Translations under genes and position numbers: made by a program
Origin: an uncultured Methanobrevibacter sp.
GTDB lineage: Archaea; Methanobacteriota; Methanobacteria; Methanobacteriales; Methanobacteriaceae
Assembly: GCF_902784195.1 (NCBI RefSeq)
Contig: NZ_CACZTX010000006.1
Coordinates: 186,001-250,000 of the forward strand
Length of the DNA: 64,000 nucleotides
Reading direction: 5' to 3'
Shown: piece by piece, positions 1-64,000 of the stretch
Layout of the letters: every line of letters starts with the position of its first letter
How positions within the stretch are numbered: the first letter of the stretch is position 1
Notes under the pieces: model-generated
Database searches by the model: none
The model's input: only the letters and a program-made list of their open reading frames with translations
Told to the model about the DNA's origin: nothing

Positions 1-3000
1 GCATTAGTATTCACCATAACGCCAATATTAGCCTCAACATCCAAGTCCATGTCCTTTCTCATATCTTGGATTCTTCTAATAAGTTCACGAGCCATAGCTT
101 CAGATAAGATCTCCGGAGTGATTTTAGTATTCACGAATACATTTCCTCCAGCAAATTCTGCACTTACAACATCATCTGGAAGCTCAGTTTCATAAAGAAC
201 ATCATCAGCGGAAAGTTCAATTTCTTTTAAATTACCTTCCCTATCTTCTCCTCTCACTACATATTTGCCAGTAGCATCCAAGCTATCCTTTATGGAATTT
301 CCTGTTCCATCTGCTTTAGCTTGTGCGAAGAATTTCTGTACAATGCCCATATCTCCCTTAAGTCTTGGACCTAAGGTCTTGAGATTAGGTTTTGCAATGA
401 ATGTAAGGTTTTCAAATTCAGTAGCTGTAATGACTTCTTTTGTATTTGATTGATCTTTAATAATATCTTCAAGTGAGGATATGCTTTCCAAGATTTCATC
501 ATCCTGTGATACTACAGTGATGTCACTTACAGGCCATCTTAACTTGTATCTTGCAACATCTCTAGCTCTTGCAGATGCTTCGATAACGTCTCTCACATTA
601 TCCATTTTAGCTTCAAGTTCCTTATCGATTAAGGATTCATCATACATCCAATCATCCATATGAACACTTTCTGCAGCATCAGCATCCAAGTTTTTAACCA
701 AGTTTTCATATACCTCTTCAGATAAGTGAGGAGTGATTGGAGCCATCAAATGGATTAAGGTATTGAGTGTAGTGTAAAGTGAATAGTATGCACCTAATTT
801 GTCTGCTTAAGTCTTCAAGAATGAAATTGTTGATTGCTCTTGTAGCTAAATGGAAGTGTACATCGTTAATCGCCTCACCTACCTCCTTAGCAAGTGAATT
901 TACACGGGACAAGATCCATTTATCCTCATTTCTAAGAGTGACATTTGCATCAGGACCTTCCACTATACATTTTGCAGGGTCAAATTCATCCAGTGCCATA
1001 TAAGTGGTTGAGAACACATATACGTTCCAGAAGATATTGAACATCTTTTTAACATTGTTCAATTCATCCCATACGAACTTAAGGTCATCCCATGGCTTAC
1101 AAGCCCATAAAAGGTAGAATCTTAGAACATCTGCACCATACTTTTCAATAACTTCCTCAGGTTGAACTACGTTTCCTAAGGATTTACTCATCTTTTTACC
1201 TTCTTCGTCCAATACGAATCCATGCATTAAAACCTTATTGTATGGAGCTTGATCCAATGCAATTACACCAGTACCTAATTGGGAATAGAACCATCCTCTG
1301 GTTTGGTCGTGCCCTTCACAAATAAAGTCATAAGGATACCATTCATTAAACATTTCCTCTTCACGAGGGTAGTATAAAGCTGCCCAACCTGCCACTCCTG
1401 AGTCAATCCATACATCCAATACATCAGGAATACGTTTCATAGGTGAATCGCAGCCACAATCACATTTAATCAATACGTCATCGACATAAGGTCTGTGTAC
1501 TAAATCTTCATCACTTGCAGTGATTTCATTGATTGATTCATTTTTAAGCTCTTCAACTGAACCGATTACCTTGATCTCACCACAATCAGGACAAATCCAA
1601 ATAGGTATTGGAATACCCCAGTATCTTTGTCTTGAAATGGTCCAGTCCTTAGCGTTAGCTACCCAATCATGGAATCTTCCTTCACCAGCCCATTTAGGTA
1701 CCCATTCAACTCTGTCAATTTCAGAGAGCATTTTATCCTTGATTTCAGGCACTTTAATGAACCATTGTTCAGTAGCTAAGTAAATGATAGGAGTCTTACA
1801 TCTCCAACAGACCCCGTATCTGTGGTTGATTGTATCATGCTTAAACATTAAATCTTGAGCAATTAAATCTGCAATAATTGTATCATTCAAGTCTTTGGTG
1901 AAGCCTTCAGCATAGATACCACCATCTTCAGTGAAACATCCTGCTTCATCCACTGGACAATGTATAGGAAGTCCTACTTTTTGACCTATTTCAAAGTCCT
2001 CAGGACCGTGTCCAGGAGCAGTGTGTACAAAACCGGTACCTTCACCTAACTCTACATGGTCTCCATGGAAAGTGGTGTGAACCAATTTATTTTCAGCTTC
2101 AATTTCCATTTGTTTAGGTACTTGCTCAGCTAAAGGATAAACATAAGACAAGCCTAAAAGTTCAGATCCCTTTACGGTTTTAATTATCTCATACATCACT
2201 TCTTTCTCTTCCTCAATGATGTATTTCTTTTCTTTAGACTCTTCATCTTCAGGATCATATTTAGGATTTGGCAATTTGTTTTTGTGAATAACTTCAATTG
2301 GGCCTAAAACTGTTTCTAAAAGCTCTTTTGCAATGATTAAGATTTCTTCTCCACTTTCATTCAATCTTTCATCTACCTTTACGAAAGAATAATCGAATTC
2401 TTCATTCAAACAAATAGCTAAGTTTCCAGGAAGTGTCCAAGGAGTGGTTGTCCATACCAAGAAAGATTGTCTTAAATCAGCATAATCTCCATCTGTGATT
2501 AATTTTTCCTTAAGTGGGAAACGTACATAAATGGAAGGGTCATCTCCTTCAGTATAGTCAATTTCTGCAGCAGCAAGTGCAGTTTGACAGTGAGGACACC
2601 AACTGATTACCCTTTGGTCACGGGTAAGCAAATTCTTTTCATGAGTCTTCTTCAATGTCCACCAAGCGGATTCCATATATTTAGGATCCAAGGTCATATA
2701 AGGATTGTCCCAATCCATCCAAACTCCTAAGCTTTTGAACTGTTCAGTCATTGCAACCTTATTTTCCATTGCAAACTCTTTACATTTGTCAATAAAGTTG
2801 TCAATGCCGTATTTTTCCTCAATTTCCTGCTTGGATTCAATGCCTAACAATTGCTCTACCTTATGTTCGATAGGCAATCCGTGGGTATCCCATCCAGCTT
2901 GTCTTCTTAAAGAAAATCCATTCATGGACTTGTAACGCAATAAGGTATCCTTGATAACCTTATTCCAGGTAGTTCCTAAATGGATTTTTCCACTACAATA

Positions 3001-3147
3001 TGGAGGACCATCTAAAAAGGAATATTGTGGACCATTTGCTCGCAATTTATTTGTTTTTTCATAAATATCAGAATCTGCCCAAAAGTTTTGGACCTTTTCC
3101 TCTATCTTTTTAAAGTCATAGTTTTTCTCTGCCTCTTTTAACGGCAT
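1..3147 (-). pseudogene. ileS: Isoleucine--tRNA ligase, frame-disrupted and cut by the window edge
   Basis: Class I aminoacyl-tRNA synthetase that charges tRNA-Ile in the cytoplasm. The HIGH-type motif (HLGT) is near residue 55 and KMSKS near residue 650, with the editing domain between them. The start at 3147 has a GGAG site upstream. The frame is intact to about 799 and then shifts. The conserved text continues in another frame from about 797 (LGAYYS, then [20 protein letters not shown]) to the left edge without a stop, so the 3' end lies outside the window. Between the two frames the family normally has about 17-18 residues (an IRLIRRRTW-like stretch). The sequence therefore looks like an internal deletion of roughly 50 nt, not a one-base slip. 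Identity of the gene is certain; whether the break is real is not, since the enzyme is essential. Confidence 0.93.
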
Positions 3148-3466
3148 ATCGATTCTCCTAATAAATGTGATTTTTTAAATTTATTAAAATGGTAAATCTT
3201 ATAAAAATTTAAGATAATTTTCATTATCTTAATGATTTTAATAAATTATATAATATATATTATTATGATATATATTTCTTATTTTGAATGTAAATAAACT
3301 TTATTATTATTAATATTTATAAAAATAATAATCGTATTATAATTATAATATGATGATGAAATAAAAAAATTGCAATTTAATTGTTAAATTCATTTTAAAG
3401 TGTAAATAACTTTTTAATAATGAAAATATTTATAAATATTAAGAATAAATAGAAAATAATAGAATT
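3148..3466. other. AT-rich intergenic region between ileS and a DUF192 gene
   Basis: This divergent spacer must hold the promoters of both flanking genes. A perfect 8-bp stem (AAGATAAT/ATTATCTT, 4-base loop) lies at 3211-3230 in the ileS upstream region. I see no coding potential. Confidence 0.5.
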
Positions 3467-3898
3467 ATGGTCAAAATATTGAAAAATAAAAGAAATAAAA
3501 CGAATAAAAATTTAAAGTCAATGACACTCATTAAATCAAATGAGGAAATTGGAAAAATCAGAATAGCCAATACTTTCTTTAGTCGATTGATGGGACTTAT
3601 GTTTAAAAAAAATGCAAGGGTTCCATTGCTGTTTGAGATTCCTGAAAGAATAAATAAGAAGGAAAGATCTTCAATCCATAGCTTTTTCATGAGATTTGAG
3701 ATAGTTTTAGTTTTTATTGATAAAGGTAATGTGGTTTATGAAATAGCTAAAATGAAGCCGTGGAATTATTATATTCCTAAAAAACCAGCAAAATATATAG
3801 TGGAATTTGATAAAAGAGAATTCAATGATTGCTTGAAAATAGGGGATGAGATAGAAATAGATATAGAGGATGAAACAGATGTAATATGTTTAAAATAA
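3467..3898 (+). CDS. DUF192 (COG1430) family protein
   Basis: A small protein of 143 residues. The pattern of an early FFSRLMGLMFKK segment, a central HSFFMRF segment with hydrophobic strands (VLVFIDKGNVV), and a late KPAKYIVEF stretch matches the DUF192 beta-barrel family, whose biochemical role is unsettled. There is no signal peptide, unlike many bacterial members. The N-terminal 18 residues are lysine-rich and no Shine-Dalgarno site precedes the first ATG. An internal ATG (MTLIKSN) could be the true start. It stands alone, divergent from ileS and convergent with the flavoprotein gene. Confidence 0.7.
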   Translation: MVKILKNKRNKTNKNLKSMTLIKSNEEIGKIRIANTFFSRLMGLMFKKNARVPLLFEIPERINKKERSSIHSFFMRFEIVLVFIDKGNVVYEIAKMKPWNYYIPKKPAKYIVEFDKREFNDCLKIGDEIEIDIEDETDVICLK

Positions 3899-3952
3899 CT
3901 GTAGATAAAAAAATTAAAAAATAAAAATTAAAAAAATAAAAGGATAGAAAAA

Positions 3953-4651
3953 TTATAAATCTAAACTATCCATAAGACTTTGAGGAGTGTCGAAAATCTC
4001 GATTCCCTCCATTTTTTGGAGCTTTTGAGTGTTTTCAATATCAATTTCCCTCATATGCATAGTTATGATTTTTCCTGTTGAAACTGCATCATATGGGCAA
4101 ATGTCATTACAGGTTCCACAGCCAATGCATTTCAATAGATCAATCTCTTCATGAGCAATGATTGCACCATTCGGACAAGCTAAAGCTGCTTCACATTCGT
4201 CACATTTTTGGCATTTTGTCTTTTCAAGCTTTGATGGCAATATGGTTTCCACATCACCTGGCTCAATGTCTACCGGAACCATGAGAGTTCTCACTCTGCC
4301 TTTTCCAGCTTGTGCAACTGCATTGGTTACAAGAGTGTCTGAAATTCCATGAACTATCTTAGCAACTGTGTTTGCAGTTGTAGGAGAGACTATAAGCAAA
4401 TCATATTTTCCAAGTGAAAGCCTTCCTGTAATTGGAAAGCTGAATTTCTGATTGGAATCGCTTGCAAGTTCATTATATCTTCCACCAGTTACAGCAACAA
4501 CCCTATCATAGAGACCGTACATCTTTAAAACTTCTTCGGAAGCCTGTGATAAAAAAACAGTCAAATCGTTGTCTTTTGCCAATTCTTCCATAGCTTCAAC
4601 GCTTTCCTTAAGCAAATGTCCTGCACCGGTAAAAGCCCATCCTATTTTCAT
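3953..4651 (-). CDS. Archaeal flavoprotein fused to 2x[4Fe-4S] ferredoxin (MJ0208/AfpA-type)
   Basis: The N-terminal part ([12 protein letters not shown], then [18 protein letters not shown]) is the flavoprotein fold shared with phosphopantothenoylcysteine decarboxylases and binds FMN. The C-terminal part carries a Cys cluster [14 protein letters not shown] near residues 145-160 and a classic [12 protein letters not shown] ferredoxin motif. Proteins of this build are known in methanogens as archaeoflavoproteins, and relatives act as dihydromethanopterin reductase (DmrX/DmrB), so a redox role tied to tetrahydromethanopterin is plausible but not shown. I chose the start at 4651 because MKIGWAF is where the family begins and a GGAGAT site precedes it. 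It lies just downstream of glyA, possibly co-transcribed. Confidence 0.78.
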
Positions 4652-4666
4652 AAAATATCTCCAAAA

Positions 4667-4720
4667 ATTACTCACAACTAGTGAAAATATTTTGATCAAA
4701 CTTTTATCACAAAAGTTTGG
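4667..4720 (-). repeat. Dispersed hairpin repeat, family B, copy 1
   Basis: Read on the minus strand, this is a hairpin (CCAAACTTTT with AAAAGTTTG) followed by ATCAAAATATTTTCA and a conserved tail. It aligns nearly base for base with 10121-10173, downstream of radA. It sits in the glyA-flavoprotein spacer and probably acts as a 3'-end or terminator element of glyA. Confidence 0.7.
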
Positions 4721-4769
4721 AAAAAGTTTTGGTCAAGGTTTTGCAGCCCAAAGGGCTGGAAAAGCTTGG
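4721..4769 (-). terminator. Structured gene-end repeat, family A, copy 1 (after glyA)
   Basis: On the minus strand it begins two bases after the glyA stop: CCAAGC, a hairpin with CAGCCC/GGGCTG arms, then CCTTGACCAAAACTTTTT. The outer arms (CAAG/CTTG) and the tail match the copies after ribB at 38659 and 38764, but the inner stem is different. The position suggests transcription termination or 3'-end processing of glyA. Confidence 0.7.
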
Positions 4770-4770
4770 A

Positions 4771-6045
4771 TTAGATATGTTCAATGAACTTGTATCCTTC
4801 TTCTTCTGTGAAAGCGTAGTGAATGGTTCTGTACTGAGACATGAATTCAGTGACTTCATCCTTGATGTCTACTTTGTCACCTTCAGCAACTCTCCAGATG
4901 AATTCAGCTACTTCTTCCATTTCTTTCTCTTTCATTCCTCTTCTGGTGATTTCTTGAGTACCGATTCTGATACCAGATGGGTCATCACTGTCATTTACAT
5001 TGTCACCAGGAATGAGGTTTTTGTTAAGAATTATGTTGTTTTGCTCTAATTCCTTAGCTAAGATGGTAGCTCTTTTAACATCTCTTACATCCATACCCAC
5101 TTGGTGGGATTCAGTATATCCTAAATCTTCACATAATACATTGAATCCTTGTTCAGCAAGAGCGCCAGCTAATGCTTTAGCGTTTTTAATGGTTTGTTTA
5201 GCATAAGCTTCTCCGAACTCAAGCATTTCAGCGGTAGCAATACCTAAACCAGCTAAGTGGTGTAAGTGGTGGTTACTTACTACACCAGGGAATACAGCAT
5301 TGTCAATTAATTTTTCATTTTTCTTATCTGATAAGATGATTCCTCCTTGAGGACCTGGGAAAGTCTTGTGGGTACTTCCCATAAGGACTTCAGCCCCTTC
5401 TTTTAAAGGATCTTGGAATTGTTTACCTGCAATCAATCCGAGTACGTGAGCACCGTCATACATGATGGTTGCGCCTACTTCGTTAGCTGCATCTACAACT
5501 TCGGATACAGGGTGTGGGAAGAGGAATAAGCTTCCTCCAAAGAGGATGATTTTTGGTTTTTCCTCTAAGATCATTTTGTTCAATGCATCAGCATCAATAT
5601 TCATTACTTCTGGGTTAAATGGATGTTCTAAAGTTTTTAATCCTCTAATACCTGCAGCACTTACATTTGCATGGGAGATGTGTCCTCCGTAAGGAATGTT
5701 CATTGCAATCATTTTGTCTCCAGCATTAGCAAAACCGAAGAAAGCAGCGAGGTTTGCAGTTACACCGGAAACAGGTTGAACATTTGCATAGCTACAGTCA
5801 TAAATCTTACAGGATAATTGTTTTGTAATGTCTTCAATTTGGTCTATGTAGGTACATCCTTGGTATAATCTTTCGTAAGCTTGTCCTTCAGCATATCTGT
5901 GAGCCAAATCTGAAACCATTGCAGTTGTAACAGCATTACTTGTGGTATTTTCACTAGCAATCATGTTAATGCTGTCTCTCATCCAGTCATTATGAACTCT
6001 CATCAAGTCATTAATCTTATTCATATCTTCTTCATATTGATACAT
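4771..6045 (-). CDS. glyA: Serine hydroxymethyltransferase
   Basis: A PLP enzyme of 424 residues that interconverts serine and glycine with transfer of a one-carbon unit; in methanogens the carrier is tetrahydromethanopterin. The N-terminus contains MIASENTTS, the PLP lysine lies in [12 protein letters not shown], and DGAHVLG gives the cofactor aspartate. The length is normal for the archaeal type. A U-rich 412-base leader region separates it from hdrA. It is followed by two hairpin repeats and then by the flavoprotein gene on the same strand. Confidence 0.97.
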
Positions 6046-6457
6046 AAAAATAACACCTATATTCTCTAAAAATTGTAATCTTATAAATATGATTATAAAT
6101 TAAATCTTTTTTTGATAAAATAATTAAAAATTTTAAAAGTTTATAAAAATCAGAACAATAATTAAAAAAATCTAAAAATCTAAAAAATATAATCTTATAA
6201 AATTCTTATTAATATATAATATAATTTTTTAATTAAATAAAACTTTTTATTAAATATATTATAATTTATATTATTCTTCAATATATTTTGAATTTTTTTT
6301 TAGATTAGAAATTTTTATAGAATTTGAAAAAAGAATCCTAATTTTAGAAAAGATTTATTTTTGGAAAAATAATCTTAAAAAAAACGTTGATAAATATACG
6401 AACAAATAAAAATTGTTTAAAAAAAAAGAAAAAGAAAAAGAGAATAAATCTCTTAAT
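6046..6457. other. AT-rich spacer between hdrA and glyA
   Basis: It holds the hdrA 3' terminator at its right end and, presumably, the glyA promoter (several TATA-like stretches near 6210-6270). No gene is visible. A TTTGTTCGTA-like motif lies on the minus strand at about 6398-6407, downstream of hdrA. Confidence 0.5.
6413..6454 (-). terminator. hdrA terminator
   Basis: On the minus strand, four bases after the hdrA stop, a 6-bp stem (AAGAGA/TCTCTT) is followed by a long run of T with occasional C. This is the hairpin-plus-U-tract form expected for termination. Confidence 0.65.
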
Positions 6458-8440
6458 CTATTTTGCAACATCTTCGAGAGCTGCTGCAATTTGTGCCATA
6501 ATTTGTTCGGTTTTGAAGTGGTTTTGGTTCATAGCACCAGATGGACATGCACCTACACAGGTACCACATCCTTTACATAATGCAACGTTAATAGCTGCGT
6601 GTTTGTCTGCGCCTTCACCTTCAATACTTACAGCACCGAATGGACATAATTCTACACATACTTCACATGCACCACAAACGGTGGTATCAGTGTCAGCAGT
6701 AATAGGTTCGATTTCTACTTCACCTTTAGCCATTGGGATAGATGCTCTTGATGCTGCAGCAGATCCTTGTGCTACTGCGTCAGGAATATCTTTAGGACCT
6801 TGTGCTACACCAGCAATGTAAACACCGTCAGTTAAAGTGTCAACAGGTCTGAGTTTTGGGTGAGCTTCCATGTAGAATCCGTCGGAAGTTCTGGATAAAC
6901 CTAAGGTTTGTCTGAGTTCGTTAGATCCTTTAGGAGGTTCTAATCCTACAGATAATACAACTAAGTCGTAGGTGTATTCAGTTACTTTTCCGAGTAAGGT
7001 GTCTTCTGCTCTTACAGTTAAGGTTAAGTCATCGTTTTCGATGATTTCAGCAGGACGTCCTCTGATGAATTCAATTCCGTATTTTTCTTGGGAAGTTTTG
7101 TAGAACTCTTCGAATCCTTTACCGAATGAACGGATATCCATGTAGTAACAGGTTACTTCAGTGTCAGGTTCGTGGTCAATACATAATTGAGCGTTTTTCA
7201 TGGAGTACATACAACATACTCTTGAACAGTAGGATTTACCGATTTGTTCATCTCTGGAACCGACACAGTGGATGAATGCAACACGTTTAGGTTCTTTACC
7301 GTCAGATGGTTTTTGTACGTGACCACCAGTAGGACCTGATGCGTTGATCATTCTTTCAATTTCCATTGCGGTAATTACGTTAGTGTATCTACCGTAACCG
7401 TATTCGTATTTTTCAGTTGGGTCATATGGGTCGTAACCGGTTGCTGCAATGATGGTACCAACATGGAGTTCGATTTCTTCTGGTTCCATGTTACGGTCGA
7501 TTGCTTCAGGACCACATACGGTTTCACAAAGACCACAGTCGATACAGTAGTTTTTGTCGATAGTTGCACAGAGAGGTACTGCTTGAGGGAATGGGATGTA
7601 AGCTGCTCTTACCATACCTACACCTTCGTCGTAGTAGTTAGGTATTTCGATAGGACAGACTTCTTGACATTGTCCACATCCAGTACAGTCTTCTTCTTTA
7701 ACGTATCTTGGTTTTTTCTCAACTTTTACAGTAAAGTTACCGATGTAACCGTCTACTTCTTTTACTTCTGCGTAAGTAATTAATTCAATGTTTTCGTGTT
7801 TGGAAGTGTCTACCATCTTAGGTGCGAGAATACACATGGAACAGTCTAAGGTAGGGAAGGTTTTGTCTAATTGACCCATTCTTCCACCGATAGTTGGGTT
7901 TCTTTCTACCATGTAGGTTTTGAATCCCATATCAGCTAAGTCTAATGCAGATTGAATACCTGCTACTCCACCACCAATAACGAGACATTTTTTGTCTACT
8001 GCTACTTTAGAAGCTTCGAGAGGTTCTAATAATCTTGCTTTTGCAACAGCCATACGAGTTAAGTCTTTTGCTTTTGCAGTTGCTTCAACAGGTTGGGTCA
8101 TGTGTACCCAAGAGTCTTGTTCTCTTAAGTTAGCAAATTCAAATAAGAACTTGTTTAATCCAGCTTCTTCTACACATCTTCTGAAGGTAGGTTCGTGAAG
8201 TCTTGGAGAACATGCTGCTACTACGATTCTGTTTAAGTTGTGTTCTTTGATGTCATCTTGGATAAGACTTTGACCTGGGTCAGAACACATGTATTTGTAA
8301 TCTTTTGCTACAACTACGTTAGGTAAAGTTTTTGCGTATTCTGCTACTTCAGGACAGTTTACGACTCCACCAACGTTTACACCACAGTGGCAAACATATA
8401 CTCCCACTCTAATTTCTTCATTATTAATTTCTTCTGCCAT
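6458..8440 (-). CDS. hdrA: Heterodisulfide reductase subunit A
   Basis: The FAD and iron-sulfur electron-bifurcating subunit that, with HdrBC and the F420-non-reducing hydrogenase, couples ferredoxin reduction to reduction of the CoM-S-S-CoB heterodisulfide in the last step of methanogenesis. At 660 residues it is full length. Visible features are an N-terminal CHCG motif (about residue 18), a GGGVAG dinucleotide fold near 155, a CSMC motif near 203, ferredoxin motifs near 250-263 and 298-311, and two more near 585-597 and 620-632. Codon use is strongly biased, as expected for a highly expressed gene. The start is preceded by AAGGTGA. hdrB and hdrC are not adjacent, which is normal for this order. 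Confidence 0.97.
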
Positions 8441-9064
8441 TAAATCACCTTGTACAAGTAAAATGATTAATCATTTGATCTAATTTTTTAAATATATTAT
8501 ATATATAAAATATTAGACAGTTTAATTTTTCTAAAAAGTGAGTATATAAAGGTTTCTATAAATAAGTAGGAGTAAAGTATATATATGAGAAAAATTTAAA
8601 TTAATAAAAATTTGTTAAATCACTAAATTTTAATTAGATAGTATTATTTTAATCAAAAAAGATAAAATTAATAGTTTTATTAAAAATAAATCAACATTAA
8701 TTCTTTAATTTAAAAAATAAAATAGATTTAGATACACCTAAAAAATAAAAAAAATACAATGAAAATCTCAAAAAAGGGTGGAAAAGCCTTTAAAAATTGA
8801 AAAATTTACGAACAAAGATAAGAGTTCATATCAACTAAAAATAAATTTAGATAGAAAATAATTGTTATTAGGGTAAAAAAATAATAATTAATAGGATATT
8901 GATTTAAATAATGATAAATTCTTATTGTTATACAATTTAAGCTAATTTAAAGAATAAAAAAAGTAGTGTAACCTTTTTTGCAACACCCAAAAAACAGCAA
9001 AATTGGCCAAGTGAAATAAAAAAAATGAATAATAAAAAATTGATGAAAATCCTTAAAATGTTCG
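8441..9064. other. Long AT-rich intergenic region upstream of hdrA
   Basis: It holds the hdrA promoter (listed separately), a CTTGTACAAG palindrome at 8449-8458 beside the start codon, and a TTTGTTCGTA motif on the minus strand near 8805-8815. The remaining roughly 500 bases show no coding potential that I can defend. Confidence 0.5.
8461..8510 (-). promoter_or_regulatory. hdrA promoter region with perfect 16-bp palindrome
   Basis: On the minus strand a TATA-like stretch (about 8495-8510) stands the right distance upstream of a perfect 16-bp palindrome, AAATGATTAATCATTT, at 8461-8476. The palindrome falls about where transcription would begin, 20 bases before the start codon. That placement is typical for an archaeal repressor operator; the regulator is unknown. 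Confidence 0.5.
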
Positions 9065-9970
9065 TTAAAGGATAAACATTAGGAATATAGGAATTGTCAC
9101 AAGACTGAATACAGTGGATGTAAATATGCAATCAGAAGTGAGCTCCCAATCCAATCTGTAAGTAACAGCCAATACCAATCCTAACATTGCAGAGGACATG
9201 GCCGCTTCAATAAGTCCAATTGTATGTTCAAATCCAGTAATATTAAGTAAGGACAATACCCCTAATGCAATTAAAGGATAAATGATCAGTTTTATAAATG
9301 AAGCCAAACCTACCTCTTTGAAATGATTCTTCAATCCATCAATCTTTAATGACAATCCTAAGGATATCATAATAAGGGGAATGGTAGCGCCAGCTAAATA
9401 AGTCACCACAGTGGAACCAACAGAGGTGATTGGGATACTTAAGATGTTGAATGTTATCCCCAATATGATTGACCATAGAGGCAGGAATGTTAAGATCTTG
9501 CGAATAGCTACTTTGATTTCACCATCAAAAATCAATATCAGGATAAAGCTTAAAACAACGAAGATTATTGAAGTGGAAATATCACAAAATACCGCCCTTA
9601 TCATACCGGCATTACCAAAGATTCCTTGAGTGATAGGATATCCTAAAAAACCGGTATTTCCTAAAACAACAACGATGACCAAACTCCAAATTTTCCTCTT
9701 GTCCCATCCTAAAAAATTTAGTAGCAAATAAGTTAATACTCCCACAATTAAACTAGTTATTAACATGTAAACAGTTAATATGCTTAACCTTGGAAGCAAG
9801 GAAACATCAGCAGTATACAAAGCATTGAAAATCATACATGGTAGAGCTATATTGATTACTATATTATTGAGGGTTTCAACATCATTTTCCTTTAAAAGGC
9901 CAATTTTTTTGGATAAGGCCCCTATCAGAATCATGACAATGATTGAAACAATAATAATCCTATAGTCCAT
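9065..9970 (-). CDS. AEC-family (auxin efflux carrier) transporter
   Basis: An integral membrane protein of 301 residues with about ten hydrophobic segments in two similar halves. The halves meet the family pattern NIALPCMIFNAL early and GATIPLIMISLGLSL in the middle. Archaeal and bacterial AEC members export or take up organic acids such as malate; the substrate here cannot be read from the sequence. I chose the start at 9970 (MDYRIII), preceded by a GTTGATTG site. It stands alone between radA and hdrA. Confidence 0.85.
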   Translation of the reverse strand: MDYRIIIVSIIVMILIGALSKKIGLLKENDVETLNNIVINIALPCMIFNALYTADVSLLPRLSILTVYMLITSLIVGVLTYLLLNFLGWDKRKIWSLVIVVVLGNTGFLGYPITQGIFGNAGMIRAVFCDISTSIIFVVLSFILILIFDGEIKVAIRKILTFLPLWSIILGITFNILSIPITSVGSTVVTYLAGATIPLIMISLGLSLKIDGLKNHFKEVGLASFIKLIIYPLIALGVLSLLNITGFEHTIGLIEAAMSSAMLGLVLAVTYRLDWELTSDCIFTSTVFSLVTIPIFLMFIL

Positions 9971-10120
9971 ACAATCAACTAGATAATTCAATAATTTAAA
10001 AAAAAATAATTAGTTAGATAAATTAAATTTATAAAAATAAGTTAAAATAGTTTTTGTAAAATTAAAAAAAATTGAAAAAAAATAGAAAATAAAAATAGAT
10101 AAGAAAAAGTAGTTAAGAGA

Positions 10121-10173
10121 AATTACTCCCAACTATTGAAAATATTTTGATCAAACTTTTTTTAAAAGTTTGG
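10121..10173 (-). terminator. Dispersed hairpin repeat, family B, copy 2 (after radA)
   Basis: It starts directly after the radA stop on the minus strand: CCAAACTTTT, a short A-rich loop, AAAGTTTGATC, AAAATATTTTCA and a conserved tail. It matches 4667-4720 with only a few differences, mainly in the loop. The position fits a terminator or 3'-end element. Confidence 0.7.
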
Positions 10174-11109
10174 TTAGTCTACAATACCATCAGTGGTTAC
10201 TTTAAATACAGCTTCTCCTTCTGGTAAGTGAGGGCTGTCCACTAATCTAGCAATTCTCTTACCTGCTAAACCTTTTTTCAACCAGATTCTGTAAGTTGAA
10301 GCGTGTCCTAAAACGTGTCCACCAATAGCTTTTGTTGGACTTCCGAAGAATGCATCAGGTCTTGCTTGAACTTGGTTTGTAAGGAAAACCGCTACATTAT
10401 AGGTATTTGCAACTTGTTGCAATGCATGCAAGTGTTGGTTTAGTTTTTGTTGTCTTACAGCTAAAGATTCTCTTCCAACATATTCTGCTCTGAAATGAGC
10501 CATAAGAGAGTCGACAATAACCAATCTTACATTAACGCCGCTTTGGATTAATTCATTGATTTTTTCAGCCATTAAGATTTGGTGAGAAGAGTTGAATGCT
10601 CTTGCAATGTGAATCTTTCTTAACACTTCTTCATGATCAAGGCCAAATGCATCTGCAATTTGTTCAACCCTTTCAGGTCTGAAAGTGTTTTCTGTATCAA
10701 TGAATACGCATTCTCCATCTAAACCACCTTTTTCTTTAGGCAATTGGACAGTAACAGCCAATTCATGAGAAATTTGACTTTTACCTGATCCGAATTCACC
10801 AAACACTTCAGTAATAGCTTGAGTTTCGATTCCGCCACCGATTAACTCATCAACACCTTTACTTCCAGTGGTTATGCGACCAACATCACGTCTTCTTTCC
10901 ATTACATCAAATGCTGTTTCAAAATCAATTTTTTCAGCTCTACGTGCTGCTTCAATAACCTTTTCAGCTACTCCTTCACCGATTTCTGCCTTAACAGACA
11001 ATTCCTTAGCAGTTGCAGTAGCTAATCTCATCATATCAGCAAAGCCAGCTTCTCTTAATTTTTCAGCAGTTTTTTCTCCAACATTAGGTAAGTCTTCAAG
11101 TTCTACCAT
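10174..11109 (-). CDS. radA: DNA repair and recombination protein RadA
   Basis: The archaeal RecA/Rad51 strand-exchange ATPase, 311 residues. The N-terminal helix-hairpin-helix domain reads [17 protein letters not shown]. The Walker A motif GEFGSGKSQ is near residue 105 and Walker B VIVDS near 200; loop regions ([28 protein letters not shown]) are as in the family. I placed the start at 11109 (MVELEDLP), preceded by GGTTGAT. It lies 56 bases downstream of the RPA gene on the same strand, so a single-strand-binding protein and its recombinase probably form one operon. Confidence 0.97.
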
Positions 11110-11165
11110 AATTATCAACCCATTAAACAAATTTATTAAATTTCATCATACTATAAAATTAAGGC

Positions 11166-13631
11166 TTAAAACTCATTTTTAAAAATCTTTTTAGGTCTAA
11201 GCCTTATTTCTTCATCATAATTATTGTAATTTACATCAACAAGCAATTCTAAGGTTCTTCCTTCAAGATCCATTGCTTTGGTTTCCAAGAATCCTAAATC
11301 CCCTTCACTTTCTTCATATAATGTTACTATGTCATCATGTTTCATATCCAATAATTGTTCCACCAATTCATTGAAGAAAGTTATTTGAATCTCACCTGTA
11401 TCATCAGTGAGCTTTCCAGGAAGCATCAATAGATATTTAGGTTTATCAATATAATTTCCACAATGAGGACATTCCTCTTCATCCTCATCCTCTAAAGTAC
11501 GATTACATACAGGACATTTTGGCATTAAAATCCTTTCTATGTATGGATTAGAGAATATACCCTTTACTTTTACACTTCTATCCTCCAATTCAAGACTTGC
11601 AATGTCTTTTGAAGTGTATAATATATCTTGCAATTCATTTATATCTGGAAGACTGGTTAATTCATTATAGGAAGGTTGCAATATATTTGTTGAATTGCCT
11701 ATGGATAACTCTACACGATTGCTCATATCATTGTAGTTTATACGTGGATTTTGAATTTTGATTGCCTCATTGATATCATAAGGCAAATTGGTTTTATCAT
11801 CCCATAATGTTACAGCTATAAAACCTGAATCATCACCAATAGTCATATTTCTAACTAAACCCTTAGTTCCATCTTGCCTTTCAAATTCACGAGTGTCTTC
11901 AATTTCCAAGATCCTTGCAACGACTTTAATGTTCATGTCATCTTCATCTATATCGATAATCTTCTTGGATTCATAGATTTGTTCTTCTAACTCTTCAAAT
12001 GAAGGTAAATCAGATGATTCAGCATCAGAAAGCTCAATGACTCTAGTTGTTTTTCCAACATTGAGTTCAACCTCATACATGCCTAACCTGGTTCTGGCAT
12101 TTTCAATTTGATATGCTTTTCCTATGCCATAGGAAGCTTCTGCCTTATCATCCCAGAATGAGATTCTAACTTTTCCAGTTGAGTCCGCAATATCTCCAGA
12201 ACGGACAAAGCCAGTAGAGCCATCATCCCTTTGGAAGGAATGGGAATCATTAAGGGTAATTAATCTGCCGATGATGTCGACCTCTTCACCATCATCCTCA
12301 TGATCTTGAACTTCACTAATGGTAATTGGTCCCAATTTAATTGCAATTTCATTTAAACTTTCAGCTAAATCCTCGTTTCCTTCAGGGTTAACTCTTAATT
12401 CAGTGTTCCAATTGGTATTTACTCTGTATCCACTGGTTGCATAATCATCATATTCAATATTACCGCCCATGACTTTAAGGATATCACCTTTAGATACTTT
12501 TAATTTAGTGTCGTCTCCCCAAAGGGTAACTCTTATTGAACCGGAATCATCAGTGATTTCAATTGATTTCACGAAACCTTTGGTTCCATCCTGTCTATCG
12601 AATTGGATAGTGTCTTGGATTTTAGTTACAATACCTACTAAAGTAACATCATTGATTTCACGGGCATTTCCAATTTTAATAATGTTTTCCTCATATTCCG
12701 GAATGTCATAGTCCCCTTCAACCTTAAGGATTCTGCCGTCCCAGTGGGATAATGAGATTTCCCCATTTCTTTCCCTGGATTGCTCATTAAGGATTTTAAC
12801 AATATCCCCCTCTTTCAAATCGAGGCTGTTTATCAACTTAACATCCTTATTCCATAATGTGTAAGCAATCTTTCCGGTTTTATCCTGAACTTCAAGTGAG
12901 GTTACCTTTCCTTTCTTTCCATTGCTTTCATATGAGTGAGGAGTCGGAACCCTGATTAATCTTCCAATAATGCTTACTTTTTCATCAGGAACAATGTCTG
13001 AGATTGAAACAATGTTTTCTTCATAAACTGGGAACTCAGCGATGTTTTTTGGATAGTTTTCACTTGTCTCATCTATTGTTCTAAGCAAAGATCTAGGACG
13101 TAGAGAAAATTCCTTGCCTCCTCTGAATCCATCCTTACAATCAATGTCTGAAATTTCAACAATGTCCCCTTCACTGATATGTTTAAGATGCTTAATGTTT
13201 TCAGTCCAAAGTACAAGTCTTACTTCTCCTGTATTGTCAGCAATTTGCATATTTGCAAGCTTTCCATCCTCTCCTTTTCTGGAAGTGAACAATTTTGGAT
13301 TGGAAATAGACATTACCCTTGCAATAACGCTAAATCCTTGACGGCCAGGTTCAACTTCTGCAATTGTCTTTGGAGTGCCTACATCAAAATCAGCTACAGT
13401 TTCGCCTTTAGTTTCCTCTCCAGTGAATGGATTTACTACCATGTCGATGAAATCTTTATCACTGAAAAATGAAGCGTCTTTGTATTCTTCTTTAAATTTA
13501 TTAAATTTGTCTATGAATTCATCCTTTGATAAAGCATCCTGAACTTTTTCCCAACCATCCTTAATGTATTGGAAATCTTCTTCACTAATATCTTCAGCTA
13601 AATTCATTCCATTGAAAAATTCTTTATCCAT
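11166..13631 (-). CDS. Replication factor A (RPA), multi-OB-fold single-stranded DNA-binding protein
   Basis: It binds single-stranded DNA in replication, repair and recombination. The 821-residue protein carries the OB-fold signature (hydrophobic strand, then LW or FW) repeatedly: VRLVLWTENI, IAYTLWNKDV, IRVTLWGDDT, VRISFWDDKA, IAVTLWDDKT, and a last one (IQITFFNELV) after a zinc finger with CPVC and CPHCG near residues 702-724. That is six OB folds, more than the four usually described for single-polypeptide archaeal RPAs. It is acidic, starts with an ATG preceded by a GAGGGTTTGGT site, and is followed closely by radA. Confidence 0.93.
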   Translation of the reverse strand: MDKEFFNGMNLAEDISEEDFQYIKDGWEKVQDALSKDEFIDKFNKFKEEYKDASFFSDKDFIDMVVNPFTGEETKGETVADFDVGTPKTIAEVEPGRQGFSVIARVMSISNPKLFTSRKGEDGKLANMQIADNTGEVRLVLWTENIKHLKHISEGDIVEISDIDCKDGFRGGKEFSLRPRSLLRTIDETSENYPKNIAEFPVYEENIVSISDIVPDEKVSIIGRLIRVPTPHSYESNGKKGKVTSLEVQDKTGKIAYTLWNKDVKLINSLDLKEGDIVKILNEQSRERNGEISLSHWDGRILKVEGDYDIPEYEENIIKIGNAREINDVTLVGIVTKIQDTIQFDRQDGTKGFVKSIEITDDSGSIRVTLWGDDTKLKVSKGDILKVMGGNIEYDDYATSGYRVNTNWNTELRVNPEGNEDLAESLNEIAIKLGPITISEVQDHEDDGEEVDIIGRLITLNDSHSFQRDDGSTGFVRSGDIADSTGKVRISFWDDKAEASYGIGKAYQIENARTRLGMYEVELNVGKTTRVIELSDAESSDLPSFEELEEQIYESKKIIDIDEDDMNIKVVARILEIEDTREFERQDGTKGLVRNMTIGDDSGFIAVTLWDDKTNLPYDINEAIKIQNPRINYNDMSNRVELSIGNSTNILQPSYNELTSLPDINELQDILYTSKDIASLELEDRSVKVKGIFSNPYIERILMPKCPVCNRTLEDEDEEECPHCGNYIDKPKYLLMLPGKLTDDTGEIQITFFNELVEQLLDMKHDDIVTLYEESEGDLGFLETKAMDLEGRTLELLVDVNYNNYDEEIRLRPKKIFKNEF

Positions 13632-14520
13632 ACCAAACCCTCGTTTTCTTTTAAATTATAAATTTAGTAAAAATAACCAATAAAATAATAATCTAAACAA
13701 TTATAAATAAAAATTTGAAGTTTTTCAGTCAAATTTCATTAAAGTTTTTTGGAATTTACTTTGATCACTATTTTATCACAATTTTTTCAAGTTAAATTAT
13801 AATTTAATTTTTTCTATATATAATAATTAAGACAGAGCATTTGAAAACTAATAGTAGCATTTCAACTGAAAAAAATCAAGCGAAAAATAAAGGTCTATTA
13901 ATTCCCAAAGCCTTTTTAAAAATGTAACCATTTAAGATAATTAAGTAATGAAATAAGAATAAATAAAATTATTAAATAAATTTTTGTAAAAAAATAATTC
14001 TTAACATGCATCATTTTAAAAAATTTATTATTTTAAAAAATTTATCTATCAAATCATTAATTCATTATAATTATATATTTATAATCTATATTATTTTAAT
14101 ATTTTTAATATCCAAATTAAGATTTAAATTCTTATCACAAACAAATCAAAAAAAATTATCAAATCATGTTAAATTTTTATTGAAAATCCTAAGGATTGTA
14201 GTATAAATATTAAAACATTGGCGCTTATAAAAGTTTATTTTATCATGTCTCATAATTTAAAGCCCAAGTGATTTATTCAAATTTCAAAACTTAAATACCA
14301 TAGGTCTTATTTTTAAAAATTAAGTCTGTAATTATCAATTAATTTGCTCAATATATAAATATATGCTTTTTTTCATTATAATAATTGAAAATAGCATCAA
14401 TTTAACGATTTAAAGCAAATATATTAATTTTTTTAAAAAATAACTAAATCATTACAATTTTAAAATGAAGATAAAAAATAGAAAAGTGATTAGGTGTCAA
14501 GTTAGGGAAATAAAGAGAGA
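13632..14520. other. 889-bp AT-rich region without a convincing gene
   Basis: It separates the RPA-radA unit from the end of the polysaccharide cluster. A short open frame near 14006-14206 is lysine- and isoleucine-rich, lacks a ribosome-binding site and reads like random AT-rich DNA. The right end has U-rich tracts on the minus strand that could terminate the sugar transferase transcript. Nothing else was recognised. Confidence 0.5.
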
Positions 14521-15924
14521 TTAGTAAGCATTATCATCTCTTTTGAAAATAGTTTTTAGCATTATCTGAACATCTAAAGCCAAGCTCCAGTTTTCTACAT
14601 AGCGAATATCATATTCAATACGCTTTTCAATTGAAGTGTTTCCCCTATATCCATTGACTTGAGCAAGCCCTGTAAGTCCTGGTCTTACTTGGTGCTTAAC
14701 CATGTATTTTGGAATTGACTTTTTGAATTGCTCTACAAAATATGGCCTTTCTGGGCGAGGACCAACAACACTCATTTCCCTTTTCAATACATTGAAGAAC
14801 TGAGGCAATTCATCTATGCTCATTCTTCTAATGAAAGATCCGACTCTTGTTTTTCTTGGATCATCTTCAGTGGTCCATTGGGATTTTTCCTCATCCTCAT
14901 CCTGAACCTTCATGCTTCTAAACTTATACATCATGAATGGCTTACCGCCATACCCTATTCTTTCCTGTTTAAAGATGATTGGTCCAGGTGATTCCAATTT
15001 AATTGCAATGGCTGTTACGAGCATTATTGGAGAGGTAATGATAATTGCTACAATAGCTACAAAATAATCTTCAAGAATCTTTTTGAATTTATTGAAAGCA
15101 TCATCCAAAGGAACATATCGTATATTGATTATTGGCAAATCATCCAACATATCAACTGAAGGCCTTGCAGGCAAGTATTTATAATAATCCGGAATGATTT
15201 CCGCCTTGATTCCCTCTTCTTCACATGCATCCACTATTTCATTTAAGTGATAATAATATTGCAATGGAATAGCTATAACTACCCTATCAAATTTATGGGT
15301 CTTCAAAACATCCGGCAAATCCTTAAAGGTACCTATGAATTTGATTCCTTCATATGTTTTCCCGAGATGCTCTTTCCTTCCTAAAAATCCTCCAATTTTA
15401 TATCCCAAATAGGTTTTGGAATTGATCTTATGGGCAAATGTGAAAGCCAATTCGTTATCACCAATGATAAGCATATGCTTTAGATTACGATTGTTAACCC
15501 TCATAAACCTTAAGACCAATATTACAAGAGCCCTTTCGATAATGGTGAAAATCATACCGAACAGACTTAAGAGGAATAGCATAATCCTTGAAAAGTCAGG
15601 CTGGTCTATAACGAATAAAATAGCTACCAATATGATAAAAGCCATTATATCCGATTTGATTATATCCTCTGCACCAGAGAATATGGAGGATTTGTTCCTA
15701 AAGGGTTTGTATAATCCAAAAAAGTAGTATAGCAACAGATAAGTAGGAATAATGCATACAATAGTGAATATCAAATAATGCATAAAGGGCAAGGATCCTC
15801 CTAAAGGACCAAATAATGTGGTTTTGAATCTAACATAATAAGCTAGAACCAATGAGAATAGAATTACAAGAACATCTATTACCACAAGCAATGAATTCAA
15901 TATTCTTTGATTTTCTTTAATCAT
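14521..15924 (-). CDS. Polyprenyl-phosphate sugar-1-phosphate transferase (WbaP/WcaJ type)
   Basis: It starts assembly of a surface polysaccharide or glycan by moving a sugar-1-phosphate from a nucleotide sugar onto the lipid carrier at the membrane. Four hydrophobic helices fill residues 1-135. A nucleotide-binding-like middle domain (MLIIGDNELAF) follows, then a fifth helix near 285 and the conserved catalytic domain (LESPGPIIFKQERIGYGG, KFRSM, SIDELPQFFNVLKREMSVVGPRPE, RPGLTGLAQVNGYRG). The length of 467 is normal. It is the last gene of the rhamnose/glycosyltransferase run on this strand, which suggests it initiates the glycan those genes extend. Confidence 0.92.
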   Translation of the reverse strand: MIKENQRILNSLLVVIDVLVILFSLVLAYYVRFKTTLFGPLGGSLPFMHYLIFTIVCIIPTYLLLYYFFGLYKPFRNKSSIFSGAEDIIKSDIMAFIILVAILFVIDQPDFSRIMLFLLSLFGMIFTIIERALVILVLRFMRVNNRNLKHMLIIGDNELAFTFAHKINSKTYLGYKIGGFLGRKEHLGKTYEGIKFIGTFKDLPDVLKTHKFDRVVIAIPLQYYYHLNEIVDACEEEGIKAEIIPDYYKYLPARPSVDMLDDLPIINIRYVPLDDAFNKFKKILEDYFVAIVAIIITSPIMLVTAIAIKLESPGPIIFKQERIGYGGKPFMMYKFRSMKVQDEDEEKSQWTTEDDPRKTRVGSFIRRMSIDELPQFFNVLKREMSVVGPRPERPYFVEQFKKSIPKYMVKHQVRPGLTGLAQVNGYRGNTSIEKRIEYDIRYVENWSLALDVQIMLKTIFKRDDNAY

Positions 15925-16133
15925 TTACTATGCCCCTATTGATAAAAAATTTTAATTAAATTGTAAAAAAATATGAATTTTTATTGCATTATAAAAATTT
16001 ATTGCATTATATAAATTATCGTAATTGTTTAAATAAATTTTATAATAAAATTTTTAAATAAAATTTACCAATTATAGATTTAAAACCTATCGTTTATAAA
16101 ATTACCTAAAAATTTTTATCTTAGATATTTAAA

Positions 16134-17030
16134 TTAAGACCTAAAAGCATTCCTGATTAAATTGAAAATCAATAAAACGCCTATTCCAATATAAACGGCA
16201 ATGTTTACAAGGATATTGTACTTTTTAGTGTAATGTTTCCTATAAAAGACATACATTGCCCTATAAAATTCATAAAGGATCTTTGGATTTCTCTTCTTGG
16301 TCTTTCTATCTTCACTGCTTGCCCCTTTGTAGTGAATGATTTCAGCTTCACCAAAGTAAACGATTCTCCATCCGGCCTGCTTTATCCTGTAGCACCAATC
16401 AATGTCCTCTCCATACATGAAGAAAGTGTCATCCAAAAGGCCAATATCATTAATTGTTGTTCTTCTAACAAGCATGAATGCTCCAACTAAGCAATCGATT
16501 TCATAAACTCCGTCATCATCTAAGTCATCTAGATTATAATCGTCTTTGCCGCTATTTGTTTTAACGTTGAATAGCTTATAGAAAGCATTTGCAGGATTTG
16601 GAAAGCTTCGTTTGCAAGCCTTGTCAAGAGATCCATCTGCGAGTGAGACCTTACATCCCAATGCACCTACATCTGCATTTGTGCCTTTGGTCATATAATC
16701 CATACACTTGTCGATTGTAGCTTCCTTTATAAGTGTATCTGAATTTAAAAGAAGGATATACTCCCCTTTAGCTTGTTCAATAGCTAAATTGTTAGCCTTT
16801 GCAAAACCATCATTGTTGGAGTTGGCTATAAGCTTAATGATTCCTCTTGATATCTCATCCTTGAAGTAGTCCTCTAATTTAGCCAAACTATCATCTGTTG
16901 ACTTATTGTCTACAAGAAAGATTTCATATGTATAATGTGTTGGCTCAGCCAAGCATGAATCAATGGTCTCCTTTGTTAATTTGAATGTATTGTAATTAAC
17001 AATGATAATTGATAAATCTAAATCTCTCAT
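16134..17030 (-). CDS. Glycosyltransferase family 2 (rhamnosyltransferase-like)
   Basis: A GT-A fold enzyme of 298 residues that transfers a sugar from a nucleotide sugar. It opens with LSIIIVNYNT, carries the donor-binding LLLNSDT, and the acceptor-side stretch FFMYGEDIDWCYRIKQAGW that marks rhamnosyltransferase-like GT2 enzymes. A C-terminal hydrophobic helix (ILVNIAVYIGIGVLLIFNLI) would anchor it to the membrane. I placed the start at 17030, preceded by GGTGTAAT. It lies next to dTDP-rhamnose genes, so rhamnose is a reasonable donor, though this is inference. Confidence 0.88.
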   Translation of the reverse strand: MRDLDLSIIIVNYNTFKLTKETIDSCLAEPTHYTYEIFLVDNKSTDDSLAKLEDYFKDEISRGIIKLIANSNNDGFAKANNLAIEQAKGEYILLLNSDTLIKEATIDKCMDYMTKGTNADVGALGCKVSLADGSLDKACKRSFPNPANAFYKLFNVKTNSGKDDYNLDDLDDDGVYEIDCLVGAFMLVRRTTINDIGLLDDTFFMYGEDIDWCYRIKQAGWRIVYFGEAEIIHYKGASSEDRKTKKRNPKILYEFYRAMYVFYRKHYTKKYNILVNIAVYIGIGVLLIFNLIRNAFRS

Positions 17031-17034
17031 TTTA

Positions 17035-17106
17035 TTACACCTAAAGTAAAGCATTATTTCATAATAATTATAATGACTTTTTACACCTAAAGTAAAGCAT
17101 TATTTC
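17035..17106. repeat. 46-bp tandem duplication between two glycosyltransferase genes
   Basis: A 26-base segment containing ACACCTAAAGTAAAGCATTA occurs at 17035-17060 and again at 17081-17106, offset by 46. One copy covers the ribosome-binding region of the downstream glycosyltransferase; the other overlaps the stop codon of the upstream one. It looks like a recent local duplication of the leader. Confidence 0.75.
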
Positions 17107-18083
17107 CTTAAATAAGCAAAAGTGTTTTTGATAAGTTTCCATTCTATTTTAAAGTAATTTTTCCAGTTTTTTCTTAAAAATGGGGTTTTTGTTAATTTTT
17201 TTCTATCCCCTAAACCTTCCTTGACTCCATCCAAATAAGTGGAACCGTATCCTTTCCTTACAAAGAAAAGGTATTTGATTAAAAAACCAAGGAATAAAAA
17301 TATGAAATTGATGATCTTCTGCAATATTGGGAAGTTCTTATAAATCAGGAATACGTTGTTACGGGCTGCCAATCTGATTTTGAATTCATTGTATCTGCTT
17401 CCGCTTGTTGCGCTTCCATAGTGGTAAACAATTGAGTTTGGGCAGAAGTAATTCTTATATCCGTAAATCTGAGACCTGTAAGCAAGATCAATGTCCTCAA
17501 CATAAGCAAAAAAATTATCATCAAAAAGCCCTATTTCCTCTAGGACTGATTTTCTATACAATGCTGCACCAGCACAGGATGAAAATATTTCCCTCTTTTC
17601 GTTATATCTTTCTACAGGCTGGCCGTCTCCTATCTTTTTTGTCCATGCAAGTATAGTGTACTCATCACCAGCATCATCAATCAGCTTTCTATTGTAGTGC
17701 TGGATCATCTTTGACTGAATTGAAAATGGATTTTCTCCCAATTCAATTGACTCATCCATGGCCTTGATGATCTCTTCCAAAGCGTTCCATTCAAGTTCCA
17801 CATCATTGTTTACAGAATAGATGTATTCGCTCTTTGCCGCTTTAATACCTTGATTAACTGCAGGGGCAAAGCCTAGATTTTCATCGTTTTTGATTAAAAC
17901 TATGTCAATTGGATAGTTAGAACTTCTCATGAACTCTTCAATGAATTCTATGCTTCCATCAGTAGAATTATTGTCGATTAAAATAATCTCTTCAATGAAT
18001 CTGCTTTGAATCAATAATGTTTCAAAATAGTTATTCAAGAATTTCAATCCATTGTAATTTGGTGTGACTACTGATACTTTCAT
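17100..18083 (-). CDS. Glycosyltransferase family 2
   Basis: A GT-A enzyme of 327 residues, starting MKVSVVTPNYNG. It has the donor-site SVNNDVE, the stretch FFAYVEDIDLAYRSQIYGY typical of the rhamnosyltransferase-like group, and a hydrophobic helix near residues 250-280 for membrane attachment. It is distinct in sequence from its neighbour at 16134 but of the same class, so the two probably add successive sugars to one glycan. It lies between rfbB and the second glycosyltransferase on the same strand. Confidence 0.88.
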   Translation of the reverse strand: MKVSVVTPNYNGLKFLNNYFETLLIQSRFIEEIILIDNNSTDGSIEFIEEFMRSSNYPIDIVLIKNDENLGFAPAVNQGIKAAKSEYIYSVNNDVELEWNALEEIIKAMDESIELGENPFSIQSKMIQHYNRKLIDDAGDEYTILAWTKKIGDGQPVERYNEKREIFSSCAGAALYRKSVLEEIGLFDDNFFAYVEDIDLAYRSQIYGYKNYFCPNSIVYHYGSATSGSRYNEFKIRLAARNNVFLIYKNFPILQKIINFIFLFLGFLIKYLFFVRKGYGSTYLDGVKEGLGDRKKLTKTPFLRKNWKNYFKIEWKLIKNTFAYLRK

Positions 18084-18201
18084 AAAATCACTTTTAGAGC
18101 AAAAATTTAAACTTTAATTTTTTAGTATTTTTTATTATTTAATTTATAATAATCATGAATAATCATTTCTTAGAATTTTAATTATAATAATCATGAAAAA
18201 A

Positions 18202-19209
18202 TCATTTCTTAGAATACATCTTCTCATAATATTCCTGATACTCACCGGATTTGACCTTTTCCATCCAATCCTGATTATCAAGATACCAATTGATTGTTTC
18301 TATGATACCTGTCTCAAAAGTGTATTTAGGCTTCCAGCCTAATTCCTCTGTTATCTTAGTTGAATCAATTGCATAGCGCCTGTCATGGCCTAATCTGTCT
18401 TTAACGAATTTAATCAATGATTCGCTCTTGCCAAGCTCTTTTAAAATGAGCTTTACGATTTCAATGTTTTCCTTTTCATTATGGCCACCAATATTGTAGA
18501 CCTCTCCTAATTTCCCATTATGGAGAACAAGGTCAACAGCTGTACAATGGTCATAGACATGCAACCAATCCCTAATGTTCTTTCCATCACCATAAACAGG
18601 CAATTCCTTATCCTCTAAAGCGTTAGAAATCATTAAAGGAATAAGCTTTTCAGGGAATTGATAAGGACCATAATTGTTTGAGCATCTTGTGATGTTGATT
18701 GGCAATCCGAATGTTTCTCCATAGGCTCTAACCATTAAATCTGCACCTGCCTTTGATGCGGAATATGGGCTGTTTGCCTGAAGTGGGCTTTCTTCTGTGA
18801 AATACCCTTCTTTACCTAGGCTTCCATACACTTCATCAGTAGAAACCTGCAAAAACTTTTTAATGCCATGCTTTTTGGCAGCATCCAACAATACTTGAGT
18901 ACCAATAATATTGGTTTTGATGAATATTTGAGGATCTTCTATGCTGCGGTCTACATGGCTTTCAGCAGCAAAATGAACTATATAATCAGTATCCTTGACA
19001 ATAGAATCAACCAATTCCTCATCTTGAATGTCACCTTTAACAAAGGCATAGTTAGGATTGTCTTCAATATCCTCCAAATTTTCAAGATTTCCACAGTATG
19101 TAAGGGCATCTAAATTGACAATCTCATAATCAGGATACTTTTCAAGCATATATTTTACAAAATTGCTTCCTATAAATCCTGCTCCTCCTGTAATTAAAAC
19201 TTTAGTCAT
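18202..19209 (-). CDS. rfbB: dTDP-glucose 4,6-dehydratase
   Basis: Second step of dTDP-L-rhamnose synthesis. It is an extended short-chain dehydrogenase of 335 residues with the NAD-binding GGAGFIGSNF at the N-terminus, the active-site YSASKAGADLM (Tyr and Lys), the STDEVYG segment carrying the catalytic Asp-Glu pair, and NNYGPYQFPEKLIP. The start at 19209 gives the standard MTKVLITGG opening with a GTGAT site upstream. It is part of the rfbD-rfbA-rfbC-rfbB run. Confidence 0.96.
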   Translation of the reverse strand: MTKVLITGGAGFIGSNFVKYMLEKYPDYEIVNLDALTYCGNLENLEDIEDNPNYAFVKGDIQDEELVDSIVKDTDYIVHFAAESHVDRSIEDPQIFIKTNIIGTQVLLDAAKKHGIKKFLQVSTDEVYGSLGKEGYFTEESPLQANSPYSASKAGADLMVRAYGETFGLPINITRCSNNYGPYQFPEKLIPLMISNALEDKELPVYGDGKNIRDWLHVYDHCTAVDLVLHNGKLGEVYNIGGHNEKENIEIVKLILKELGKSESLIKFVKDRLGHDRRYAIDSTKITEELGWKPKYTFETGIIETINWYLDNQDWMEKVKSGEYQEYYEKMYSKK

Positions 19210-19273
19210 AAAAATCACTTAAAATATTAATTTTCAAAAAATTATGATTTGAATAAAAATTAAATACTAAAAA

Positions 19274-19837
19274 TTAAAAATCTGTTTCAGTTTCCTTTAA
19301 TGGTTTCCATAATTTATCCTTTTCAGATAAAAGAATGTTCTCTTTGCCAATATTCTCTAATGGCCAATCAATAGCTATATCTGGATCATTCCAAATAATT
19401 CCACCTTCATCCTCACCATTGTAGAAATCAGTGCATTTATAAACAAATTCAGCCTCATCAGATAAGACTAAAAATCCATGAGCAAAGCCTTTTGGAATGA
19501 AAAGCTGTTTCTTGTTTTCCTCAGAAAGAATTTCACCTATCCATTTTCCATATGTTTTAGATTCTTTTCTTAAATCTACTCCAACATCAAAAACTTCCCC
19601 CTTAATAACACGAACCAATTTACCTTGAGGTTGTGTATATTGAAAATGAAGTCCTCTTAAAACTCCTTTTGATGATTTTGATTGATTGTCCTGGACAAAG
19701 GTCAAGTCAATTCCTTCCTCCTTGAAATCATTCTCATTATAGGTTTCCATAAAGTATCCTCTCTCATCACCAAAAACAGTTGGCTCAACAGTGAAAACTC
19801 CTTCAATCTCACTTTTAGTAATTTTGAATTTACCCAT
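19274..19837 (-). CDS. rfbC: dTDP-4-dehydrorhamnose 3,5-epimerase
   Basis: Third step of dTDP-L-rhamnose synthesis. The cupin fold is 187 residues long. The catalytic histidine lies in GVLRGLHFQ, followed by QGKLVRVIKGEVFDVGVDLR and the active-site tyrosine region FIPKGFAHGFLVLSD. I set the start at 19837, ten bases past the rfbA stop and with a GGAGTGG site between, so the two genes are almost certainly translated from one message. Confidence 0.96.
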   Translation of the reverse strand: MGKFKITKSEIEGVFTVEPTVFGDERGYFMETYNENDFKEEGIDLTFVQDNQSKSSKGVLRGLHFQYTQPQGKLVRVIKGEVFDVGVDLRKESKTYGKWIGEILSEENKKQLFIPKGFAHGFLVLSDEAEFVYKCTDFYNGEDEGGIIWNDPDIAIDWPLENIGKENILLSEKDKLWKPLKETETDF

Positions 19838-19847
19838 TTTTCCACTC

Positions 19848-20720
19848 CTAACGCTTTCTCTCAGCCAGCTCAATTAAATATTGGCCATATTCTGTTTTCT
19901 TAAGAGGATTAGCTAGCCTCAATAAATCTTCTTTATTTATATATCCTTTCAAGTATGCTATTTCCTCTAGACAAGCAATGTACAAGCTTTGTCTTCTTTG
20001 CACTGTTTCAATGAAGTTACTTGCCTCAAGCAAGCCGTCATGAGTTCCAGTATCCAGCCAAGCCATTCCTCTACCAAGCAATTCAACCTTAAGCTTACCA
20101 CACTTAAGATACTCTTCATTGATTGAGGTTATTTCAAGCTCGCCTCTATCTGATGGCTTAACATTCTTAGCGATTTCAATAACATCATTGTCATAGAAAT
20201 AAAGTCCAGGAACAATGTAATTGGATTTAGGATGCTCAGGCTTCTCTTCAATGGACAAGACATTCCAATCCTTATCAAACTCTACAACACCGAATTCCTC
20301 AGGCCTGTTTGTATAATAACCAAAGACAACTGCTCCCTCTTCAAGGGAACATGCCCTTTCCAATATTTCTGTGAACCTATGTCCATGGAACACATTGTCT
20401 CCTAAGATAAGAGCAACATTGTCATCACCAATGAATTCCTCACCAATGATGAATGCTTCAGCCAAACCATTAGGATTTTCCTGCTCTGCATAAGAGAAAG
20501 ACATTCCCAAATCAGAACCGTCCCCCAATAATTCCTTATACATCGGCAAGTCTCTTGGAGTTGAGATGATGAGGATATCCCTAATGTTAGCTAACATTAA
20601 TACGGATATCGGATAATAGATCATCGGTTTATCATATAAAGGCAATAGCTGTTTGGAAACAGCCTTTGTAATTGGATACAATCTTGTTCCAGCGCCACCA
20701 GCCAATACGATTCCTTTCAT
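19848..20720 (-). CDS. rfbA: Glucose-1-phosphate thymidylyltransferase
   Basis: First step of dTDP-L-rhamnose synthesis: dTTP plus glucose-1-phosphate gives dTDP-glucose. The signature [16 protein letters not shown] is at the N-terminus, with the metal-binding GDNVFHG near residue 110 and [19 protein letters not shown] near 220. The 290-residue length is standard. I chose the ATG at 20720 (MKGIVLAGG), since a GAGTGAT site precedes it; an ATG four codons upstream is possible. Confidence 0.96.
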
Positions 20721-20825
20721 ATAATCACTCACTTTTATAAAAATTATTCTGTAAATTATTTATAAATTATTTGTAAATTATTCTGTAAAATTTTTTGTAA
20801 AATTATAAAAATTATTTTAAAATAA

Positions 20826-21686
20826 TCAAATCTTTCTAAGTCTCTTGAAAAAGTTATACAATGATAAATAAGAACCTAAAGCCTCTTTATAATCTCTCAT
20901 TGGAACAAATCCAGATGCATTCCACTTTTTATTATCTAAAACGGAATAATGAGGTCTTGGAGCAGGTCTTGGGAATTCCTCGGTGCTTACTGGAATTACA
21001 TTAACATCAACATTGGATAATTCAAATATCAGTTTAGCAAACTCATACCAAGAAATTTCCCCTTCATTTGTCACATGGTAAATTCCATACTTATCGCTAT
21101 GCAATAGATTGGTAATGGCTACCGCCAAATCAAGAGAATAAGTTGGAGAACCTATCTGATCGTTGACAACGGTTATCTCATCATGAGTCTCTGCCAAATC
21201 CAACATTGTCTTTACAAAATTGTTTCCATGAAGGCCATATAGCCATGCAGTACGAAGAATGAAATATTTATCAGTGTTTTCCTGAATGAATTTCTCTCCT
21301 TCCAATTTTGTTTTTCCATAAGCGCTTTGAGGACCTAACTTATCTGTTTCAATAAGAGGAGTTCTTTTGCTTCCATCAAAGACATAATCTGTGCTGATAT
21401 GGACTAAAGGAATGTCTTGCTTTTTGCAAGCGATGGCTAAATTTTTAGGGCCTATTGCATTTACAGCATATGCTTCATCAAAATGTGTTTCACAATCATC
21501 GACAGCAGTATAAGCTGCAGCATTAACCACTAAATCAGGTGATTTTTCACTGATAAACTCCATCACTTTCTCTTCATCAGTAATGTCCAAATCCTTAGAA
21601 CCGGTACAGATCAATTCAAAGTTTTTAAGAACCTCTCTTAAATCAGAACCTAACATTCCATAGGCACCAGTTATCATTATTTTCAT
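20826..21686 (-). CDS. rfbD: dTDP-4-dehydrorhamnose reductase
   Basis: Last step of dTDP-L-rhamnose synthesis, using NAD(P)H. The 286-residue Rossmann protein starts MKIMITGAYGMLG and has VNAAAYTAVDDCE, HISTDYVFDG and the catalytic SAYGKTKLEGE. The start at 21686 is preceded by a GAGG site. It is the first gene of the minus-strand polysaccharide run and is divergent from wecC. Confidence 0.96.
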   Translation of the reverse strand: MKIMITGAYGMLGSDLREVLKNFELICTGSKDLDITDEEKVMEFISEKSPDLVVNAAAYTAVDDCETHFDEAYAVNAIGPKNLAIACKKQDIPLVHISTDYVFDGSKRTPLIETDKLGPQSAYGKTKLEGEKFIQENTDKYFILRTAWLYGLHGNNFVKTMLDLAETHDEITVVNDQIGSPTYSLDLAVAITNLLHSDKYGIYHVTNEGEISWYEFAKLIFELSNVDVNVIPVSTEEFPRPAPRPHYSVLDNKKWNASGFVPMRDYKEALGSYLSLYNFFKRLRKI

Positions 21687-22004
21687 AAAATTCCTCAAAT
21701 TAAATTAAAATATAAATTAAAGTATAATAAACTATTATAATATAGTTTTTAGTTTTATAAAATATAAATATATTCTATCGATTATAATATCATGAATTAT
21801 GAATTATATAAAATATTTATATCTTATAAAAACTATAAATAAAATCGTATAAACTATTAAAATTAAAAATTAATAATTTTAAGAAGAAGTTGAAAATAAA
21901 ATAATAATATTTTAAGAACAAACGAAATTAAAAAAGCAATAATTGAAAAAATAATTTTAAAAAATATTTAACAATTACAAAAACAAAATGATCAGGCGAT
22001 ATTT
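21687..22004. other. Divergent promoter region between rfbD and wecC
   Basis: 318 bases, very AT-rich, between two divergently read sugar-nucleotide genes. Several TATA-like stretches lie near 21720-21850 and 21960. This spacer must drive both the rhamnose run and wecC. No operator could be singled out. Confidence 0.5.
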
Positions 22005-23264
22005 ATGAAAATTTGTATTGTAGGTCAAGGTTACATTGGATTGCCAACAGCTGCATTGTTTGCTAAAAATGGCTGTGAAGTCCTTGGAGTAGACGTAAAT
22101 GAAGAGATTGTTGATAAATTAAACCAAGGGATTGCTCATATTGAAGAACCGGGAATTACAGAAGCTATTGAAAATGCCGTTGAAAAAGGGCACTATCATG
22201 CTTCATTGAAGCCGGAGGAGGCAGATACATTCATCATTACAGTTCCTACACCTTATGTGAAAGAGGACTTGAGCTGTGATTTAAGCTATGTAATATCTGC
22301 ATGCCAATCCATCTTGCCTGTTTTGAATAAGGGAAATGTTGTTATCATTGAATCCACAATAGCCCCTATGTCCACTGATGAGATAATTAAACCAATTTTT
22401 GAAAATGAAGGATTTGTAATTGGAGAAGATTTATTCCTCGCTCATTGCCCTGAAAGAGTTCTCCCTGGACAAATCATGGAAGAATTGGTTAACAACAACA
22501 GAATCGTAGGTGGAATAACAGAAGAGTGCAGCCGTAAAGCTGCAGACGTTTATAGAACCTTTGTTGAAGGGGAAATAATTGAAACTGAAGCAAAAACTGC
22601 AGAATTGTCCAAATGTATGGAAAACACATTTAGAGATGTGAATATTGCACTTGCCAACGAACTTGCAAAGATTGGCGCAGAAATTGGAGTGAATGCACTT
22701 GATGTTATTGAAATGGCTAACAAGCACCCAAGAGTGAATATCCATAGCCCAGGCCCTGGTGTAGGTGGACACTGCTTGGCAATTGACCCTTATTTCATTT
22801 ATGCAAAGGCACCTGAAACCGCAAAGATAATCAAGTTGGCAAGGGATACAAACAACAGCATGCCAGGATTTGTAATAGAGAATACCGGCAAAATCTTATC
22901 CAATCTTGATGCGGATGCAGAAAAGATCTCTGTATTTGGAGTTGCATATAAGGGAAATACTGATGATGCAAGGGAAAGCCCTGCATTTGAAATAATCACT
23001 GGATTGAAGGCAGCAGGATACGAAATAGCTATCCACGACCCTCACTTTGACAATCCTGAATACTTCGATTTTGATGAAGCAACTAAAGACTCCTCATTGG
23101 TATTGATCTTAACAGACCATGACCAATTCAAGGACTTGGATTATGAAAAATTATCTAAGAACATGAAAGCAAAAATCATCTTTGACACTAAAAACATAAT
23201 CAAGGAAGTGCCAGAGGACATTACATTAATAAACTATGGAAATTTGTACAAATACAACAAATAA
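22005..23264 (+). CDS. wecC: UDP-N-acetyl-D-mannosamine dehydrogenase
   Basis: Oxidises UDP-ManNAc to UDP-ManNAcA, a donor for surface glycans. At 419 residues it has the NAD-binding GQGYIGLPTAALFA at the N-terminus, CPERVLPG, a central dimer helix with NTFRDVNIALANELAKI, the catalytic cysteine in GPGVGGHCLAIDPYF, and the C-terminal GVAYKGNTDDARESPA. This pattern separates it from UDP-glucose dehydrogenases. It is divergent from the rhamnose cluster and likely feeds the same or a related glycan. Confidence 0.93.
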   Translation: MKICIVGQGYIGLPTAALFAKNGCEVLGVDVNEEIVDKLNQGIAHIEEPGITEAIENAVEKGHYHASLKPEEADTFIITVPTPYVKEDLSCDLSYVISACQSILPVLNKGNVVIIESTIAPMSTDEIIKPIFENEGFVIGEDLFLAHCPERVLPGQIMEELVNNNRIVGGITEECSRKAADVYRTFVEGEIIETEAKTAELSKCMENTFRDVNIALANELAKIGAEIGVNALDVIEMANKHPRVNIHSPGPGVGGHCLAIDPYFIYAKAPETAKIIKLARDTNNSMPGFVIENTGKILSNLDADAEKISVFGVAYKGNTDDARESPAFEIITGLKAAGYEIAIHDPHFDNPEYFDFDEATKDSSLVLILTDHDQFKDLDYEKLSKNMKAKIIFDTKNIIKEVPEDITLINYGNLYKYNK

Positions 23265-23316
23265 TCCTATTCATACTAACTAACTATCATTAACTCTTTT
23301 TAAATGAGGTGAAAAT

Positions 23317-24504
23317 ATGTCAACAATTGCTGAAAAGATATTTGCTAGAGCTTCCGGCAAAGGAGAAGCTGAAGCTGGCGACATTGTCATGGCAGATATC
23401 GATATAGCTATGATGCATGATTTGACTGGACCTCTCGCAGTTGAATCATTCGAAAAAATAGGGACTGAGAAAGTATGGGATTCATCTAAAATCGTGATTC
23501 CATTTGACCATCAGGTCCCAGCAGATTCTTTAGATTCTGCCAATAACCATATATTGATGAGAAAATTTGTAAAGGAACAAGGAATTGAAAACTTCTATGA
23601 TGTAAAGGAAGGGGTTTGTCATCAGGTCTTGCCTGAAAAAGACCATGTAATACCTGGAACCGTTATTGTAGGTGCAGACTCACATACATGCACATATGGA
23701 GCTCTTGGCGCATTTGCAACTGGAATCGGCTCTACAGATATGGCAATGGTCCTATCAAGGTACCGGAAACAATCAGATTCAATGTGGAAGGAAAACTGAA
23801 AGAGAACACATCAGCAAAGGATGTGATATTGAATATCATAGGACAAGTTGGAGCAGATGGTGCAACCTATAAGTCATGTGAATTTGCAGGAGAAACCATC
23901 TCCGACATGAGCATTTCAGATAGGATGGTCCTATCAAATATGGCAATTGAAATGGGAGGAAAAACAGGTCTTATAGAACCAGATGAAAAGACATATGATT
24001 ACTTAAAAGACCGTGTAAGCGGTGAAAATAAAAACAGGCTTAAGGCATTTGTGGAAAAATCAAATCTTACAAGTGACCTTGATTCTCCAAGCCTTGAAAT
24101 CATTGATATTGATGTAAGCGAGCTTGAACCGCAAATAGCTTGCCCTCATAATGTGGATAATGTAAAGCCTGCAAGTGAGCTTGGTGATGTTGAACTCGAT
24201 CAAGTCTTCATCGGTTCATGCACAAATGGAAGAATCGAAGATTTAAGAGATGCTGCAAGGATATTGAAAGGAAACAAGATAGATATTTGTAGAGGCTGGA
24301 GCCCTTGTTTCAGCGCCATGCTGCGGACCATGTCTTGGTGGACATACTGGCCTTATCGGACCGGATGAGGTAAGTCTTTCAACATCCAACAGAAACTTTA
24401 AGGGAAGACAAGGAAGCCCAGAAGGAAAGGTTTACCTATCTTCAGCTAAAGTGGCTGCTCAATCAGCTATCGAAGGAAGAATTGCTGTTCCTAAGGAGGA
24501 ATAA
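23317..24504 (+). pseudogene. leuC: 3-isopropylmalate dehydratase large subunit, disrupted at two points
   Basis: The [4Fe-4S] aconitase-family subunit of leucine synthesis. Three frames carry consecutive parts. The first runs from 23317 (GAGGTGA site) to MAMVL at about 23753, including [14 protein letters not shown]. The second runs from IKVPETIRF (23754) to FIGSCTNGR and ICRG (24296). The third runs from [15 protein letters not shown] to VPKEE and the stop at 24504. Compared with the family, about 19 nt are missing at the first break (ATGKTW-type segment) and about 77 nt at the second. The iron-sulfur cysteines survive. Homoaconitase is a paralogue, but the partner subunit downstream looks like LeuD. 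Whether the breaks are biological is unresolved. Confidence 0.85.
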
Positions 24505-24526
24505 ATCTATATTCAGAGGTAAAAAT

Positions 24527-25012
24527 ATGAAAGGGAAGGTTTGGAAATTTGGAAATGACATTGATACAGACATTATTCTTCCAGGAAGATACTTGATTTA
24601 CACTGATGAGGAAAGGTTATCTGAGCATTGCATGGAAGGATTGGTATCTGACTTTAAGTCAAAAGTGAATGCAGGTGACTTCATTCTTGGAGGAACAAAC
24701 TTCGGATGCGGATCCAGTAGAGAGCATGCACCAATAGCTATTAAAGGATGTGGAATTTCCGCTGTAATAGCTGAATCCTTTGCAAGAATATTCTATAGAA
24801 ACGCAACAAATGTAGGCGTTCCTCTTTTGGAAGCCCCTGGAGTGTCTGAACTTATTGAAGACGGTGAAGAAATAGAAGTGGACATGGAAAAGGGATTGAT
24901 CATATCAGAAAGCGGAAAGGAAATCGAATTTAAGAAATTGCCTCCATTCATGCTTGAAATCCTTGAATCTGGTGGTTTAATCAATTACTTGAAAAATCAA
25001 AAGAATGAATAA
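24527..25012 (+). CDS. leuD: 3-isopropylmalate dehydratase small subunit
   Basis: Swivel-domain partner of LeuC, 161 residues. It opens MKGKVWKFGNDIDTDIILPG and has the active-site FGCGSSREHAP. The substrate loop reads YLIYT, like isopropylmalate isomerase (YLVYT in Methanocaldococcus LeuD) rather than homoaconitase (YLRTT), which supports a leucine role over coenzyme B synthesis. I placed the start at 24527 after an AGAGGT site, 22 bases past the leuC stop; an in-frame upstream ATG would overlap leuC and adds a non-family extension. The gene itself is intact. Confidence 0.9.
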   Translation: MKGKVWKFGNDIDTDIILPGRYLIYTDEERLSEHCMEGLVSDFKSKVNAGDFILGGTNFGCGSSREHAPIAIKGCGISAVIAESFARIFYRNATNVGVPLLEAPGVSELIEDGEEIEVDMEKGLIISESGKEIEFKKLPPFMLEILESGGLINYLKNQKNE

Positions 25013-25127
25013 TTTTTTAACAAATTATATTCTAAAAATTTCTTTAAAAATTTCTCTAAAAAATTTATTGATAATTACATAGAAATTAGTTTTAAATTAT
25101 TTTTTTATTATTTCATGAGGTTAAAAA

Positions 25128-26117
25128 ATGTATAATATTGCTGTAATTCCAGGAGATGGAATTGGTAAGGAAGTTATGGACGCATGCATAAATGTATTGA
25201 ATTCATTGGATATTGACTTTAATTTCAATTATGGTGAAGCTGGAGACGAATGTCTTGAAAAAAATGGTGAAGCTTTGCCAGATGAAACAATAGAACTTGC
25301 AAAAAGTGCAGATGCATGTCTTTTTGGAGCGGCAGGAGAAACTGCAGCTGATGTGATTGTAAGACTTAGACAGGAATTGAACCTCTTTGCAAACCTAAGG
25401 CCTGTCAAATCCTATCCGAACACTAATGCCCTTTTTGACAACCTTGACTTTATGATTGTAAGGGAAAACACTGAAGGAATGTATATTGCAAAGGAAGAGG
25501 AATATACTGAAGAAGGGGCAATAGCTAGAAGGATAATTACCAAGAAAGCTGAGAGAAGGATTATCGATTACGCTTTCCAATACGCTAAAAACAACAATAA
25601 GTCTAAAGTCACTGGAGTTCATAAGGCAAATGTCTTGAAAGTGACTGATGGACTGTTCAAGGAAATATTATACGAAGTGGCTAAGGATTATGAAGGTGAA
25701 ATAGAAGTGGAAGACTTCTATGTGGATGCCACTGCAATGTATCTCATTACAAGACCTGAAAGCTTTGAAGTCATCGTTACCACAAACTTGTTTGGAGATA
25801 TCCTTTCAGATGAGGGAGCAGGCCTTGTTGGAGGATTAGGCATGATTCCATCCGGTAACATTGGAGAGGATGGGGCATTGTTCGAACCTGTTCACGGTTC
25901 AGCACCAGACATTGCTGGTCAAGGAATTGCAAATCCAATGGCTATGCTTCTATCAGCATGCATGATGCTGAACTACTTGAAGGAATATGATGCTGAAGAA
26001 AGATTGAATGATGCAATACTCGATGTCTTGAATGAAGGAAAGACATTGACTCCGGACCTTGGAGGAACTGCTACAACCAGCGAAGTGGCTGAAGCAATCA
26101 TAAATGCTTTAAACTAA
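25128..26117 (+). CDS. leuB: 3-isopropylmalate dehydrogenase
   Basis: NAD-dependent oxidative decarboxylase of leucine synthesis, 329 residues. It starts MYNIAVIPGDGIG. The substrate arginines are in VRLRQELNLFANLRPVK and VRENTEGMY, the catalytic lysine in VHKANVLK, the metal aspartates in TNLFGDILSDEGAG, and the NAD site in FEPVHGSAPDIAG. The short archaeal form can overlap in sequence with the AksF homoisocitrate dehydrogenase, so that alternative is not excluded. It follows leuD after 115 bases with its own GAGGT site. Confidence 0.88.
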   Translation: MYNIAVIPGDGIGKEVMDACINVLNSLDIDFNFNYGEAGDECLEKNGEALPDETIELAKSADACLFGAAGETAADVIVRLRQELNLFANLRPVKSYPNTNALFDNLDFMIVRENTEGMYIAKEEEYTEEGAIARRIITKKAERRIIDYAFQYAKNNNKSKVTGVHKANVLKVTDGLFKEILYEVAKDYEGEIEVEDFYVDATAMYLITRPESFEVIVTTNLFGDILSDEGAGLVGGLGMIPSGNIGEDGALFEPVHGSAPDIAGQGIANPMAMLLSACMMLNYLKEYDAEERLNDAILDVLNEGKTLTPDLGGTATTSEVAEAIINALN

Positions 26118-26212
26118 ATTTTTAATAAATTTTAATTATTTTTATATTTAATTATTTTAATTAATTTTTAAATTAATTTTATTTTTTAACCAATTAATCT
26201 AAGTGAATTTAA

Positions 26213-27208
26213 ATGACCAATCCAAAAATATCTGTTATTCTTTCCGCTTACAATGAAGAGAAATTCATTAGTAAAGCCATTGAAAGTGTAGTAAACCAAA
26301 CATTGAAAGATATAGAAATTATCATAATCAATGATGGATCAACTGACAATACATTAGACATCATAAACAGTTATGCAGAAAAAGACAATAGGATAGTGGT
26401 AATTGACCAGGAAAACATTGGCCTTGGCGCAAGCAGAAACAAGGGCATGAAAATAGCTAGAGGGGAATATGTCACTTTTCTTGACGCTGATGACTGGTTT
26501 ACAGAAGATGCCTTTGAAATTGCATACAATGAAGCAAAGGCCAAGGATACGGATATCACCATGTATCAGATGATCAATTATGATGATGAAACCGGAAGAA
26601 TTTATGAGAATGATTGGTTTAACTTAAATAATCTTGATGAAAGCTTTGATGATGTCGTGTTTTCACCTGAGAAAACAAAGGATTTCCTATTTGACCTATC
26701 AGTAAGTAGCTGTCAAAAGATCTATAGAAACAGCTTTTTGAAATCAATTGACGCTAGTTTTCCAGAGGGAATCTACTTTGAGGACATGCCATTTTTCTTT
26801 TATGTTTACCTTAAGGCAGAAAGAATTTCCATCATCAGAAAGCATTTCTATTACAGAAGAAAGCATGATCTTTCAATAACCCATGTGGTTGATGCAAACT
26901 ACTTGGACACTGTTGAAGCAGGATGCGAACTTATGAGAAGAATGATTGACAATGGATTCTATGAAGACTACAAGTTCGACCTTTTAGCCTACAAGATCAA
27001 TGGTCCAAGAATGGCACTTATGGACATTACAGAAGATTCTAAGGAGCCTCTTTTTAATCTAATAAAGGAAGACTATGAAAAGATTAAAGAGACTGAGTAT
27101 TACCAAGACTACTTGGATAATTTAGGCCCAAAGAAGAAAAAGTTCTTCTTAGATGTCTTGAAGTATGACAACTATTCTGAATTCAAAAAGGAAAATCCAG
27201 AATATTGA
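26213..27208 (+). CDS. Glycosyltransferase family 2
   Basis: A GT-A enzyme of 331 residues with the opening ISVILSAYNEEKFISKAIES, the motif IINDGSTDNT, the catalytic-site DADDW and the acceptor-side FPEGIYFEDMPFF. No membrane helix is visible, unlike the two glycosyltransferases of the rhamnose cluster. This build is common in capsule and teichoic-acid-like glycan synthesis. It follows leuB on the same strand but has no metabolic link to it; the donor and acceptor are unknown. Confidence 0.88.
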   Translation: MTNPKISVILSAYNEEKFISKAIESVVNQTLKDIEIIIINDGSTDNTLDIINSYAEKDNRIVVIDQENIGLGASRNKGMKIARGEYVTFLDADDWFTEDAFEIAYNEAKAKDTDITMYQMINYDDETGRIYENDWFNLNNLDESFDDVVFSPEKTKDFLFDLSVSSCQKIYRNSFLKSIDASFPEGIYFEDMPFFFYVYLKAERISIIRKHFYYRRKHDLSITHVVDANYLDTVEAGCELMRRMIDNGFYEDYKFDLLAYKINGPRMALMDITEDSKEPLFNLIKEDYEKIKETEYYQDYLDNLGPKKKKFFLDVLKYDNYSEFKKENPEY

Positions 27209-27394
27209 TTTGATTCTTAATTGAAACTTTTTGATTTATAGTCATTTTATTCAAATGAAAAAATTAAAATTAAAAATTAATATTGAATAATTTTAAATAA
27301 TATAAAACATTTATAAGTAATTACAATAATATATAAAAATATTAGAAGATTAAAATTACAATTAATTTTATTATCTAAAAAAAGGAGATTTAAA

Positions 27395-27481
27395 ATGGAC
27401 GCAGTAAAAATTGCAGCATTGTTTATTATTTTTATTATGGTTTTCAGTGCAGTAGCTACTTTCATTGCATATGTGATGTAG
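27395..27481 (+). CDS. Small single-span membrane peptide (28 residues)
   Basis: A complete small frame with a strong AAAGGAG site six to nine bases before its ATG. The product begins MDAVKIAALF, is almost entirely hydrophobic through residue 25 and ends AYVM, so it would form one transmembrane helix. It sits 90 bases upstream of ribH. I do not recognise a family. The strong ribosome-binding site and compact hydrophobic composition make it more likely real than chance. Confidence 0.55.
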   Translation: MDAVKIAALFIIFIMVFSAVATFIAYVM

Positions 27482-27571
27482 ATAAATGAAATTCAAGATA
27501 AGAATGATAAATGTTAATAAAAGACTTAAATCTAATCAATTACAAGAAAATTTTAATGTGGAGGATAAAAA

Positions 27572-28003
27572 ATGGTAAAATATAATATTGGTGCAGTAGT
27601 TGCAGAATTTAACTATGATATTACTCATATGATGTTAGAACTTGCAAAAGCAGAAGCTAAAGTTCGTGACTGTGAAATTACAAAAATTGTAATGGTTCCT
27701 GGCGTATTCGATATGCCACTTGCAATCAAAAAATTAACTGAAGCAGACGAAGAAGGTAGAATTGACCTTGACTGCATAATCACTTTAGGTACCGTTATTG
27801 AAGGTGCAACCGATCACGACCAAATCGTAGCTCAACATGCATCCCGTAAAATTGCTGACTTATCCTTAGAATGGGGTAAACCAATTTCCCTTGGTATCAG
27901 CGGTCCTGGAATGACCAGATTAGATGCACACAGAAGAGTTAGCTATGGTAAAAACGCTGTTGAAGCAGCTGTTAAAATGTGTGACAGATTACAAGACATT
28001 TAA
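27572..28003 (+). CDS. ribH: 6,7-dimethyl-8-ribityllumazine synthase
   Basis: Condenses the ribityl pyrimidine with 3,4-dihydroxybutanone phosphate, the penultimate step of riboflavin synthesis. The 143-residue archaeal form is visible from VAEFNYDITHMM, the VPGVFDMPLAIKKL strand-helix, TLGTVIEGATDHDQIVAQHASR with the catalytic histidine, and ISGPGMTRLDAHRR. A GGAGG site precedes the ATG. Its substrate partner, ribB, is 10 kb away under an FMN riboswitch; ribH has no riboswitch, so only one branch of the pathway appears to be FMN-controlled in this window. Confidence 0.95.
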   Translation: MVKYNIGAVVAEFNYDITHMMLELAKAEAKVRDCEITKIVMVPGVFDMPLAIKKLTEADEEGRIDLDCIITLGTVIEGATDHDQIVAQHASRKIADLSLEWGKPISLGISGPGMTRLDAHRRVSYGKNAVEAAVKMCDRLQDI

Positions 28004-28011
28004 TTTTAAAA

Positions 28012-28047
28012 AAAGAATTCTTCAATGAATTCTTTAAAACTTTTTTT
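28012..28047 (+). terminator. ribH terminator
   Basis: A 9-bp perfect stem (AAAGAATTC/GAATTCTTT) with a 6-base loop starts nine bases after the ribH stop and is followed by a run of seven T. Confidence 0.75.
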
Positions 28048-28118
28048 ATAAAAACTATCAATTCAAGTATAGTATTTTTCAATTCTATTATTTTTTAAAG
28101 TTTATATTAGATGATAAT

Positions 28119-29057
28119 ATGGCAATTTTAAAACCTGAAGAGTTAAAGGAAAAATTTGATGACCCATGGATTGCTCCATACGAAAAAGTCATTACAATGG
28201 CAGATGGAGATATTGTAGAACTTATTGAATACCACCCATGCCCAAGCGGTTCCAACTGGTTGCTTTATCAATACCAACACAGCAGTGAACTTATCATTGA
28301 TGCTAAAAGAGATGGAAACAAGCACACCTACCTCTGTAAAGTGGGCAAAAAGCCAATCGACCTTAAGGCAAGTATCAATGCTGCTGGAATTGAAGAGGTT
28401 GCAATTGATGAAGAGGCAAAGGAAGTTAAGGTAACCCACGGAGGACTTGCCGGCGCTGGTGTAGGCGCTGGAATGTGCAGAGGAATGGGAGAAGGTGTCA
28501 AATATGTGGATGTCCTTGAAGTCGGAGGAGGCAGTAAGGAAGGAAAAGCTACTGTAGTAACTCCAAAATACGAAAAACTTGTCATTGGAATCGATGACAC
28601 TGACGTTAAGGATGCTGGAGCAACTTGGACTATGGCTCATAATATTGGCCTTCAATTGAAAGAGGAAGGATTCGAGTATCTTGACCATATTATCGTTCAG
28701 TTATTCCCACATAATCCTCACAAAACTCAAAACTGTGTTTCAATTGCACTTACCTTTGCTGTAATGGCTGAAGATAAGGAAAGATTGATCAATAGACTTA
28801 TTGAAATCCTTGAGCATGACACATTATCCGATAAGACTGCAATAGCTATTCTTGAAGGAATTGGAATCCCACCAAAACTTAGAGAATATGCAATGGCTAC
28901 AAAAACAGGTATGATGGATGTTGAAACTGCTGAAAAGCTTGCAGAAGAATTGGACATTCCACTCATTGCAGTTACAGGAGACCAAGGTAAAGTAGGTGCA
29001 CTTGCAGCTTTAGGTCTTCATGATGATGTTGATGAGGCTGTTAAAGTTTATTACTAG
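28119..29057 (+). CDS. Methanogenesis marker protein 11
   Basis: A member of the methanogen-specific marker 11 family, 312 residues. The N-terminal third (HPCPSGSNWLLYQY, a glycine-rich GGLAGAGVGAGMCRG stretch) is followed from about residue 152 by LVIGIDDTDVKDAGATW. That IDDTD motif is shared with the TiaS tRNA-Ile2 agmatinylcytidine synthetase group. Function is unknown, but the family tracks the presence of methanogenesis. The upstream site is weak (GATGATA). It is the first gene after the ribH terminator and ends at a strong terminator, so it is probably monocistronic. Confidence 0.85.
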   Translation: MAILKPEELKEKFDDPWIAPYEKVITMADGDIVELIEYHPCPSGSNWLLYQYQHSSELIIDAKRDGNKHTYLCKVGKKPIDLKASINAAGIEEVAIDEEAKEVKVTHGGLAGAGVGAGMCRGMGEGVKYVDVLEVGGGSKEGKATVVTPKYEKLVIGIDDTDVKDAGATWTMAHNIGLQLKEEGFEYLDHIIVQLFPHNPHKTQNCVSIALTFAVMAEDKERLINRLIEILEHDTLSDKTAIAILEGIGIPPKLREYAMATKTGMMDVETAEKLAEELDIPLIAVTGDQGKVGALAALGLHDDVDEAVKVYY

Positions 29058-29091
29058 TTCAAACTTTTAAAAAGTTTGAACAATTTTTTTC
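29057..29091 (+). terminator. Terminator after the marker 11 gene
   Basis: A long perfect inverted repeat, GTTCAAACTTTT with AAAAGTTTGAAC, begins in the stop codon and is followed by a run of seven T. The core resembles family B hairpins elsewhere in the window. Confidence 0.8.
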
Positions 29092-29100
29092 TTTTTTTAT

Positions 29101-30084
29101 TTACTCTTTTTCCATTGATTTTACATAATCATCCAACAGATTAAACAGATCTTCTTTTGTATTCATTTTAAATATTTGCTGCTTTAATTCTATTGTTCTT
29201 GGCAATTTCTTAACGTAATATGCAGCTTGAGTTCTCATTTTTGGAATTGCAAATTCCTCTCCCTTGACTTCAATAAGCATATCTATGTGTTTTTTAAGGG
29301 TTTCCATTCTCTCTTCCATTGTAACTTCATATGGAAGTGTGCCGTCTTCAATATAGTTAACGCAATCCCTGATAAGCCATGGATTTCCAAGTGAGGCCCT
29401 TCCAATCATGACTGCATCACAATTTGTTTCATCAAGCATTCTCTTTGCATCAAAGCATGATTTGATGTCACCATTTCCAATAACTGGAATATTCACATTT
29501 TCCTTGACTTCTTTTATAATGGACCAATCCGCCTTTCCAGAATATCCTTGATCCTTTGTTCTTGGATGAACTGTAATTGCTGATGCACCTGCATCCTCAA
29601 CGATTTGTGCTATTTCCACTGCATTTATGCTGTTTTTATCCCAACCGCTTCTGAGCTTTACAGTCACTGGAATCGGTACAATGTCTACAATAGATTCTAC
29701 AATAGATTTTACCTTATCCGGGTCTTTCATCAAAGCGCATCCTGCCTTTGACCTGTTTGTCACTTTTGTTACGGGACATCCCATGTTAATGTCAATGATA
29801 TCCACATCAGTGTTCTCCCAGATGTACTTTGATGCAAATGTCAGTGATTCCAAATCTGAGCCGACAATCTGCTGTGAAATTGGATGTTCATAGTCAGTCA
29901 TGTAGAGCATTTCCTTTGTCTTCCAATTGCCATACATAATAGCCTTGTCTGAAACCATTTCGGTTTCAATCAGACCACATCCCATTGACTTTACAATGGT
30001 TCTAAAGCTGAAGTCACATACTCCTGCCATAGGGGCCAAAGCTATCTGATTGTCCATTTCAACATTTCCAATTTTCCACTTCAT
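29101..30084 (-). CDS. dus: tRNA-dihydrouridine synthase
   Basis: A flavin enzyme that reduces uridines in tRNA, 327 residues. The TIM barrel starts IALAPMAGVCDFSFR, has IDINMGCPVTKV with the FMN-binding core, the catalytic cysteine in KAGCALMKDP, TVKLRSGWD, and VIGNGDI followed by AVMIGRASLGNPWL near the phosphate site. A helical C-terminal tRNA-binding part follows. It is convergent with the marker 11 gene. Confidence 0.95.
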   Translation of the reverse strand: MKWKIGNVEMDNQIALAPMAGVCDFSFRTIVKSMGCGLIETEMVSDKAIMYGNWKTKEMLYMTDYEHPISQQIVGSDLESLTFASKYIWENTDVDIIDINMGCPVTKVTNRSKAGCALMKDPDKVKSIVESIVDIVPIPVTVKLRSGWDKNSINAVEIAQIVEDAGASAITVHPRTKDQGYSGKADWSIIKEVKENVNIPVIGNGDIKSCFDAKRMLDETNCDAVMIGRASLGNPWLIRDCVNYIEDGTLPYEVTMEERMETLKKHIDMLIEVKGEEFAIPKMRTQAAYYVKKLPRTIELKQQIFKMNTKEDLFNLLDDYVKSMEKE

Positions 30085-30096
30085 ATGAATCAGTTA

Positions 30097-30118
30097 AATC
30101 ATTAATTTTTTAATGATT
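30097..30118. repeat. Inverted repeat between divergent genes
   Basis: A 9-bp perfect inverted repeat (AATCATTAA/TTAATGATT, 4-base spacer) lies 13 bases upstream of the dus start. Its half-site resembles the palindrome upstream of hdrA, which may be chance in such AT-rich DNA. It could be an operator or a leader hairpin. Confidence 0.4.
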
Positions 30119-30244
30119 ATTTTAAAAACCACTATTTGATATGTTTATATTTATTCTAAAAATATATAATCATTCCACCAAAACTCAAAACTTATTATAT
30201 TGAAAAAATAAAAAATTAATTGTAAAGTGAATTTTGGTGATATG

Positions 30245-30916
30245 ATGGATATTAAACTATTTTTTCAAGCATTAAGCAAATTCCTAATTGGTCTTATAAT
30301 CATATGCATACTTCTTTTCATTCCTGCTGGAACTATAAATTATCCTAATGGATGGCTATTTATAGCATTGCTCTTTATTCCTATGCTTTTTGCAGGAATA
30401 ATCATGATTTTCAAATCTCCAGATCTTTTAAGAAGAAGATTGAATGCTAAGGAAAATGAGGATGAACAAAAAACAGTGATATTGATTAGTGGAATAATTT
30501 TCCTGCTTGCTTTCATTTTAGCTGGCCTTAACTTTAGATTTGGATGGTTCAATCTTCCAAGCATAGTGGTCATAATCGCTTCAGTCATATTCCTGCTTGC
30601 CTATATCATGTATGCTGAAGTGTTGAGAGAAAACGAATACCTTTCACGAACCGTTGAAGTTAGTGAGAATCAAAAAGTGGTTGACAGCGATTTGTACGGC
30701 ATTGTAAGGCATCCAATGTACACTTCTACAATATTTCTGTTCCTGTCAATGCCTTTGGTATTGGATTCAATATTCTCATTCATTGTGATGCTCGTTTATC
30801 CAATAATGATCATGTTTAGAATAAGAAATGAGGAGAGGGTATTGGAGAATGAATTGATTGGATATGAGGAATATAATGAAAAGGTAAAATATAAACTGAT
30901 TCCTTATTTATGGTAA
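30245..30916 (+). CDS. Isoprenylcysteine carboxyl methyltransferase-like membrane protein
   Basis: About 224 residues with five or six hydrophobic helices. The C-terminal half has the methyltransferase signature of this membrane family: YGIVRHPMYTS, followed by a hydrophobic pair and RIRNEERVLENELIGYEEYNEKVKY-type helix ending in KLIPYLW. Members methylate lipids or isoprenylated substrates with S-adenosylmethionine; the archaeal substrate is unknown. I chose the ATG at 30245, four bases past a GGTGA site; upstream GTG and ATG codons are possible. Confidence 0.8.
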   Translation: MDIKLFFQALSKFLIGLIIICILLFIPAGTINYPNGWLFIALLFIPMLFAGIIMIFKSPDLLRRRLNAKENEDEQKTVILISGIIFLLAFILAGLNFRFGWFNLPSIVVIIASVIFLLAYIMYAEVLRENEYLSRTVEVSENQKVVDSDLYGIVRHPMYTSTIFLFLSMPLVLDSIFSFIVMLVYPIMIMFRIRNEERVLENELIGYEEYNEKVKYKLIPYLW

Positions 30917-30969
30917 AAATAGCTAAAAAAAGAAGAATAAAAAGAAATATTAATAACTAAAAATAGCTA

Positions 30970-31692
30970 TTAAATCTCAAAACTTCCAGCATAGAATAAT
31001 CCTTTGGACTCTTCAGGATTGTCTTTCATATAGAATCTAAAGCTATCCTTATTCGCTACATAAAGATGTGCCAATGCTATTCCTGTATCAATCTTATTCC
31101 ATTTTTTATAGAATCTGTTTCTAAGTCTTCCAAGTTTCACTCTGTATAAGTCATAGCTACCATCTTCATTGTGAGTGAAATACCATGGCTGGGTATTTGA
31201 AGCGGAAGGTGCAAACTGTGCAGGGACTAGTTTTTCATCTGAATTATCAGTTATTTCATCAAGGCTTTTTCTTCTAAACTGGTCAATTTCCCTGTATAAA
31301 TTGCCTTTTGGCTTACCGATTGATATGATTATAATGAATTTTTGATCCTTATTTGGATTTTCATAATTTTTAGGATTTCCCATTCCTATCCAACAGGTCC
31401 CAATTCCCTTGCTTTGCAAAAACAAATCCACTTGCTGGAAGATGAAGCCTATATTTTGATAGTAATTCTCCTTTTCCTCACTGAAAATAGCTATGTAATG
31501 AGGTGCTTTCCATCTCATCATTGTAGAGATATTCTCTGTTGGGAGAATCTCATAGCTCCATTTTATGTTTGGATTCAATTCCTTTGCATTGTCAATGAAA
31601 TCCCTTATCTCATCAAGTGTCTGATTGTCAAGTGGTGCATCATCATAAGATCTAATGGATTGTCTTTTGTATATTGTATCTTCAAGGTTCAT
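30970..31692 (-). CDS. Nitroreductase family protein (TM nitroreductase type)
   Basis: A 240-residue flavoprotein with the nitroreductase opening IYKRQSIRSYDDAPL (FMN phosphate contacts) and the tandem half-domain layout of the longer TM1586-like group: a second FMN-contact region reads APSASNTQPWYF. A GIGTCWIGMG segment lies between. Such enzymes reduce flavins, quinones or nitro compounds with NAD(P)H; the physiological substrate is not inferable. It is convergent with the membrane methyltransferase gene. Confidence 0.85.
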   Translation of the reverse strand: MNLEDTIYKRQSIRSYDDAPLDNQTLDEIRDFIDNAKELNPNIKWSYEILPTENISTMMRWKAPHYIAIFSEEKENYYQNIGFIFQQVDLFLQSKGIGTCWIGMGNPKNYENPNKDQKFIIIISIGKPKGNLYREIDQFRRKSLDEITDNSDEKLVPAQFAPSASNTQPWYFTHNEDGSYDLYRVKLGRLRNRFYKKWNKIDTGIALAHLYVANKDSFRFYMKDNPEESKGLFYAGSFEI

Positions 31693-31885
31693 TTTATCAC
31701 AATATCAGTCGTTTTTGAAAATTTTCATTTATCAAATATAATTTTTAAATGAATATGATTTAAATCTATTGAATTGAGAGAAACATAACATAGTTATAAG
31801 GAAAATAGATTAAAATTTTTATAAAAATGATTTATATTAAAAAGAACATAATAATATATATTAAAAAATTTGAATAGGTAAAAAA

Positions 31886-33682
31886 ATGAGTAGAAAAGAC
31901 CCTATGATGATTGCAGAAATCATGAAGAATAACTTCAAGGGAGCATTCTCTAATCCTATTGTAGTGATTGTTCTCATTGGAGTAATTATAATTCCTTCAC
32001 TTTATGCGCTTTTGAACATACAGGCATGTTGGGATCCTTATGGAAATACCGGTGATGTTCCATTTGCAATAGCTAACCTTGACGAAGGAGCATCATTCAA
32101 TGATAAGGACATAAATGTAGGAAAGGAACTTGTAAAAGACTTGAAGAAGAATGATAAGTTTAAATGGACATTCGTTTCAGAAGATGACCTGCGAAAGGGC
32201 GTGTATAACGGAACCTATTATGCGGGAATTGTCATACCCAAAAACCTGAGTGAAAACATAGTTTCAATTACCGGTGACAATCCCCAACAGGCAAAACTTG
32301 AATACGTTGTAAATATGAAAACAAACCCTGTAGCAACTAAATTGACTGATTCCGGTGCCAATGCTGTCTATACCTCACTTAATGCAAAAATAGTTGAAAT
32401 CATAGATATTGCAGCTTACCAAAAGCTTGGTGAATTGCAGGCAGGCCTTGCTGAAGGAGCTCAAAAACTTGCAAATGGTGGAAAACAACTTCAAGCAGGT
32501 TCTGCAAAGGTTCAAGCAGGAGCAAGCCAAGTTAAAAGCGGTGAAAGCCAAGTAAAAGATGGTGCGAGTCAAGTTAAATCTGGAGCATCTTCACTTAATG
32601 ATGGTGCATCACAATTAAAGCAAGGTTCAGACCAATTAAGTGATGGTGCATCCCAAGTGGAAAAAGGTTCAGAGGAATTGTCAGCTGCAGTTGACCCTTC
32701 ATTAATACCTGATGGACCAATAAAAGACTATGCCGAAGGAAACGTTAAGCTTGCTGATGGAAGCAGTCAAGTGGCTGCTGGAGGAAAACAGTTAGCAAAC
32801 GGTGCAAATCAGTTAGCTAATGGAGGAAGCCAACTGGCAGATGGTGCAAATCAAGTAGCTGAAGGAAGCAGTAAATTGGCAGAAGGTTCAGTAAGTCTTG
32901 CTTCTGGAGCAACACTACTTTCCAATGGTGCAACAAATGCATTGTTTGCAGCATCCAGTTCATTAGGATCCACTGCAAATACTCTCGGTGGAATCACAGG
33001 CATAGATGAAGACACTCTTGGTGATTATTTCCTATCTCCTGTAGAGTTGGAAAGAAACGAACTGTTTTCTGTGAATTCATACGGTTCTGATGTATCTCCA
33101 TTCTATCTTGTATTATCCATGTGGGTAGGTGCCGTAATCACCTGTGTAATGATGAATCCAGGAACCAGCCAAGGAACCAAGTATTCCCCATTTGAAATGT
33201 ACTTCGGTAAATTGTTAACATACATTATAATGAGCATACTTCAAGCATGCGTGACAATAATAGGATGTTATCTTCTCGGCATTCAAATATTAAATCCAAT
33301 ACTCTTTATTGCATCCTGCATACTGGTATCGATGATATTCATGATCTTAATCTACTCAATAATTTCTGCAATCGGTACAGTTGGAAAGGCTATTGGAGTT
33401 GTCCTTTTGGTTCTTCAAATATCTGCAACTGGAGGAATCTATCCAATTCAAATCATGCATCCATTCTTCAGGGCATTGTATCCATACATGCCTATGACTT
33501 ATGGAATTACATTGGTACGTGAAGCACAGCTTGGTACTGTTTGGTCAAACTATATCCCAGCATTGGCCATACTTTTAGCTATTGGATTTGTAACAATAAT
33601 CGCCGCAGTGATCATTAAAGAAAAATTAGACAAGCCTTCCCATTACTTTGAAGAGAAACTAGAGGAAAGCAAATTATTTTAG
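31886..33682 (+). CDS. YhgE/Pip family membrane protein with glycine-rich heptad repeats
   Basis: A 598-residue membrane protein. One helix lies at residues 28-48 (VVIVLIGVIIIPSLYALLNI), followed by the conserved extracellular YhgE N-domain (WDPYGNTGDVPFAIANLDEG), which is the hallmark of this ABC-2-like family. Residues about 195-345 are heptads of the form GASQVKxG and GANQLANG, likely a long extracellular coiled coil or ladder. Five or six helices (about 400-585) follow. The family is best known in Firmicutes, where relatives include the phage infection protein Pip and EsaA of type VII secretion. Its presence in a gut methanogen suggests transfer. Role here unknown; it immediately precedes a secreted adhesin-like gene on the same strand. 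Confidence 0.88.
   Translation: MSRKDPMMIAEIMKNNFKGAFSNPIVVIVLIGVIIIPSLYALLNIQACWDPYGNTGDVPFAIANLDEGASFNDKDINVGKELVKDLKKNDKFKWTFVSEDDLRKGVYNGTYYAGIVIPKNLSENIVSITGDNPQQAKLEYVVNMKTNPVATKLTDSGANAVYTSLNAKIVEIIDIAAYQKLGELQAGLAEGAQKLANGGKQLQAGSAKVQAGASQVKSGESQVKDGASQVKSGASSLNDGASQLKQGSDQLSDGASQVEKGSEELSAAVDPSLIPDGPIKDYAEGNVKLADGSSQVAAGGKQLANGANQLANGGSQLADGANQVAEGSSKLAEGSVSLASGATLLSNGATNALFAASSSLGSTANTLGGITGIDEDTLGDYFLSPVELERNELFSVNSYGSDVSPFYLVLSMWVGAVITCVMMNPGTSQGTKYSPFEMYFGKLLTYIIMSILQACVTIIGCYLLGIQILNPILFIASCILVSMIFMILIYSIISAIGTVGKAIGVVLLVLQISATGGIYPIQIMHPFFRALYPYMPMTYGITLVREAQLGTVWSNYIPALAILLAIGFVTIIAAVIIKEKLDKPSHYFEEKLEESKLF
32470..32925 (+). repeat. Degenerate 21-bp repeats encoding heptads
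   Basis: Within the YhgE/Pip gene the DNA repeats in 21-base units that encode seven-residue blocks such as GASQVKS, GANQLAN and GSSKLAE. About eighteen units are visible, interrupted near residues 265-285 by a proline-containing stretch (DPSLIPDGPIKDY). Confidence 0.7.
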
Positions 33683-33726
33683 AAATTACGTTAATCTATA
33701 TATGATAAATGAAATGAGGAAAGTTT

Positions 33727-35235
33727 ATGAAATTCAAAAAAAGCCTTCTGATGGTATGCCTAATCATTTTCCTATTCACCATTGCAAGCGTTTCTGCAAA
33801 TGAGGTTGATGATGCAGTGAATGCAGCCGAAGACACTGGAATCATTGCTGTTGATGACAGCGATTCAGTTGGAAATATAGATGAAATCCTAACTGAATCT
33901 TCCGAGGAGGATGTAATGGAAGCGAACCCAGAAGATGATGGAACATTTTCTGCATTGCAACAGAAAATCAATAATGCAGAAGAAGGGACTGTAATTACAT
34001 TGGATAAGAATTACACTTATGATGATGGATTTAGCAAAAGAGGTATCCAAATAAATAAGAACTTGACAATAAACGGTAACGGCCACACACTAGACGGATT
34101 GTCCAAGTCAAGAATATTCTTAGTGAGATATGGCCTTACTGATAACAATTACGTTGTATTGAACAACATTAAATTCGTCAATGGAAACACCGATCTTTAC
34201 GGTGGAGCAATATTCAATTATGGTAATTTAACCGTTAACAATTGTGTCTTTACAAATAACTACGCTAAATATTGTGGTGGTGCTATAAACTCTGTAGGAC
34301 ACTTGAACTTAAAGAATTCCAAATTTACCAAGAATACTGCAGGAGGAGACGGTGGAGCTGTCTTAACATTTTCCATAGACAAAGCCGTTGAATTCTTTAA
34401 GAAAGCTTATGAGGATGAAACTCCTGAAGGGGAAATGGAATTCATTTTCAATGCTCCATTAAACATTGATTTAAGCTATGGAACAGACTATGTATCCAAA
34501 TGCATTTTCACCAACAATATTGCAAAAGGACGTGGTGGAGGAGCAATTTATGGATTCACTCACCTAAACATCAATTCATGTACATTTAATTCCAACCAAG
34601 CTAATGAGCATGGAGGAGCGGTATTTGCAAACAAGAATTTGGTTTTAAAGAATTCAAAATTCACAAATAACAAGGCACCTAAAAATGGTGGAGCGGTTTA
34701 CTTCAGATGCCATGAACAAAGCGGCAGTTACGTAAACAAGACTTGGGTTCCAAAGATGAAATACTATTCTGCAAATATCACCAATTGTGCTTTCAGCAAA
34801 AACACTGCTAACAAAGGTGGAGCAATATATGGATTTTTAAATGTTGCATCTGACAAGAAGCGTTTGAAAGTGAATAAATGCAATTTCACTGCCAATAAGG
34901 CAAGTTCATCTGGCAGGGATGTATTAGGTGGAACCTGTTCAAACTGCATTTACAATTACATCAAATTGACTTCAAAAAACAAAACAGTGAAAAAATCTGC
35001 TAAAAAACTCACTTTAACTGTAAAGCTTACTAAAGGAAAAGCATTGCTTAAAAATAAAAAGATTAAATTCAGATTCAGAGGCAAAAACTATTATGCAAAA
35101 ACCAACTCAAAAGGAATTGCAAAAGTCATAATCAAAAAAAGCGTGCTTAAAAAGCTTAAAGCAGGTAAAAAATACACTGTAAAAATGTCTTATCTTAAAC
35201 ACAGCATTAAAAGAACTGTGAAAGTCAAAAGATGA
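33727..35235 (+). CDS. Small adhesin-like protein (beta-helix plus basic C-terminal domain)
   Basis: A secreted protein of 502 residues. A signal peptide (KKSLLMVCLIIFLFTIASVSA) is followed by an acidic linker and, from about residue 75 to 400, right-handed parallel beta-helix coils with the repeated pattern GGAIxxxGNLxVNNCxFTNN. The C-terminal 90 residues are very lysine-rich with an Ig-like strand pattern (KIKFRFRGKNYYAKTNSKG), like the ends of the large adhesins at 45-60 kb. Such proteins are thought to mediate attachment at the cell surface. The start has a GAGG site. It follows the YhgE/Pip gene by 44 bases and is probably co-transcribed. Confidence 0.85.
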   Translation: MKFKKSLLMVCLIIFLFTIASVSANEVDDAVNAAEDTGIIAVDDSDSVGNIDEILTESSEEDVMEANPEDDGTFSALQQKINNAEEGTVITLDKNYTYDDGFSKRGIQINKNLTINGNGHTLDGLSKSRIFLVRYGLTDNNYVVLNNIKFVNGNTDLYGGAIFNYGNLTVNNCVFTNNYAKYCGGAINSVGHLNLKNSKFTKNTAGGDGGAVLTFSIDKAVEFFKKAYEDETPEGEMEFIFNAPLNIDLSYGTDYVSKCIFTNNIAKGRGGGAIYGFTHLNINSCTFNSNQANEHGGAVFANKNLVLKNSKFTNNKAPKNGGAVYFRCHEQSGSYVNKTWVPKMKYYSANITNCAFSKNTANKGGAIYGFLNVASDKKRLKVNKCNFTANKASSSGRDVLGGTCSNCIYNYIKLTSKNKTVKKSAKKLTLTVKLTKGKALLKNKKIKFRFRGKNYYAKTNSKGIAKVIIKKSVLKKLKAGKKYTVKMSYLKHSIKRTVKVKR

Positions 35236-35262
35236 TTTAAATTAATATTTAAAATAAAATAG

Positions 35263-35302
35263 AATGCCTTATTGAATTAAGGCATTTAATTTTCTTTTTT
35301 TC
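35263..35302 (+). terminator. Terminator after the small adhesin-like gene
   Basis: A 9-bp perfect stem (AATGCCTTA/TAAGGCATT) with a 6-base loop is followed by T-rich sequence ending in seven T. Confidence 0.8.
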
Positions 35303-35488
35303 AAAATTTTTATTTAACAATTAAAACCAGCTATTTTTAAAAGATCAAAACTTATGAAAGGGCTTTGAAAATTAATTAAAAAAAGATTTAAAAATAAAAA
35401 ATTAGTGAAAAAATTAATTGAAAAATATTAAAAAAATAATTAAAAAATAAAAAAAGAAAAAATAGAAGAAAAATAATTTAAAAATAAA

Positions 35489-35821
35489 TTATTCTTCTGC
35501 TTCTGCTTCCTTTTCAGCTTCAATGATTTCAATTTGGTTTTCAAACCATGGAAGAATGTCTTCATCTTCAGCATGGTATTCCGCTTTAGCCTGTTCGAAT
35601 TCTGCTTTTGCATCTTCAACATTGCCTTCTTGAGCTTTTACCAAAATGGAAGCCAAAATAGCGGTCTTGTCTTCTGGAGCTTCTGCTTTCCATTCTTCAA
35701 TGATTTCTTTCAATTTAGCAATATCTGCTTCTAATGGCTCTTTATTGGCTTTTATCTCTTCAAAGAGTTTCATGAAGATAATTGCTTTTCCGACTTTTTT
35801 TGCTGCGCTTTTAATTCCCAT
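35489..35821 (-). CDS. Small acidic helical protein of unknown function
   Basis: 110 residues with a very strong AAAGGAGGA site before the ATG. After a basic N-terminus (MGIKSAAKKVGKAIIFMK) the rest is acidic and helix-forming, rich in Ala, Glu and Lys, ending EAEKEAEAEE. The spacing of hydrophobic residues (LASILVKAQEGNVEDAKAEF) resembles tetratricopeptide-type helical pairs, but there is no clear match. I do not recognise a family. Alone between the small adhesin gene and the kinase-like gene. Confidence 0.7.
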   Translation of the reverse strand: MGIKSAAKKVGKAIIFMKLFEEIKANKEPLEADIAKLKEIIEEWKAEAPEDKTAILASILVKAQEGNVEDAKAEFEQAKAEYHAEDEDILPWFENQIEIIEAEKEAEAEE

Positions 35822-35913
35822 ATTAAATCCTCCTTTATAGAATTTATTTGTAATTTAAATGAATTTAACTTACTTATCAGCTTAGAATTAATTTGTAATT
35901 TTGAAATTTGAAC

Positions 35914-37539
35914 TTATTTGTCAAGGAGGACATATTTTATAACTATGTAAAATCCTAAGACTGCACTTAATAGGAATCCGAATAGACCAATTGCAGAAGT
36001 GTCCCACATTTTTGGTCCGCTGTTTGATAGGATAGCCAATGATGAACCTATGATAAGTGCAGATATTATGAGTGATGCTGAAAGCTGATTCTTAAGTTCA
36101 GTCAATCCTTTAAGTTCCAAATTGACTTTTATTTCTCCTTTTTCCACTTTTGTAAGGGTGGAATTTATCCTATCAGGCAAATCCTTCATTAAATGTTCAA
36201 CATCCAATAGATAGTCATAGCTTCCTTTTGCAACATTCACAGGATTGAACTTATTGACAACTAATTTTTTGGAGAATCTTTGAAGTGCCTCTCCAATATT
36301 GAAGTCCTTGTCCAAATTATATCCTATATCTTCAATAAGTGCCACTCCTCTTCCAATCATGACGAATTCTCTTGGAAGTGTTACTCCATGCTTGATCATG
36401 GTGTTGATTAATTTTTCCAAAACACCATCCATTTGGTCCAAATCAGCACCAATGTAACGATTTACCAAATCCTCGATATCCATCCTTAACTCTTCAGTAT
36501 CCTGTTCAGGAGAGATGATTTTCATATAAAGCAATTGCTTGACAAGGCTGTTTGCATTTCCTCCTAGCAATAATAAGATCAATTGAGCCAAGTCACTGCG
36601 GAAAGTTTCATTCAATATTCCCATCATACCTAAATCAAGGTAGCAGAGCTTTTTCTCTTCTGCATCTATGATCATGTTACCTGGGTGAGGGTCTGCATGG
36701 AAGAAACCGTCAATCATCATTTGCTTGAAATAGGATTCGACTATATCATTTGCAATTTTCTTGCCTGATATGCCTTCAATCTCATTGTCATACAAGTCGG
36801 TGACATTATATCCTTCAACAAGCTCCATATTGATGAGCCTATTGGTACATAGCTTAGGATATACTTTAGGATATTTCACATAATCATGACCTTCAAAGTT
36901 CTTGGTGATCTTTTGAATGTTCATGACCTCTTCCATATAGTCAAGTTCCTTGAAAATGGATCTTTCAAATTCCTTTATGATTGCCGGCAAGTTGAATGTT
37001 CTTGTTTTTGTAATGTACCTGTCAGCCTTTTCAGCCAAGTAAACCATTATCCTTACATCAGATGCAACGATATCATATGAACCTGGCTTTTGGACTTTCA
37101 CAGCTACATTTTCACCAGTTTCCTTCAATGTGGCCTTGTAAACCTGACCGATTGACGCTGACCCGAGTGGCTCCTCTTCAAATTCGGAGTACACTTCATC
37201 CAATGGCTGACCAAGTTCAGTTTCTATCACTTCCCTGATCTCTTCAAATGGGGTGACAGGAGTGTTATCCCTAAGCTTTGTCAGTTCCTCTGCAATCTCA
37301 TTTCCGACAAGGTCAGGCCTTGTACATAAAAGCTGACCTAATTTGACATAAGCCGGGCCTAATTCCTCCAAGGCCATTCTAATTCCAGAAGAATCCAATT
37401 CATCTTCATATTCACCTTGAGAGGGGTATTTAGGTTTTCTAGATTCAGATATCAAATGTCCTACATTATACTTCTTAGCAACGTTACGGATTTCGTTAAT
37501 CCTTTGACTAGCTTCCTTTATTTCTTCTCTTGATGCCAT
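35914..37539 (-). CDS. ABC1/UbiB-family atypical kinase
   Basis: A 541-residue protein of the UbiB/ADCK family. It has the family's KxGQ motif (AYVKLGQLL), the alanine-rich nucleotide loop (PLGSASIGQVYKA) with VAVKVQKPG lysine, the catalytic HADPHPGN and metal-binding LDLGMMG, and two C-terminal transmembrane helices (residues about 495-535). In bacteria and mitochondria it supports ubiquinone synthesis; methanogens lack ubiquinone, so an isoprenoid-lipid or other membrane role is inferred only. It is divergent from the riboswitch-ribB unit. Confidence 0.92.
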   Translation of the reverse strand: MASREEIKEASQRINEIRNVAKKYNVGHLISESRKPKYPSQGEYEDELDSSGIRMALEELGPAYVKLGQLLCTRPDLVGNEIAEELTKLRDNTPVTPFEEIREVIETELGQPLDEVYSEFEEEPLGSASIGQVYKATLKETGENVAVKVQKPGSYDIVASDVRIMVYLAEKADRYITKTRTFNLPAIIKEFERSIFKELDYMEEVMNIQKITKNFEGHDYVKYPKVYPKLCTNRLINMELVEGYNVTDLYDNEIEGISGKKIANDIVESYFKQMMIDGFFHADPHPGNMIIDAEEKKLCYLDLGMMGILNETFRSDLAQLILLLLGGNANSLVKQLLYMKIISPEQDTEELRMDIEDLVNRYIGADLDQMDGVLEKLINTMIKHGVTLPREFVMIGRGVALIEDIGYNLDKDFNIGEALQRFSKKLVVNKFNPVNVAKGSYDYLLDVEHLMKDLPDRINSTLTKVEKGEIKVNLELKGLTELKNQLSASLIISALIIGSSLAILSNSGPKMWDTSAIGLFGFLLSAVLGFYIVIKYVLLDK

Positions 37540-37644
37540 AATATCCTAACCAAATTACATGAATTAAACATTATTATGATAATGTTTATAAAAAAAAGTT
37601 AAAAAATTTTTCTTAATATGATTAACATTTGTTAAAATAATTTA

Positions 37645-37673
37645 TTTATATATAAAAAAGATATATAAAAAAG
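37645..37673 (+). promoter_or_regulatory. Promoter for the riboswitch-ribB transcript
   Basis: Two overlapping TATA-like stretches (TTTATATATAAAAAAG at 37645-37660 and GATATATAAAAAAG at 37660-37673) would start transcription about 25 bases further on, just before the aptamer at 37707. Confidence 0.5.
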
Positions 37674-37706
37674 TATTTTAATCACTTACAATATATTTTA
37701 ATATAC

Positions 37707-37851
37707 AATTCTCAGGGCGGAGTGAAATTCTCCACCGGTGGTGATTCATTAGTGCAAAAATTTTTTCTAAAAATGATAAGTCCACGAGCACAATTGTGTT
37801 GATTTGGTGAAAGTCCAAAACCGACGGTGACAGTCCGGATGGAAGAGAATA
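37707..37851 (+). promoter_or_regulatory. FMN riboswitch (RFN element)
   Basis: The conserved FMN aptamer is readable in order. The P1 arms are ATTCTC (37708-37713) and GAGAAT (37845-37850). The core reads AGGGCGGAGTGAAATTCTCC, then ACCGGTGGT, a variable arm, TCCACGAGC, then GATTTGGTGAAAGTCCAAAA, CCGACGGTGACAGTCCGGAT and GGAAGAGAAT. These match the RFN consensus at nearly every invariant stretch. It lies 165 bases before ribB in the same direction, which fits feedback control of riboflavin synthesis by FMN. The class is overwhelmingly bacterial, so its presence here is notable. Confidence 0.93.
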
Positions 37852-37878
37852 TGAGTTTAAAGTAAATAGGTTAGATAA

Positions 37879-37978
37879 CTCTATGTTTGATTAATAGAGA
37901 ATAGCTAAAAATCTAAAAAAAATCACCTTTACTTAAAAATAAATATCCTTTTTTTGCCCTGATTCTAGTAACTAGAAT
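37879..37978 (+). promoter_or_regulatory. Possible riboswitch expression platform
   Basis: Between aptamer and ribB there is a 6-bp hairpin (CTCTAT/ATAGAG, 37879-37899), a run of seven T at 37949-37955, and a perfect inverted repeat ATTCTAGT/ACTAGAAT at 37962-37978. The U-tract could be an archaeal termination site controlled by the aptamer; the last repeat could be a leader hairpin or operator. No stem that overlaps the aptamer was found by eye. Confidence 0.4.
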
Positions 37979-38016
37979 TAGAAAACTTTTAATTTAAACA
38001 ACTAAGGAGCTTTACT

Positions 38017-38658
38017 ATGAATCATGAAGAAAGTTTAAAAGGAAGTCCTCAAGAAAGAGTGGAAATAGCATTGGATGCAATTAGATCAGGAAATGGAGTC
38101 ATTGTAACTGATGATGAGACACGTGAGAATGAAGGAGACATGATCTTTTCATCAGAACACTTGACTGAGGAGCAAATGGCACTTCTCATAAGAGAAGGAA
38201 GTGGAATCGTATGCTTATGCTTAACTCCTGATAAGGCAGATGAATTGGAACTTCCTTTAATGGTAGAAAACAATACAAGTACCTATGGTACTGGATTTAC
38301 AATAACAATTGAAGCAGCAGAAGGAGTAACCACTGGCGTATCTGCAGCAGACAGAGTAAAAACCGTTAAGGCTGCATCAAATCCAGATGCAAAGCCAAGT
38401 GATTTAAACCACCCAGGTCACGTATTCCCTCTTAGAGCAAGAGAAGGTGGAGTGCTTGAAAGAGATGGCCATACTGAAGCAACCATTGATTTAATGAGAC
38501 TTGCTGGCCTTAATCCTGCGGGGGTATTATGTGAAATCACATTGCCAAACGGAACCATGGCAAGGATGCCAGATGTTATTGAGTTCTCAAAAGAGCATGA
38601 CATGCCTGTTGTAACAATTGAAGATATTATTACATATCGTAAAGAAAATAACGTTTAA
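38017..38658 (+). CDS. ribB: 3,4-dihydroxy-2-butanone 4-phosphate synthase
   Basis: Makes the four-carbon unit for riboflavin from ribulose 5-phosphate. The 213-residue single-domain enzyme has the metal and phosphate motif [66 protein letters not shown] and [14 protein letters not shown]. The sequence is strikingly close to Escherichia coli RibB in these blocks. Together with the FMN riboswitch upstream this suggests the whole unit came from bacteria. An AAGGAG site precedes the ATG. It is followed directly by a structured terminator repeat. Confidence 0.96.
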
Positions 38659-38701
38659 CCAAGCTTTTTGACTTCGTCAAAAACCTTGACCAAAATTTTT
38701 T
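38659..38701 (+). terminator. Structured gene-end repeat, family A, copy 2 (after ribB)
   Basis: It begins on the base after the ribB stop: CCAAGC, a stem TTTTTGAC/GTCAAAAA with loop TTC, then CCTTGACCAAAATTTTTT. Outer arms CAAG and CTTG also pair. The same layout follows glyA with a different inner stem. Confidence 0.75.
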
Positions 38702-38736
38702 GCAATTAAATTAAAAAACTAGCAATTGATTAAAAA

Positions 38737-38839
38737 AAAACAACTAAGAAGGGAAATTATATACAAGCTTTTTGACTTCGTCAAAAACCTTGACCAAAAA
38801 TTCCTAAAATTACTAAAAACAACTAAGAAGGGAAATTAT
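38737..38839 (+). repeat. Duplicated hairpin and leader unit before tfrA
   Basis: A leader segment with ACAACTAAGAAGGGAAATTA occurs at 38737-38760 and again at 38816-38839, where it forms the ribosome-binding site and start of tfrA. Between the two lies a second copy (38764-38802) of the hairpin found directly after ribB. The spacer is therefore a tandem duplication of hairpin plus leader; the first leader copy reads ATA instead of ATG and is a dead start. Confidence 0.8.
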
Positions 38840-40496
38840 GGAAATTAAAACTATCACAACTGATGTATTGATTATAGGTTCTGGTGGTGCAGGCTGTAGA
38901 GCAGCAATTGAAGTGTCCAATCAAGGAAAGGAAGCATTGATTGTTTCAAAAGGATTGACTTTCAGATCAGGCTGTACTGGAATGGCTGAAGGTGGATACA
39001 ATGCTGCACTTGGACTTGTAGACCCAGAGGATAGTGTAGAAGCGCATATTAAAGACACCTTAAAAGGTGGTAGCTACCTTAATGACCCTAAATTAGTAGA
39101 CATTCTAATCAATGAATCACCTGACAGACTCCGTGACTTGGAAGAGTATGGCGCCCTCTTTGACAGACAGGAATCCGGTGAATTGAACCAAAGGCCATTT
39201 GGTGGTCAAACCTATAGAAGAACCTGTTTCCAAGGAGACAGAACCGGCCATGAAATCATGACTGCACTTAAGGAAGAAATCATCAAGCGTGGCATCAAGA
39301 CCATTGATGAAGTGATGATTACAGCACTTATCAAGGATGACTCAAACAACATCCTCTCAAAAGTGATCGGTGCAGTTGGACTTGACCTCAAGAACAATGA
39401 CATCATCTATTTCCAAGCTAAAGCTGTTGTTCTTGCAACTGGTGGATCCGGTCAATTGTTCCCTGTAACCTCAAATACAACCCAAAAGAATGGGGATGGA
39501 TTTGCACTTGCATGGAATGTTGGAGCAGACCTGATTGATATGGAAGAGATACAGTTCCACCCAACAGGTATGGTCTATCCGGATTCAAGAAAGGGAGTTC
39601 TTGTAACTGAAGCGGTAAGGGCTGAAGGCGGAAGACTCATCAACAGCGAAGGTGAAAGGTTCATGGGCCGATACGATGACCGTATGGAACTTGCTACCCG
39701 TGACGTTGTTGCAAGGTCAATCTACAATGAAATCATGGAAGGAAGAGGAACCGAACATGGTGGAGTCTACCTTGATGTAAGCCACCTCGACCCAGACTTG
39801 ATTGATGAAAAGCTTGAAACAATGGTGCTTCAGTTTGAAGACATTGGAGTGGACATAAAAACCGAACCAATGGAAGTTGCACCTACTGCACACCATCATA
39901 TGGGAGGGGTCAGAATCAACGAAGATGGTCAATCCACTGTTGAAAACCTATTCGCTTGCGGTGAAGTATGTGGAGGAGTCCATGGTGCTAACCGTCTTGG
40001 AGGTAATGCACTTGCAGACACTCAAGTGTTCGGTAAAAGAGCAGGATTTGCTGCAGCTCTTGCATGTGACTTGACTGTCATGCAGTACAATTTCACAGCT
40101 GTTGAAGAGGAAAAGAATAGAATAGAATCATTGATGAAGGAAGGTTCCATCGATCCAATAGCTATGAAGAAGGAAATCCAGCAATTGATGTGGGAAAAAG
40201 TCTCAATTGTAAGAAATGAGCAAAACCTAAAGTCCGCTCTTGAAAGACTTCTTGAAATGAAAGAGGAATTGAATGACCTCAATGTTGATGACAGGACTCA
40301 ATTCAATGAATCACTCCTTACCGCTCTTGAAGTAATCAACATGGTTGAAATCTGTATCCTTATCGTAAAATCTGCAATACTCAGAAGAGAAAGTAGAGGA
40401 GCACACTTCAGAGAAGACTTCCCAGAAACTAACGATGAGCTTTGGAAAAAGAGCATTATCATGGGACCAAATAAGATTAGATTTGCTAAACGTTAG
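38838..40496 (+). CDS. tfrA: Thiol:fumarate reductase subunit A (fumarate reductase/succinate dehydrogenase flavoprotein)
   Basis: The FAD subunit that reduces fumarate to succinate using coenzymes M and B in methanogens, feeding the incomplete reductive TCA route. At 552 residues it has the FAD fold VLIIGSGGAGCRAA, the loop SGCTGMAEGGYNAAL, ATGGSGQLFP, the catalytic HPTGMV, TEAVRAEGGRLIN and HHHMGGVRI, and the flavin-site CGEVCGGVHGANRLGGNALAD. TfrB (iron-sulfur subunit) is not in this window; in this genus the subunits can be unlinked. The start has a GAAGGG site in a duplicated leader. It could also serve as a generic FAD reductase, but the motifs fit TfrA well. Confidence 0.9.
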   Translation: MEIKTITTDVLIIGSGGAGCRAAIEVSNQGKEALIVSKGLTFRSGCTGMAEGGYNAALGLVDPEDSVEAHIKDTLKGGSYLNDPKLVDILINESPDRLRDLEEYGALFDRQESGELNQRPFGGQTYRRTCFQGDRTGHEIMTALKEEIIKRGIKTIDEVMITALIKDDSNNILSKVIGAVGLDLKNNDIIYFQAKAVVLATGGSGQLFPVTSNTTQKNGDGFALAWNVGADLIDMEEIQFHPTGMVYPDSRKGVLVTEAVRAEGGRLINSEGERFMGRYDDRMELATRDVVARSIYNEIMEGRGTEHGGVYLDVSHLDPDLIDEKLETMVLQFEDIGVDIKTEPMEVAPTAHHHMGGVRINEDGQSTVENLFACGEVCGGVHGANRLGGNALADTQVFGKRAGFAAALACDLTVMQYNFTAVEEEKNRIESLMKEGSIDPIAMKKEIQQLMWEKVSIVRNEQNLKSALERLLEMKEELNDLNVDDRTQFNESLLTALEVINMVEICILIVKSAILRRESRGAHFREDFPETNDELWKKSIIMGPNKIRFAKR

Positions 40497-40539
40497 TAAG
40501 ATTGACTAATTTTTATCAATATCTTTTATTCTAATTTTT

Positions 40540-40563
40540 GTGGAGTTCAGCTCCACTTTTTTT
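40540..40563 (+). terminator. tfrA terminator (copy 1 of a repeated terminator)
   Basis: Stem GTGGAG/CTCCAC with a 5-base loop, followed by seven T and then ATCTTG. The same stem, T-run and following 25 bases recur at 41085. Confidence 0.85.
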
Positions 40564-40794
40564 ATCTTGGAAAAAATAATTCGTATTGTAATAAACTATT
40601 TTTTTAAGAATATTATTATATTAATTTAACAATATTATAATTGATTAAAACTGTTAAATTGACTTAATATTTGTAAATTGATATTAAATTAAAAAAATAA
40701 ATCCAAAAATTAGTTAAATTAATAAATAATTAGTTTTAAACTAATATTTGGCAATTCTAAATTTGGAAATTTATCTAGAACTACAAATTTTAAG

Positions 40795-40840
40795 CAGGAG
40801 GAAAAACACAAGTATGCTCCTGACTAAAAGACAGGAGGTG
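40795..40840 (+). promoter_or_regulatory. Two Shine-Dalgarno sites competing for one anti-SD
   Basis: CAGGAG occurs at 40795-40800 (SD of the first tiny ORF) and 40832-40837 (SD of the second). CTCCTG, codons 2-3 of the first ORF at 40817-40822, is complementary to both. Only one pairing can form at a time, which would link initiation of the two frames. This is an arrangement seen directly; its function is inferred. Confidence 0.5.
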
Positions 40841-40849
40841 GTTCTATGA
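40814..40849 (+). CDS. Leader peptide-like ORF (11 residues)
   Basis: MLLTKRQEVVL then TGA, with a GCAGGAGG site upstream (spacing about 12). Its stop overlaps the start of the next frame as ATGA. Codons 2 and 3 (CTC CTG) form the anti-Shine-Dalgarno arm. The peptide has a faint resemblance to the start of Tfx/sigma-like helix-turn-helix proteins, but it is too short to assign. It may be a regulatory leader whose translation opens the next ribosome-binding site. Confidence 0.4.
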   Translation: MLLTKRQEVVL

Positions 40850-40929
40850 TGGATGAAATTTTAAAACTACTACGTGCCATTAGTTTAATAAATAGAATTC
40901 ATATTACCTTTTGTATAAAAATTAATTAA
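40846..40929 (+). CDS. Short ORF coupled to a leader peptide (27 residues)
   Basis: It starts ATGATG, overlapping the stop of the 11-residue frame, with a near-ideal CAGGAGGTG site five bases before. The product MMDEILKLLRAISLINRIHI... is amphipathic in its first half and ends CIKIN. No family is recognised. Two hairpin terminators follow at 41054 and 41085, so a separate small transcript is plausible. It may be a small regulatory or membrane-active peptide, or a remnant of a longer gene. Confidence 0.4.
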   Translation: MMDEILKLLRAISLINRIHITFCIKIN

Positions 40930-41053
40930 TTTGTAAAAATTTTTAAATACTGAGTAATTTAAATTTTCCATTTTTAGTTTTGCCTTAGAAATTTCTAGAG
41001 ATAAAAATATTTAAATATTTAAAAAAACTATATTTAATTAAATACTTGTGTGT

Positions 41054-41077
41054 CAATCTCATTTGAGATTGATTTTT
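41054..41077 (+). terminator. Terminator of the tiny-ORF transcript
   Basis: An 8-bp perfect stem (CAATCTCA/TGAGATTG) with a 2-base loop is followed by ATTTTT. Confidence 0.7.
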
Positions 41078-41084
41078 CCTGCTA

Positions 41085-41109
41085 GTGGAGATTTATCTCC
41101 ACTTTTTTT
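41085..41109 (+). terminator. Repeated terminator, copy 2
   Basis: Stem GTGGAG/CTCCAC, 6-base loop ATTTAT, seven T, then ATCTTG. It differs from the copy at 40540 mainly in the loop; the 25 bases after the stem also match. The gene on the right is on the other strand, so this serves the tiny-ORF transcript or is a duplication scar. Confidence 0.8.
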
Positions 41110-41184
41110 ATCTTGTAAAAAATAGTTCGTGTGAAATGAAATAATTTATGTAAAAACTTGTTTTAAAAAAATAAAAAAGGAGTT

Positions 41185-41640
41185 TTAAAGCTTTTGAGTG
41201 TTTAGAACCAACTTCAATAAGGATTTTTTCAAGACTTTTCTCTCATCCTCATCGATTCCATCCATTACTGTATCTTCCCAGTAATCGATGTACTTTAATA
41301 TCTTATCAGTTCTTTTAATGCCTTTATCAGTTAATTTAACTAATTTTCTACGCCTATTAGATGGATCTTCTATTCTTTTAATAAGACCAGCCAATTCAAA
41401 ACGCCTTAGAAGCTTTGCAGTGTAACCATCACTGACCTTGAATAGATTCACCAATTCCTTTTGAGTTCCTTCAGTGGAAAACCTTATTCTGAGTAAAAAA
41501 GGAAGTTCAACTAAACTGATGTCTTCATCTACAAATTCCTCATCAATGTAATTTTTAAAGCTTCCTACCAATTCCTCTACAAAGTGATAAATTCTAATGT
41601 CCTCAGGATTTTCATTAATAAACTGATTAGGCAATTCCAT
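41185..41640 (-). CDS. MarR-family transcriptional regulator
   Basis: A winged-helix dimer regulator of about 151 residues. The recognition region reads KELVNLFKVSDGYTAKLLRRFELAGLIKRIEDPSNRRRKLVKLTDKG, the usual helix-turn-helix plus DxR wing of MarR proteins. I set the start at 41640 (MELPNQF), where a GGTG site stands six bases upstream, rather than 26 codons earlier. It is divergent from an aldo/keto reductase and flavodoxin pair, the common layout for a regulator of a redox operon, so it likely controls those genes and itself. The effector is unknown. Confidence 0.88.
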   Translation of the reverse strand: MELPNQFINENPEDIRIYHFVEELVGSFKNYIDEEFVDEDISLVELPFLLRIRFSTEGTQKELVNLFKVSDGYTAKLLRRFELAGLIKRIEDPSNRRRKLVKLTDKGIKRTDKILKYIDYWEDTVMDGIDEDERKVLKKSLLKLVLNTQKL

Positions 41641-41743
41641 ATTTACACCAATTCTAAAACAATAAAGCTTATTCTCTTTATATAAACTATATCTTTCAAT
41701 ATATTTAAATATTTTCATTAGATAACTGTTTCCTTAGGAAAGA

Positions 41744-41768
41744 TTTATATACTATATCATATATAATA
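41744..41768. promoter_or_regulatory. Shared promoter/operator region of the MarR regulator and reductase genes
   Basis: In the 186-base divergent spacer a near-palindromic TATA-like stretch (ATATACTATATCATATAT) lies about 60-80 bases before the reductase start. It could be a TATA box with an overlapping MarR site. The AT-richness makes chance symmetry likely. Confidence 0.3.
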
Positions 41769-41826
41769 TTTTTAAAAATATATGAAAATTCGATAAAATT
41801 ATAATCTAATTAAACAGGTGACAATT

Positions 41827-42933
41827 ATGAGCGATGTTATGTTTGGATTTGGAGCTATGAGACTGGACCTTGAAGATGAAAATGATGAAAGTTCAGTAAA
41901 TTTTAATGATTTTGCAGAAATGATTGACTATTATATGAATCAAGGATTCAACTACTTCGACACTTCCTATGCATACCATAATGGAGCATCAGAAGTGGGA
42001 TTAAGGGAAGGTCTTGTGAAAAGATATCCTAGAGACTCCTTTAAAATAGCTGACAAGATACCTACATGGGCTTTAACTAGTGAAGAGGACAATCAAAAAT
42101 TCGTTGATATAATGCTTGAAAGATTAGGAACCGATTTCTTTGATGTATTGCTTATCCACAATATCAATGAAACCTTCCTTCAAATAGCTGAAAACTCCAA
42201 CAGTTTCGACTACATTAAGAAAATGAAAGAGGAAGGAATAGCCAAGAAAATAGGTATCAGTTACCATGATAGAGCTGACTTGCTTGAAGAGATCCTTCTA
42301 AAATATGGCGATGCAATCGATGTTGTGCAGCTCCAATTGAACTATCTTGACTGGGAAAGCAAACTTACAGAATCAAGAAAGAATTATGAAATCTGTGAAA
42401 AATTCGGCAAGGATGTAATTGTAATGGAACCAATAAAAGGTGGAACTCTCTACAATTTGCCTGACGACATTAAAGAAAAATTCGAAAAAGAAGGTATGAC
42501 ACTGGTTGAAGCGGCCTTAAGATTTGCAGGAAGCCATGAAAATGTCAAAGTGGTTTTAAGTGGTGTAGGAAACCTCGAGCAGATGAAAGAGAACTGTGAA
42601 GTATTCAAGCCATTTGAACCTATGAGCGAAGAGGAAGAGAAGTTCGTGCTTGAAATGGCAAATGAAATCAAGGAGCTCATTGCAATAGACTGCAGTTACT
42701 GCGGATATTGCCTAAAGGAATGCCCAGCAGGAATCCCTATACCTGATTTCTTTGAATTGTACAACAGTGAAAAGATGTATTCACTTCCTTCATTGCATGC
42801 TATCTATGGAACAACTGCAGCTGCAAATGCACCGGCATCTGCATGTACTGAATGTGAATCCTGCATGGCAATCTGTACCCAAAAACTAGACATTCCAACA
42901 CTTTTAAAAGATGTTGTAGATACATTTGAATAA
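41827..42933 (+). CDS. Aldo/keto reductase with C-terminal [4Fe-4S] ferredoxin domain
   Basis: About 368 residues. The N-terminal TIM barrel has FGFGAMRLDL, the catalytic tyrosine in YFDTSYAYHNGASE, a lysine in KIADKIP and IGISYH. From about residue 285 the tail carries two cysteine clusters, CSYCGYCLKECPAGI and CTECESCMAICTQKLDIP, as in ferredoxin-fused reductases of anaerobes. The fusion suggests electrons come from or go to ferredoxin; the substrate is unknown. I set the start at 41827 because an AGGTGA site stands just before it. Likely co-transcribed with the flavodoxin gene 52 bases downstream. Confidence 0.9.
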   Translation: MSDVMFGFGAMRLDLEDENDESSVNFNDFAEMIDYYMNQGFNYFDTSYAYHNGASEVGLREGLVKRYPRDSFKIADKIPTWALTSEEDNQKFVDIMLERLGTDFFDVLLIHNINETFLQIAENSNSFDYIKKMKEEGIAKKIGISYHDRADLLEEILLKYGDAIDVVQLQLNYLDWESKLTESRKNYEICEKFGKDVIVMEPIKGGTLYNLPDDIKEKFEKEGMTLVEAALRFAGSHENVKVVLSGVGNLEQMKENCEVFKPFEPMSEEEEKFVLEMANEIKELIAIDCSYCGYCLKECPAGIPIPDFFELYNSEKMYSLPSLHAIYGTTAAANAPASACTECESCMAICTQKLDIPTLLKDVVDTFE

Positions 42934-42985
42934 TTCTAAATAATATAATGAATAAATTTTTTAAATCAATAAAGATGGTGATAAA

Positions 42986-43450
42986 ATGAAAACTTTAGTA
43001 GCTTATTTCTCAGCAAGAGGAGTAACCAAAAAAGTGGCAGAAAAAGTGGCAAATGCACTTGATGCAGACATCTTTGAGATTACTCCTGAAACTCCATATA
43101 CCGCAGCAGACTTGGATTATATGGACAAGACAAGCAGATCAACTATTGAAATGAATGACAGAACATTTAGACCTCCTATCAAGGAAACAATTGATGTCTC
43201 TGAATATGATACAATTCTCATCGGTTTTCCGGTATGGTGGTACACTGCTCCAACTATAATAAACACTTTCATTGAAAGCATTGACATTGCTGGAAAAACT
43301 GCAATAGCTTTCTGTACCTCTGGTGGAACTGGAATAACAGGTTGTGAAAACGACTTGAAAAACGCTTATCCAGAAGCTAACTGGAAACCAGGAAAAAGAT
43401 TATACGGTAGAGAATCTGATGATGAGATTATCAATTGGGTAAATGAATAA
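42986..43450 (+). CDS. Flavodoxin
   Basis: 154 residues. It opens LVAYFSARGVTKKVAEKVA, the FMN-phosphate loop, followed by TILIGFPVWWYTAPTIINTFIE and AFCTSGGTGITGC, the two flavin-ring loops. This is the short flavodoxin type common in gut anaerobes, an electron carrier likely paired with the upstream ferredoxin-fused reductase. It has a GGTGA site and ends at a strong terminator. Confidence 0.92.
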   Translation: MKTLVAYFSARGVTKKVAEKVANALDADIFEITPETPYTAADLDYMDKTSRSTIEMNDRTFRPPIKETIDVSEYDTILIGFPVWWYTAPTIINTFIESIDIAGKTAIAFCTSGGTGITGCENDLKNAYPEANWKPGKRLYGRESDDEIINWVNE

Positions 43451-43461
43451 ATATTCTAAAT

Positions 43462-43496
43462 GAAAATGAATAAAAAATTATTCATTTTCTTTTTTT
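43462..43496 (+). terminator. Flavodoxin terminator
   Basis: A 12-bp perfect stem (GAAAATGAATAA/TTATTCATTTTC) with a 4-base loop is followed by seven T. The motif AAAAATAGTTCGT follows at 43505-43517, as it does after two other terminators. Confidence 0.85.
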
Positions 43497-43568
43497 ATAA
43501 ACCCAAAAATAGTTCGTAAAATATAAAATAAATTTAAGAATTAAAAATAATAGGAATAGAAAAATTGC

Positions 43569-44897
43569 CTATTCCTCAGCTTCAGCTTCTCTTAACTCTT
43601 TCATTTCTGCAATAGCTCTTTTTGCCTCACTTAAGATATGGCCTTCATCCACAGTGAGAAGCTTTCTGTTTTCCATCAATATTTTTCCATTACAGATAGT
43701 GGTGTCAACATTGGAACCATTTGCTGAATATACCATGTTGGATGAAATCGCATTGCTCATTGGAGTCATGTTAGGAGCGTTTGTGTCAACAAGAATAAGA
43801 TCTGCCTTTTTGCCAACTTCAATTGAACCTGCATCAATGCCTAATGCATTTGCACCATTATAGGTTGCCATGTTTATCACTTCATCTGCAGTTGCAAGTT
43901 TCGGATTGAGTGTTGAAACCTTTTGAAGAAGTGCTGCAAACTTCATCTCATCGAACATGTCAAGATTGTTGTTGCTTGATGCGCCATCAGTACCTAATCC
44001 AACGCATACACCTTGACTTAAGAGTTCACCTATAGGTGCTGCACCAGATGCAAGTTTCATGTTACTGCAGGGGTTGTGTGAAACCTTGACATCATACTTT
44101 TTAATCAAATCTATCTCATTTTGGTCTAACCATACACCATGAGCCGCAACAATATCACTGCCTAATATGCCCAAGTCATCTAAATACTCGAAGGGTCTTT
44201 TATTTTGATGAGCTTCCTTACAATCATTAATTTCCTTCATTGTCTCGTTCATATGAATGTGGATACCAACTTGGTACTTATCAGCTTCCTTTCTAACCCT
44301 CTCTAGAAGCTCACTTGAAGTGGTATAGATTGAGTGTGGACCGAACATTGTAGTGATTCTTCCATCTGCAGTATTGTTGTGATTCTTTATTAAGGATATG
44401 TTTTCCTTGAATTCGTTTTCACGTTTTTCCTCAATGCCGAAATCAATCATACCATATGACAACACTGCCCTCATACCAATTTCTTCAACTGCCTGTGCGA
44501 CACCATCCATATAGAAGTACATGTCTGAAAATGTGGTTGTACCGCTCTTGATCATTTCAGCTGCACCAAGAAGTGCACCTATGTAACAGTACTCCCTGCT
44601 TAGGTGTGCTTCCATAGGCCAGATGTGATCGTTAAGCCAAGTGTCCAATTCCAAATCATCAGCTATTCCACGTAAAAGTGACATTGAAATGTGAGTGTGA
44701 GTGTTGACAAGACCTGGCATCAATATCTTGTCTGTTGCATCAATTATCTTTTCTGCATTTGATTCGTCGATTGCGTTTCCTATTTCTGCAATCTTATCTT
44801 CAACTATCAATACATCCGCATTCTTTTCTTCAGTTTTTCCATTTCCCAATGGATTTATTATAGTTGCATTTTTGATTAATATATTTTGACTTTCCAT
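43569..44897 (-). CDS. dadD: Amidohydrolase: 5'-deoxyadenosine / methylthioadenosine / S-adenosylhomocysteine deaminase
   Basis: A metal-dependent deaminase of 442 residues in the ATZ/TRZ group. The metal ligands are in VNTHTHISMSLLRG, HIHMNET and AAHGVWL, with the later LGTDGASSNNNLDM aspartate. In methanogens this family (Methanocaldococcus DadD) deaminates 5'-deoxyadenosine and related SAM by-products to inosine forms, letting them be salvaged. The assignment to DadD rather than another deaminase rests on phylogeny I cannot test here. A GGTG site precedes the ATG. Convergent with flavodoxin. Confidence 0.87.
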   Translation of the reverse strand: MESQNILIKNATIINPLGNGKTEEKNADVLIVEDKIAEIGNAIDESNAEKIIDATDKILMPGLVNTHTHISMSLLRGIADDLELDTWLNDHIWPMEAHLSREYCYIGALLGAAEMIKSGTTTFSDMYFYMDGVAQAVEEIGMRAVLSYGMIDFGIEEKRENEFKENISLIKNHNNTADGRITTMFGPHSIYTTSSELLERVRKEADKYQVGIHIHMNETMKEINDCKEAHQNKRPFEYLDDLGILGSDIVAAHGVWLDQNEIDLIKKYDVKVSHNPCSNMKLASGAAPIGELLSQGVCVGLGTDGASSNNNLDMFDEMKFAALLQKVSTLNPKLATADEVINMATYNGANALGIDAGSIEVGKKADLILVDTNAPNMTPMSNAISSNMVYSANGSNVDTTICNGKILMENRKLLTVDEGHILSEAKRAIAEMKELREAEAEE

Positions 44898-45071
44898 TAA
44901 AACACCTTTTATCGAATAAAAGCAATAATTAGATTTTAATTTATTTTATTTTTTAAAATTTTTAATTAACATGATATTATTTATATCATATTATAAAAAA
45001 ATATTTTCATTTTGTTAATGTCTAAAATTTAGTTTGAATTATTTTATATATTACGAATTAATGTTCATTTT

Positions 45072-45112
45072 AAAAAAATAAAATAAGATAAGTTTTAGCT
45101 ATCTTATTTTAT
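45072..45112 (-). terminator. Terminator of the protease-adhesin gene
   Basis: A 13-bp perfect stem (45078-45090 with 45100-45112), whose upstream arm includes the stop codon, is followed on the minus strand by seven T. Confidence 0.75.
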
Positions 45113-48100
45113 AACTACCTTGGAAGTCCTTTTACTTGCCTTATAATACTTGTCTCCAGCGAATTTTACAGTTACCTTATAGGTTTTCTTCTTGGAAAGC
45201 TTTATTTTAACTGTTGCAACACCTTTCTTATTAGTTTTTGCTGTGTACTTTTTCTTATTTATGATGAAAACAATCTTTCTGCCTTTGATTACTTTCTTTC
45301 CATTTTTCAAAGTTGCAGTTAGTTTCTTGACTTTTTTCTTAGCCTTGAAAGTCTTCTTAGGAACATACAATTTGGTAGCCTTCTTGACTATCTTCTTAGC
45401 TACAGTCCTTTTGATTGTTATCTTTTTAGTCAAGGAACTGTCTTTATAGTAATCGTCACCAAAGACTATCTTCACAATGTAATTTCCATTGCTCAATTTT
45501 GAAAGCCCAGTCAATTTGGCTTCACCGTTTGCGTTTGTGGTTGCAGTTTTTGTCAAGACAACCTTATCATTTAGGCTAACGATGAATTTAATTGCCTTAT
45601 TTGGAAGTGCATTGTAGTTGTCATCTATCAAAACAACCTTGAATTCATCCCCTTTTATCAAGGTCTCTTCAACTATGATATGTGGACTGTTTCTTTTTGT
45701 CACATTTACGGTGAATGTTTCATTGGAAGATTTGTAATAGCTGTCTCCAATGAATGAAGCCATGAACATGTAATTTCCTTCCACAAGATTTAAGCTAAAT
45801 TTAGCGGTTCCATTTTCATCCAAAAGCAATTTTGCAGGAGAGAAACTTAGATTGTTGTCACTTTCAATCAATGAAACTGTAATTTCCTTACCAACTACAG
45901 GATTGAGATTTTGATCCAGCAAAGTGATTATCACTCCTTCATTGGATTTGGACAATATTGCCTTATTTTCAATATCCTGGAACTTGGTGTTTCCTTCATA
46001 ATACAAGTTCAAGACATTTGAATTTGTAATGTTGCTTGGCTTGAATCCTGCATAATCGAAACTGAATGCGATAGGGAGAACCGCTTTTGCCCGATTAAGG
46101 GATAAGCTTAACTTAAGCACACTGGACTCACCTTCACCTAAAGAGCCTAAATGCCATACCTTGGTATTCTGATTGAATGAACCCTTAATGATCTGGAAGC
46201 TTTTTATGATTATTGAATCATCAAGATCCATGCTGATGTTGAGGTCATTCACCAAGTCACCTTCATTTGATACTGTAATGACAAGGTCAATCAAGTCACC
46301 TACCTTGTAAGTGCTGCTGTTTGACTTTATGCTAAGGCAAATATCACTGACCCCTGAAGTGTAGGCCTTTAGACATACATTAGCTTCTTTCAAGTCATAG
46401 TCTTGAGCATATTGGTAGAACTTGATTACTTTCAAGCCGTCTTCATAAAGATTCTTGTAGTCCACAAGGTCAATCCAGTTTATTCCATCCATACTGATAA
46501 ATGATTCATTAGGATTTGCGCTTGCTCCACTGCTATAGCCTTCCCTTTTTGATTCAATAGCTATCGGATAGCATGAATCGGGAGTGGTCAATTTTACGGC
46601 TATCTTGAATATATCGTTTTTGGCAAGCTCCACATATTCATCCAATTTGATTGTATGGTATCCTGCACCTTTTATGAGGCCCTCTTGAATATATTTGCTT
46701 ATTCCATTTACAGTGATGTTTACTAGATATTCACTGTCTCCAAAGGTGTATAATCCAAATGCAGTCAATGGATTGTTGTTTTTAGCCAGGAATTGATTTG
46801 CAAGCCAAGCAGTATGGGAGTTGAATCCCAATGACTCAAATGTATTCCCAAGAATGTCATATTGGTAAATGTTCTTGTAGTTTGTAATGTTTTCTACATT
46901 TGCAATTGCCATAGCGGAGATTGTATCAAGACCGAATCCTGCAAATGCCTTGTCATAGTAGGATATGTACCAGTAGCCATCATATCCATGGTCTGTTCCC
47001 CAACTGTTCTTTATTATGAATGCCCCATCGCCAGGAGGGGTAATTGCAAAATTTTCCTTTTTGTAATTGTCATCCCAACCAATGAGAGTTACTGCATGAT
47101 TAGAGGTATCAATGACATCATGATAATAGTCCGGTTCGTATTGGAATGAATCGTCTGCCTGCATTGAAGTGTACAATGCCCCATAAGTCATGATAGCATA
47201 CTTGATTTGGTCCAAATCCTTATAGCTTAGACGCACCGGAATCAAGAGAACATCCTGCACATGCTTTGTAAGGTTCAGTTTGGTTGGAGAGCTTGTATCC
47301 CAATCGCTGAATGGATCATCACTCTCTTCTACAGGTCCGCTCCAGCGCAAGAGATATGCAAGGGACATGTATTGGTTTCCGCCGTCTTTCCAATCAGTAC
47401 CATTCAATCCATAGAGACCCATCAGGTTTTTCATATTGTTTTCAGAGAGGTCATATGAAATGTTTTCATATTTCAATAGATAGGATTCAAGTGCTGCAAT
47501 TGTTGTAAATGCCCAGCATGAGCCTGAACCTCCTTGGTTACGAATTGGAGTGACCAATCCATAATCCCTTAAGTCATATGATGAAGGAAGGTCAGTGAGC
47601 AATCCGTCATCAAATGCTTTTGAGACTATTATTTGATCTTCAAGGCAAAGCAATAGGTCATCTCGCACGGTTTTTACATAATTATTGTTGAAATTCACAT
47701 TTGCCATGTTTACATTGCCATTCAAATTGAAGAAGGTTCCATTGTCATCGCTTATTCCATTTGCTTGATTGCTTGAGACTGTGACATTATGGATTTCAAG
47801 AAGATTTGCCTTGTTGGATATTGCAGAACCGAATGTGTAATCTCCATTGAGCATGTTGCCCTCTATTGTAGAGTTGATTATGAACACGTTGTGGCTTGCC
47901 CAATTGCAGATTCCTCCTCCCATGGAGTAGTTTGAATTGACTGTATTGTTTGCTATTGTTGTGTTGTAGACAACAAGGATTCCGCTGTAATCATATATGG
48001 CTCCTCCACTACCGTATGTTCCATTGACAGAGTTGTTTATGAAATTGGAATTCAATATTGTCATTTCACCCATATCATTGATGATTGCGCCTGCATAAGC

Positions 48101-49018
48101 GTCTGCACTTCCATTTGCTGTATTTCCTTCAAATATGGAATTGTAGATTCTGACGAATCCCTTGTCATTGTATATTGCTCCACCGCTTGCAGGATATGTT
48201 TTCTGAGCATAGTAATAGATATAATCCTTTACAGAGTTGTTCTTGAATGTGGTATATACAAAGTTTACAGCACTTTGGTTAATGTAAACCGCTCCTCCAT
48301 AGTAGGAATTGCCTCTTGTGAATGTCAGGTTTACAAAGTTTACAAGAGGACTTACAGCAATATATGCGAGTGGAGGTGTGATGAAGAATATTCCATTGCC
48401 GTATCCGTTTCCTTCACCATCAATGATTGTATTCAATGCGCTTTGGCCAATCAGATTAAGATTTTTGCTTATTGTCATCCGTCCTGAAATGGTATATGTT
48501 CCATCTGCCAAAAAGATGTTTGATTTGGAGTTAGTGTCATTTATGAAATAATTATAAGCACTGGAAATTGTTTTGAATGGGTTTGATTGGGTTCCTAACT
48601 CCTCATCTCCATCATAACTTGAGTTTACGAAAATAGTGTTTGAATCGGATACGTTAAAGTCATATGTAAGCATTTCAGACTTTAGATTGATGTAATCTGA
48701 ATAGTCTGTGTAGATGTCACCTTGACTCTGGGAATTGCTTTCATCAAGAATCTCATCATCAATACTTCCAAGACTATTCTCATTTGAATCAGAGCCTGAA
48801 TTTGTTTCTGTATCATCATTTTCATCTATTTCAATTGAATGAAGTGTTTCATCATCAATTGAATCAGAATTTATCTCATTTAGTTCAGTGCTTGTTTGGT
48901 AATTAATTTCATTATTCTCATTTAGGATAATTGAATCATCTGCAGCTGCAAAGCTTGCAGGAATCATCAATAAAAGCATGATAATTAATGAAATTAAAAT
49001 GCAGTGCTTAATTTCCAT
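45104..49018 (-). CDS. Adhesin-like protein with papain-family cysteine protease domain
   Basis: A secreted protein of 1304 residues. In order: signal peptide (about 1-25); acidic Ser/Asp/Glu linker to about 125; parallel beta-helix repeats (about 135-460, GGAIYNxxG units); a C1A protease domain from about 485 (SYDLRDYGLVTPIRNQG, GSGSCWAF with the catalytic Cys near 500, NHAVTLIGWDD with His near 638, KNSWG with Asn near 669); a lectin-like region (about 700-860); a CARDB/DUF11-like domain (about 900-1000); Ig-like repeats; and a lysine-rich end. The catalytic triad is complete, so an active surface protease is plausible. The leader TTGGGGTTAA resembles that of the gene at 61503. First of three adhesin-like genes in tandem. 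Confidence 0.9.
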   Translation of the reverse strand: MEIKHCILISLIIMLLLMIPASFAAADDSIILNENNEINYQTSTELNEINSDSIDDETLHSIEIDENDDTETNSGSDSNENSLGSIDDEILDESNSQSQGDIYTDYSDYINLKSEMLTYDFNVSDSNTIFVNSSYDGDEELGTQSNPFKTISSAYNYFINDTNSKSNIFLADGTYTISGRMTISKNLNLIGQSALNTIIDGEGNGYGNGIFFITPPLAYIAVSPLVNFVNLTFTRGNSYYGGAVYINQSAVNFVYTTFKNNSVKDYIYYYAQKTYPASGGAIYNDKGFVRIYNSIFEGNTANGSADAYAGAIINDMGEMTILNSNFINNSVNGTYGSGGAIYDYSGILVVYNTTIANNTVNSNYSMGGGICNWASHNVFIINSTIEGNMLNGDYTFGSAISNKANLLEIHNVTVSSNQANGISDDNGTFFNLNGNVNMANVNFNNNYVKTVRDDLLLCLEDQIIVSKAFDDGLLTDLPSSYDLRDYGLVTPIRNQGGSGSCWAFTTIAALESYLLKYENISYDLSENNMKNLMGLYGLNGTDWKDGGNQYMSLAYLLRWSGPVEESDDPFSDWDTSSPTKLNLTKHVQDVLLIPVRLSYKDLDQIKYAIMTYGALYTSMQADDSFQYEPDYYHDVIDTSNHAVTLIGWDDNYKKENFAITPPGDGAFIIKNSWGTDHGYDGYWYISYYDKAFAGFGLDTISAMAIANVENITNYKNIYQYDILGNTFESLGFNSHTAWLANQFLAKNNNPLTAFGLYTFGDSEYLVNITVNGISKYIQEGLIKGAGYHTIKLDEYVELAKNDIFKIAVKLTTPDSCYPIAIESKREGYSSGASANPNESFISMDGINWIDLVDYKNLYEDGLKVIKFYQYAQDYDLKEANVCLKAYTSGVSDICLSIKSNSSTYKVGDLIDLVITVSNEGDLVNDLNISMDLDDSIIIKSFQIIKGSFNQNTKVWHLGSLGEGESSVLKLSLSLNRAKAVLPIAFSFDYAGFKPSNITNSNVLNLYYEGNTKFQDIENKAILSKSNEGVIITLLDQNLNPVVGKEITVSLIESDNNLSFSPAKLLLDENGTAKFSLNLVEGNYMFMASFIGDSYYKSSNETFTVNVTKRNSPHIIVEETLIKGDEFKVVLIDDNYNALPNKAIKFIVSLNDKVVLTKTATTNANGEAKLTGLSKLSNGNYIVKIVFGDDYYKDSSLTKKITIKRTVAKKIVKKATKLYVPKKTFKAKKKVKKLTATLKNGKKVIKGRKIVFIINKKKYTAKTNKKGVATVKIKLSKKKTYKVTVKFAGDKYYKASKRTSKVVIK

Positions 49019-49041
49019 AATTTAACCCCAATCTTTCTTTA

Positions 49042-49150
49042 ATTAATTTTTAAATTTTAATTTTCAATCCCAATATTCATAATTTATTAAATTAATTTTT
49101 AAATTTTAACTTTTCAATCTCAATATTCATAATTTATTAAATTAATTTTT
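49042..49150. repeat. Tandem ~50-bp repeat upstream of the protease-adhesin gene
   Basis: A unit starting ATTAATTTTTAAATTTTAA and containing CAATATTCATAATTTATTAA begins at 49042 and 49091, with a partial third copy at 49141. The copies differ by about two positions. They lie in the promoter region, so copy number might affect expression. Confidence 0.75.
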
Positions 49151-49166
49151 AAAAAATTTCAAAATT

Positions 49167-52028
49167 CTATTTTATTACAACCTTTCCTTTTTTGCTGATT
49201 TTCTTAAATGTATTGTCTCCTGCAAATTTAACTGTAAACTTGTAGGTTTTCCTTTTGGATAACTTGACTTTCACTTTTGCAATCCCTTTCTTATTGGTTT
49301 TTGCAGTGTACTTTTTGCCATTTACAGTAAAAGTGAGCTTTTTACCCTTAATGGCCTTCTTATTTGTGGCCTTAAGGGTAGCATACAAGTATTTGATCTT
49401 TTTACTTCTCTTGTATGTTTTCTTAGGTATAGTCAATTTGACTTTCTGTGGATTGACCTTTACTTTCGCTACAGCAAAACTACCATTGTACTTTTCATCT
49501 CCAAGGAATGAAACTACAACAGGATAGGTTCCTTTCTTGCTTAGAGCGATTTTTACGCTTGCTACACCTTTAGCATTTGTAGTGCGTTTGTAGATCTTGC
49601 CATTGAATGAAATCAATACCGCTTTATTTGCTAAAAGATTTCCTTTGCTGTCCTTTAAGCTAATTGAAAATGCTTTTCCTGCTTTCTTGCCATTGATTTT
49701 GGTATTTACAGTAGTGGTTTTCATAGCTTTAGCTACAATGCTTGTAGCTACCATAACAGTTGACCCGCCACTAGAACCATTAATATTGATATTTCCACCT
49801 TGAGGGATATTGATTCCAGATTCCCCCTCAATTGAAGTGACATTGAATTTAAATTGCTTAAGTCCATCGAATGAAGAGACATTTTCTATATTGATTGGAT
49901 TGCTGGTTGCCAAGATTCCCCTTTCAGAATTTATCATGAGCAAGTCAACGGTCTCTCCAACAACATTCTCATTAATCTTTTCTACAGCGATTCCACTGAT
50001 ATTGATAGCTGGAACCTCTATTTCCAATGGATTTGTAGAATTCTTAGCATTGACTAAAACTATAGTGTCTCCATTATCCACTATGAACTTGATGTTTGAA
50101 ATTTCGAATGAATCCACATCAAAACTGTTTTTATCAACAACAAATATTGGATTTCCGCCTGCAGATTTGATTGCTGTTGCATTGTTTCCGATTATTGTCA
50201 AATTCTTGTTTATGATTATATTTGAGATGTTTTCACAATTGCAATTGCTTAAATCGATTATGTCGCCATCTTCTGCATTGTCAATGATTTTTTGAAGTTT
50301 TTCTGCACTTATATTAGATATGATTGAATTTGTATTGAATTCCAAGCTTTGATTGTCTATTCTTAAACTAATTAGATTTTCCTTTGAGGATGAGCTTAAT
50401 AAGACACTGGCCATATTATTTTCCAATAATCCATTGGTTTGATTCAATTCTCCATTATTGCTTGCAATCTTAAATTCCTTTTCAAATGGATAATAATTGG
50501 CGTTTTCAATTAAGCTTCCATCATTATAATGGTTTAAGAGAACCTTGATGTCATAGTAATTTAATTTCTTATCGAAATTGGCTATATTATAATCATTTGC
50601 CAAATTTTCTTCAAGATTGTCCAATAGCTCTACAGACAAGCCCATAACAACCCATCTGTTAATGTTGATCTTATCCAACTTTTGAGGATTGTTTGTTCCC
50701 CACCAATTGTCTTCCAAATAGATTTTTCCGCCGTTTGGATAGTAAACTGTTGTATCCTTATAGATTGCCATGCCTTTCTCAGTATCCTTATTGTTGAAGA
50801 TGAAAGAGTTGCTGATGTTCAAGTCAACATTTCTATCAAGAATAGCTCCTCCTCCACGTGTATTGATAGCGCTGTTGTTTACAAACTGGCTATTTCTAAT
50901 GATGACATTTCCTACCCTGCCATCTGTTTTTCCAATGAGGTTAATTGCCCCGCCTCCATAATTTGAGACTGTTCCTGTAGCAACGTTCTTAATGAAACTG
51001 ACATTGTTCATTGGGAAATTGCCCTCAGTGTTTTGCATAAAGATCGCTCCTCCAGAGAGTGCCTTGTTGCCTATGAATACTGTGTTTTCAATTGACTTGA
51101 ATCCGTCAACATACTGCATATAGATAGCTCCACCACCGAAGGTGTTTCCTTTTGCAGTGTTGTTTATGAATTCACATCCGGAAATGTTCAAGCTTGGAGG
51201 ATAGGATAAGCTAGTATAATAGCCGTCACAATAGATAACTCCACCGTTTCCTCCACTGTCTGTAGGAATGACCTGATTGTTTGTAAAACTTGAATTGGCT
51301 ATATTCAAATTCCCTACAGAGTAGATTACTCCACCATTTCCATTCTTTACAATGCATCCTGAAACATCAAGGTTTTCTATGGTCAAATTGCCCATATTTG
51401 TAAATGCACCTCCAGATGCCCCTGTATTGACACCATCAATTATCTTCAGGTTTCTTATAGTCAAGTTGGAATTGTAAATGGAGAATATTCCACCTGTATA
51501 TCCAACACCATCAAAGGTTGTCTTGTCGATTCCAGCGCCTTCTATGGTAAGATATGTGTCATCCAAGTCAATGCCAAAAACCACATATGATCCTTCGCCA
51601 ACGGAAATCTTATGAGGTCCATTTTCAGACACTGCCAATTGAATAGCCCTTTCTATAGTATTGACTGGATTTTCTTGGGAACCGTCATTGTCATCATTTC
51701 CATCTTTGGAAACATATATTGAATCTGAACCTTCCTTAATCAAATCATCATTATTGGAACTTGAATCTGAACCCTCCTTAATCAAATCATCATTATTGGA
51801 ACTTGAATCTGAAACTTCATTGGATTCAGACAAGCTTTCATCACTAATCATTTCAGAACTTGATTGGGAATCGTCAATAATCTCCAAATCAGAACTGGAA
51901 CTTAAACTCAAATCAGCGCTGCTATCTTCAACGACATCTGACGAATCAGCTGCACTGACTGAATTGAATCCTAAAATTATCATGAAAAGAAGTGATAATA
52001 GGATTAAAAATTTCTTATCTAATTTCAA
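49167..52028 (-). CDS. Adhesin-like protein (beta-helix plus Ig-like repeats)
   Basis: A secreted protein of 953 residues. Signal peptide (KKFLILLSLLFMIILGFNSVSA), an acidic serine-rich linker to about 105, the cap YVSKDGNDDNDGSQENP, beta-helix coils to about 430 ending in the DNWWGTNNPQ motif, a further helix-like region, then two Ig-like domains with a lysine-rich end. The last 200 or so residues are nearly identical to those of the giant adhesin at 52231. The start codon is TTG, five bases after GAGGTG, the same leader as the giant adhesin. Presumed cell-surface attachment protein; no sorting motif is seen. Confidence 0.87.
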   Translation of the reverse strand: MKLDKKFLILLSLLFMIILGFNSVSAADSSDVVEDSSADLSLSSSSDLEIIDDSQSSSEMISDESLSESNEVSDSSSNNDDLIKEGSDSSSNNDDLIKEGSDSIYVSKDGNDDNDGSQENPVNTIERAIQLAVSENGPHKISVGEGSYVVFGIDLDDTYLTIEGAGIDKTTFDGVGYTGGIFSIYNSNLTIRNLKIIDGVNTGASGGAFTNMGNLTIENLDVSGCIVKNGNGGVIYSVGNLNIANSSFTNNQVIPTDSGGNGGVIYCDGYYTSLSYPPSLNISGCEFINNTAKGNTFGGGAIYMQYVDGFKSIENTVFIGNKALSGGAIFMQNTEGNFPMNNVSFIKNVATGTVSNYGGGAINLIGKTDGRVGNVIIRNSQFVNNSAINTRGGGAILDRNVDLNISNSFIFNNKDTEKGMAIYKDTTVYYPNGGKIYLEDNWWGTNNPQKLDKININRWVVMGLSVELLDNLEENLANDYNIANFDKKLNYYDIKVLLNHYNDGSLIENANYYPFEKEFKIASNNGELNQTNGLLENNMASVLLSSSSKENLISLRIDNQSLEFNTNSIISNISAEKLQKIIDNAEDGDIIDLSNCNCENISNIIINKNLTIIGNNATAIKSAGGNPIFVVDKNSFDVDSFEISNIKFIVDNGDTIVLVNAKNSTNPLEIEVPAINISGIAVEKINENVVGETVDLLMINSERGILATSNPINIENVSSFDGLKQFKFNVTSIEGESGINIPQGGNININGSSGGSTVMVATSIVAKAMKTTTVNTKINGKKAGKAFSISLKDSKGNLLANKAVLISFNGKIYKRTTNAKGVASVKIALSKKGTYPVVVSFLGDEKYNGSFAVAKVKVNPQKVKLTIPKKTYKRSKKIKYLYATLKATNKKAIKGKKLTFTVNGKKYTAKTNKKGIAKVKVKLSKRKTYKFTVKFAGDNTFKKISKKGKVVIK
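51727..51810 (-). repeat. Two 42-bp tandem repeats in an adhesin linker
   Basis: Two consecutive 42-base units, differing at one base, encode SDSSSNNDDLIKEG twice in the acidic linker after the signal peptide. It is a slippage-prone length-variable site. Confidence 0.8.
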
Positions 52029-52180
52029 ACTTACACCTCATTAAAGAATTTAACAATTTTCATATCTAATTAAATTTTAAAATTCAAGCATCATTCAATA
52101 CTAAAATTTTAAAATTCAATCTTAATCATTTAATTAACTTGTCATACTCTCAAAATTACATGTTAAAAAAAATAAAATAT

Positions 52181-52220
52181 AAGAATAGATAAAATAGCTT
52201 AAAAACCATTATCTATTCTT
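52181..52220 (-). terminator. Terminator of the giant adhesin gene
   Basis: A 12-bp perfect stem (AAGAATAGATAA/TTATCTATTCTT) with a 16-base loop lies 11 bases after the stop, followed on the minus strand by T-rich sequence. Confidence 0.65.
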
Positions 52221-52230
52221 TTTCAATTGT

Positions 52231-55200
52231 TTATTTTATTTTGACTTTTCCTTTTTTGCTGATTTTCTTGAAGGTATTGTCTCCTAAGAATTTTACAGTG
52301 AACTTGTAAGTTTTCCTCTTGGATAACTTGACTTTCACTTTTGCAACACCTTTCTTATTGGTTTTTGCAGTGTATTTCTTCTTATTGATAATGAAGACAA
52401 GCTTTTTACCTTTAATGGCTTTCTTGTTAGTAGCCTTAAGGGTAGCGTACAAGTATTTGGTTTTCTTGCTTCTTTTGTATGTTTTCTTAGCTACAGTCAA
52501 TTTGACCTTTTGTGGGTTGACTTTAACTTTAGCTACAACAAAGCTTCCGTTGTATTTTTCATCTCCAAGGAATGAAACTACAACTGGGTAAGTTCCTTTC
52601 TTAGTAAGTGCAATCTTAATGGTTGCAACACCTTTAGCATTGGTGGTGCGTTTGTAGATCTTGCCGTTGAAGGAAATCAATACTTGTTTTCCAGCTAAGA
52701 CATTTCCTTTACTGTCTTTTAAGGTAATTGAGTAGTTCTTACCAGCTTTCTTACCGTTAATCTTGGTATTGACAGTAGTGGTTTTCATAGCTTTTGCTAC
52801 AATGCTTGTAGCTACCTTAGGAGTTGTTCCTCCACTTGAGCCGTTGGTATTGATGTTTCCGCCTTGTGGAATGTTGATTCCATTTCCATCATTTAATCCT
52901 GCTATTTCAAAGTCAAATGCTTTAGCACCTTCTGGTAAATTATTGTCCTTGATGTTTATTGGGTTGGAAGGAGCAAGAACTGCCCTTTCTGATTCAAGTT
53001 CGAATAATGTAATTGAAGATGGCACTACATTTTCATTTGCAGGGCTTACAGTATTGTTTGTAAGCTCAATAGCTGGGTTTACAATGGATAAATCATCAGT
53101 TCCATTTGTAGAGGTAGCTTTTACAAGCACATCACCATTATTTGCAATGAATTCAACACCACTGATGCTTACATTGCTTACATTGGATGCAATGTTGAAT
53201 ACAGGGTTTCCATCACCAGCAGTTGCAATTGATACATTGTCAGCAACAATAGCAATGTCTTTAGTGATATTGATTCCTGAAATGTCAACAAATTCCATAT
53301 TGCTTAAGTTCAATACTCCTCCTTCAGGAGTTTCATCAATGAGTTTTTGAAGGTCTTCTGAAGTTTTTGGAGCTTCCTTAACATTGACTTTTACAGTTGC
53401 GCTTGCAGGATTATAATTACTGTCTCCAGCAAAGCTGATTTCTGCATTATAGCTTCCTACAGGAACAGAGCTTAAGTCAATGCTTGCAATACCTGACTCA
53501 TCAGTGATTCCAGTTAAGTTAATTTCATCATTGACCTTTACAGTGATTGTTTTTCCTGCTACAGGAGAACCTTCACTGGTCAAGCTAACATTCAAGACAC
53601 CTTCACCAAAGTTGACAGTGATTTCATCCTCAAGAGATAAAATGGTATCCTTAGGAGTTAGAGCATTGAATTCAATGCCTACACTTGCATCAGAGGATTT
53701 CACGCTAATGCTGTTTTGACCTTCTGCTGCAGTGTAAGTGGATTGAGCCACTAAGCCAACGGTTTCTACAGCAGTCTTATCTAAACTGCCAGTTTCTGAT
53801 GCGAAATCTACAGTTAATTCCTGTGCCAATTTGGTGTCAAGCTCTTTGATTTCATTAGTAGTGCTGTCAAGATAGTGGTTGAAGTCTACAGCAATAGGAA
53901 CTTGAGCACCGGTTTGGACATTGGAAGTGTCTGCAACTACATTCATGATAATCCAATTTGATACATCCACTTCAGCGCAATCGATTTCATCATATCCGTA
54001 ATCGTCTTCGTAGGTACCGGATCCTGTTAAGGATTTAGGATTGTCATTGGTTCCCCACCAGTTGTATTGGGCATTTACGACATTGTCTTCTCCATCGTTG
54101 AAGATGAGTTTGCCAGTAGTGTTGGTGAGTAAGATACAGTAGTTTACAGTTGCCTTGTTACCGTTGTAGATTGCATCACCATTATAACTAGTTCCAGCAG
54201 AGTTGTTTACAAACATGGATTTTGTGATGGTTGCATCTCCATGGAATCCTATGTAAATAGCTCCACCATCTCTGTATGCATTGTTGTTGATGAATACTGA
54301 TTCGGTTACATCCAATTTGTTGGAAGCACGAATAGCTCCACCGTAGGATACAGTGTTAGTGTTGTTGATGAATTCAGAGCCTTTTACAGTGATGTTAGCA
54401 TCAGAACTGCCTATTACAATACCTTGTCTTGCCTTGTTGTTATAGAATTTGGAATTTTCTATAATTACGTTAGCTTTGCCGCTTGAGACATATATGATAC
54501 CATAATCGGAAGTGGATGCAGTAACTTCATTATCCTTGAATAGAGTGTTGTTTATGATAATGGTTGCATCGCCGGAAGTTTGGATTACATCTCCACCATT
54601 ATGGCCGGAAACTTCACTGTCCTTAATAGTTAAGTTGCCGTAGGTAGTGATTAAGTCTCCAGCTCCAGGATTGTTTACAATAGTTACATTGTCCAATACT
54701 GTTTCTTTTGCAAAGGAGTATACAGCTGCGCCGTATCCATGGTTTGCACCAGTGAGAACCACATTGATAAGTGAGAATTTGCTTGCATCAGAACTTACAT
54801 TGAATAATCTTCCTTGGCCTTCACCGTCAATTACAACATTGCCTTCACCGGTAATTGTTAAGTCTTTAGTGATTTGATATCCGTTACCTTTGTAGGTTCC
54901 TTCCTTAATTACGATTTGACCGGATCCGGTTTCAGCAGTTGCTATTTGAATAGCTTTTGCAATGCTTGCTACAGGAGCTTCTGCAGAACCGTTGTTTCTG
55001 TCAGATCCATCAGGAGAAACATAAACGATTCCAGTGTAAGGTTCAGGAATTTCTCCAACAAAGACTATGTCTTTAGTTGCTTGAGCGCATGTTGCAGTTA
55101 CTTTTGCATTTGCATCACTTGCAGTGAATACTGCATTTCCACTTTCACCATTATTGATTGTTAAGGTTTCAGGAATTACAGTACCGTTTTCTGCAGCAAA

Positions 55201-58200
55201 TGTTACAGTGTATGCTTCCTTAGGAATAACTCCACCAGCCAATTCTTCAATTTCACCAGCAGAGGTCATTACATGATTAAAGTCAACAGTTACTTTTACT
55301 TCGTCACCAGGAAGAACATCAGTAGCGTTTGCATCCACATTCATTATTACCCATTTGTCAATGGTAATGTTGGTACCGTTTACTAGACTTGTTGGATCAT
55401 TGGTTCCCCACCAGTTGTTGTTTGCAATAGCAATACCTTGTCCATATATAGCATCATAACCAGTTGAAGTTTTAGTTTCAAGATTATGCTCATTTACAAT
55501 GGAAGAATAAGAAACATATAAGGTAGCTTTGTCTACGAAAATAGCTGGTGCTTTACCTTCTGTTCCTTTATTGTTTTCTATAATGGAATTGGTAATGTTT
55601 AAAGTAGCTATAGGTTGGTTTGTAACTGATTCAATTTTTATAGCAGTACCTTGTGATTTAGCACTATTATTGACTAATATACAATTATTGATAGTAGCAG
55701 TACAATTATACAATTCTAAAACACCAGGACCATTAATTGCTGAGTTATCAGTGAAATTGGAATTTTCTATTGTAATCTTTTCAGCCATTAAGTATCCTGC
55801 ACCACCATTGTTTGCAACGTTGTTTACAAAGTTAGAATTGTTGATTTTTAAGTTAAGACCGTTTTCATAAGCTGAGTAGGTAATGCCTAAAGCTCCACCC
55901 CAACTTCCACCATTGTTGTTGGTGAAAACGGAATTGTTAATAATCAAATTACCTTTGGTGTATTCTGTAAAGATAGCTCCTCCACGACTGCTTGCTACTA
56001 AATTATCAAATTTACAGTTATTAATGATTATATTTATTAATAACAAACCTGAGCGAGAACCGCTAGCTTTAATGGCTGAACCATATCTTCCACCATTGTT
56101 GTTTGCAAATGCTATGTTATCAAATGATACTACACTGCTTAGAACTGTGAAAATGCAATTTGATTCTAATCCAGTACCATCAATCACTACATTTCCTTCA
56201 CCAGTGATGGACATTGCTCCAGTGCTATTGATTGTGATGTTGTTTTCATTATAGGTACCTTCCTTGATGATGATTTGACCGGATCCTGCTTGTGCAAGTT
56301 CAACTGCTTTTGCAATTGTTGCTACAGGAGCATCTTCTGCACCATTATTGGAATCAGAACCGTCTTTGGATACATAAATTATGCCTTCATAAGCATTGCT
56401 TACTACATTGACAGCTATAGGAACGGTTTGTGCTCCAGATTCGACATTCACAATGTCTTCTCCAGCAGCCACACCAGTGTATACAAACTTAGCTTGACCG
56501 TTTTCAGTGATAGCTTCAGCCTTATCCAAACTGCCAAGGGTAGCGGTAGCCTTTACATCCACTTCAGGAATGCTTTCAACCAATTCGCTTGTTGTGGTTC
56601 CATCAGTGTAATGATTGAAGTCGACAGTGATTTCCACTTCATCACCAAGGTTAATGCTCTCAGCAGTCAAGTTGCTGTTTACACCCATAATTACCCATTT
56701 TGATACATCAGGCATAGGGCAGTCTACATCTTCCTCTTCCCAATCGTCATAGTAGGAGTCAGCACCAACTAAGCTTACAGGACTGTTGTTGGTTCCCCAC
56801 CAGTTATAATTAGCGTTAGGTGCGTTATCTTCGTTGGCATTGAATAGGAGAACTTTTGAACTGCCTTCTTTTGCTAAGATTACTGAGTAATTGATGGTTA
56901 ATTTACCAGCTGAGGATATGGCATCCCCATTATAATCTGTTTGGTAATTTGCACAAGTGTTGTTTATGAATACAGATTTAGTGATATTTGCATCAGCATT
57001 TTTGCTAAGGAAAATTGCTCCACCTTCTCTACCTGCTTTGTTATTGGTGAATACGGAGTTTGCAATATTTACCTTGCCGTCTGAGTGGACCACTCCACCA
57101 GCACCAACAGTTGCTACATTATTGTCAAATAATGAATCCTTGATTACAAGATTATTGGTTCTGCTTGAATCATAGATTAAACCTTGTCTATCAATGTTAT
57201 TGGTAAAGTTAGATGACTCAATTGTAACACTGGAAGTGCCTGTTGCAAATATAAAGCCCATAGTACCGCTATCAGTTAAGTTAGCATTGTTGTTGTCAAA
57301 CACTGTATTGTTGATTATCAAGCTTGCGCTTGAAATGTAAATCATACCATCAGCACTGTGGTTAGCAATTACGGAATTGTCGATTTCCAAACTTCCGCCA
57401 TTTGCATAAATAACAGATACTGAAGAGTATCCGCCAGTAGCCTGGTTTTCATATAAGGTTACATTGTCCAACAATATATTTGCACCAGTTGAGTAAATTA
57501 CTGACCCATAGTTTCTGTTAGCCTTTGTAATGGCTATGTTCCTAAGGGTGAAGTTTTCTGTAGTGCTATTGACAGTGAAGATTCTAGCTTCATTGTTACC
57601 GTCAATGATCACATCACCGATACCGATAATTTCAAGATTTTTGATTATTTCAAAATTATTTTCAGTGTATGTGCCTGCATTGACGAATATCTTGCCTGTT
57701 CCAGCATCTCCAGTAGCTATTTCAATAGCTTTTGCAATAGTTGCTACAGGAGATTCTTCACTACCATCGTTTTCATCATTTCCATCTTTGGATACATAAA
57801 CGTCATGAGGAGCAACTGGAGCATTCACTACAATAGCGATAGGTACATTTGCAGCACCGGATGCGATGTTTGCAGTGTCTTCACCAGCAGCTGCAGCAGT
57901 GTATGTAAAGCTTGCCTGATTGTTTTCAGTTATTGCTTCAGCCTTATCCAAACTGCCTGTAGTAGCACTTGCAGTTACCTTAAGTTCAGGAATGGAATCT
58001 GCCAATTCGCTTACGGTAGTTCCGTCAGTGTAATGTTTAAAGTCAACAGTTATAGGTACAGTATCGCCTATTTCAATGTTTCCTGCACTAGCAGGTTCCA
58101 CATTCATGATAACCCAATTGTCTACACTAGCATCTGCCATTGCATCGTTAGGGTTGTCATTAGATCCCCACCAGTTGTAGTTTGCGTTAACTGTTTTGAC

Positions 58201-59358
58201 ATAATCGCTTGTAGCATTTATGAACTTTAATCCAATTGTTTCATTTACTGCCTTATTGTCATAAAATGCAGAGGATTTAATGTTAGTTATTCCTCTTTGA
58301 GCTTGTACCAAAGCATATACAGTATTATCAAAGATTGAAGTTTTTTCAATGCTTATTACAGCATTATCTCCAGCAGTTTGAATTATAGCATAACCATGGG
58401 TATCTGAACCAGTTCTAAGAATTGTGTTTCCATAAATATTTGAATTGTTAATATTTACGATACCATTGGATCTGATTACAGAATCAGCAACACCATATAC
58501 ATTTGTGATGTTTACATTGTTTAAAGTTAAGACAGCTGTTGGAACAGAAGCATAGTTATAAATTGCAGCAGAGAAATAAGAATATTCCCCAGTGATTCCT
58601 AAAGTTACACCATCAATGACACTGTCAATTACAGTTAATGGACCAGTTGAACTACCGGATAAGTAAATAGCACCCCAACCACCGGAAGAGGATACCTTAA
58701 TGTCTTTAAAGGTAGTGTTTTTAATATTTGCAGAACCAGAGGAATAGAATTGTACGGTTCCTTTTGTGGAAATATTCTCAAATTTACAATCTGCAATGTC
58801 CAAATTACCATTACCACCAATTCTGATAGCAAGGGAGCTTCCTCCGGATGTGAAATCTTTCAATACAAGATTCTTGAATAAGAAGTTGGATGCACCAGAT
58901 ATTTTTGTAAACATGTATGCTGAACTAGCAGTGGTATTGCTTCTTATGATTACATTTCCTTTCTCTTGTCCAACAAAGTCTATAGACTTATCAGTAGGAA
59001 GGTTAATTATTCCTTCAGCGTATTCACCGTTTGCAATGTTGATTGTAAACTGCTCACCTTCAGCTGCATTTACGATAGCCACTGCTTTTGCAATGGTTTT
59101 GACTGCAGTGGATTCGCTTAATCCATCGTTTTCATCATTTCCATCCGGTTTTACATAAATGACATTTCCACTAGGAGCAGATCCGCCAATTACAGTGATT
59201 GGAATGGTAGTTGATACGCTTGCTGCAGTGACAGTTATAGTGTCAGCACCTTCTGCAATACCAGTGTAGGTAACTATAGCCTTGTTGTCTTGGTATAGAA
59301 TTTCATTTGCTAAACTACCTTTGGTATCATCTGCATTAGTGAATTTTACTTGAGTCAT
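52231..59358 (-). CDS. Giant adhesin-like protein, downstream part (modules 2-5 and C-terminal domains)
   Basis: 2375 residues without a signal peptide, continuing the text of the gene at 59336 in a second frame; the two overlap by 23 bases and are best read as one frameshifted gene of about 2800 residues. Four modules of about 430-450 residues each start with a cap like YVSKDGNDENDG (near 59157, 57808, 56375 and 55030) and continue with beta-helix coils. Each then has a NYNWWGTND motif, a WVIMNV strand and an Ig-like domain (TVDFNHYTDGTT). After them come Ig-like domains and a lysine-rich end. The first ATG lacks an upstream site, so separate translation with export is unlikely. Confidence 0.85.
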   Translation of the reverse strand: MTQVKFTNADDTKGSLANEILYQDNKAIVTYTGIAEGADTITVTAASVSTTIPITVIGGSAPSGNVIYVKPDGNDENDGLSESTAVKTIAKAVAIVNAAEGEQFTINIANGEYAEGIINLPTDKSIDFVGQEKGNVIIRSNTTASSAYMFTKISGASNFLFKNLVLKDFTSGGSSLAIRIGGNGNLDIADCKFENISTKGTVQFYSSGSANIKNTTFKDIKVSSSGGWGAIYLSGSSTGPLTVIDSVIDGVTLGITGEYSYFSAAIYNYASVPTAVLTLNNVNITNVYGVADSVIRSNGIVNINNSNIYGNTILRTGSDTHGYAIIQTAGDNAVISIEKTSIFDNTVYALVQAQRGITNIKSSAFYDNKAVNETIGLKFINATSDYVKTVNANYNWWGSNDNPNDAMADASVDNWVIMNVEPASAGNIEIGDTVPITVDFKHYTDGTTVSELADSIPELKVTASATTGSLDKAEAITENNQASFTYTAAAAGEDTANIASGAANVPIAIVVNAPVAPHDVYVSKDGNDENDGSEESPVATIAKAIEIATGDAGTGKIFVNAGTYTENNFEIIKNLEIIGIGDVIIDGNNEARIFTVNSTTENFTLRNIAITKANRNYGSVIYSTGANILLDNVTLYENQATGGYSSVSVIYANGGSLEIDNSVIANHSADGMIYISSASLIINNTVFDNNNANLTDSGTMGFIFATGTSSVTIESSNFTNNIDRQGLIYDSSRTNNLVIKDSLFDNNVATVGAGGVVHSDGKVNIANSVFTNNKAGREGGAIFLSKNADANITKSVFINNTCANYQTDYNGDAISSAGKLTINYSVILAKEGSSKVLLFNANEDNAPNANYNWWGTNNSPVSLVGADSYYDDWEEEDVDCPMPDVSKWVIMGVNSNLTAESINLGDEVEITVDFNHYTDGTTTSELVESIPEVDVKATATLGSLDKAEAITENGQAKFVYTGVAAGEDIVNVESGAQTVPIAVNVVSNAYEGIIYVSKDGSDSNNGAEDAPVATIAKAVELAQAGSGQIIIKEGTYNENNITINSTGAMSITGEGNVVIDGTGLESNCIFTVLSSVVSFDNIAFANNNGGRYGSAIKASGSRSGLLLINIIINNCKFDNLVASSRGGAIFTEYTKGNLIINNSVFTNNNGGSWGGALGITYSAYENGLNLKINNSNFVNNVANNGGAGYLMAEKITIENSNFTDNSAINGPGVLELYNCTATINNCILVNNSAKSQGTAIKIESVTNQPIATLNITNSIIENNKGTEGKAPAIFVDKATLYVSYSSIVNEHNLETKTSTGYDAIYGQGIAIANNNWWGTNDPTSLVNGTNITIDKWVIMNVDANATDVLPGDEVKVTVDFNHVMTSAGEIEELAGGVIPKEAYTVTFAAENGTVIPETLTINNGESGNAVFTASDANAKVTATCAQATKDIVFVGEIPEPYTGIVYVSPDGSDRNNGSAEAPVASIAKAIQIATAETGSGQIVIKEGTYKGNGYQITKDLTITGEGNVVIDGEGQGRLFNVSSDASKFSLINVVLTGANHGYGAAVYSFAKETVLDNVTIVNNPGAGDLITTYGNLTIKDSEVSGHNGGDVIQTSGDATIIINNTLFKDNEVTASTSDYGIIYVSSGKANVIIENSKFYNNKARQGIVIGSSDANITVKGSEFINNTNTVSYGGAIRASNKLDVTESVFINNNAYRDGGAIYIGFHGDATITKSMFVNNSAGTSYNGDAIYNGNKATVNYCILLTNTTGKLIFNDGEDNVVNAQYNWWGTNDNPKSLTGSGTYEDDYGYDEIDCAEVDVSNWIIMNVVADTSNVQTGAQVPIAVDFNHYLDSTTNEIKELDTKLAQELTVDFASETGSLDKTAVETVGLVAQSTYTAAEGQNSISVKSSDASVGIEFNALTPKDTILSLEDEITVNFGEGVLNVSLTSEGSPVAGKTITVKVNDEINLTGITDESGIASIDLSSVPVGSYNAEISFAGDSNYNPASATVKVNVKEAPKTSEDLQKLIDETPEGGVLNLSNMEFVDISGINITKDIAIVADNVSIATAGDGNPVFNIASNVSNVSISGVEFIANNGDVLVKATSTNGTDDLSIVNPAIELTNNTVSPANENVVPSSITLFELESERAVLAPSNPINIKDNNLPEGAKAFDFEIAGLNDGNGINIPQGGNINTNGSSGGTTPKVATSIVAKAMKTTTVNTKINGKKAGKNYSITLKDSKGNVLAGKQVLISFNGKIYKRTTNAKGVATIKIALTKKGTYPVVVSFLGDEKYNGSFVVAKVKVNPQKVKLTVAKKTYKRSKKTKYLYATLKATNKKAIKGKKLVFIINKKKYTAKTNKKGVAKVKVKLSKRKTYKFTVKFLGDNTFKKISKKGKVKIK

Positions 59359-60622
59359 CAGTAGCTACAGTGTCTGCACTTGCACTAGCGGACATGATTA
59401 CCCAATTGGAAGCAGTTACATTGTCGAGCAATGCACTTGGGTTGTCATTGGTACCATAGAAGTTGTAGTTTGCATTTACAACTGCATTCTTATTGTTACC
59501 GATAGCATATTGGCCTTCAGCTAAGTCAAATGCATTGTATTCTACAGTTGTAGGAGCTGCTGAAATCCAAATTGCATATGCTGCAGCATTGTCATGGAAT
59601 GCATTTCCAGTTATGATGCTGTTTCCTTGAGCGGATGTTTGAGAAATGTAAATTAATCCTTTACAGTTTGAAGCAGTGAAATCGTTATCCTCAAAACTGC
59701 AGTTAGACACTGTTAAAAGTCCTGCCTTATTCTCTATGATACCCATTGTGTTTCCACTGATATTATAGAATTTACAATTTGAAACAACCCCTGTTGCAGT
59801 AGCTGCATTTACATAAATCACAGACCTTAAATATGATCCATCAGGTATTGCAATATCATGGAAAACTGAATTCTTAACATCCACTACAGAGTTACCTAAA
59901 ATTGCCAAATATGGTGCAGCACCAGAACTGGTACCAACAAGGCCATAGAATTCACAGCCATCTAATGTTGCTTTTGCATTATAAAACAATTTAATTGCAC
60001 CATTACCATTTCCAGGAACTGCATCAGTCAATTTACAGTTGTTCATTAACAATACTCCTTCACCACCAATATTTATAATTGGGTTGTTTTGCTTTGTAGG
60101 AGCAGTGAAAATCAAATTGTTTAATGTGAATGTTTTAGCATCATCTCCACTATAGGTAAATACATTTGCAGTTCCAGTTCTTGTGATTGTAGTGCCATCA
60201 GCACCATTAAAGGTAATTGATTTATCCAAAGTAATTGAACTGGATTGCTCATATGTACCTGCACCAATATTTATTGTAGAACCATCACCAGCAAGTTCAT
60301 AACCTTTGGCAATAGTTGCTACAGCGTTCTCTTCACTTAATCCATCATTAGAATCATCACCAGTTTTTGAAACGTAAATGGTTGATGCCCCGTCCTTTAA
60401 TGGAGCGGGTTCTAAGGATTTATCATCGGAATCGTCCACACCCACCTGAATGGAATCAGATATAGAATCATCCGTTTCGAGACTAACCTCATTTATAGCA
60501 TTATCGTCAATTGCAGCTACATCAGTTGCAATATCATCGCTTGCTGCAGAGACAGATGACACTGCCATACTTGCAACGCAGAATAACACTAGTAAAATAA
60601 GAAAAGTTCTTTTCATTTTCAA
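59336..60622 (-). CDS. Giant adhesin-like protein, N-terminal part (signal peptide and module 1)
   Basis: 428 residues with a signal peptide (RTFLILLVLFCVASMAVSSVSA), an acidic linker, the cap IYVSKTGDDSNDGLSEENAV and one beta-helix ending in NYNFYGTNDNP and WVIMSA. It stops at KIH just as the Ig-like domain begins, and that domain continues in the frame of the gene at 52231 (TQVKFTNADDT). One extra or two missing bases near 59350 explain the break. The start is TTG at 60622, five bases after GAGGTG, matching the adhesin at 52028; an ATG two codons later is an alternative. If the frameshift is real, a secreted short form is made. Confidence 0.85.
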   Translation of the reverse strand: MKMKRTFLILLVLFCVASMAVSSVSAASDDIATDVAAIDDNAINEVSLETDDSISDSIQVGVDDSDDKSLEPAPLKDGASTIYVSKTGDDSNDGLSEENAVATIAKGYELAGDGSTINIGAGTYEQSSSITLDKSITFNGADGTTITRTGTANVFTYSGDDAKTFTLNNLIFTAPTKQNNPIINIGGEGVLLMNNCKLTDAVPGNGNGAIKLFYNAKATLDGCEFYGLVGTSSGAAPYLAILGNSVVDVKNSVFHDIAIPDGSYLRSVIYVNAATATGVVSNCKFYNISGNTMGIIENKAGLLTVSNCSFEDNDFTASNCKGLIYISQTSAQGNSIITGNAFHDNAAAYAIWISAAPTTVEYNAFDLAEGQYAIGNNKNAVVNANYNFYGTNDNPSALLDNVTASNWVIMSASASADTVATDDSSKIH

Positions 60623-60939
60623 AGTTTCACCTCAATAAATGCGAAATAAGGAAATGACTAAGAAAAATAGGATTCGTGTTTTAAAATATATGAATAAAAA
60701 GACTTTGATTGCTTTAAAACATTCCTTGAAAGGATATAAGGGAATATCCTAAGGAGCATTCTTAAAACTTAGTTTTAAAAGATAAGGATTGGTTAAACAA
60801 ATTTTAGCTTTTGAAAACATATATTTTTAGGAAAAATAATATTTGTAATTAATAAATTCAGTTCAATAGTTTTAATAAATTTTTTTAATTATATAGTTTT
60901 AGGGTAATTTTTAAATCCTAGATTTCTTAGCAGTGCCTT

Positions 60940-60980
60940 ACATAAAGTATATTTGAAAAATAATCCAATGTACTTTATGT
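60940..60980. promoter_or_regulatory. Spaced 10-bp inverted repeat upstream of the giant adhesin
   Basis: ACATAAAGTA at 60940-60949 and its exact complement TACTTTATGT at 60971-60980, with 21 bases between, adjoin a TATA-rich stretch. Half-sites two helical turns apart (31-bp repeat distance) fit a dimeric regulator binding site. Confidence 0.45.
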
Positions 60981-61380
60981 TTTATATATATAGTATTAAT
61001 TATATATAAAATTTGTTAAATGAATTTTATAAATTATAAAATATACTGTATATTTTTAAGAAAAATATTCACTAAAAATTTAAATAAAAGTGGAAAAAAA
61101 GCTTATAAAAATAGACATTTGAAAAATTTTATCAAAGTTTTTTAAAGAGCAGCATAAAATGCTGCCCTTAACATGATTTGATAACTAAAGTGATATGTAT
61201 TCTAATCTCAGATATTAGAAAATATCACAAGATATGATTTATAAAAAGTCATTTAAGTATTTTATGATTAATCGATTGATTAAAAATGGGAAAGAATGGA
61301 GAAATCTTCCTCAATAAATAGAAAAGAATAAAATAAAAAAAATCCCCTCTCACTAAAATAGAAAATAAAAAAATAAAAAA

Positions 61381-61452
61381 ATCCACCTATAAAATAGAAA
61401 AGAATAAAATAAAAAAATCCACCTATAAAATAGAAAAGAATAAAATAAGAAT
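61381..61452. repeat. 36-bp tandem repeat
   Basis: ATCCACCTATAAAATAGAAA begins at 61381 and at 61417, period 36, with a diverged partial copy from about 61343. It lies directly upstream of the gene at 61503. Confidence 0.75.
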
Positions 61453-61502
61453 AAAATAATAATATTAATTAACTAAAATCAAAAATTAATTTGGGGGTTA
61501 AT

Positions 61503-62078
61503 ATGAATACAAAAGATATCATATACATATGCGCTACAATAATCATTATTCTTGCAATTGGAATGTTTGTACTGTCCCATCCTTTTGGAAGTGCTGAAAA
61601 AACTGCAATTCTCACTATGGAAAGCAGCCAAAGCCTTACTGAAGGTGACAGCCTGATACTAAAGCTTTCAGATGAGAACAAAACTCCAATAGCAGGCCAA
61701 AGGATTGAGATAAACCTCACTCATGGAAGCAATGGAATCACTGAAAACTTCACTCTCAAGACAAATGAAAATGGAGAGTGCAGATTAGAAGACCTGATTG
61801 CAGACAACTTTACATTAAGCGCTAAGTATAATGGAAACAAGAACTACAAGCAAGCTACACTTAGCGGAAACATCTATGTGAAGAAGAAAGCAAGCGCAAG
61901 CAACAATGACAAATACAAAACAGACAATAAGGTGGATGATGTCATTGACGGCTGGGATCCAAAAGAGCATGAGGTTTCAAGAGAAGCCCTTGGTGATGGA
62001 ACATATAGAATAACCTACGATGACGGATACTTTAGAATCGTGGATGAAGATGGAAACATCTTGACTTATGGGTACTGA
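61503..62078 (+). CDS. Membrane-anchored protein with one Ig-like domain
   Basis: 191 residues. A single N-terminal helix (IIYICATIIIILAIGMFVL) without an evident cleavage site would anchor it. Residues about 30-130 form a transthyretin/Ig-like domain (TPIAGQRIEINLTHG, FTLKTNENGECRLEDL), the same fold as adhesin tails. The C-terminal 55 residues (VIDGWDPKEHEVSREALGDG) are acidic and unknown. I set the start at 61503 after a GGGGG site; the leader TTGGGGGTTAA resembles that of the protease-adhesin. It may be part of the adhesin machinery, but this is inference. Confidence 0.7.
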   Translation: MNTKDIIYICATIIIILAIGMFVLSHPFGSAEKTAILTMESSQSLTEGDSLILKLSDENKTPIAGQRIEINLTHGSNGITENFTLKTNENGECRLEDLIADNFTLSAKYNGNKNYKQATLSGNIYVKKKASASNNDKYKTDNKVDDVIDGWDPKEHEVSREALGDGTYRITYDDGYFRIVDEDGNILTYGY

Positions 62079-62111
62079 TTTCATTCAGTACTTTACTCTT
62101 TTTTTAAATAA

Positions 62112-62993
62112 TTATTTTTCCTTTAAAGAATTTATCTCTTCTATTGACAGGCCAGTAAGTTCGGAAATTACATCAATATCCATACCTCTCATCAACATCC
62201 TTTTAGCTACTGAAATAATTCCATCTTTTCTACCTAATTCCACTCCTTCACCAATACCTATAGATTTGCCTTCTTTTCTTCCTTCTTCTATTAAATCTCC
62301 ACTTGTTCTTTTAACAAAAGATAATAAATGACTTGACTCCATCATAATATCACCAAAATTTTTTAATTCCTCTTTATCTTTTATGAATTTATTCCCTAAA
62401 ATCAATAGAATGGACTTTACTTGATCTTTAACAAAGTCAGATTCGAATCTTGCCTTATTCGTCAAATCTCCAACTTCAAACAACAATTCCTTTTCATTAA
62501 AGTCTGATTTCATGAAAACAATTGAAATCAATGAAACGATATCTTCACCATTAAAGGTTTCCTTGTTCCTTATTTTTGATTTTATACTATTTAAAGCTTT
62601 CAATCCGTCCCTATCCTTTAACGATATGATATAAATAGTAAACACATCATTATGATGCCATTTTTCTATTTTACGTCTTTTATCTTCGACTGTACTTATA
62701 ATAAAGGTTTTTACTGGAAGTTTGAACTTTACAAATAAGGATGATGCATAATCAAATATCCTAATCTCATCCTCTTCGCTTAAGACAGTTGATTGGAATT
62801 CAACATTGATGATTTCATAATTTCTAGACAGGCCACAGTAATCCAATCTGCGATTCATGCAATTGGTGGCCATGAGCTCTGTAGGAAGTGGAACTATTAT
62901 CTCCTCATCAATTCCAATCCCTTTTAAAAAATCATGCATTGCAAAATCAATCAGTATCTTAAAGGACTTATCTTCATGCTGACTTATTAACAT
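62112..62993 (-). CDS. Rpn-family PD-(D/E)XK nuclease (recombination-promoting/putative transposase type)
   Basis: 293 residues. The nuclease core is NRRLDYCG followed by YEIINVEFQST, giving the D...ExQ active-site pattern of the PD-(D/E)XK fold. The C-terminus has the glycine-rich EEGRKEGKSIGIGEGVELGRKDG linker and a short helix pair ending GLSIEEINSLKEK that mark the Rpn/YhgA group. Bacterial members cut DNA and promote RecA-independent recombination; they were first misnamed transposases. The start has a GAGGTGA site. No inverted repeats flank it, so it is not an insertion sequence. Confidence 0.82.
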   Translation of the reverse strand: MLISQHEDKSFKILIDFAMHDFLKGIGIDEEIIVPLPTELMATNCMNRRLDYCGLSRNYEIINVEFQSTVLSEEDEIRIFDYASSLFVKFKLPVKTFIISTVEDKRRKIEKWHHNDVFTIYIISLKDRDGLKALNSIKSKIRNKETFNGEDIVSLISIVFMKSDFNEKELLFEVGDLTNKARFESDFVKDQVKSILLILGNKFIKDKEELKNFGDIMMESSHLLSFVKRTSGDLIEEGRKEGKSIGIGEGVELGRKDGIISVAKRMLMRGMDIDVISELTGLSIEEINSLKEK

Positions 62994-63180
62994 GATTCAC
63001 CTCTTTAACAGTGAAATAAACTCTATTAAAAGAAGTATATAAGTTTTTTCTAAAAAATAAGGTCAATATAAGAGTTAAATTGAAAAATAACAAGTTTAAT
63101 AAAATATTTATAAAAAATAGTAAAAAATAATTGAGATATAATATTATAACAAGATTAAAACAATTTTTAAATTAAGAAAT

Positions 63181-63330
63181 TTACCAGGATTCTAAATCCT
63201 TTAGAAACTCCTCTTTAGATAAAGCTTTCTTATCTGATTTGTCCATACGCTCTAAAGCACGATTGGTTCTATCAATAAAATCATTATCCTCTTTATTTTC
63301 ATCGGTAGAGGAATTTTTTCTAATCTTCAA
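63181..63330 (-). CDS. Small antitoxin-like protein (49 residues)
   Basis: It starts with TTG, eight bases after a GGAG site; a stop codon upstream in frame rules out an earlier start. The product is hydrophilic and helical (NSSTDENKEDNDFIDRTNRA...) and ends LSKEEFLKDLESW, a C-terminal pattern often seen in small RelB-type and related antitoxins. No toxin gene follows in the usual overlapping position; the Rpn nuclease begins 188 bases downstream on the same strand. The assignment is tentative. Confidence 0.5.
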   Translation of the reverse strand: MKIRKNSSTDENKEDNDFIDRTNRALERMDKSDKKALSKEEFLKDLESW

Positions 63331-63829
63331 TGTAAAATCTCCAGAATTAAAAAATAATTAAAAATAAAAAAGCAAATCAATAAAAGATAACCAACCCCTA
63401 CAATATTAGCTTAAAGGAACTAACATTTTCTAATCAAAGAAAATCACCCTTATCAGATAACCTACTGATTCAACCCCCGATATAACAATTTTTGCATTAA
63501 TGATCCAATAAAAGAGGAACCTTCAATCAAACCCCTTCAAGATAATCGATGTTCCAATTCCAAGACATTAATAATCATTATATGTTCCTAGAGAATCAGT
63601 CAAATCTCATCTAAGGATAACTGTAACCAACCCTTTTATTTTAATAATAGTAACTATTATTACAATTGATATTTTGTAAAAATTAGTATATTAAGTTTTT
63701 TATTTTGATTATAAATGCTTAATTGAGTTAAGAATTGATTTTAAGGGAGTTTTTAATCAATTTTAAAAAACGTGTTTGATATACAGGAAGAACAATTCTT
63801 CCCGCATATTTACATTTAATGAGGAAATT
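63331..63829. other. Intergenic region, relatively C-rich in part
   Basis: From about 63390 to 63630 the plus strand is richer in C than other spacers here (CCAACCCCTAC, CAACCCCCGAT, AAACCCCTTCAAG) but has no open frame on either strand. A perfect hairpin GGAAGAA/TTCTTCC lies at 63786-63802. It may be decayed coding sequence or a regulatory tract; nothing specific is recognised. Confidence 0.4.
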
Positions 63830-63940
63830 ATGAATAAAAAGAAATTTGTACAATTGGATTCAATTGTACTTACTATTATTTATGTTAGACTCATTTATAA
63901 AGATTTTCGAGTGCAAGCACTTGCTTACATGGAAAAATAA
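63830..63940 (+). other. Small ORF (36 residues) with internal inverted repeats
   Basis: An ATG with GAGG five bases upstream opens a frame starting MNKKKFVQLDSIVL and ending ALAYMEK. The DNA also carries two inverted repeats inside the frame: GTACAATT/AATTGTAC at 63848-63869 and GCAAG/CTTGC near 63913-63924. With the hairpin at 63786 this makes three hairpins in 140 bases. It may be a structured RNA or the remnant of a mobile element rather than a gene. Confidence 0.3.
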
Positions 63941-64000
63941 GGTGTTTGGGGGTTGTAAAATTAGTTTGTAATATATAGAATAATTTTGATAGATAAGTGA

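Follow-up and report, generated by a model that had tools for sequence, protein, structure and literature searches.

Here, we describe a family of RNA hairpins dispersed behind the genes of an uncultured Methanobrevibacter sp., and propose that it forms the stem-loop half of a terminator, or of another 3'-end signal, that has spread as a repeat. The family itself is real, structured and dispersed, while its proposed function, with termination as the inferred step, is one to which we give about even credence. Unless a dedicated archaeal factor is found, we regard it as a variant of known hairpin kinds, most likely a terminator-like 3'-end element that is also a repeat, unmatched in Rfam in the stretches scanned. 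Its importance lies in the general view that archaeal genes can end with no need of a hairpin. A family whose arms and position behind core genes are fixed, and whose stems are exchanged, allows the contribution of a stem-loop to archaeal termination to be tested directly, and covariance models locate such gene ends in several archaeal groups. Swapping stems at fixed gene ends is also an uncommon way for a regulatory RNA to evolve.

The unit has the frame C-AAG-C-TTTT-[variable inner stem]-AAAA-C-CTTG-A[C/T]C-AAAA. Across the family the outer arms vary (CAAG/CTTG, CCAG/CTGG or CAAA/TTTG, then TTTT/AAAA), and the stem is followed by a conserved unpaired tail (ACCAAAA or ATCAAAA). The window, by which we mean the whole 64,000-nucleotide stretch analysed, holds two types: type A, C-AAG-C-TTTT-[inner stem]-AAAA-C-CTTG-ACCAAAA, and type B, CAAAC-TTTT-..-AAAA-GTTTG-ATCAAAA. 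Behind glyA, 2 nt past the stop codon, lies a type A unit (4727-4768, minus strand; CAAG-C-TTTT-C-CAGCCC-TTT-GGGCTG-C-AAAA-C-CTTG-ACCAAAA; minimum free energy -15.7 kcal/mol, z -2.96) flanked by a C at 4769, and after it come a CTTTTT tract (4721-4726, the T-run itself being 4721-4725) and, head to tail, a type B unit (4690-4719; CAAAC-TTTT-GTGAT-AAAA-GTTTG-ATCAAAA, then TATTTTC), all on the minus strand. Another type B unit (10145-10172, minus strand) stands behind a Rad51-family gene (ORF 10174-11130). At ribB, on the plus strand, the first type A copy (38660-38695) begins 1 nt past the stop codon and runs into a TTTTTT tract (38696-38701). The second copy (38764-38799) is identical to the first but lacks the T-tract; it lies just ahead of the next gene, with a copy of that gene's ribosome-binding region on either side. 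A 25-nt direct repeat, AAAAACAACTAAGAAGGGAAATTAT, is found to the left of this second unit (38736-38760, plus strand) and again at 38815-38839 (plus strand), where it extends to the start codon of ORF 38838-40496.

The original prediction had named three of these places, the glyA end and two at ribB, and all three hold a unit, but it overlooked both type B copies. The single plan that it gave for all three (CCAAGC, a hairpin, a shared motif, then T) holds for the arms and the hairpin, but ribB copy 2 has ATACAAGC in front instead of CCAAGC and is followed by ATTCCT, with no T-run; T does follow the glyA unit and ribB copy 1. The difference in inner stem to which it drew attention is also real, but since the glyA hairpin has TTTT/AAAA arms too, we align it as C-CAGCCC/GGGCTG-C versus TGAC/GTCA within the common arms CAAG-C-TTTT / AAAA-C-CTTG, with a C.C mismatch. 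Two further features of the window touch on the family. A palindrome, TTCAAACTTTTAAAAAGTTTGAACAA, lies between convergent ORFs (29058-29083); it is a symmetric relative of type B and would read alike on both strands. Past the T-tract, a second motif, (C)ACTAGTTGGGAGTAA, is present in the window (about 4683-4665, minus strand) and in many relatives, and it recurs at unrelated gene ends of the genus.

A genome-wide search for the motif next to hairpins and a covariance model had both been called for, and both were carried out. In the 2,046,587-base genome (18 contigs), CCTTGACCAAAA occurs 13 times, 8 forward and 5 reverse, against 0 and 0 for the reversed control, and all 13 exact occurrences fall on a hairpin. 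The model (R1) returned 58 matches at E<=1, several of which are opposite-strand shadows of the same palindrome. A loose 12-mer with two mismatches is found 17 times in the window versus 9.6 expected, which is weakly above chance (3/100 shuffles as high); therefore the signal is hairpin plus motif, and not the loose motif.

That a pairing kept while its bases change points to selection on RNA structure, as originally argued, is supported by the alignment of 16 copies (A2). Standard pairs fill 97.9% of its pair cells, both sides change in 7 of the 13 pairs, and covariation scores 0.328, whereas shuffles give 0.088 (0/500 reach the observed value) and slid partners no more than 0.064. Our regex search placed no requirement on the inner stem, and 461/558 inner positions pair (82.6%) versus a mean of 41.3% and a maximum of 47.7% for shuffled inner regions (126 distinct units, 96 with an inner region of 7-31 nt, comprising 87 distinct inner sequences). 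The same regex does demand pairing of the outer four arm bases and a nearly intact TTTT/AAAA, so outer pairing in the A3 alignment is partly built in; two of five measures on that alignment were not above shuffles (pairs with a double change, 141/500; pair types, 270/500). Folding of seven copies as RNA gave z of -2.3 to -5.0. In the genome itself we met neither of the patterns that had been named as fatal to the idea, namely copies that fail to pair or that lie in genes without regard to strand. Extra left arms (CCAAGCTTTT..) with no right arm were seen directly before complete units (L044, L049, L157, L174 and others), like duplicated halves.

The placement of the units is as regular as their structure. 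We took 45 of the 46 R1 matches with E below 0.001 (the one omitted is an opposite-strand shadow of another match, and 12 weaker matches were left out). Thirty of the 45 start between -15 and +10 nt from a same-strand stop codon (ORF of at least 80 codons), as do 137 of 8000 random points (1.7%). The usual distance is 0-6 nt past the stop codon, on the transcribed strand, and two of the 30 have the stop codon inside the unit, at 3 and 13 nt. None of the 45 is within a same-strand ORF and one is within an opposite-strand ORF frame; this is the glyA unit, in a frame (4717-5049) that is probably no gene. Among the remaining 15, one is behind a tRNA-Val (L004), three are 14-32 nt past a stop codon, five, chiefly the later members of a group, are 46-105 nt past one, and six have no ORF of at least 80 codons ending on their strand within 250 nt; in one of the six, a 70-codon ORF stops 2 nt ahead of the unit.

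The regex search gave a similar picture of strand in the genus. Of the 32 units in the genome itself, 25 are up to 60 nt behind a sense gene end and 1 behind an antisense one; for the 109 units of relatives these figures are 91 and 2, with 2/109 of the relatives' units within a same-strand and 2/109 within an opposite-strand ORF frame. A T-tract, defined as four or more T among the seven bases after the unit, follows 31/32 units in the genome and 103/109 in relatives, separated from the stem by the seven tail nucleotides (ACCAAAA). T-runs without a hairpin occur at many of the window's gene ends, a point against the terminator reading. The genes upstream of the units encode proteins with many core functions: 30 of 30 scanned (of 31 upstream ORFs) match a Pfam family, including KARI, IMP cyclohydrolase, ThiC, TsaD, DHBP synthase, the EF-1 exchange domain, SHMT, two Cpn60/TCP-1, tRNA synthetases, FtsZ, PII, Cdc6, Rad51, SufBD, and the ribosomal S2 and L15/L18e families, together with a few families of unknown function (DUF2207, DUF4013, DUF1246/1297).

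How might such a unit act? A stable hairpin on the sense strand directly behind genes speaks for a terminator. The RNA would fold while the polymerase leaves the gene, and the hairpin with its U-tract would act as a terminator of bacterial style, assisted by the stem-loop, that sets the transcript's 3' end and shields it, presumably alongside the U-tract/aCPSF1 route of archaea. Conservation of the arms and tail may reflect a factor that reads them, or it may result from copies arising by duplication or insertion, with exchange among them; in the latter case a gene end would keep its hairpin while the stem is replaced as a whole. Of the roles originally suggested, a terminator class or 3'-end signal fits best in position, strand and T-tract, from which we infer termination; the Altiarchaeales units described below, which have no T-tract, count against it. 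Several observations count against a terminator pure and simple. Termination alone does not explain the conserved arms and ACCAAAA tail. The second ribB copy lacks a T-tract and stands in front of a start codon, and six of the 45 matches, as given above, have no same-strand ORF end nearby. In addition, a gap of about 40 nt appears to separate the type B unit of glyA from the start of the following same-strand gene, and full termination there would thus need a promoter in the gap.

Among known systems, bacterial intrinsic (rho-independent) terminators are alike in having a hairpin and then a T-tract directly behind the gene on the sense strand, but the family differs from them in its archaeal host, fixed arms, C.C mismatch and conserved ACCAAAA tail, and in having far relatives without a T-tract. 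With the aCPSF1-dependent U-tract terminators of archaea it shares the T-tract at the gene end, but has a conserved hairpin ahead of the tract; passages of one account describe archaeal terminators as U-tracts for which a hairpin is not strictly needed (PMC8716108). In Haloferax, according to excerpts of another study, hairpins occur upstream of 503 termination sites and one terminated in a reporter (PMC7237163), and part of an inverted-repeat survey reports enrichment behind archaeal stop codons that is lower than in bacteria and differs between phyla (PMC13155455). As far as these portions go, the three papers leave room for a hairpin-assisted class of terminator. AT-rich stem-loops with T-runs near stop codons are described in low-GC firmicutes in a section of PMC1590033. 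Hairpins of DNA-uptake signals are similar as conserved dispersed sequences that also form terminator hairpins, from what portions of PMC2267715 state, but they are complementary pairs of the uptake word, whereas the arms here frame a free inner stem and are not known to serve in uptake. At the gathering score, no Rfam family matches the unit in the window, in L063, L211, L099, L182, L202 and L192, or in ten Thermococcus-like loci; the Rfam matches in those stretches are to tRNA, 5S and the FMN riboswitch only. Relaxed thresholds around the window copies gave below-threshold matches only, with none that identifies the unit. Our literature searches (titles, abstract openings and some passages) found no description of the hairpin family, and the words terminator, palindrom, stem-loop, hairpin and riboswitch are all absent from the M. 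ruminantium M1 genome paper.

Comparison of homologous gene ends within the genus suggests how the units evolve. Matches are held by 16 of 18 other genus genomes, with up to at least 82 in one genome; G011 in our set is presumably M. ruminantium. The glyA ends of 15 genomes comprise 5 with a strict unit, 5 with a decayed unit, 2 with another hairpin and then T, and 3 with neither, and the ribB ends of 15 genomes comprise 4 with strict units, 1 with decayed units and 10 with none, the decayed class being assigned by eye in both sets. The two unrelated hairpins behind glyA fold (G009, z -4.4; G002, z -3.0), as does one of the three ends with neither (G001, z -4.0). Folding is retained by four of the five decayed glyA units (z -3.0 to -5.5); the fifth, in G010, does not fold within the 65 nt tested, and in this genome 38 nt of the glyA tail, left arm included, are duplicated in tandem. 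The type B unit behind glyA shows a precise presence or absence between species, with G003 and G015 being without it.

Taking the genome's own first-position sites against homologous gene ends, 73 comparisons gave 39 with a strict unit and 34 with none. Eight of the 39 are identical in arms and inner stem, 30 have another inner stem and 17 another outer arm, and at one gene end (site 26) types A and B substitute for each other. The 30 exchanged stems and the A/B substitution thus imply that hairpins often persist at a gene end even when their whole sequence is swapped, and as the frame is common across the genus, the exchange is probably replacement by other copies. The relatives' loci were mostly chosen for holding a unit, which biases the figure of 34/42 unit-bearing gene ends; the glyA and ribB sets are unbiased.

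The family extends well beyond the genus. A gapped pattern of 26 specified bases, searched in contigs of 84,980 species, recovered 92 stretches, 87 titled Methanobrevibacter and five others, which come from three MAGs (Altiarchaeales B52_G2, Altiarchaeales SpSt-1148 and archaeon SpSt-1190). In these MAGs the exact arm matches lie in loci of 42-57% GC with their own distinct gene neighbourhoods. A second covariance model (R2), built from 38 hand-picked units of 93 distinct ones and slightly misaligned for the shortest type B units, gave 27, 7 and 48 matches in the three MAGs, respectively. At one Altiarchaeales locus (L146) a type A and then a type B unit follow tRNA-Pro, the same order as at the window's glyA. 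Matches to R2 at E<=1e-4 are present in 23 of 131 genomes of the window's phylum, and around G052 matches at E<=1e-5 are present in 67 of 201 genomes (a set in which G272 appears to be the same genome as G060), 56 from family f8 and 11 from others. We take f8 to be Thermococcaceae and call it Thermococcus-like. There, a tRNA gene ends 2-6 bases before the unit in 12 of 20 stretches (four genomes). In the Altiarchaeales the unit adjoins tRNA 3' ends at several loci, a T-tract follows 0 of 21 units and some units run against the gene's strand; the last two observations count against a universal terminator. Viruses were considered as carriers and rejected, viral contigs giving no match to the type A pattern and one (L211) to the type B pattern. 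Two other arrangements were seen: tandem arrays of type B in G019, G013 and G032 (including L061 and L249), which repeat roughly every 40, 45 or 93 nt, and, at about 1320-1640 of L182 (Altiarchaeales), a tRNA-like gene that seemingly has a long insert holding an opposite-strand unit, as judged by eye (ARAGORN reports no tRNA).

In light of this distribution, could the unit be first of all a mobile palindrome of the REP or MITE kind, inserting itself at the ends of genes and tRNAs, with any 3'-end role being secondary? We consider this somewhat unlikely, though it accounts well for the many copies, their patchy presence across distant archaea and their head-to-tail groups. REPs are short imperfect palindromes with a mismatch, present in many copies, extragenic, near gene 3' ends and in head-to-tail groups, with a conserved GTAG-type tetranucleotide at the foot of the hairpin. 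The family resembles REP/BIME elements (RAYT, Y1) as an extragenic, multi-copy, imperfect palindrome with a mismatch that lies at gene 3' ends in head-to-tail groups, but it is nearly one-sided in orientation in Methanobrevibacter, its gene-end positions are common to several species, and the Y1 transposase was not found in the element-bearing genus genomes. Specifically, Y1 (PF01797) was found in 0 of 10 such genomes (the present one included) and 0 of 3 Altiarchaeales MAGs, and was absent in 12 genus genomes searched and in G019 and G032; it is present in 7 of 40 genomes overall, 3 of which (G146-G148) carry units. RAYT/IS200-type mobilisation within the genus was rejected on this ground.

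Some evidence outside the genus suggests mobility. In the Altiarchaeales, direct repeats flank 9 of 21 units, at 8 loci of which several are tRNA tails, versus 1 of 63 control pairings, and 6 of 21 at a stricter score of 16; they include repeats of 33 nt at an apparent protein-gene end (L192) and of 29 nt beside a 5S rRNA gene (L202). In the Thermococcus-like genomes the unit ends an element of about 300 bp, whose terminal inverted repeats exceed every shuffle in 6 of 15 copies. Tail duplication behind these units was not above control (scores 7-12; control mean 9.2, maximum 24). Some units are like MITEs and the terminal hairpins of insertion elements in these inverted ends and in the Altiarchaeales direct repeats, but in Methanobrevibacter each is a lone unit of 25-44 nt, and in the genome studied here no inverted-repeat partner was detected (27 units; mean 11.8 versus 11.5 in shuffles). 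At ribB, a target-site duplication made of the 25-nt repeats was rejected after a comparison of 15 species by eye; tandem duplication is the better reading because G004, G000 and G005 have tandem copies of unit, spacer and RBS. Other high direct-repeat scores in the genome and its relatives were likewise set aside as tandem tRNA-Val (L004, L124, L127), tandem arrays (L061, L180) or low-complexity AT sequence (L059). Hence the mobile palindromic unit of the original prediction is borne out in part: the data suggest mobility outside the genus, but the repeats at ribB look like tandem duplication and Y1 is lacking in the genus genomes that bear the element. The Thermococcus-like repeat of about 300 bp (L289-L304, L305-L324) was itself seen after tRNAs and at the ends of other genes, and has a hairpin at its centre, for example GCGCTCCTTTGGAGCGC.

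A broader proposal, which we think unlikely, joins the two: a 3'-end RNA element common to the archaea, its frame and tail conserved across Methanobacteriales, Altiarchaeales and the Thermococcus-like genomes, that would be read by a common archaeal factor behind mRNAs and tRNAs while spreading and renewing its stem like a mobile hairpin, and would therefore be terminator and repeat in one.

Slightly less probable still is that the unit is no terminator at all and serves processing and stability in the 3'-UTR or trailer, with a protein reading the frame and the A[C/T]C-AAAA tail and the element marking or guarding the 3' ends of mRNAs and tRNAs. Such a role would suit arms and a tail that are conserved across distant archaea around a free inner stem, as well as the units that abut tRNA 3' ends in 12 of 20 Thermococcus-like stretches and at several Altiarchaeales tRNA loci, where the T-tract is absent. 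It would also suit an agreement between tail and stem, the pyrimidine of the tail being the same as that of the stem in 111 of the 121 distinct units counted (84 C-C, 27 T-T, 10 discordant; 5 units with G were left out). We treat this agreement as a hint of a contact, but A and B may be two old lineages, which would give the same count without contact. Also against a processing element are the T-tract that is nearly always present in the genus and the lack of a candidate protein. That the units are chance AT-rich palindromes of an AT-rich genome has, despite the weak enrichment of the loose 12-mer in the window, practically no probability, being refuted by the controls (13 exact copies versus 0 for the reversed motif, covariation exceeding both shuffled and slid controls, and exact arm matches in loci of 42-57% GC).

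Lastly, two features of the window lie apart from the units. An FMN riboswitch (Rfam RF00050, 102 bits) is located upstream of ribB in this archaeal genome (37704-37854, plus strand), giving ribB a riboswitch in front and the hairpin family behind; the FMN riboswitch class is best known from bacteria. Very long ORFs with internal repeats are clustered at 45104-60622 (minus strand), and possibly encode surface adhesin-like proteins.

Follow-up and report, generated by a model that had tools for sequence, protein, structure and literature searches.

What role do two very short, overlapping reading frames play between the genes of a Methanobrevibacter contig? In the window, by which we mean the whole stretch of 64,000 nucleotides analysed here, an 11-codon frame (frame 1) and a 27-codon frame (frame 2) overlap at the ATGA of positions 40846-40849, with CAGGAG at 40795-40800 and again at 40832-40837, and with CTCCTG between them at 40817-40822. 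This arrangement, with which the preliminary description of the locus began, is confirmed by the coordinates and does not look like a product of base composition: the 64 kb window holds a single CAGGAG...CTCCTG...CAGGAG triple, and 100 dinucleotide shuffles gave none. The terminators that had been placed downstream are real as well, the region holding 3 terminator-like hairpins where 0.1 would be expected, among them those at 41052-41073 and 41084-41103.

The locus is flanked on its upstream side by a gene for a fumarate-reductase/succinate-dehydrogenase flavoprotein, which ends in its own terminator, and on its downstream side by a gene for a MarR-type regulator that runs in the opposite direction. 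Both neighbours are functionally unrelated to the module. Elsewhere in the window, an FMN riboswitch in this archaeal host (37704-37854; Rfam RF00050, scoring 102 bits where the cut-off is 66) precedes a ribB-like DHBP synthase gene (38017-38658).

The broader idea of a self-contained RNA or peptide system also stands, with the additions that the whole element extends beyond frames 1 and 2, from about 40690 to 41110, and that an RNA lying downstream and complementary to the leader belongs to it. As set out below, we consider it probable that the module consists of a gene for a membrane-type peptide and an adjacent small RNA (sRNA) that silences the peptide's own message in a toxin-antitoxin-like manner. 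The features of the element described here all lie on the + strand.

Copies of the element

Ten full copies were found in eight Methanobrevibacter genomes, three of them in this genome: the window copy (own6) and two copies elsewhere (own1a and own1b), which stand in tandem at C1:277880-278900 (L069) and carry different pairing arms. The other Methanobrevibacter genomes compared are denoted by G-numbers (G004, G005, G015 and so on). Over the 471 bases from 40640 to 41110, identity is 98% in G015, 87% in G016 and G005, 81% in G004 and 64-68% in G018, G010 and G011. The copies, one tandem pair among them, are found at four or more chromosomal sites: behind the flavoprotein gene, close to a gene that we take, by eye, to be deoC-like, before one that we likewise take to be rpl15e, and at the C1 site. 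At the rpl15e site (G010 L067, G011 L068, G018 L066) the module lies upstream of rpl15e and its left-hand neighbour differs in each genome, a comparison that suggests rearrangement around the module.

No convincing copy outside the genus was found by a pattern search of the family's 139 genomes, by a covariance model run on 37 relatives or by a strict pattern in the public genome collection. Four non-archaeal pattern matches, in Paracoccus, Muribaculaceae, Ketobacter and Rhodothermales, had neither the sRNA motif nor a comparable small frame, and motif matches in other genera of the family were in or at coding genes. In viral contigs the sRNA pattern gave no match, and one match to the element pattern, having neither peptide nor sRNA motif, was taken as chance.

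Frame 2 as a peptide gene

Frame 2 (40846-40929, with the stop codon TAA at 40927-40929) encodes the 27-codon peptide MMDEILKLLRAISLINRIHITFCIKIN. It is open in all ten copies at 26-27 codons, has no indels and always follows directly after the Shine-Dalgarno (SD) sequence. Between own1a and own1b it shows 10 synonymous and 6 non-synonymous changes (dN/dS 0.11), and between G016 and G005 it shows 3 synonymous and 0 non-synonymous changes; the pooled Fisher p for selection is 1.7e-6, calculated with approximate site counts. Judged by this pattern of substitution, frame 2 is a real gene under purifying selection.

Five of the peptides (e.g. MMDVLLKLSILFILLGFIQVVIYILI) have GRAVY values of 2.1-2.4 and are thus as hydrophobic as a single membrane helix. 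The five window-type peptides (MMDEILKLLRAISLINRIHITFCIKIN) are instead amphipathic and slightly cationic, with GRAVY values of 0.76-0.95, so that their hydrophobicity falls short of that of the other copies and of typical type I toxins. The frame-2 peptides matched no family in Pfam, NCBIfam or PADLOC, and nothing in Rfam reached the gathering score for the module; a hit to RsaA on the opposite strand (E 0.084, 24 bits against a cut-off of 50) was dismissed as chance.

The leader and its predicted switch

The promoter of the peptide mRNA is predicted at 40713-40750 from the AT-rich, BRE/TATA-like sequence GTTAAATTAATAAATAA, whose spacing to GGCAA is near-constant in the 10-copy alignment, and the 5' end of the mRNA is predicted near 40745-40750. 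In the 5' UTR (40750-40792) GGCAA can pair with TTGCC at 40980-40984 in the 3' UTR; this pairing of the two ends has a probability of 0.69-1.0 in the 10 mRNAs folded with the sRNA part excluded, and with its little covariation it is weakly supported. Folding also predicts that AGAACTAC (40777-40784) pairs over the start codon region GTGGTTCT.

The switch strand AGCAGG(AG) at 40793-40800, of which AGCAGG is present in 10/10 copies, can pair with CUCCUG in cis or with CCUGCU of the sRNA. The anti-SD strand CTCCTGACT (40817-40825) has two alternative partners, AGCAGGAG upstream of it and the SD, and TCCTGACT is invariant in all ten copies. The SD of frame 2, AGGAGGTG (40833-40840), is a near-complete match to the archaeal anti-SD, and a purine-rich SD is found in nine of the ten copies. 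In the remaining copy, own1b, the SD reads AGTAGG and folding predicts no closure over it, so that this copy may be decaying or differently regulated.

The SD/anti-SD hairpin has 86% standard pairs across the ten copies, and the SD is thus hidden in structure, as in type I toxin mRNAs; by itself the hairpin shows one-sided changes only, and we do not claim covariation for it. In folds of the unbound leader UCCUG pairs with AGCAGG, which leaves the SD more open, or with the SD. Because SD accessibility in these folds is only partial (0.04-0.82), the ON state may need processing. When AGCAGG is masked, UCCUG:SD pairing rises in 10/10 leader folds, and in the window copy it goes from 0.00 to 0.83. 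Conserved pairing elements and folds therefore support the earlier proposal of one CTCCTG with two mutually exclusive partners.

The part of that proposal which concerned frame 1, as a leader that senses ribosomes, does not survive comparison. Frame 1 (MLLTKRQEVVL, 11 codons, 40814-40849, with the stop codon TGA at 40847-40849) begins with ATA in G005, has its start removed by a deletion in G004, has lost its stop in G016 and is missing from the five more distant copies. The conservation in relatives that had been named as a check was thus seen for frame 2 and for the pairing and was not seen for frame 1; the conserved upstream leader frame of leader-peptide attenuation is lacking, and on this comparison frame 1 is incidental and not a conserved leader peptide. 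The first CAGGAG, previously read as the SD of frame 1, is instead, through its invariant AGCAGG, a strand of the switch and the predicted target of the sRNA. The signal is predicted to come from a small RNA whose gene lies 200 nt further downstream, rather than from ribosomes on frame 1.

The predicted downstream small RNA

Sequence comparison and folding predict an antitoxin-like sRNA of about 70 nt at 41038-41110. Its putative promoter, GATAAAAATATTTAAATATT (41000-41020), was recognised by an AT-rich motif whose TTAnATA core is invariant in 12 aligned copies, two orphans among them, and lies at a near-constant distance upstream of the pairing arm in all copies. The core is followed by a variable stretch, a hairpin, the invariant CCTGCTAG and a terminator hairpin; in the window these segments comprise the specific arm (41042-41051), hairpin 1 (41052-41073), the CCTGCT element (41078-41083) and the terminator hairpin (41084-41103), with a T-run. 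No terminator was found between frame 2 and the sRNA segment.

At each locus the variable stretch of the sRNA is reverse-complementary to an equally variable leader segment lying between AGCAGG and TCCTGACT; in the window that segment is the locus-specific target arm at 40806-40815, assigned by a cognate-pair test and by compensatory changes. The leader and sRNA arms read ACACAAGUAU and AUACUUGUGU in the window, ACACGAGUAU and AUACUCGUGU in G004, AUACGAACUU and AAGUUCGUAU in own1a, and UUGUAAUCGU and ACGAUUACAA in own1b. Cognate leader/sRNA pairing energies range from -12.6 to -18.5 kcal/mol, and among the 40,320 ways of matching the leaders and sRNAs of eight distinct loci the true one gives the lowest summed energy (-117.5 compared to a permutation mean of -48.4, sd 11.2). 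The three copies of this genome have different arms, with energies of -12.6 to -13.8 kcal/mol for cognate and -1.6 to -6.3 kcal/mol for non-cognate combinations. In the paired-arm alignment 100% of the pairs are formed and 9 of the 10 variable pairs show two-sided changes; the covariation score is matched by 0 of 500 shuffles, and slid registers are only 26-43% paired. The rows of this alignment are abridged pieces that we placed in the cognate register ourselves, and the permutation test is therefore the less biased of the two.

Beside the arms, AGCAGG and CCUGCU lengthen the duplex to about 16 pairs, the sRNA side being interrupted by its hairpin. Co-folds of mRNA and sRNA pair the two arms at P >= 0.92 in all ten cases and leave the SD unpaired at <= 0.15 in 9/10, the exception being own1b with its AGTAGG. 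By computation, then, the candidate antitoxin RNA is complementary to the candidate toxin mRNA, as in type I systems. When the full-length mRNA is folded, the leader pairs with the 3' end at P 0.29-1.0, exceeding 0.9 in 7/10.

Three loci carry the sRNA without a peptide gene, and the reverse was found at no locus. In G002 (L006:1500-1613) a deletion between the upstream terminator and the sRNA promoter has removed the peptide gene and its promoter, leaving the TATA-like box at the deletion edge and the sRNA intact. In G005 the peptide gene is lost at the own1a site (C43, L099), and in G011 (C1:191061-191184, L135) a diverged sRNA stands alone downstream of the flavoprotein gene. This direction of loss, read from few events, is the one that a protective role of the RNA against the peptide would predict, and the orphan sRNAs might act on other mRNAs or on other copies of the peptide message. 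At a contig edge in G007 (C29, L105) the CCTGCTAG/terminator segment of the sRNA is present at the contig end.

Proposed mechanism and alternatives

Our favoured model has two genes. The first would give an mRNA for the hydrophobic or amphipathic peptide of 26-27 residues encoded by frame 2, in whose leader UCCUG would alternate between its AGCAGG partner, with the SD relatively free, and its SD partner, with the SD closed. The second, on the same strand just downstream and with a terminator common to both, would give the sRNA of about 70 nt, whose locus-specific 5' arm and CCUGCU would jointly bind AGCAGG and the variable segment next to it in the cognate mRNA. By capturing AGCAGG the sRNA would free UCCUG to close over the SD, and peptide synthesis would be blocked. 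We infer that the peptide mRNA and the sRNA are separate transcripts, that the sRNA acts in trans and that the peptide is toxic, most likely at the membrane. Because no terminator separates the two genes, a read-through mRNA would bear the sRNA sequence of about 70 nt at its 3' end and could fold likewise in cis, in which case the full-length mRNA may be silenced by this pairing too.

The alternative closest to this model is a small membrane protein under the control of the sRNA that is not a toxin and modulates a membrane complex or a transporter. The RNA evidence for it would be identical, many small single-helix proteins of prokaryotes are not toxins, and the window-type peptide is amphipathic, with the modest GRAVY range given above. 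Insulated tandem paralogues, sRNA-only loci and shifting sites are, however, more typical of toxin-antitoxin modules, and we regard a non-toxin as unlikely, although worth keeping in mind. A purely cis-acting riboregulator, in which the downstream segment is the 3' UTR of the mRNA folding back on the leader and there is no separate sRNA, can be entertained because no terminator separates the genes, and the full-length folds do join the leader to the 3' end. Yet the segment and its TATA-like box are kept at the three loci that have no peptide gene, and TTAnATA stands at a near-constant distance before the pairing arm, as would fit a transcript of its own, which makes a pure 3' UTR element improbable.

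Two further explanations fare much worse. That translation of frame 1, or stalling on it, governs access to the SD of frame 2 would fit the ATGA overlap present in the window and in G015, but the pairing elements persist where frame 1 is broken (G005, G004 and G016) or absent (five copies). We reject this form of control because frame 1 is not conserved, and consider it very improbable. Finally, the region is very AT-rich and frame 2 is short, as might be expected of chance features in intergenic DNA or of a decayed gene; against this stand the 81-98% identity of the 471 bases in four relatives, the absence of the triple from shuffled sequence, the coding selection on frame 2 and the covariation of leader and sRNA, which leave chance or decay with next to no probability.

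More tentatively, the preferred toxin-antitoxin-like module could represent an archaeal type I family with a new layout. In such a family an sRNA lying within the toxin unit, on its strand and with a common 3' end, would silence the full-length mRNA in cis and the processed mRNA in trans, by refolding the SD and not by covering it, and the arms would diversify to insulate paralogues in one cell. We regard this fuller picture as plausible but short of probable.

Significance and relation to known systems

According to a 2025 paper, type I systems were known from Proteobacteria, Firmicutes and Tenericutes alone until its own cyanobacterial case (PMC12390103), and our search of open-licence papers turned up no archaeal example. 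If true, our model extends RNA-controlled toxins to the Archaea, namely to methanogens of the rumen, and its layout differs from the antisense and divergent type I arrangements. Searches for archaeal type I systems built on antisense overlap would miss such modules. The covariation of the arms, moreover, supplies ready-made orthogonal mRNA/sRNA pairs and a direct arm-swap prediction.

The type I class is defined by toxicity and by repression in trans, and as the module is known here from sequence and computation, we say that it works like a type I system rather than that it is one. Its peptide, at 26-27 aa, falls within the small (<60 aa), usually hydrophobic peptides of this class. No match to a described type I family, such as TisB, Hok, Fst, Ldr or Ibs, was found in Pfam, NCBIfam, PADLOC or Rfam. 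Because type I families are largely unrelated in sequence, this result argues against membership of any described family and not against the type I kind.

In type III systems (ToxIN) an RNA antitoxin encoded on the toxin strand binds a ribonuclease protein. The module shares the placing of its candidate RNA antitoxin on the strand of the candidate toxin gene; its RNA is, however, complementary to an mRNA, no nuclease is encoded, and in place of an endoribonuclease bound by repeated RNA there is a peptide of 26-27 aa with no family match. Among archaeal sRNAs, sRNA162 of Methanosarcina mazei masks a ribosome-binding site and has separate domains (PMC3510493). It resembles the module's RNA in acting at a 5' UTR or ribosome-binding site, but its targets are a regulator mRNA and a cis-antisense mRNA, and it is not part of a small peptide module.

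Long-range pairing between the 5' and 3' ends, alternative structures and an RNA antitoxin characterise hok/Sok and AapA1/IsoA1. Functional metastable structures are reported for a Helicobacter pylori type I toxin mRNA (PMC6733600). The module is, by prediction, like these two systems in all three respects, whereas their antitoxins are cis-antisense to the toxin gene and its own candidate follows the peptide gene on the 3' side and shares its strand.

The tisB mRNA carries a non-translated upstream frame, tisA. In tisB/istR-1 of E. coli a hydrophobic peptide of 29 aa is encoded by an mRNA whose SD is held in structure, and IstR-1 has 21 nt of complementarity to a section of the 5' UTR that lies apart from the SD (PMC4147584). 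The likeness to the module thus covers a small peptide, a structured SD, an sRNA with short complementarity to the 5' UTR and a non-translated upstream frame. On the other hand, IstR-1 is divergently encoded and blocks a standby site, whereas the RNA of the module is encoded downstream, on the strand of the peptide gene, and would, by prediction, refold the leader so that UCCUG closes the SD; the two belong to different domains of life, and no sequence relation between them was detected. By analogy, then, the working mode of the module would be closest to those of tisB/istR-1 and hok/Sok, from which it differs in its layout, its predicted displacement switch and the domain of its host.
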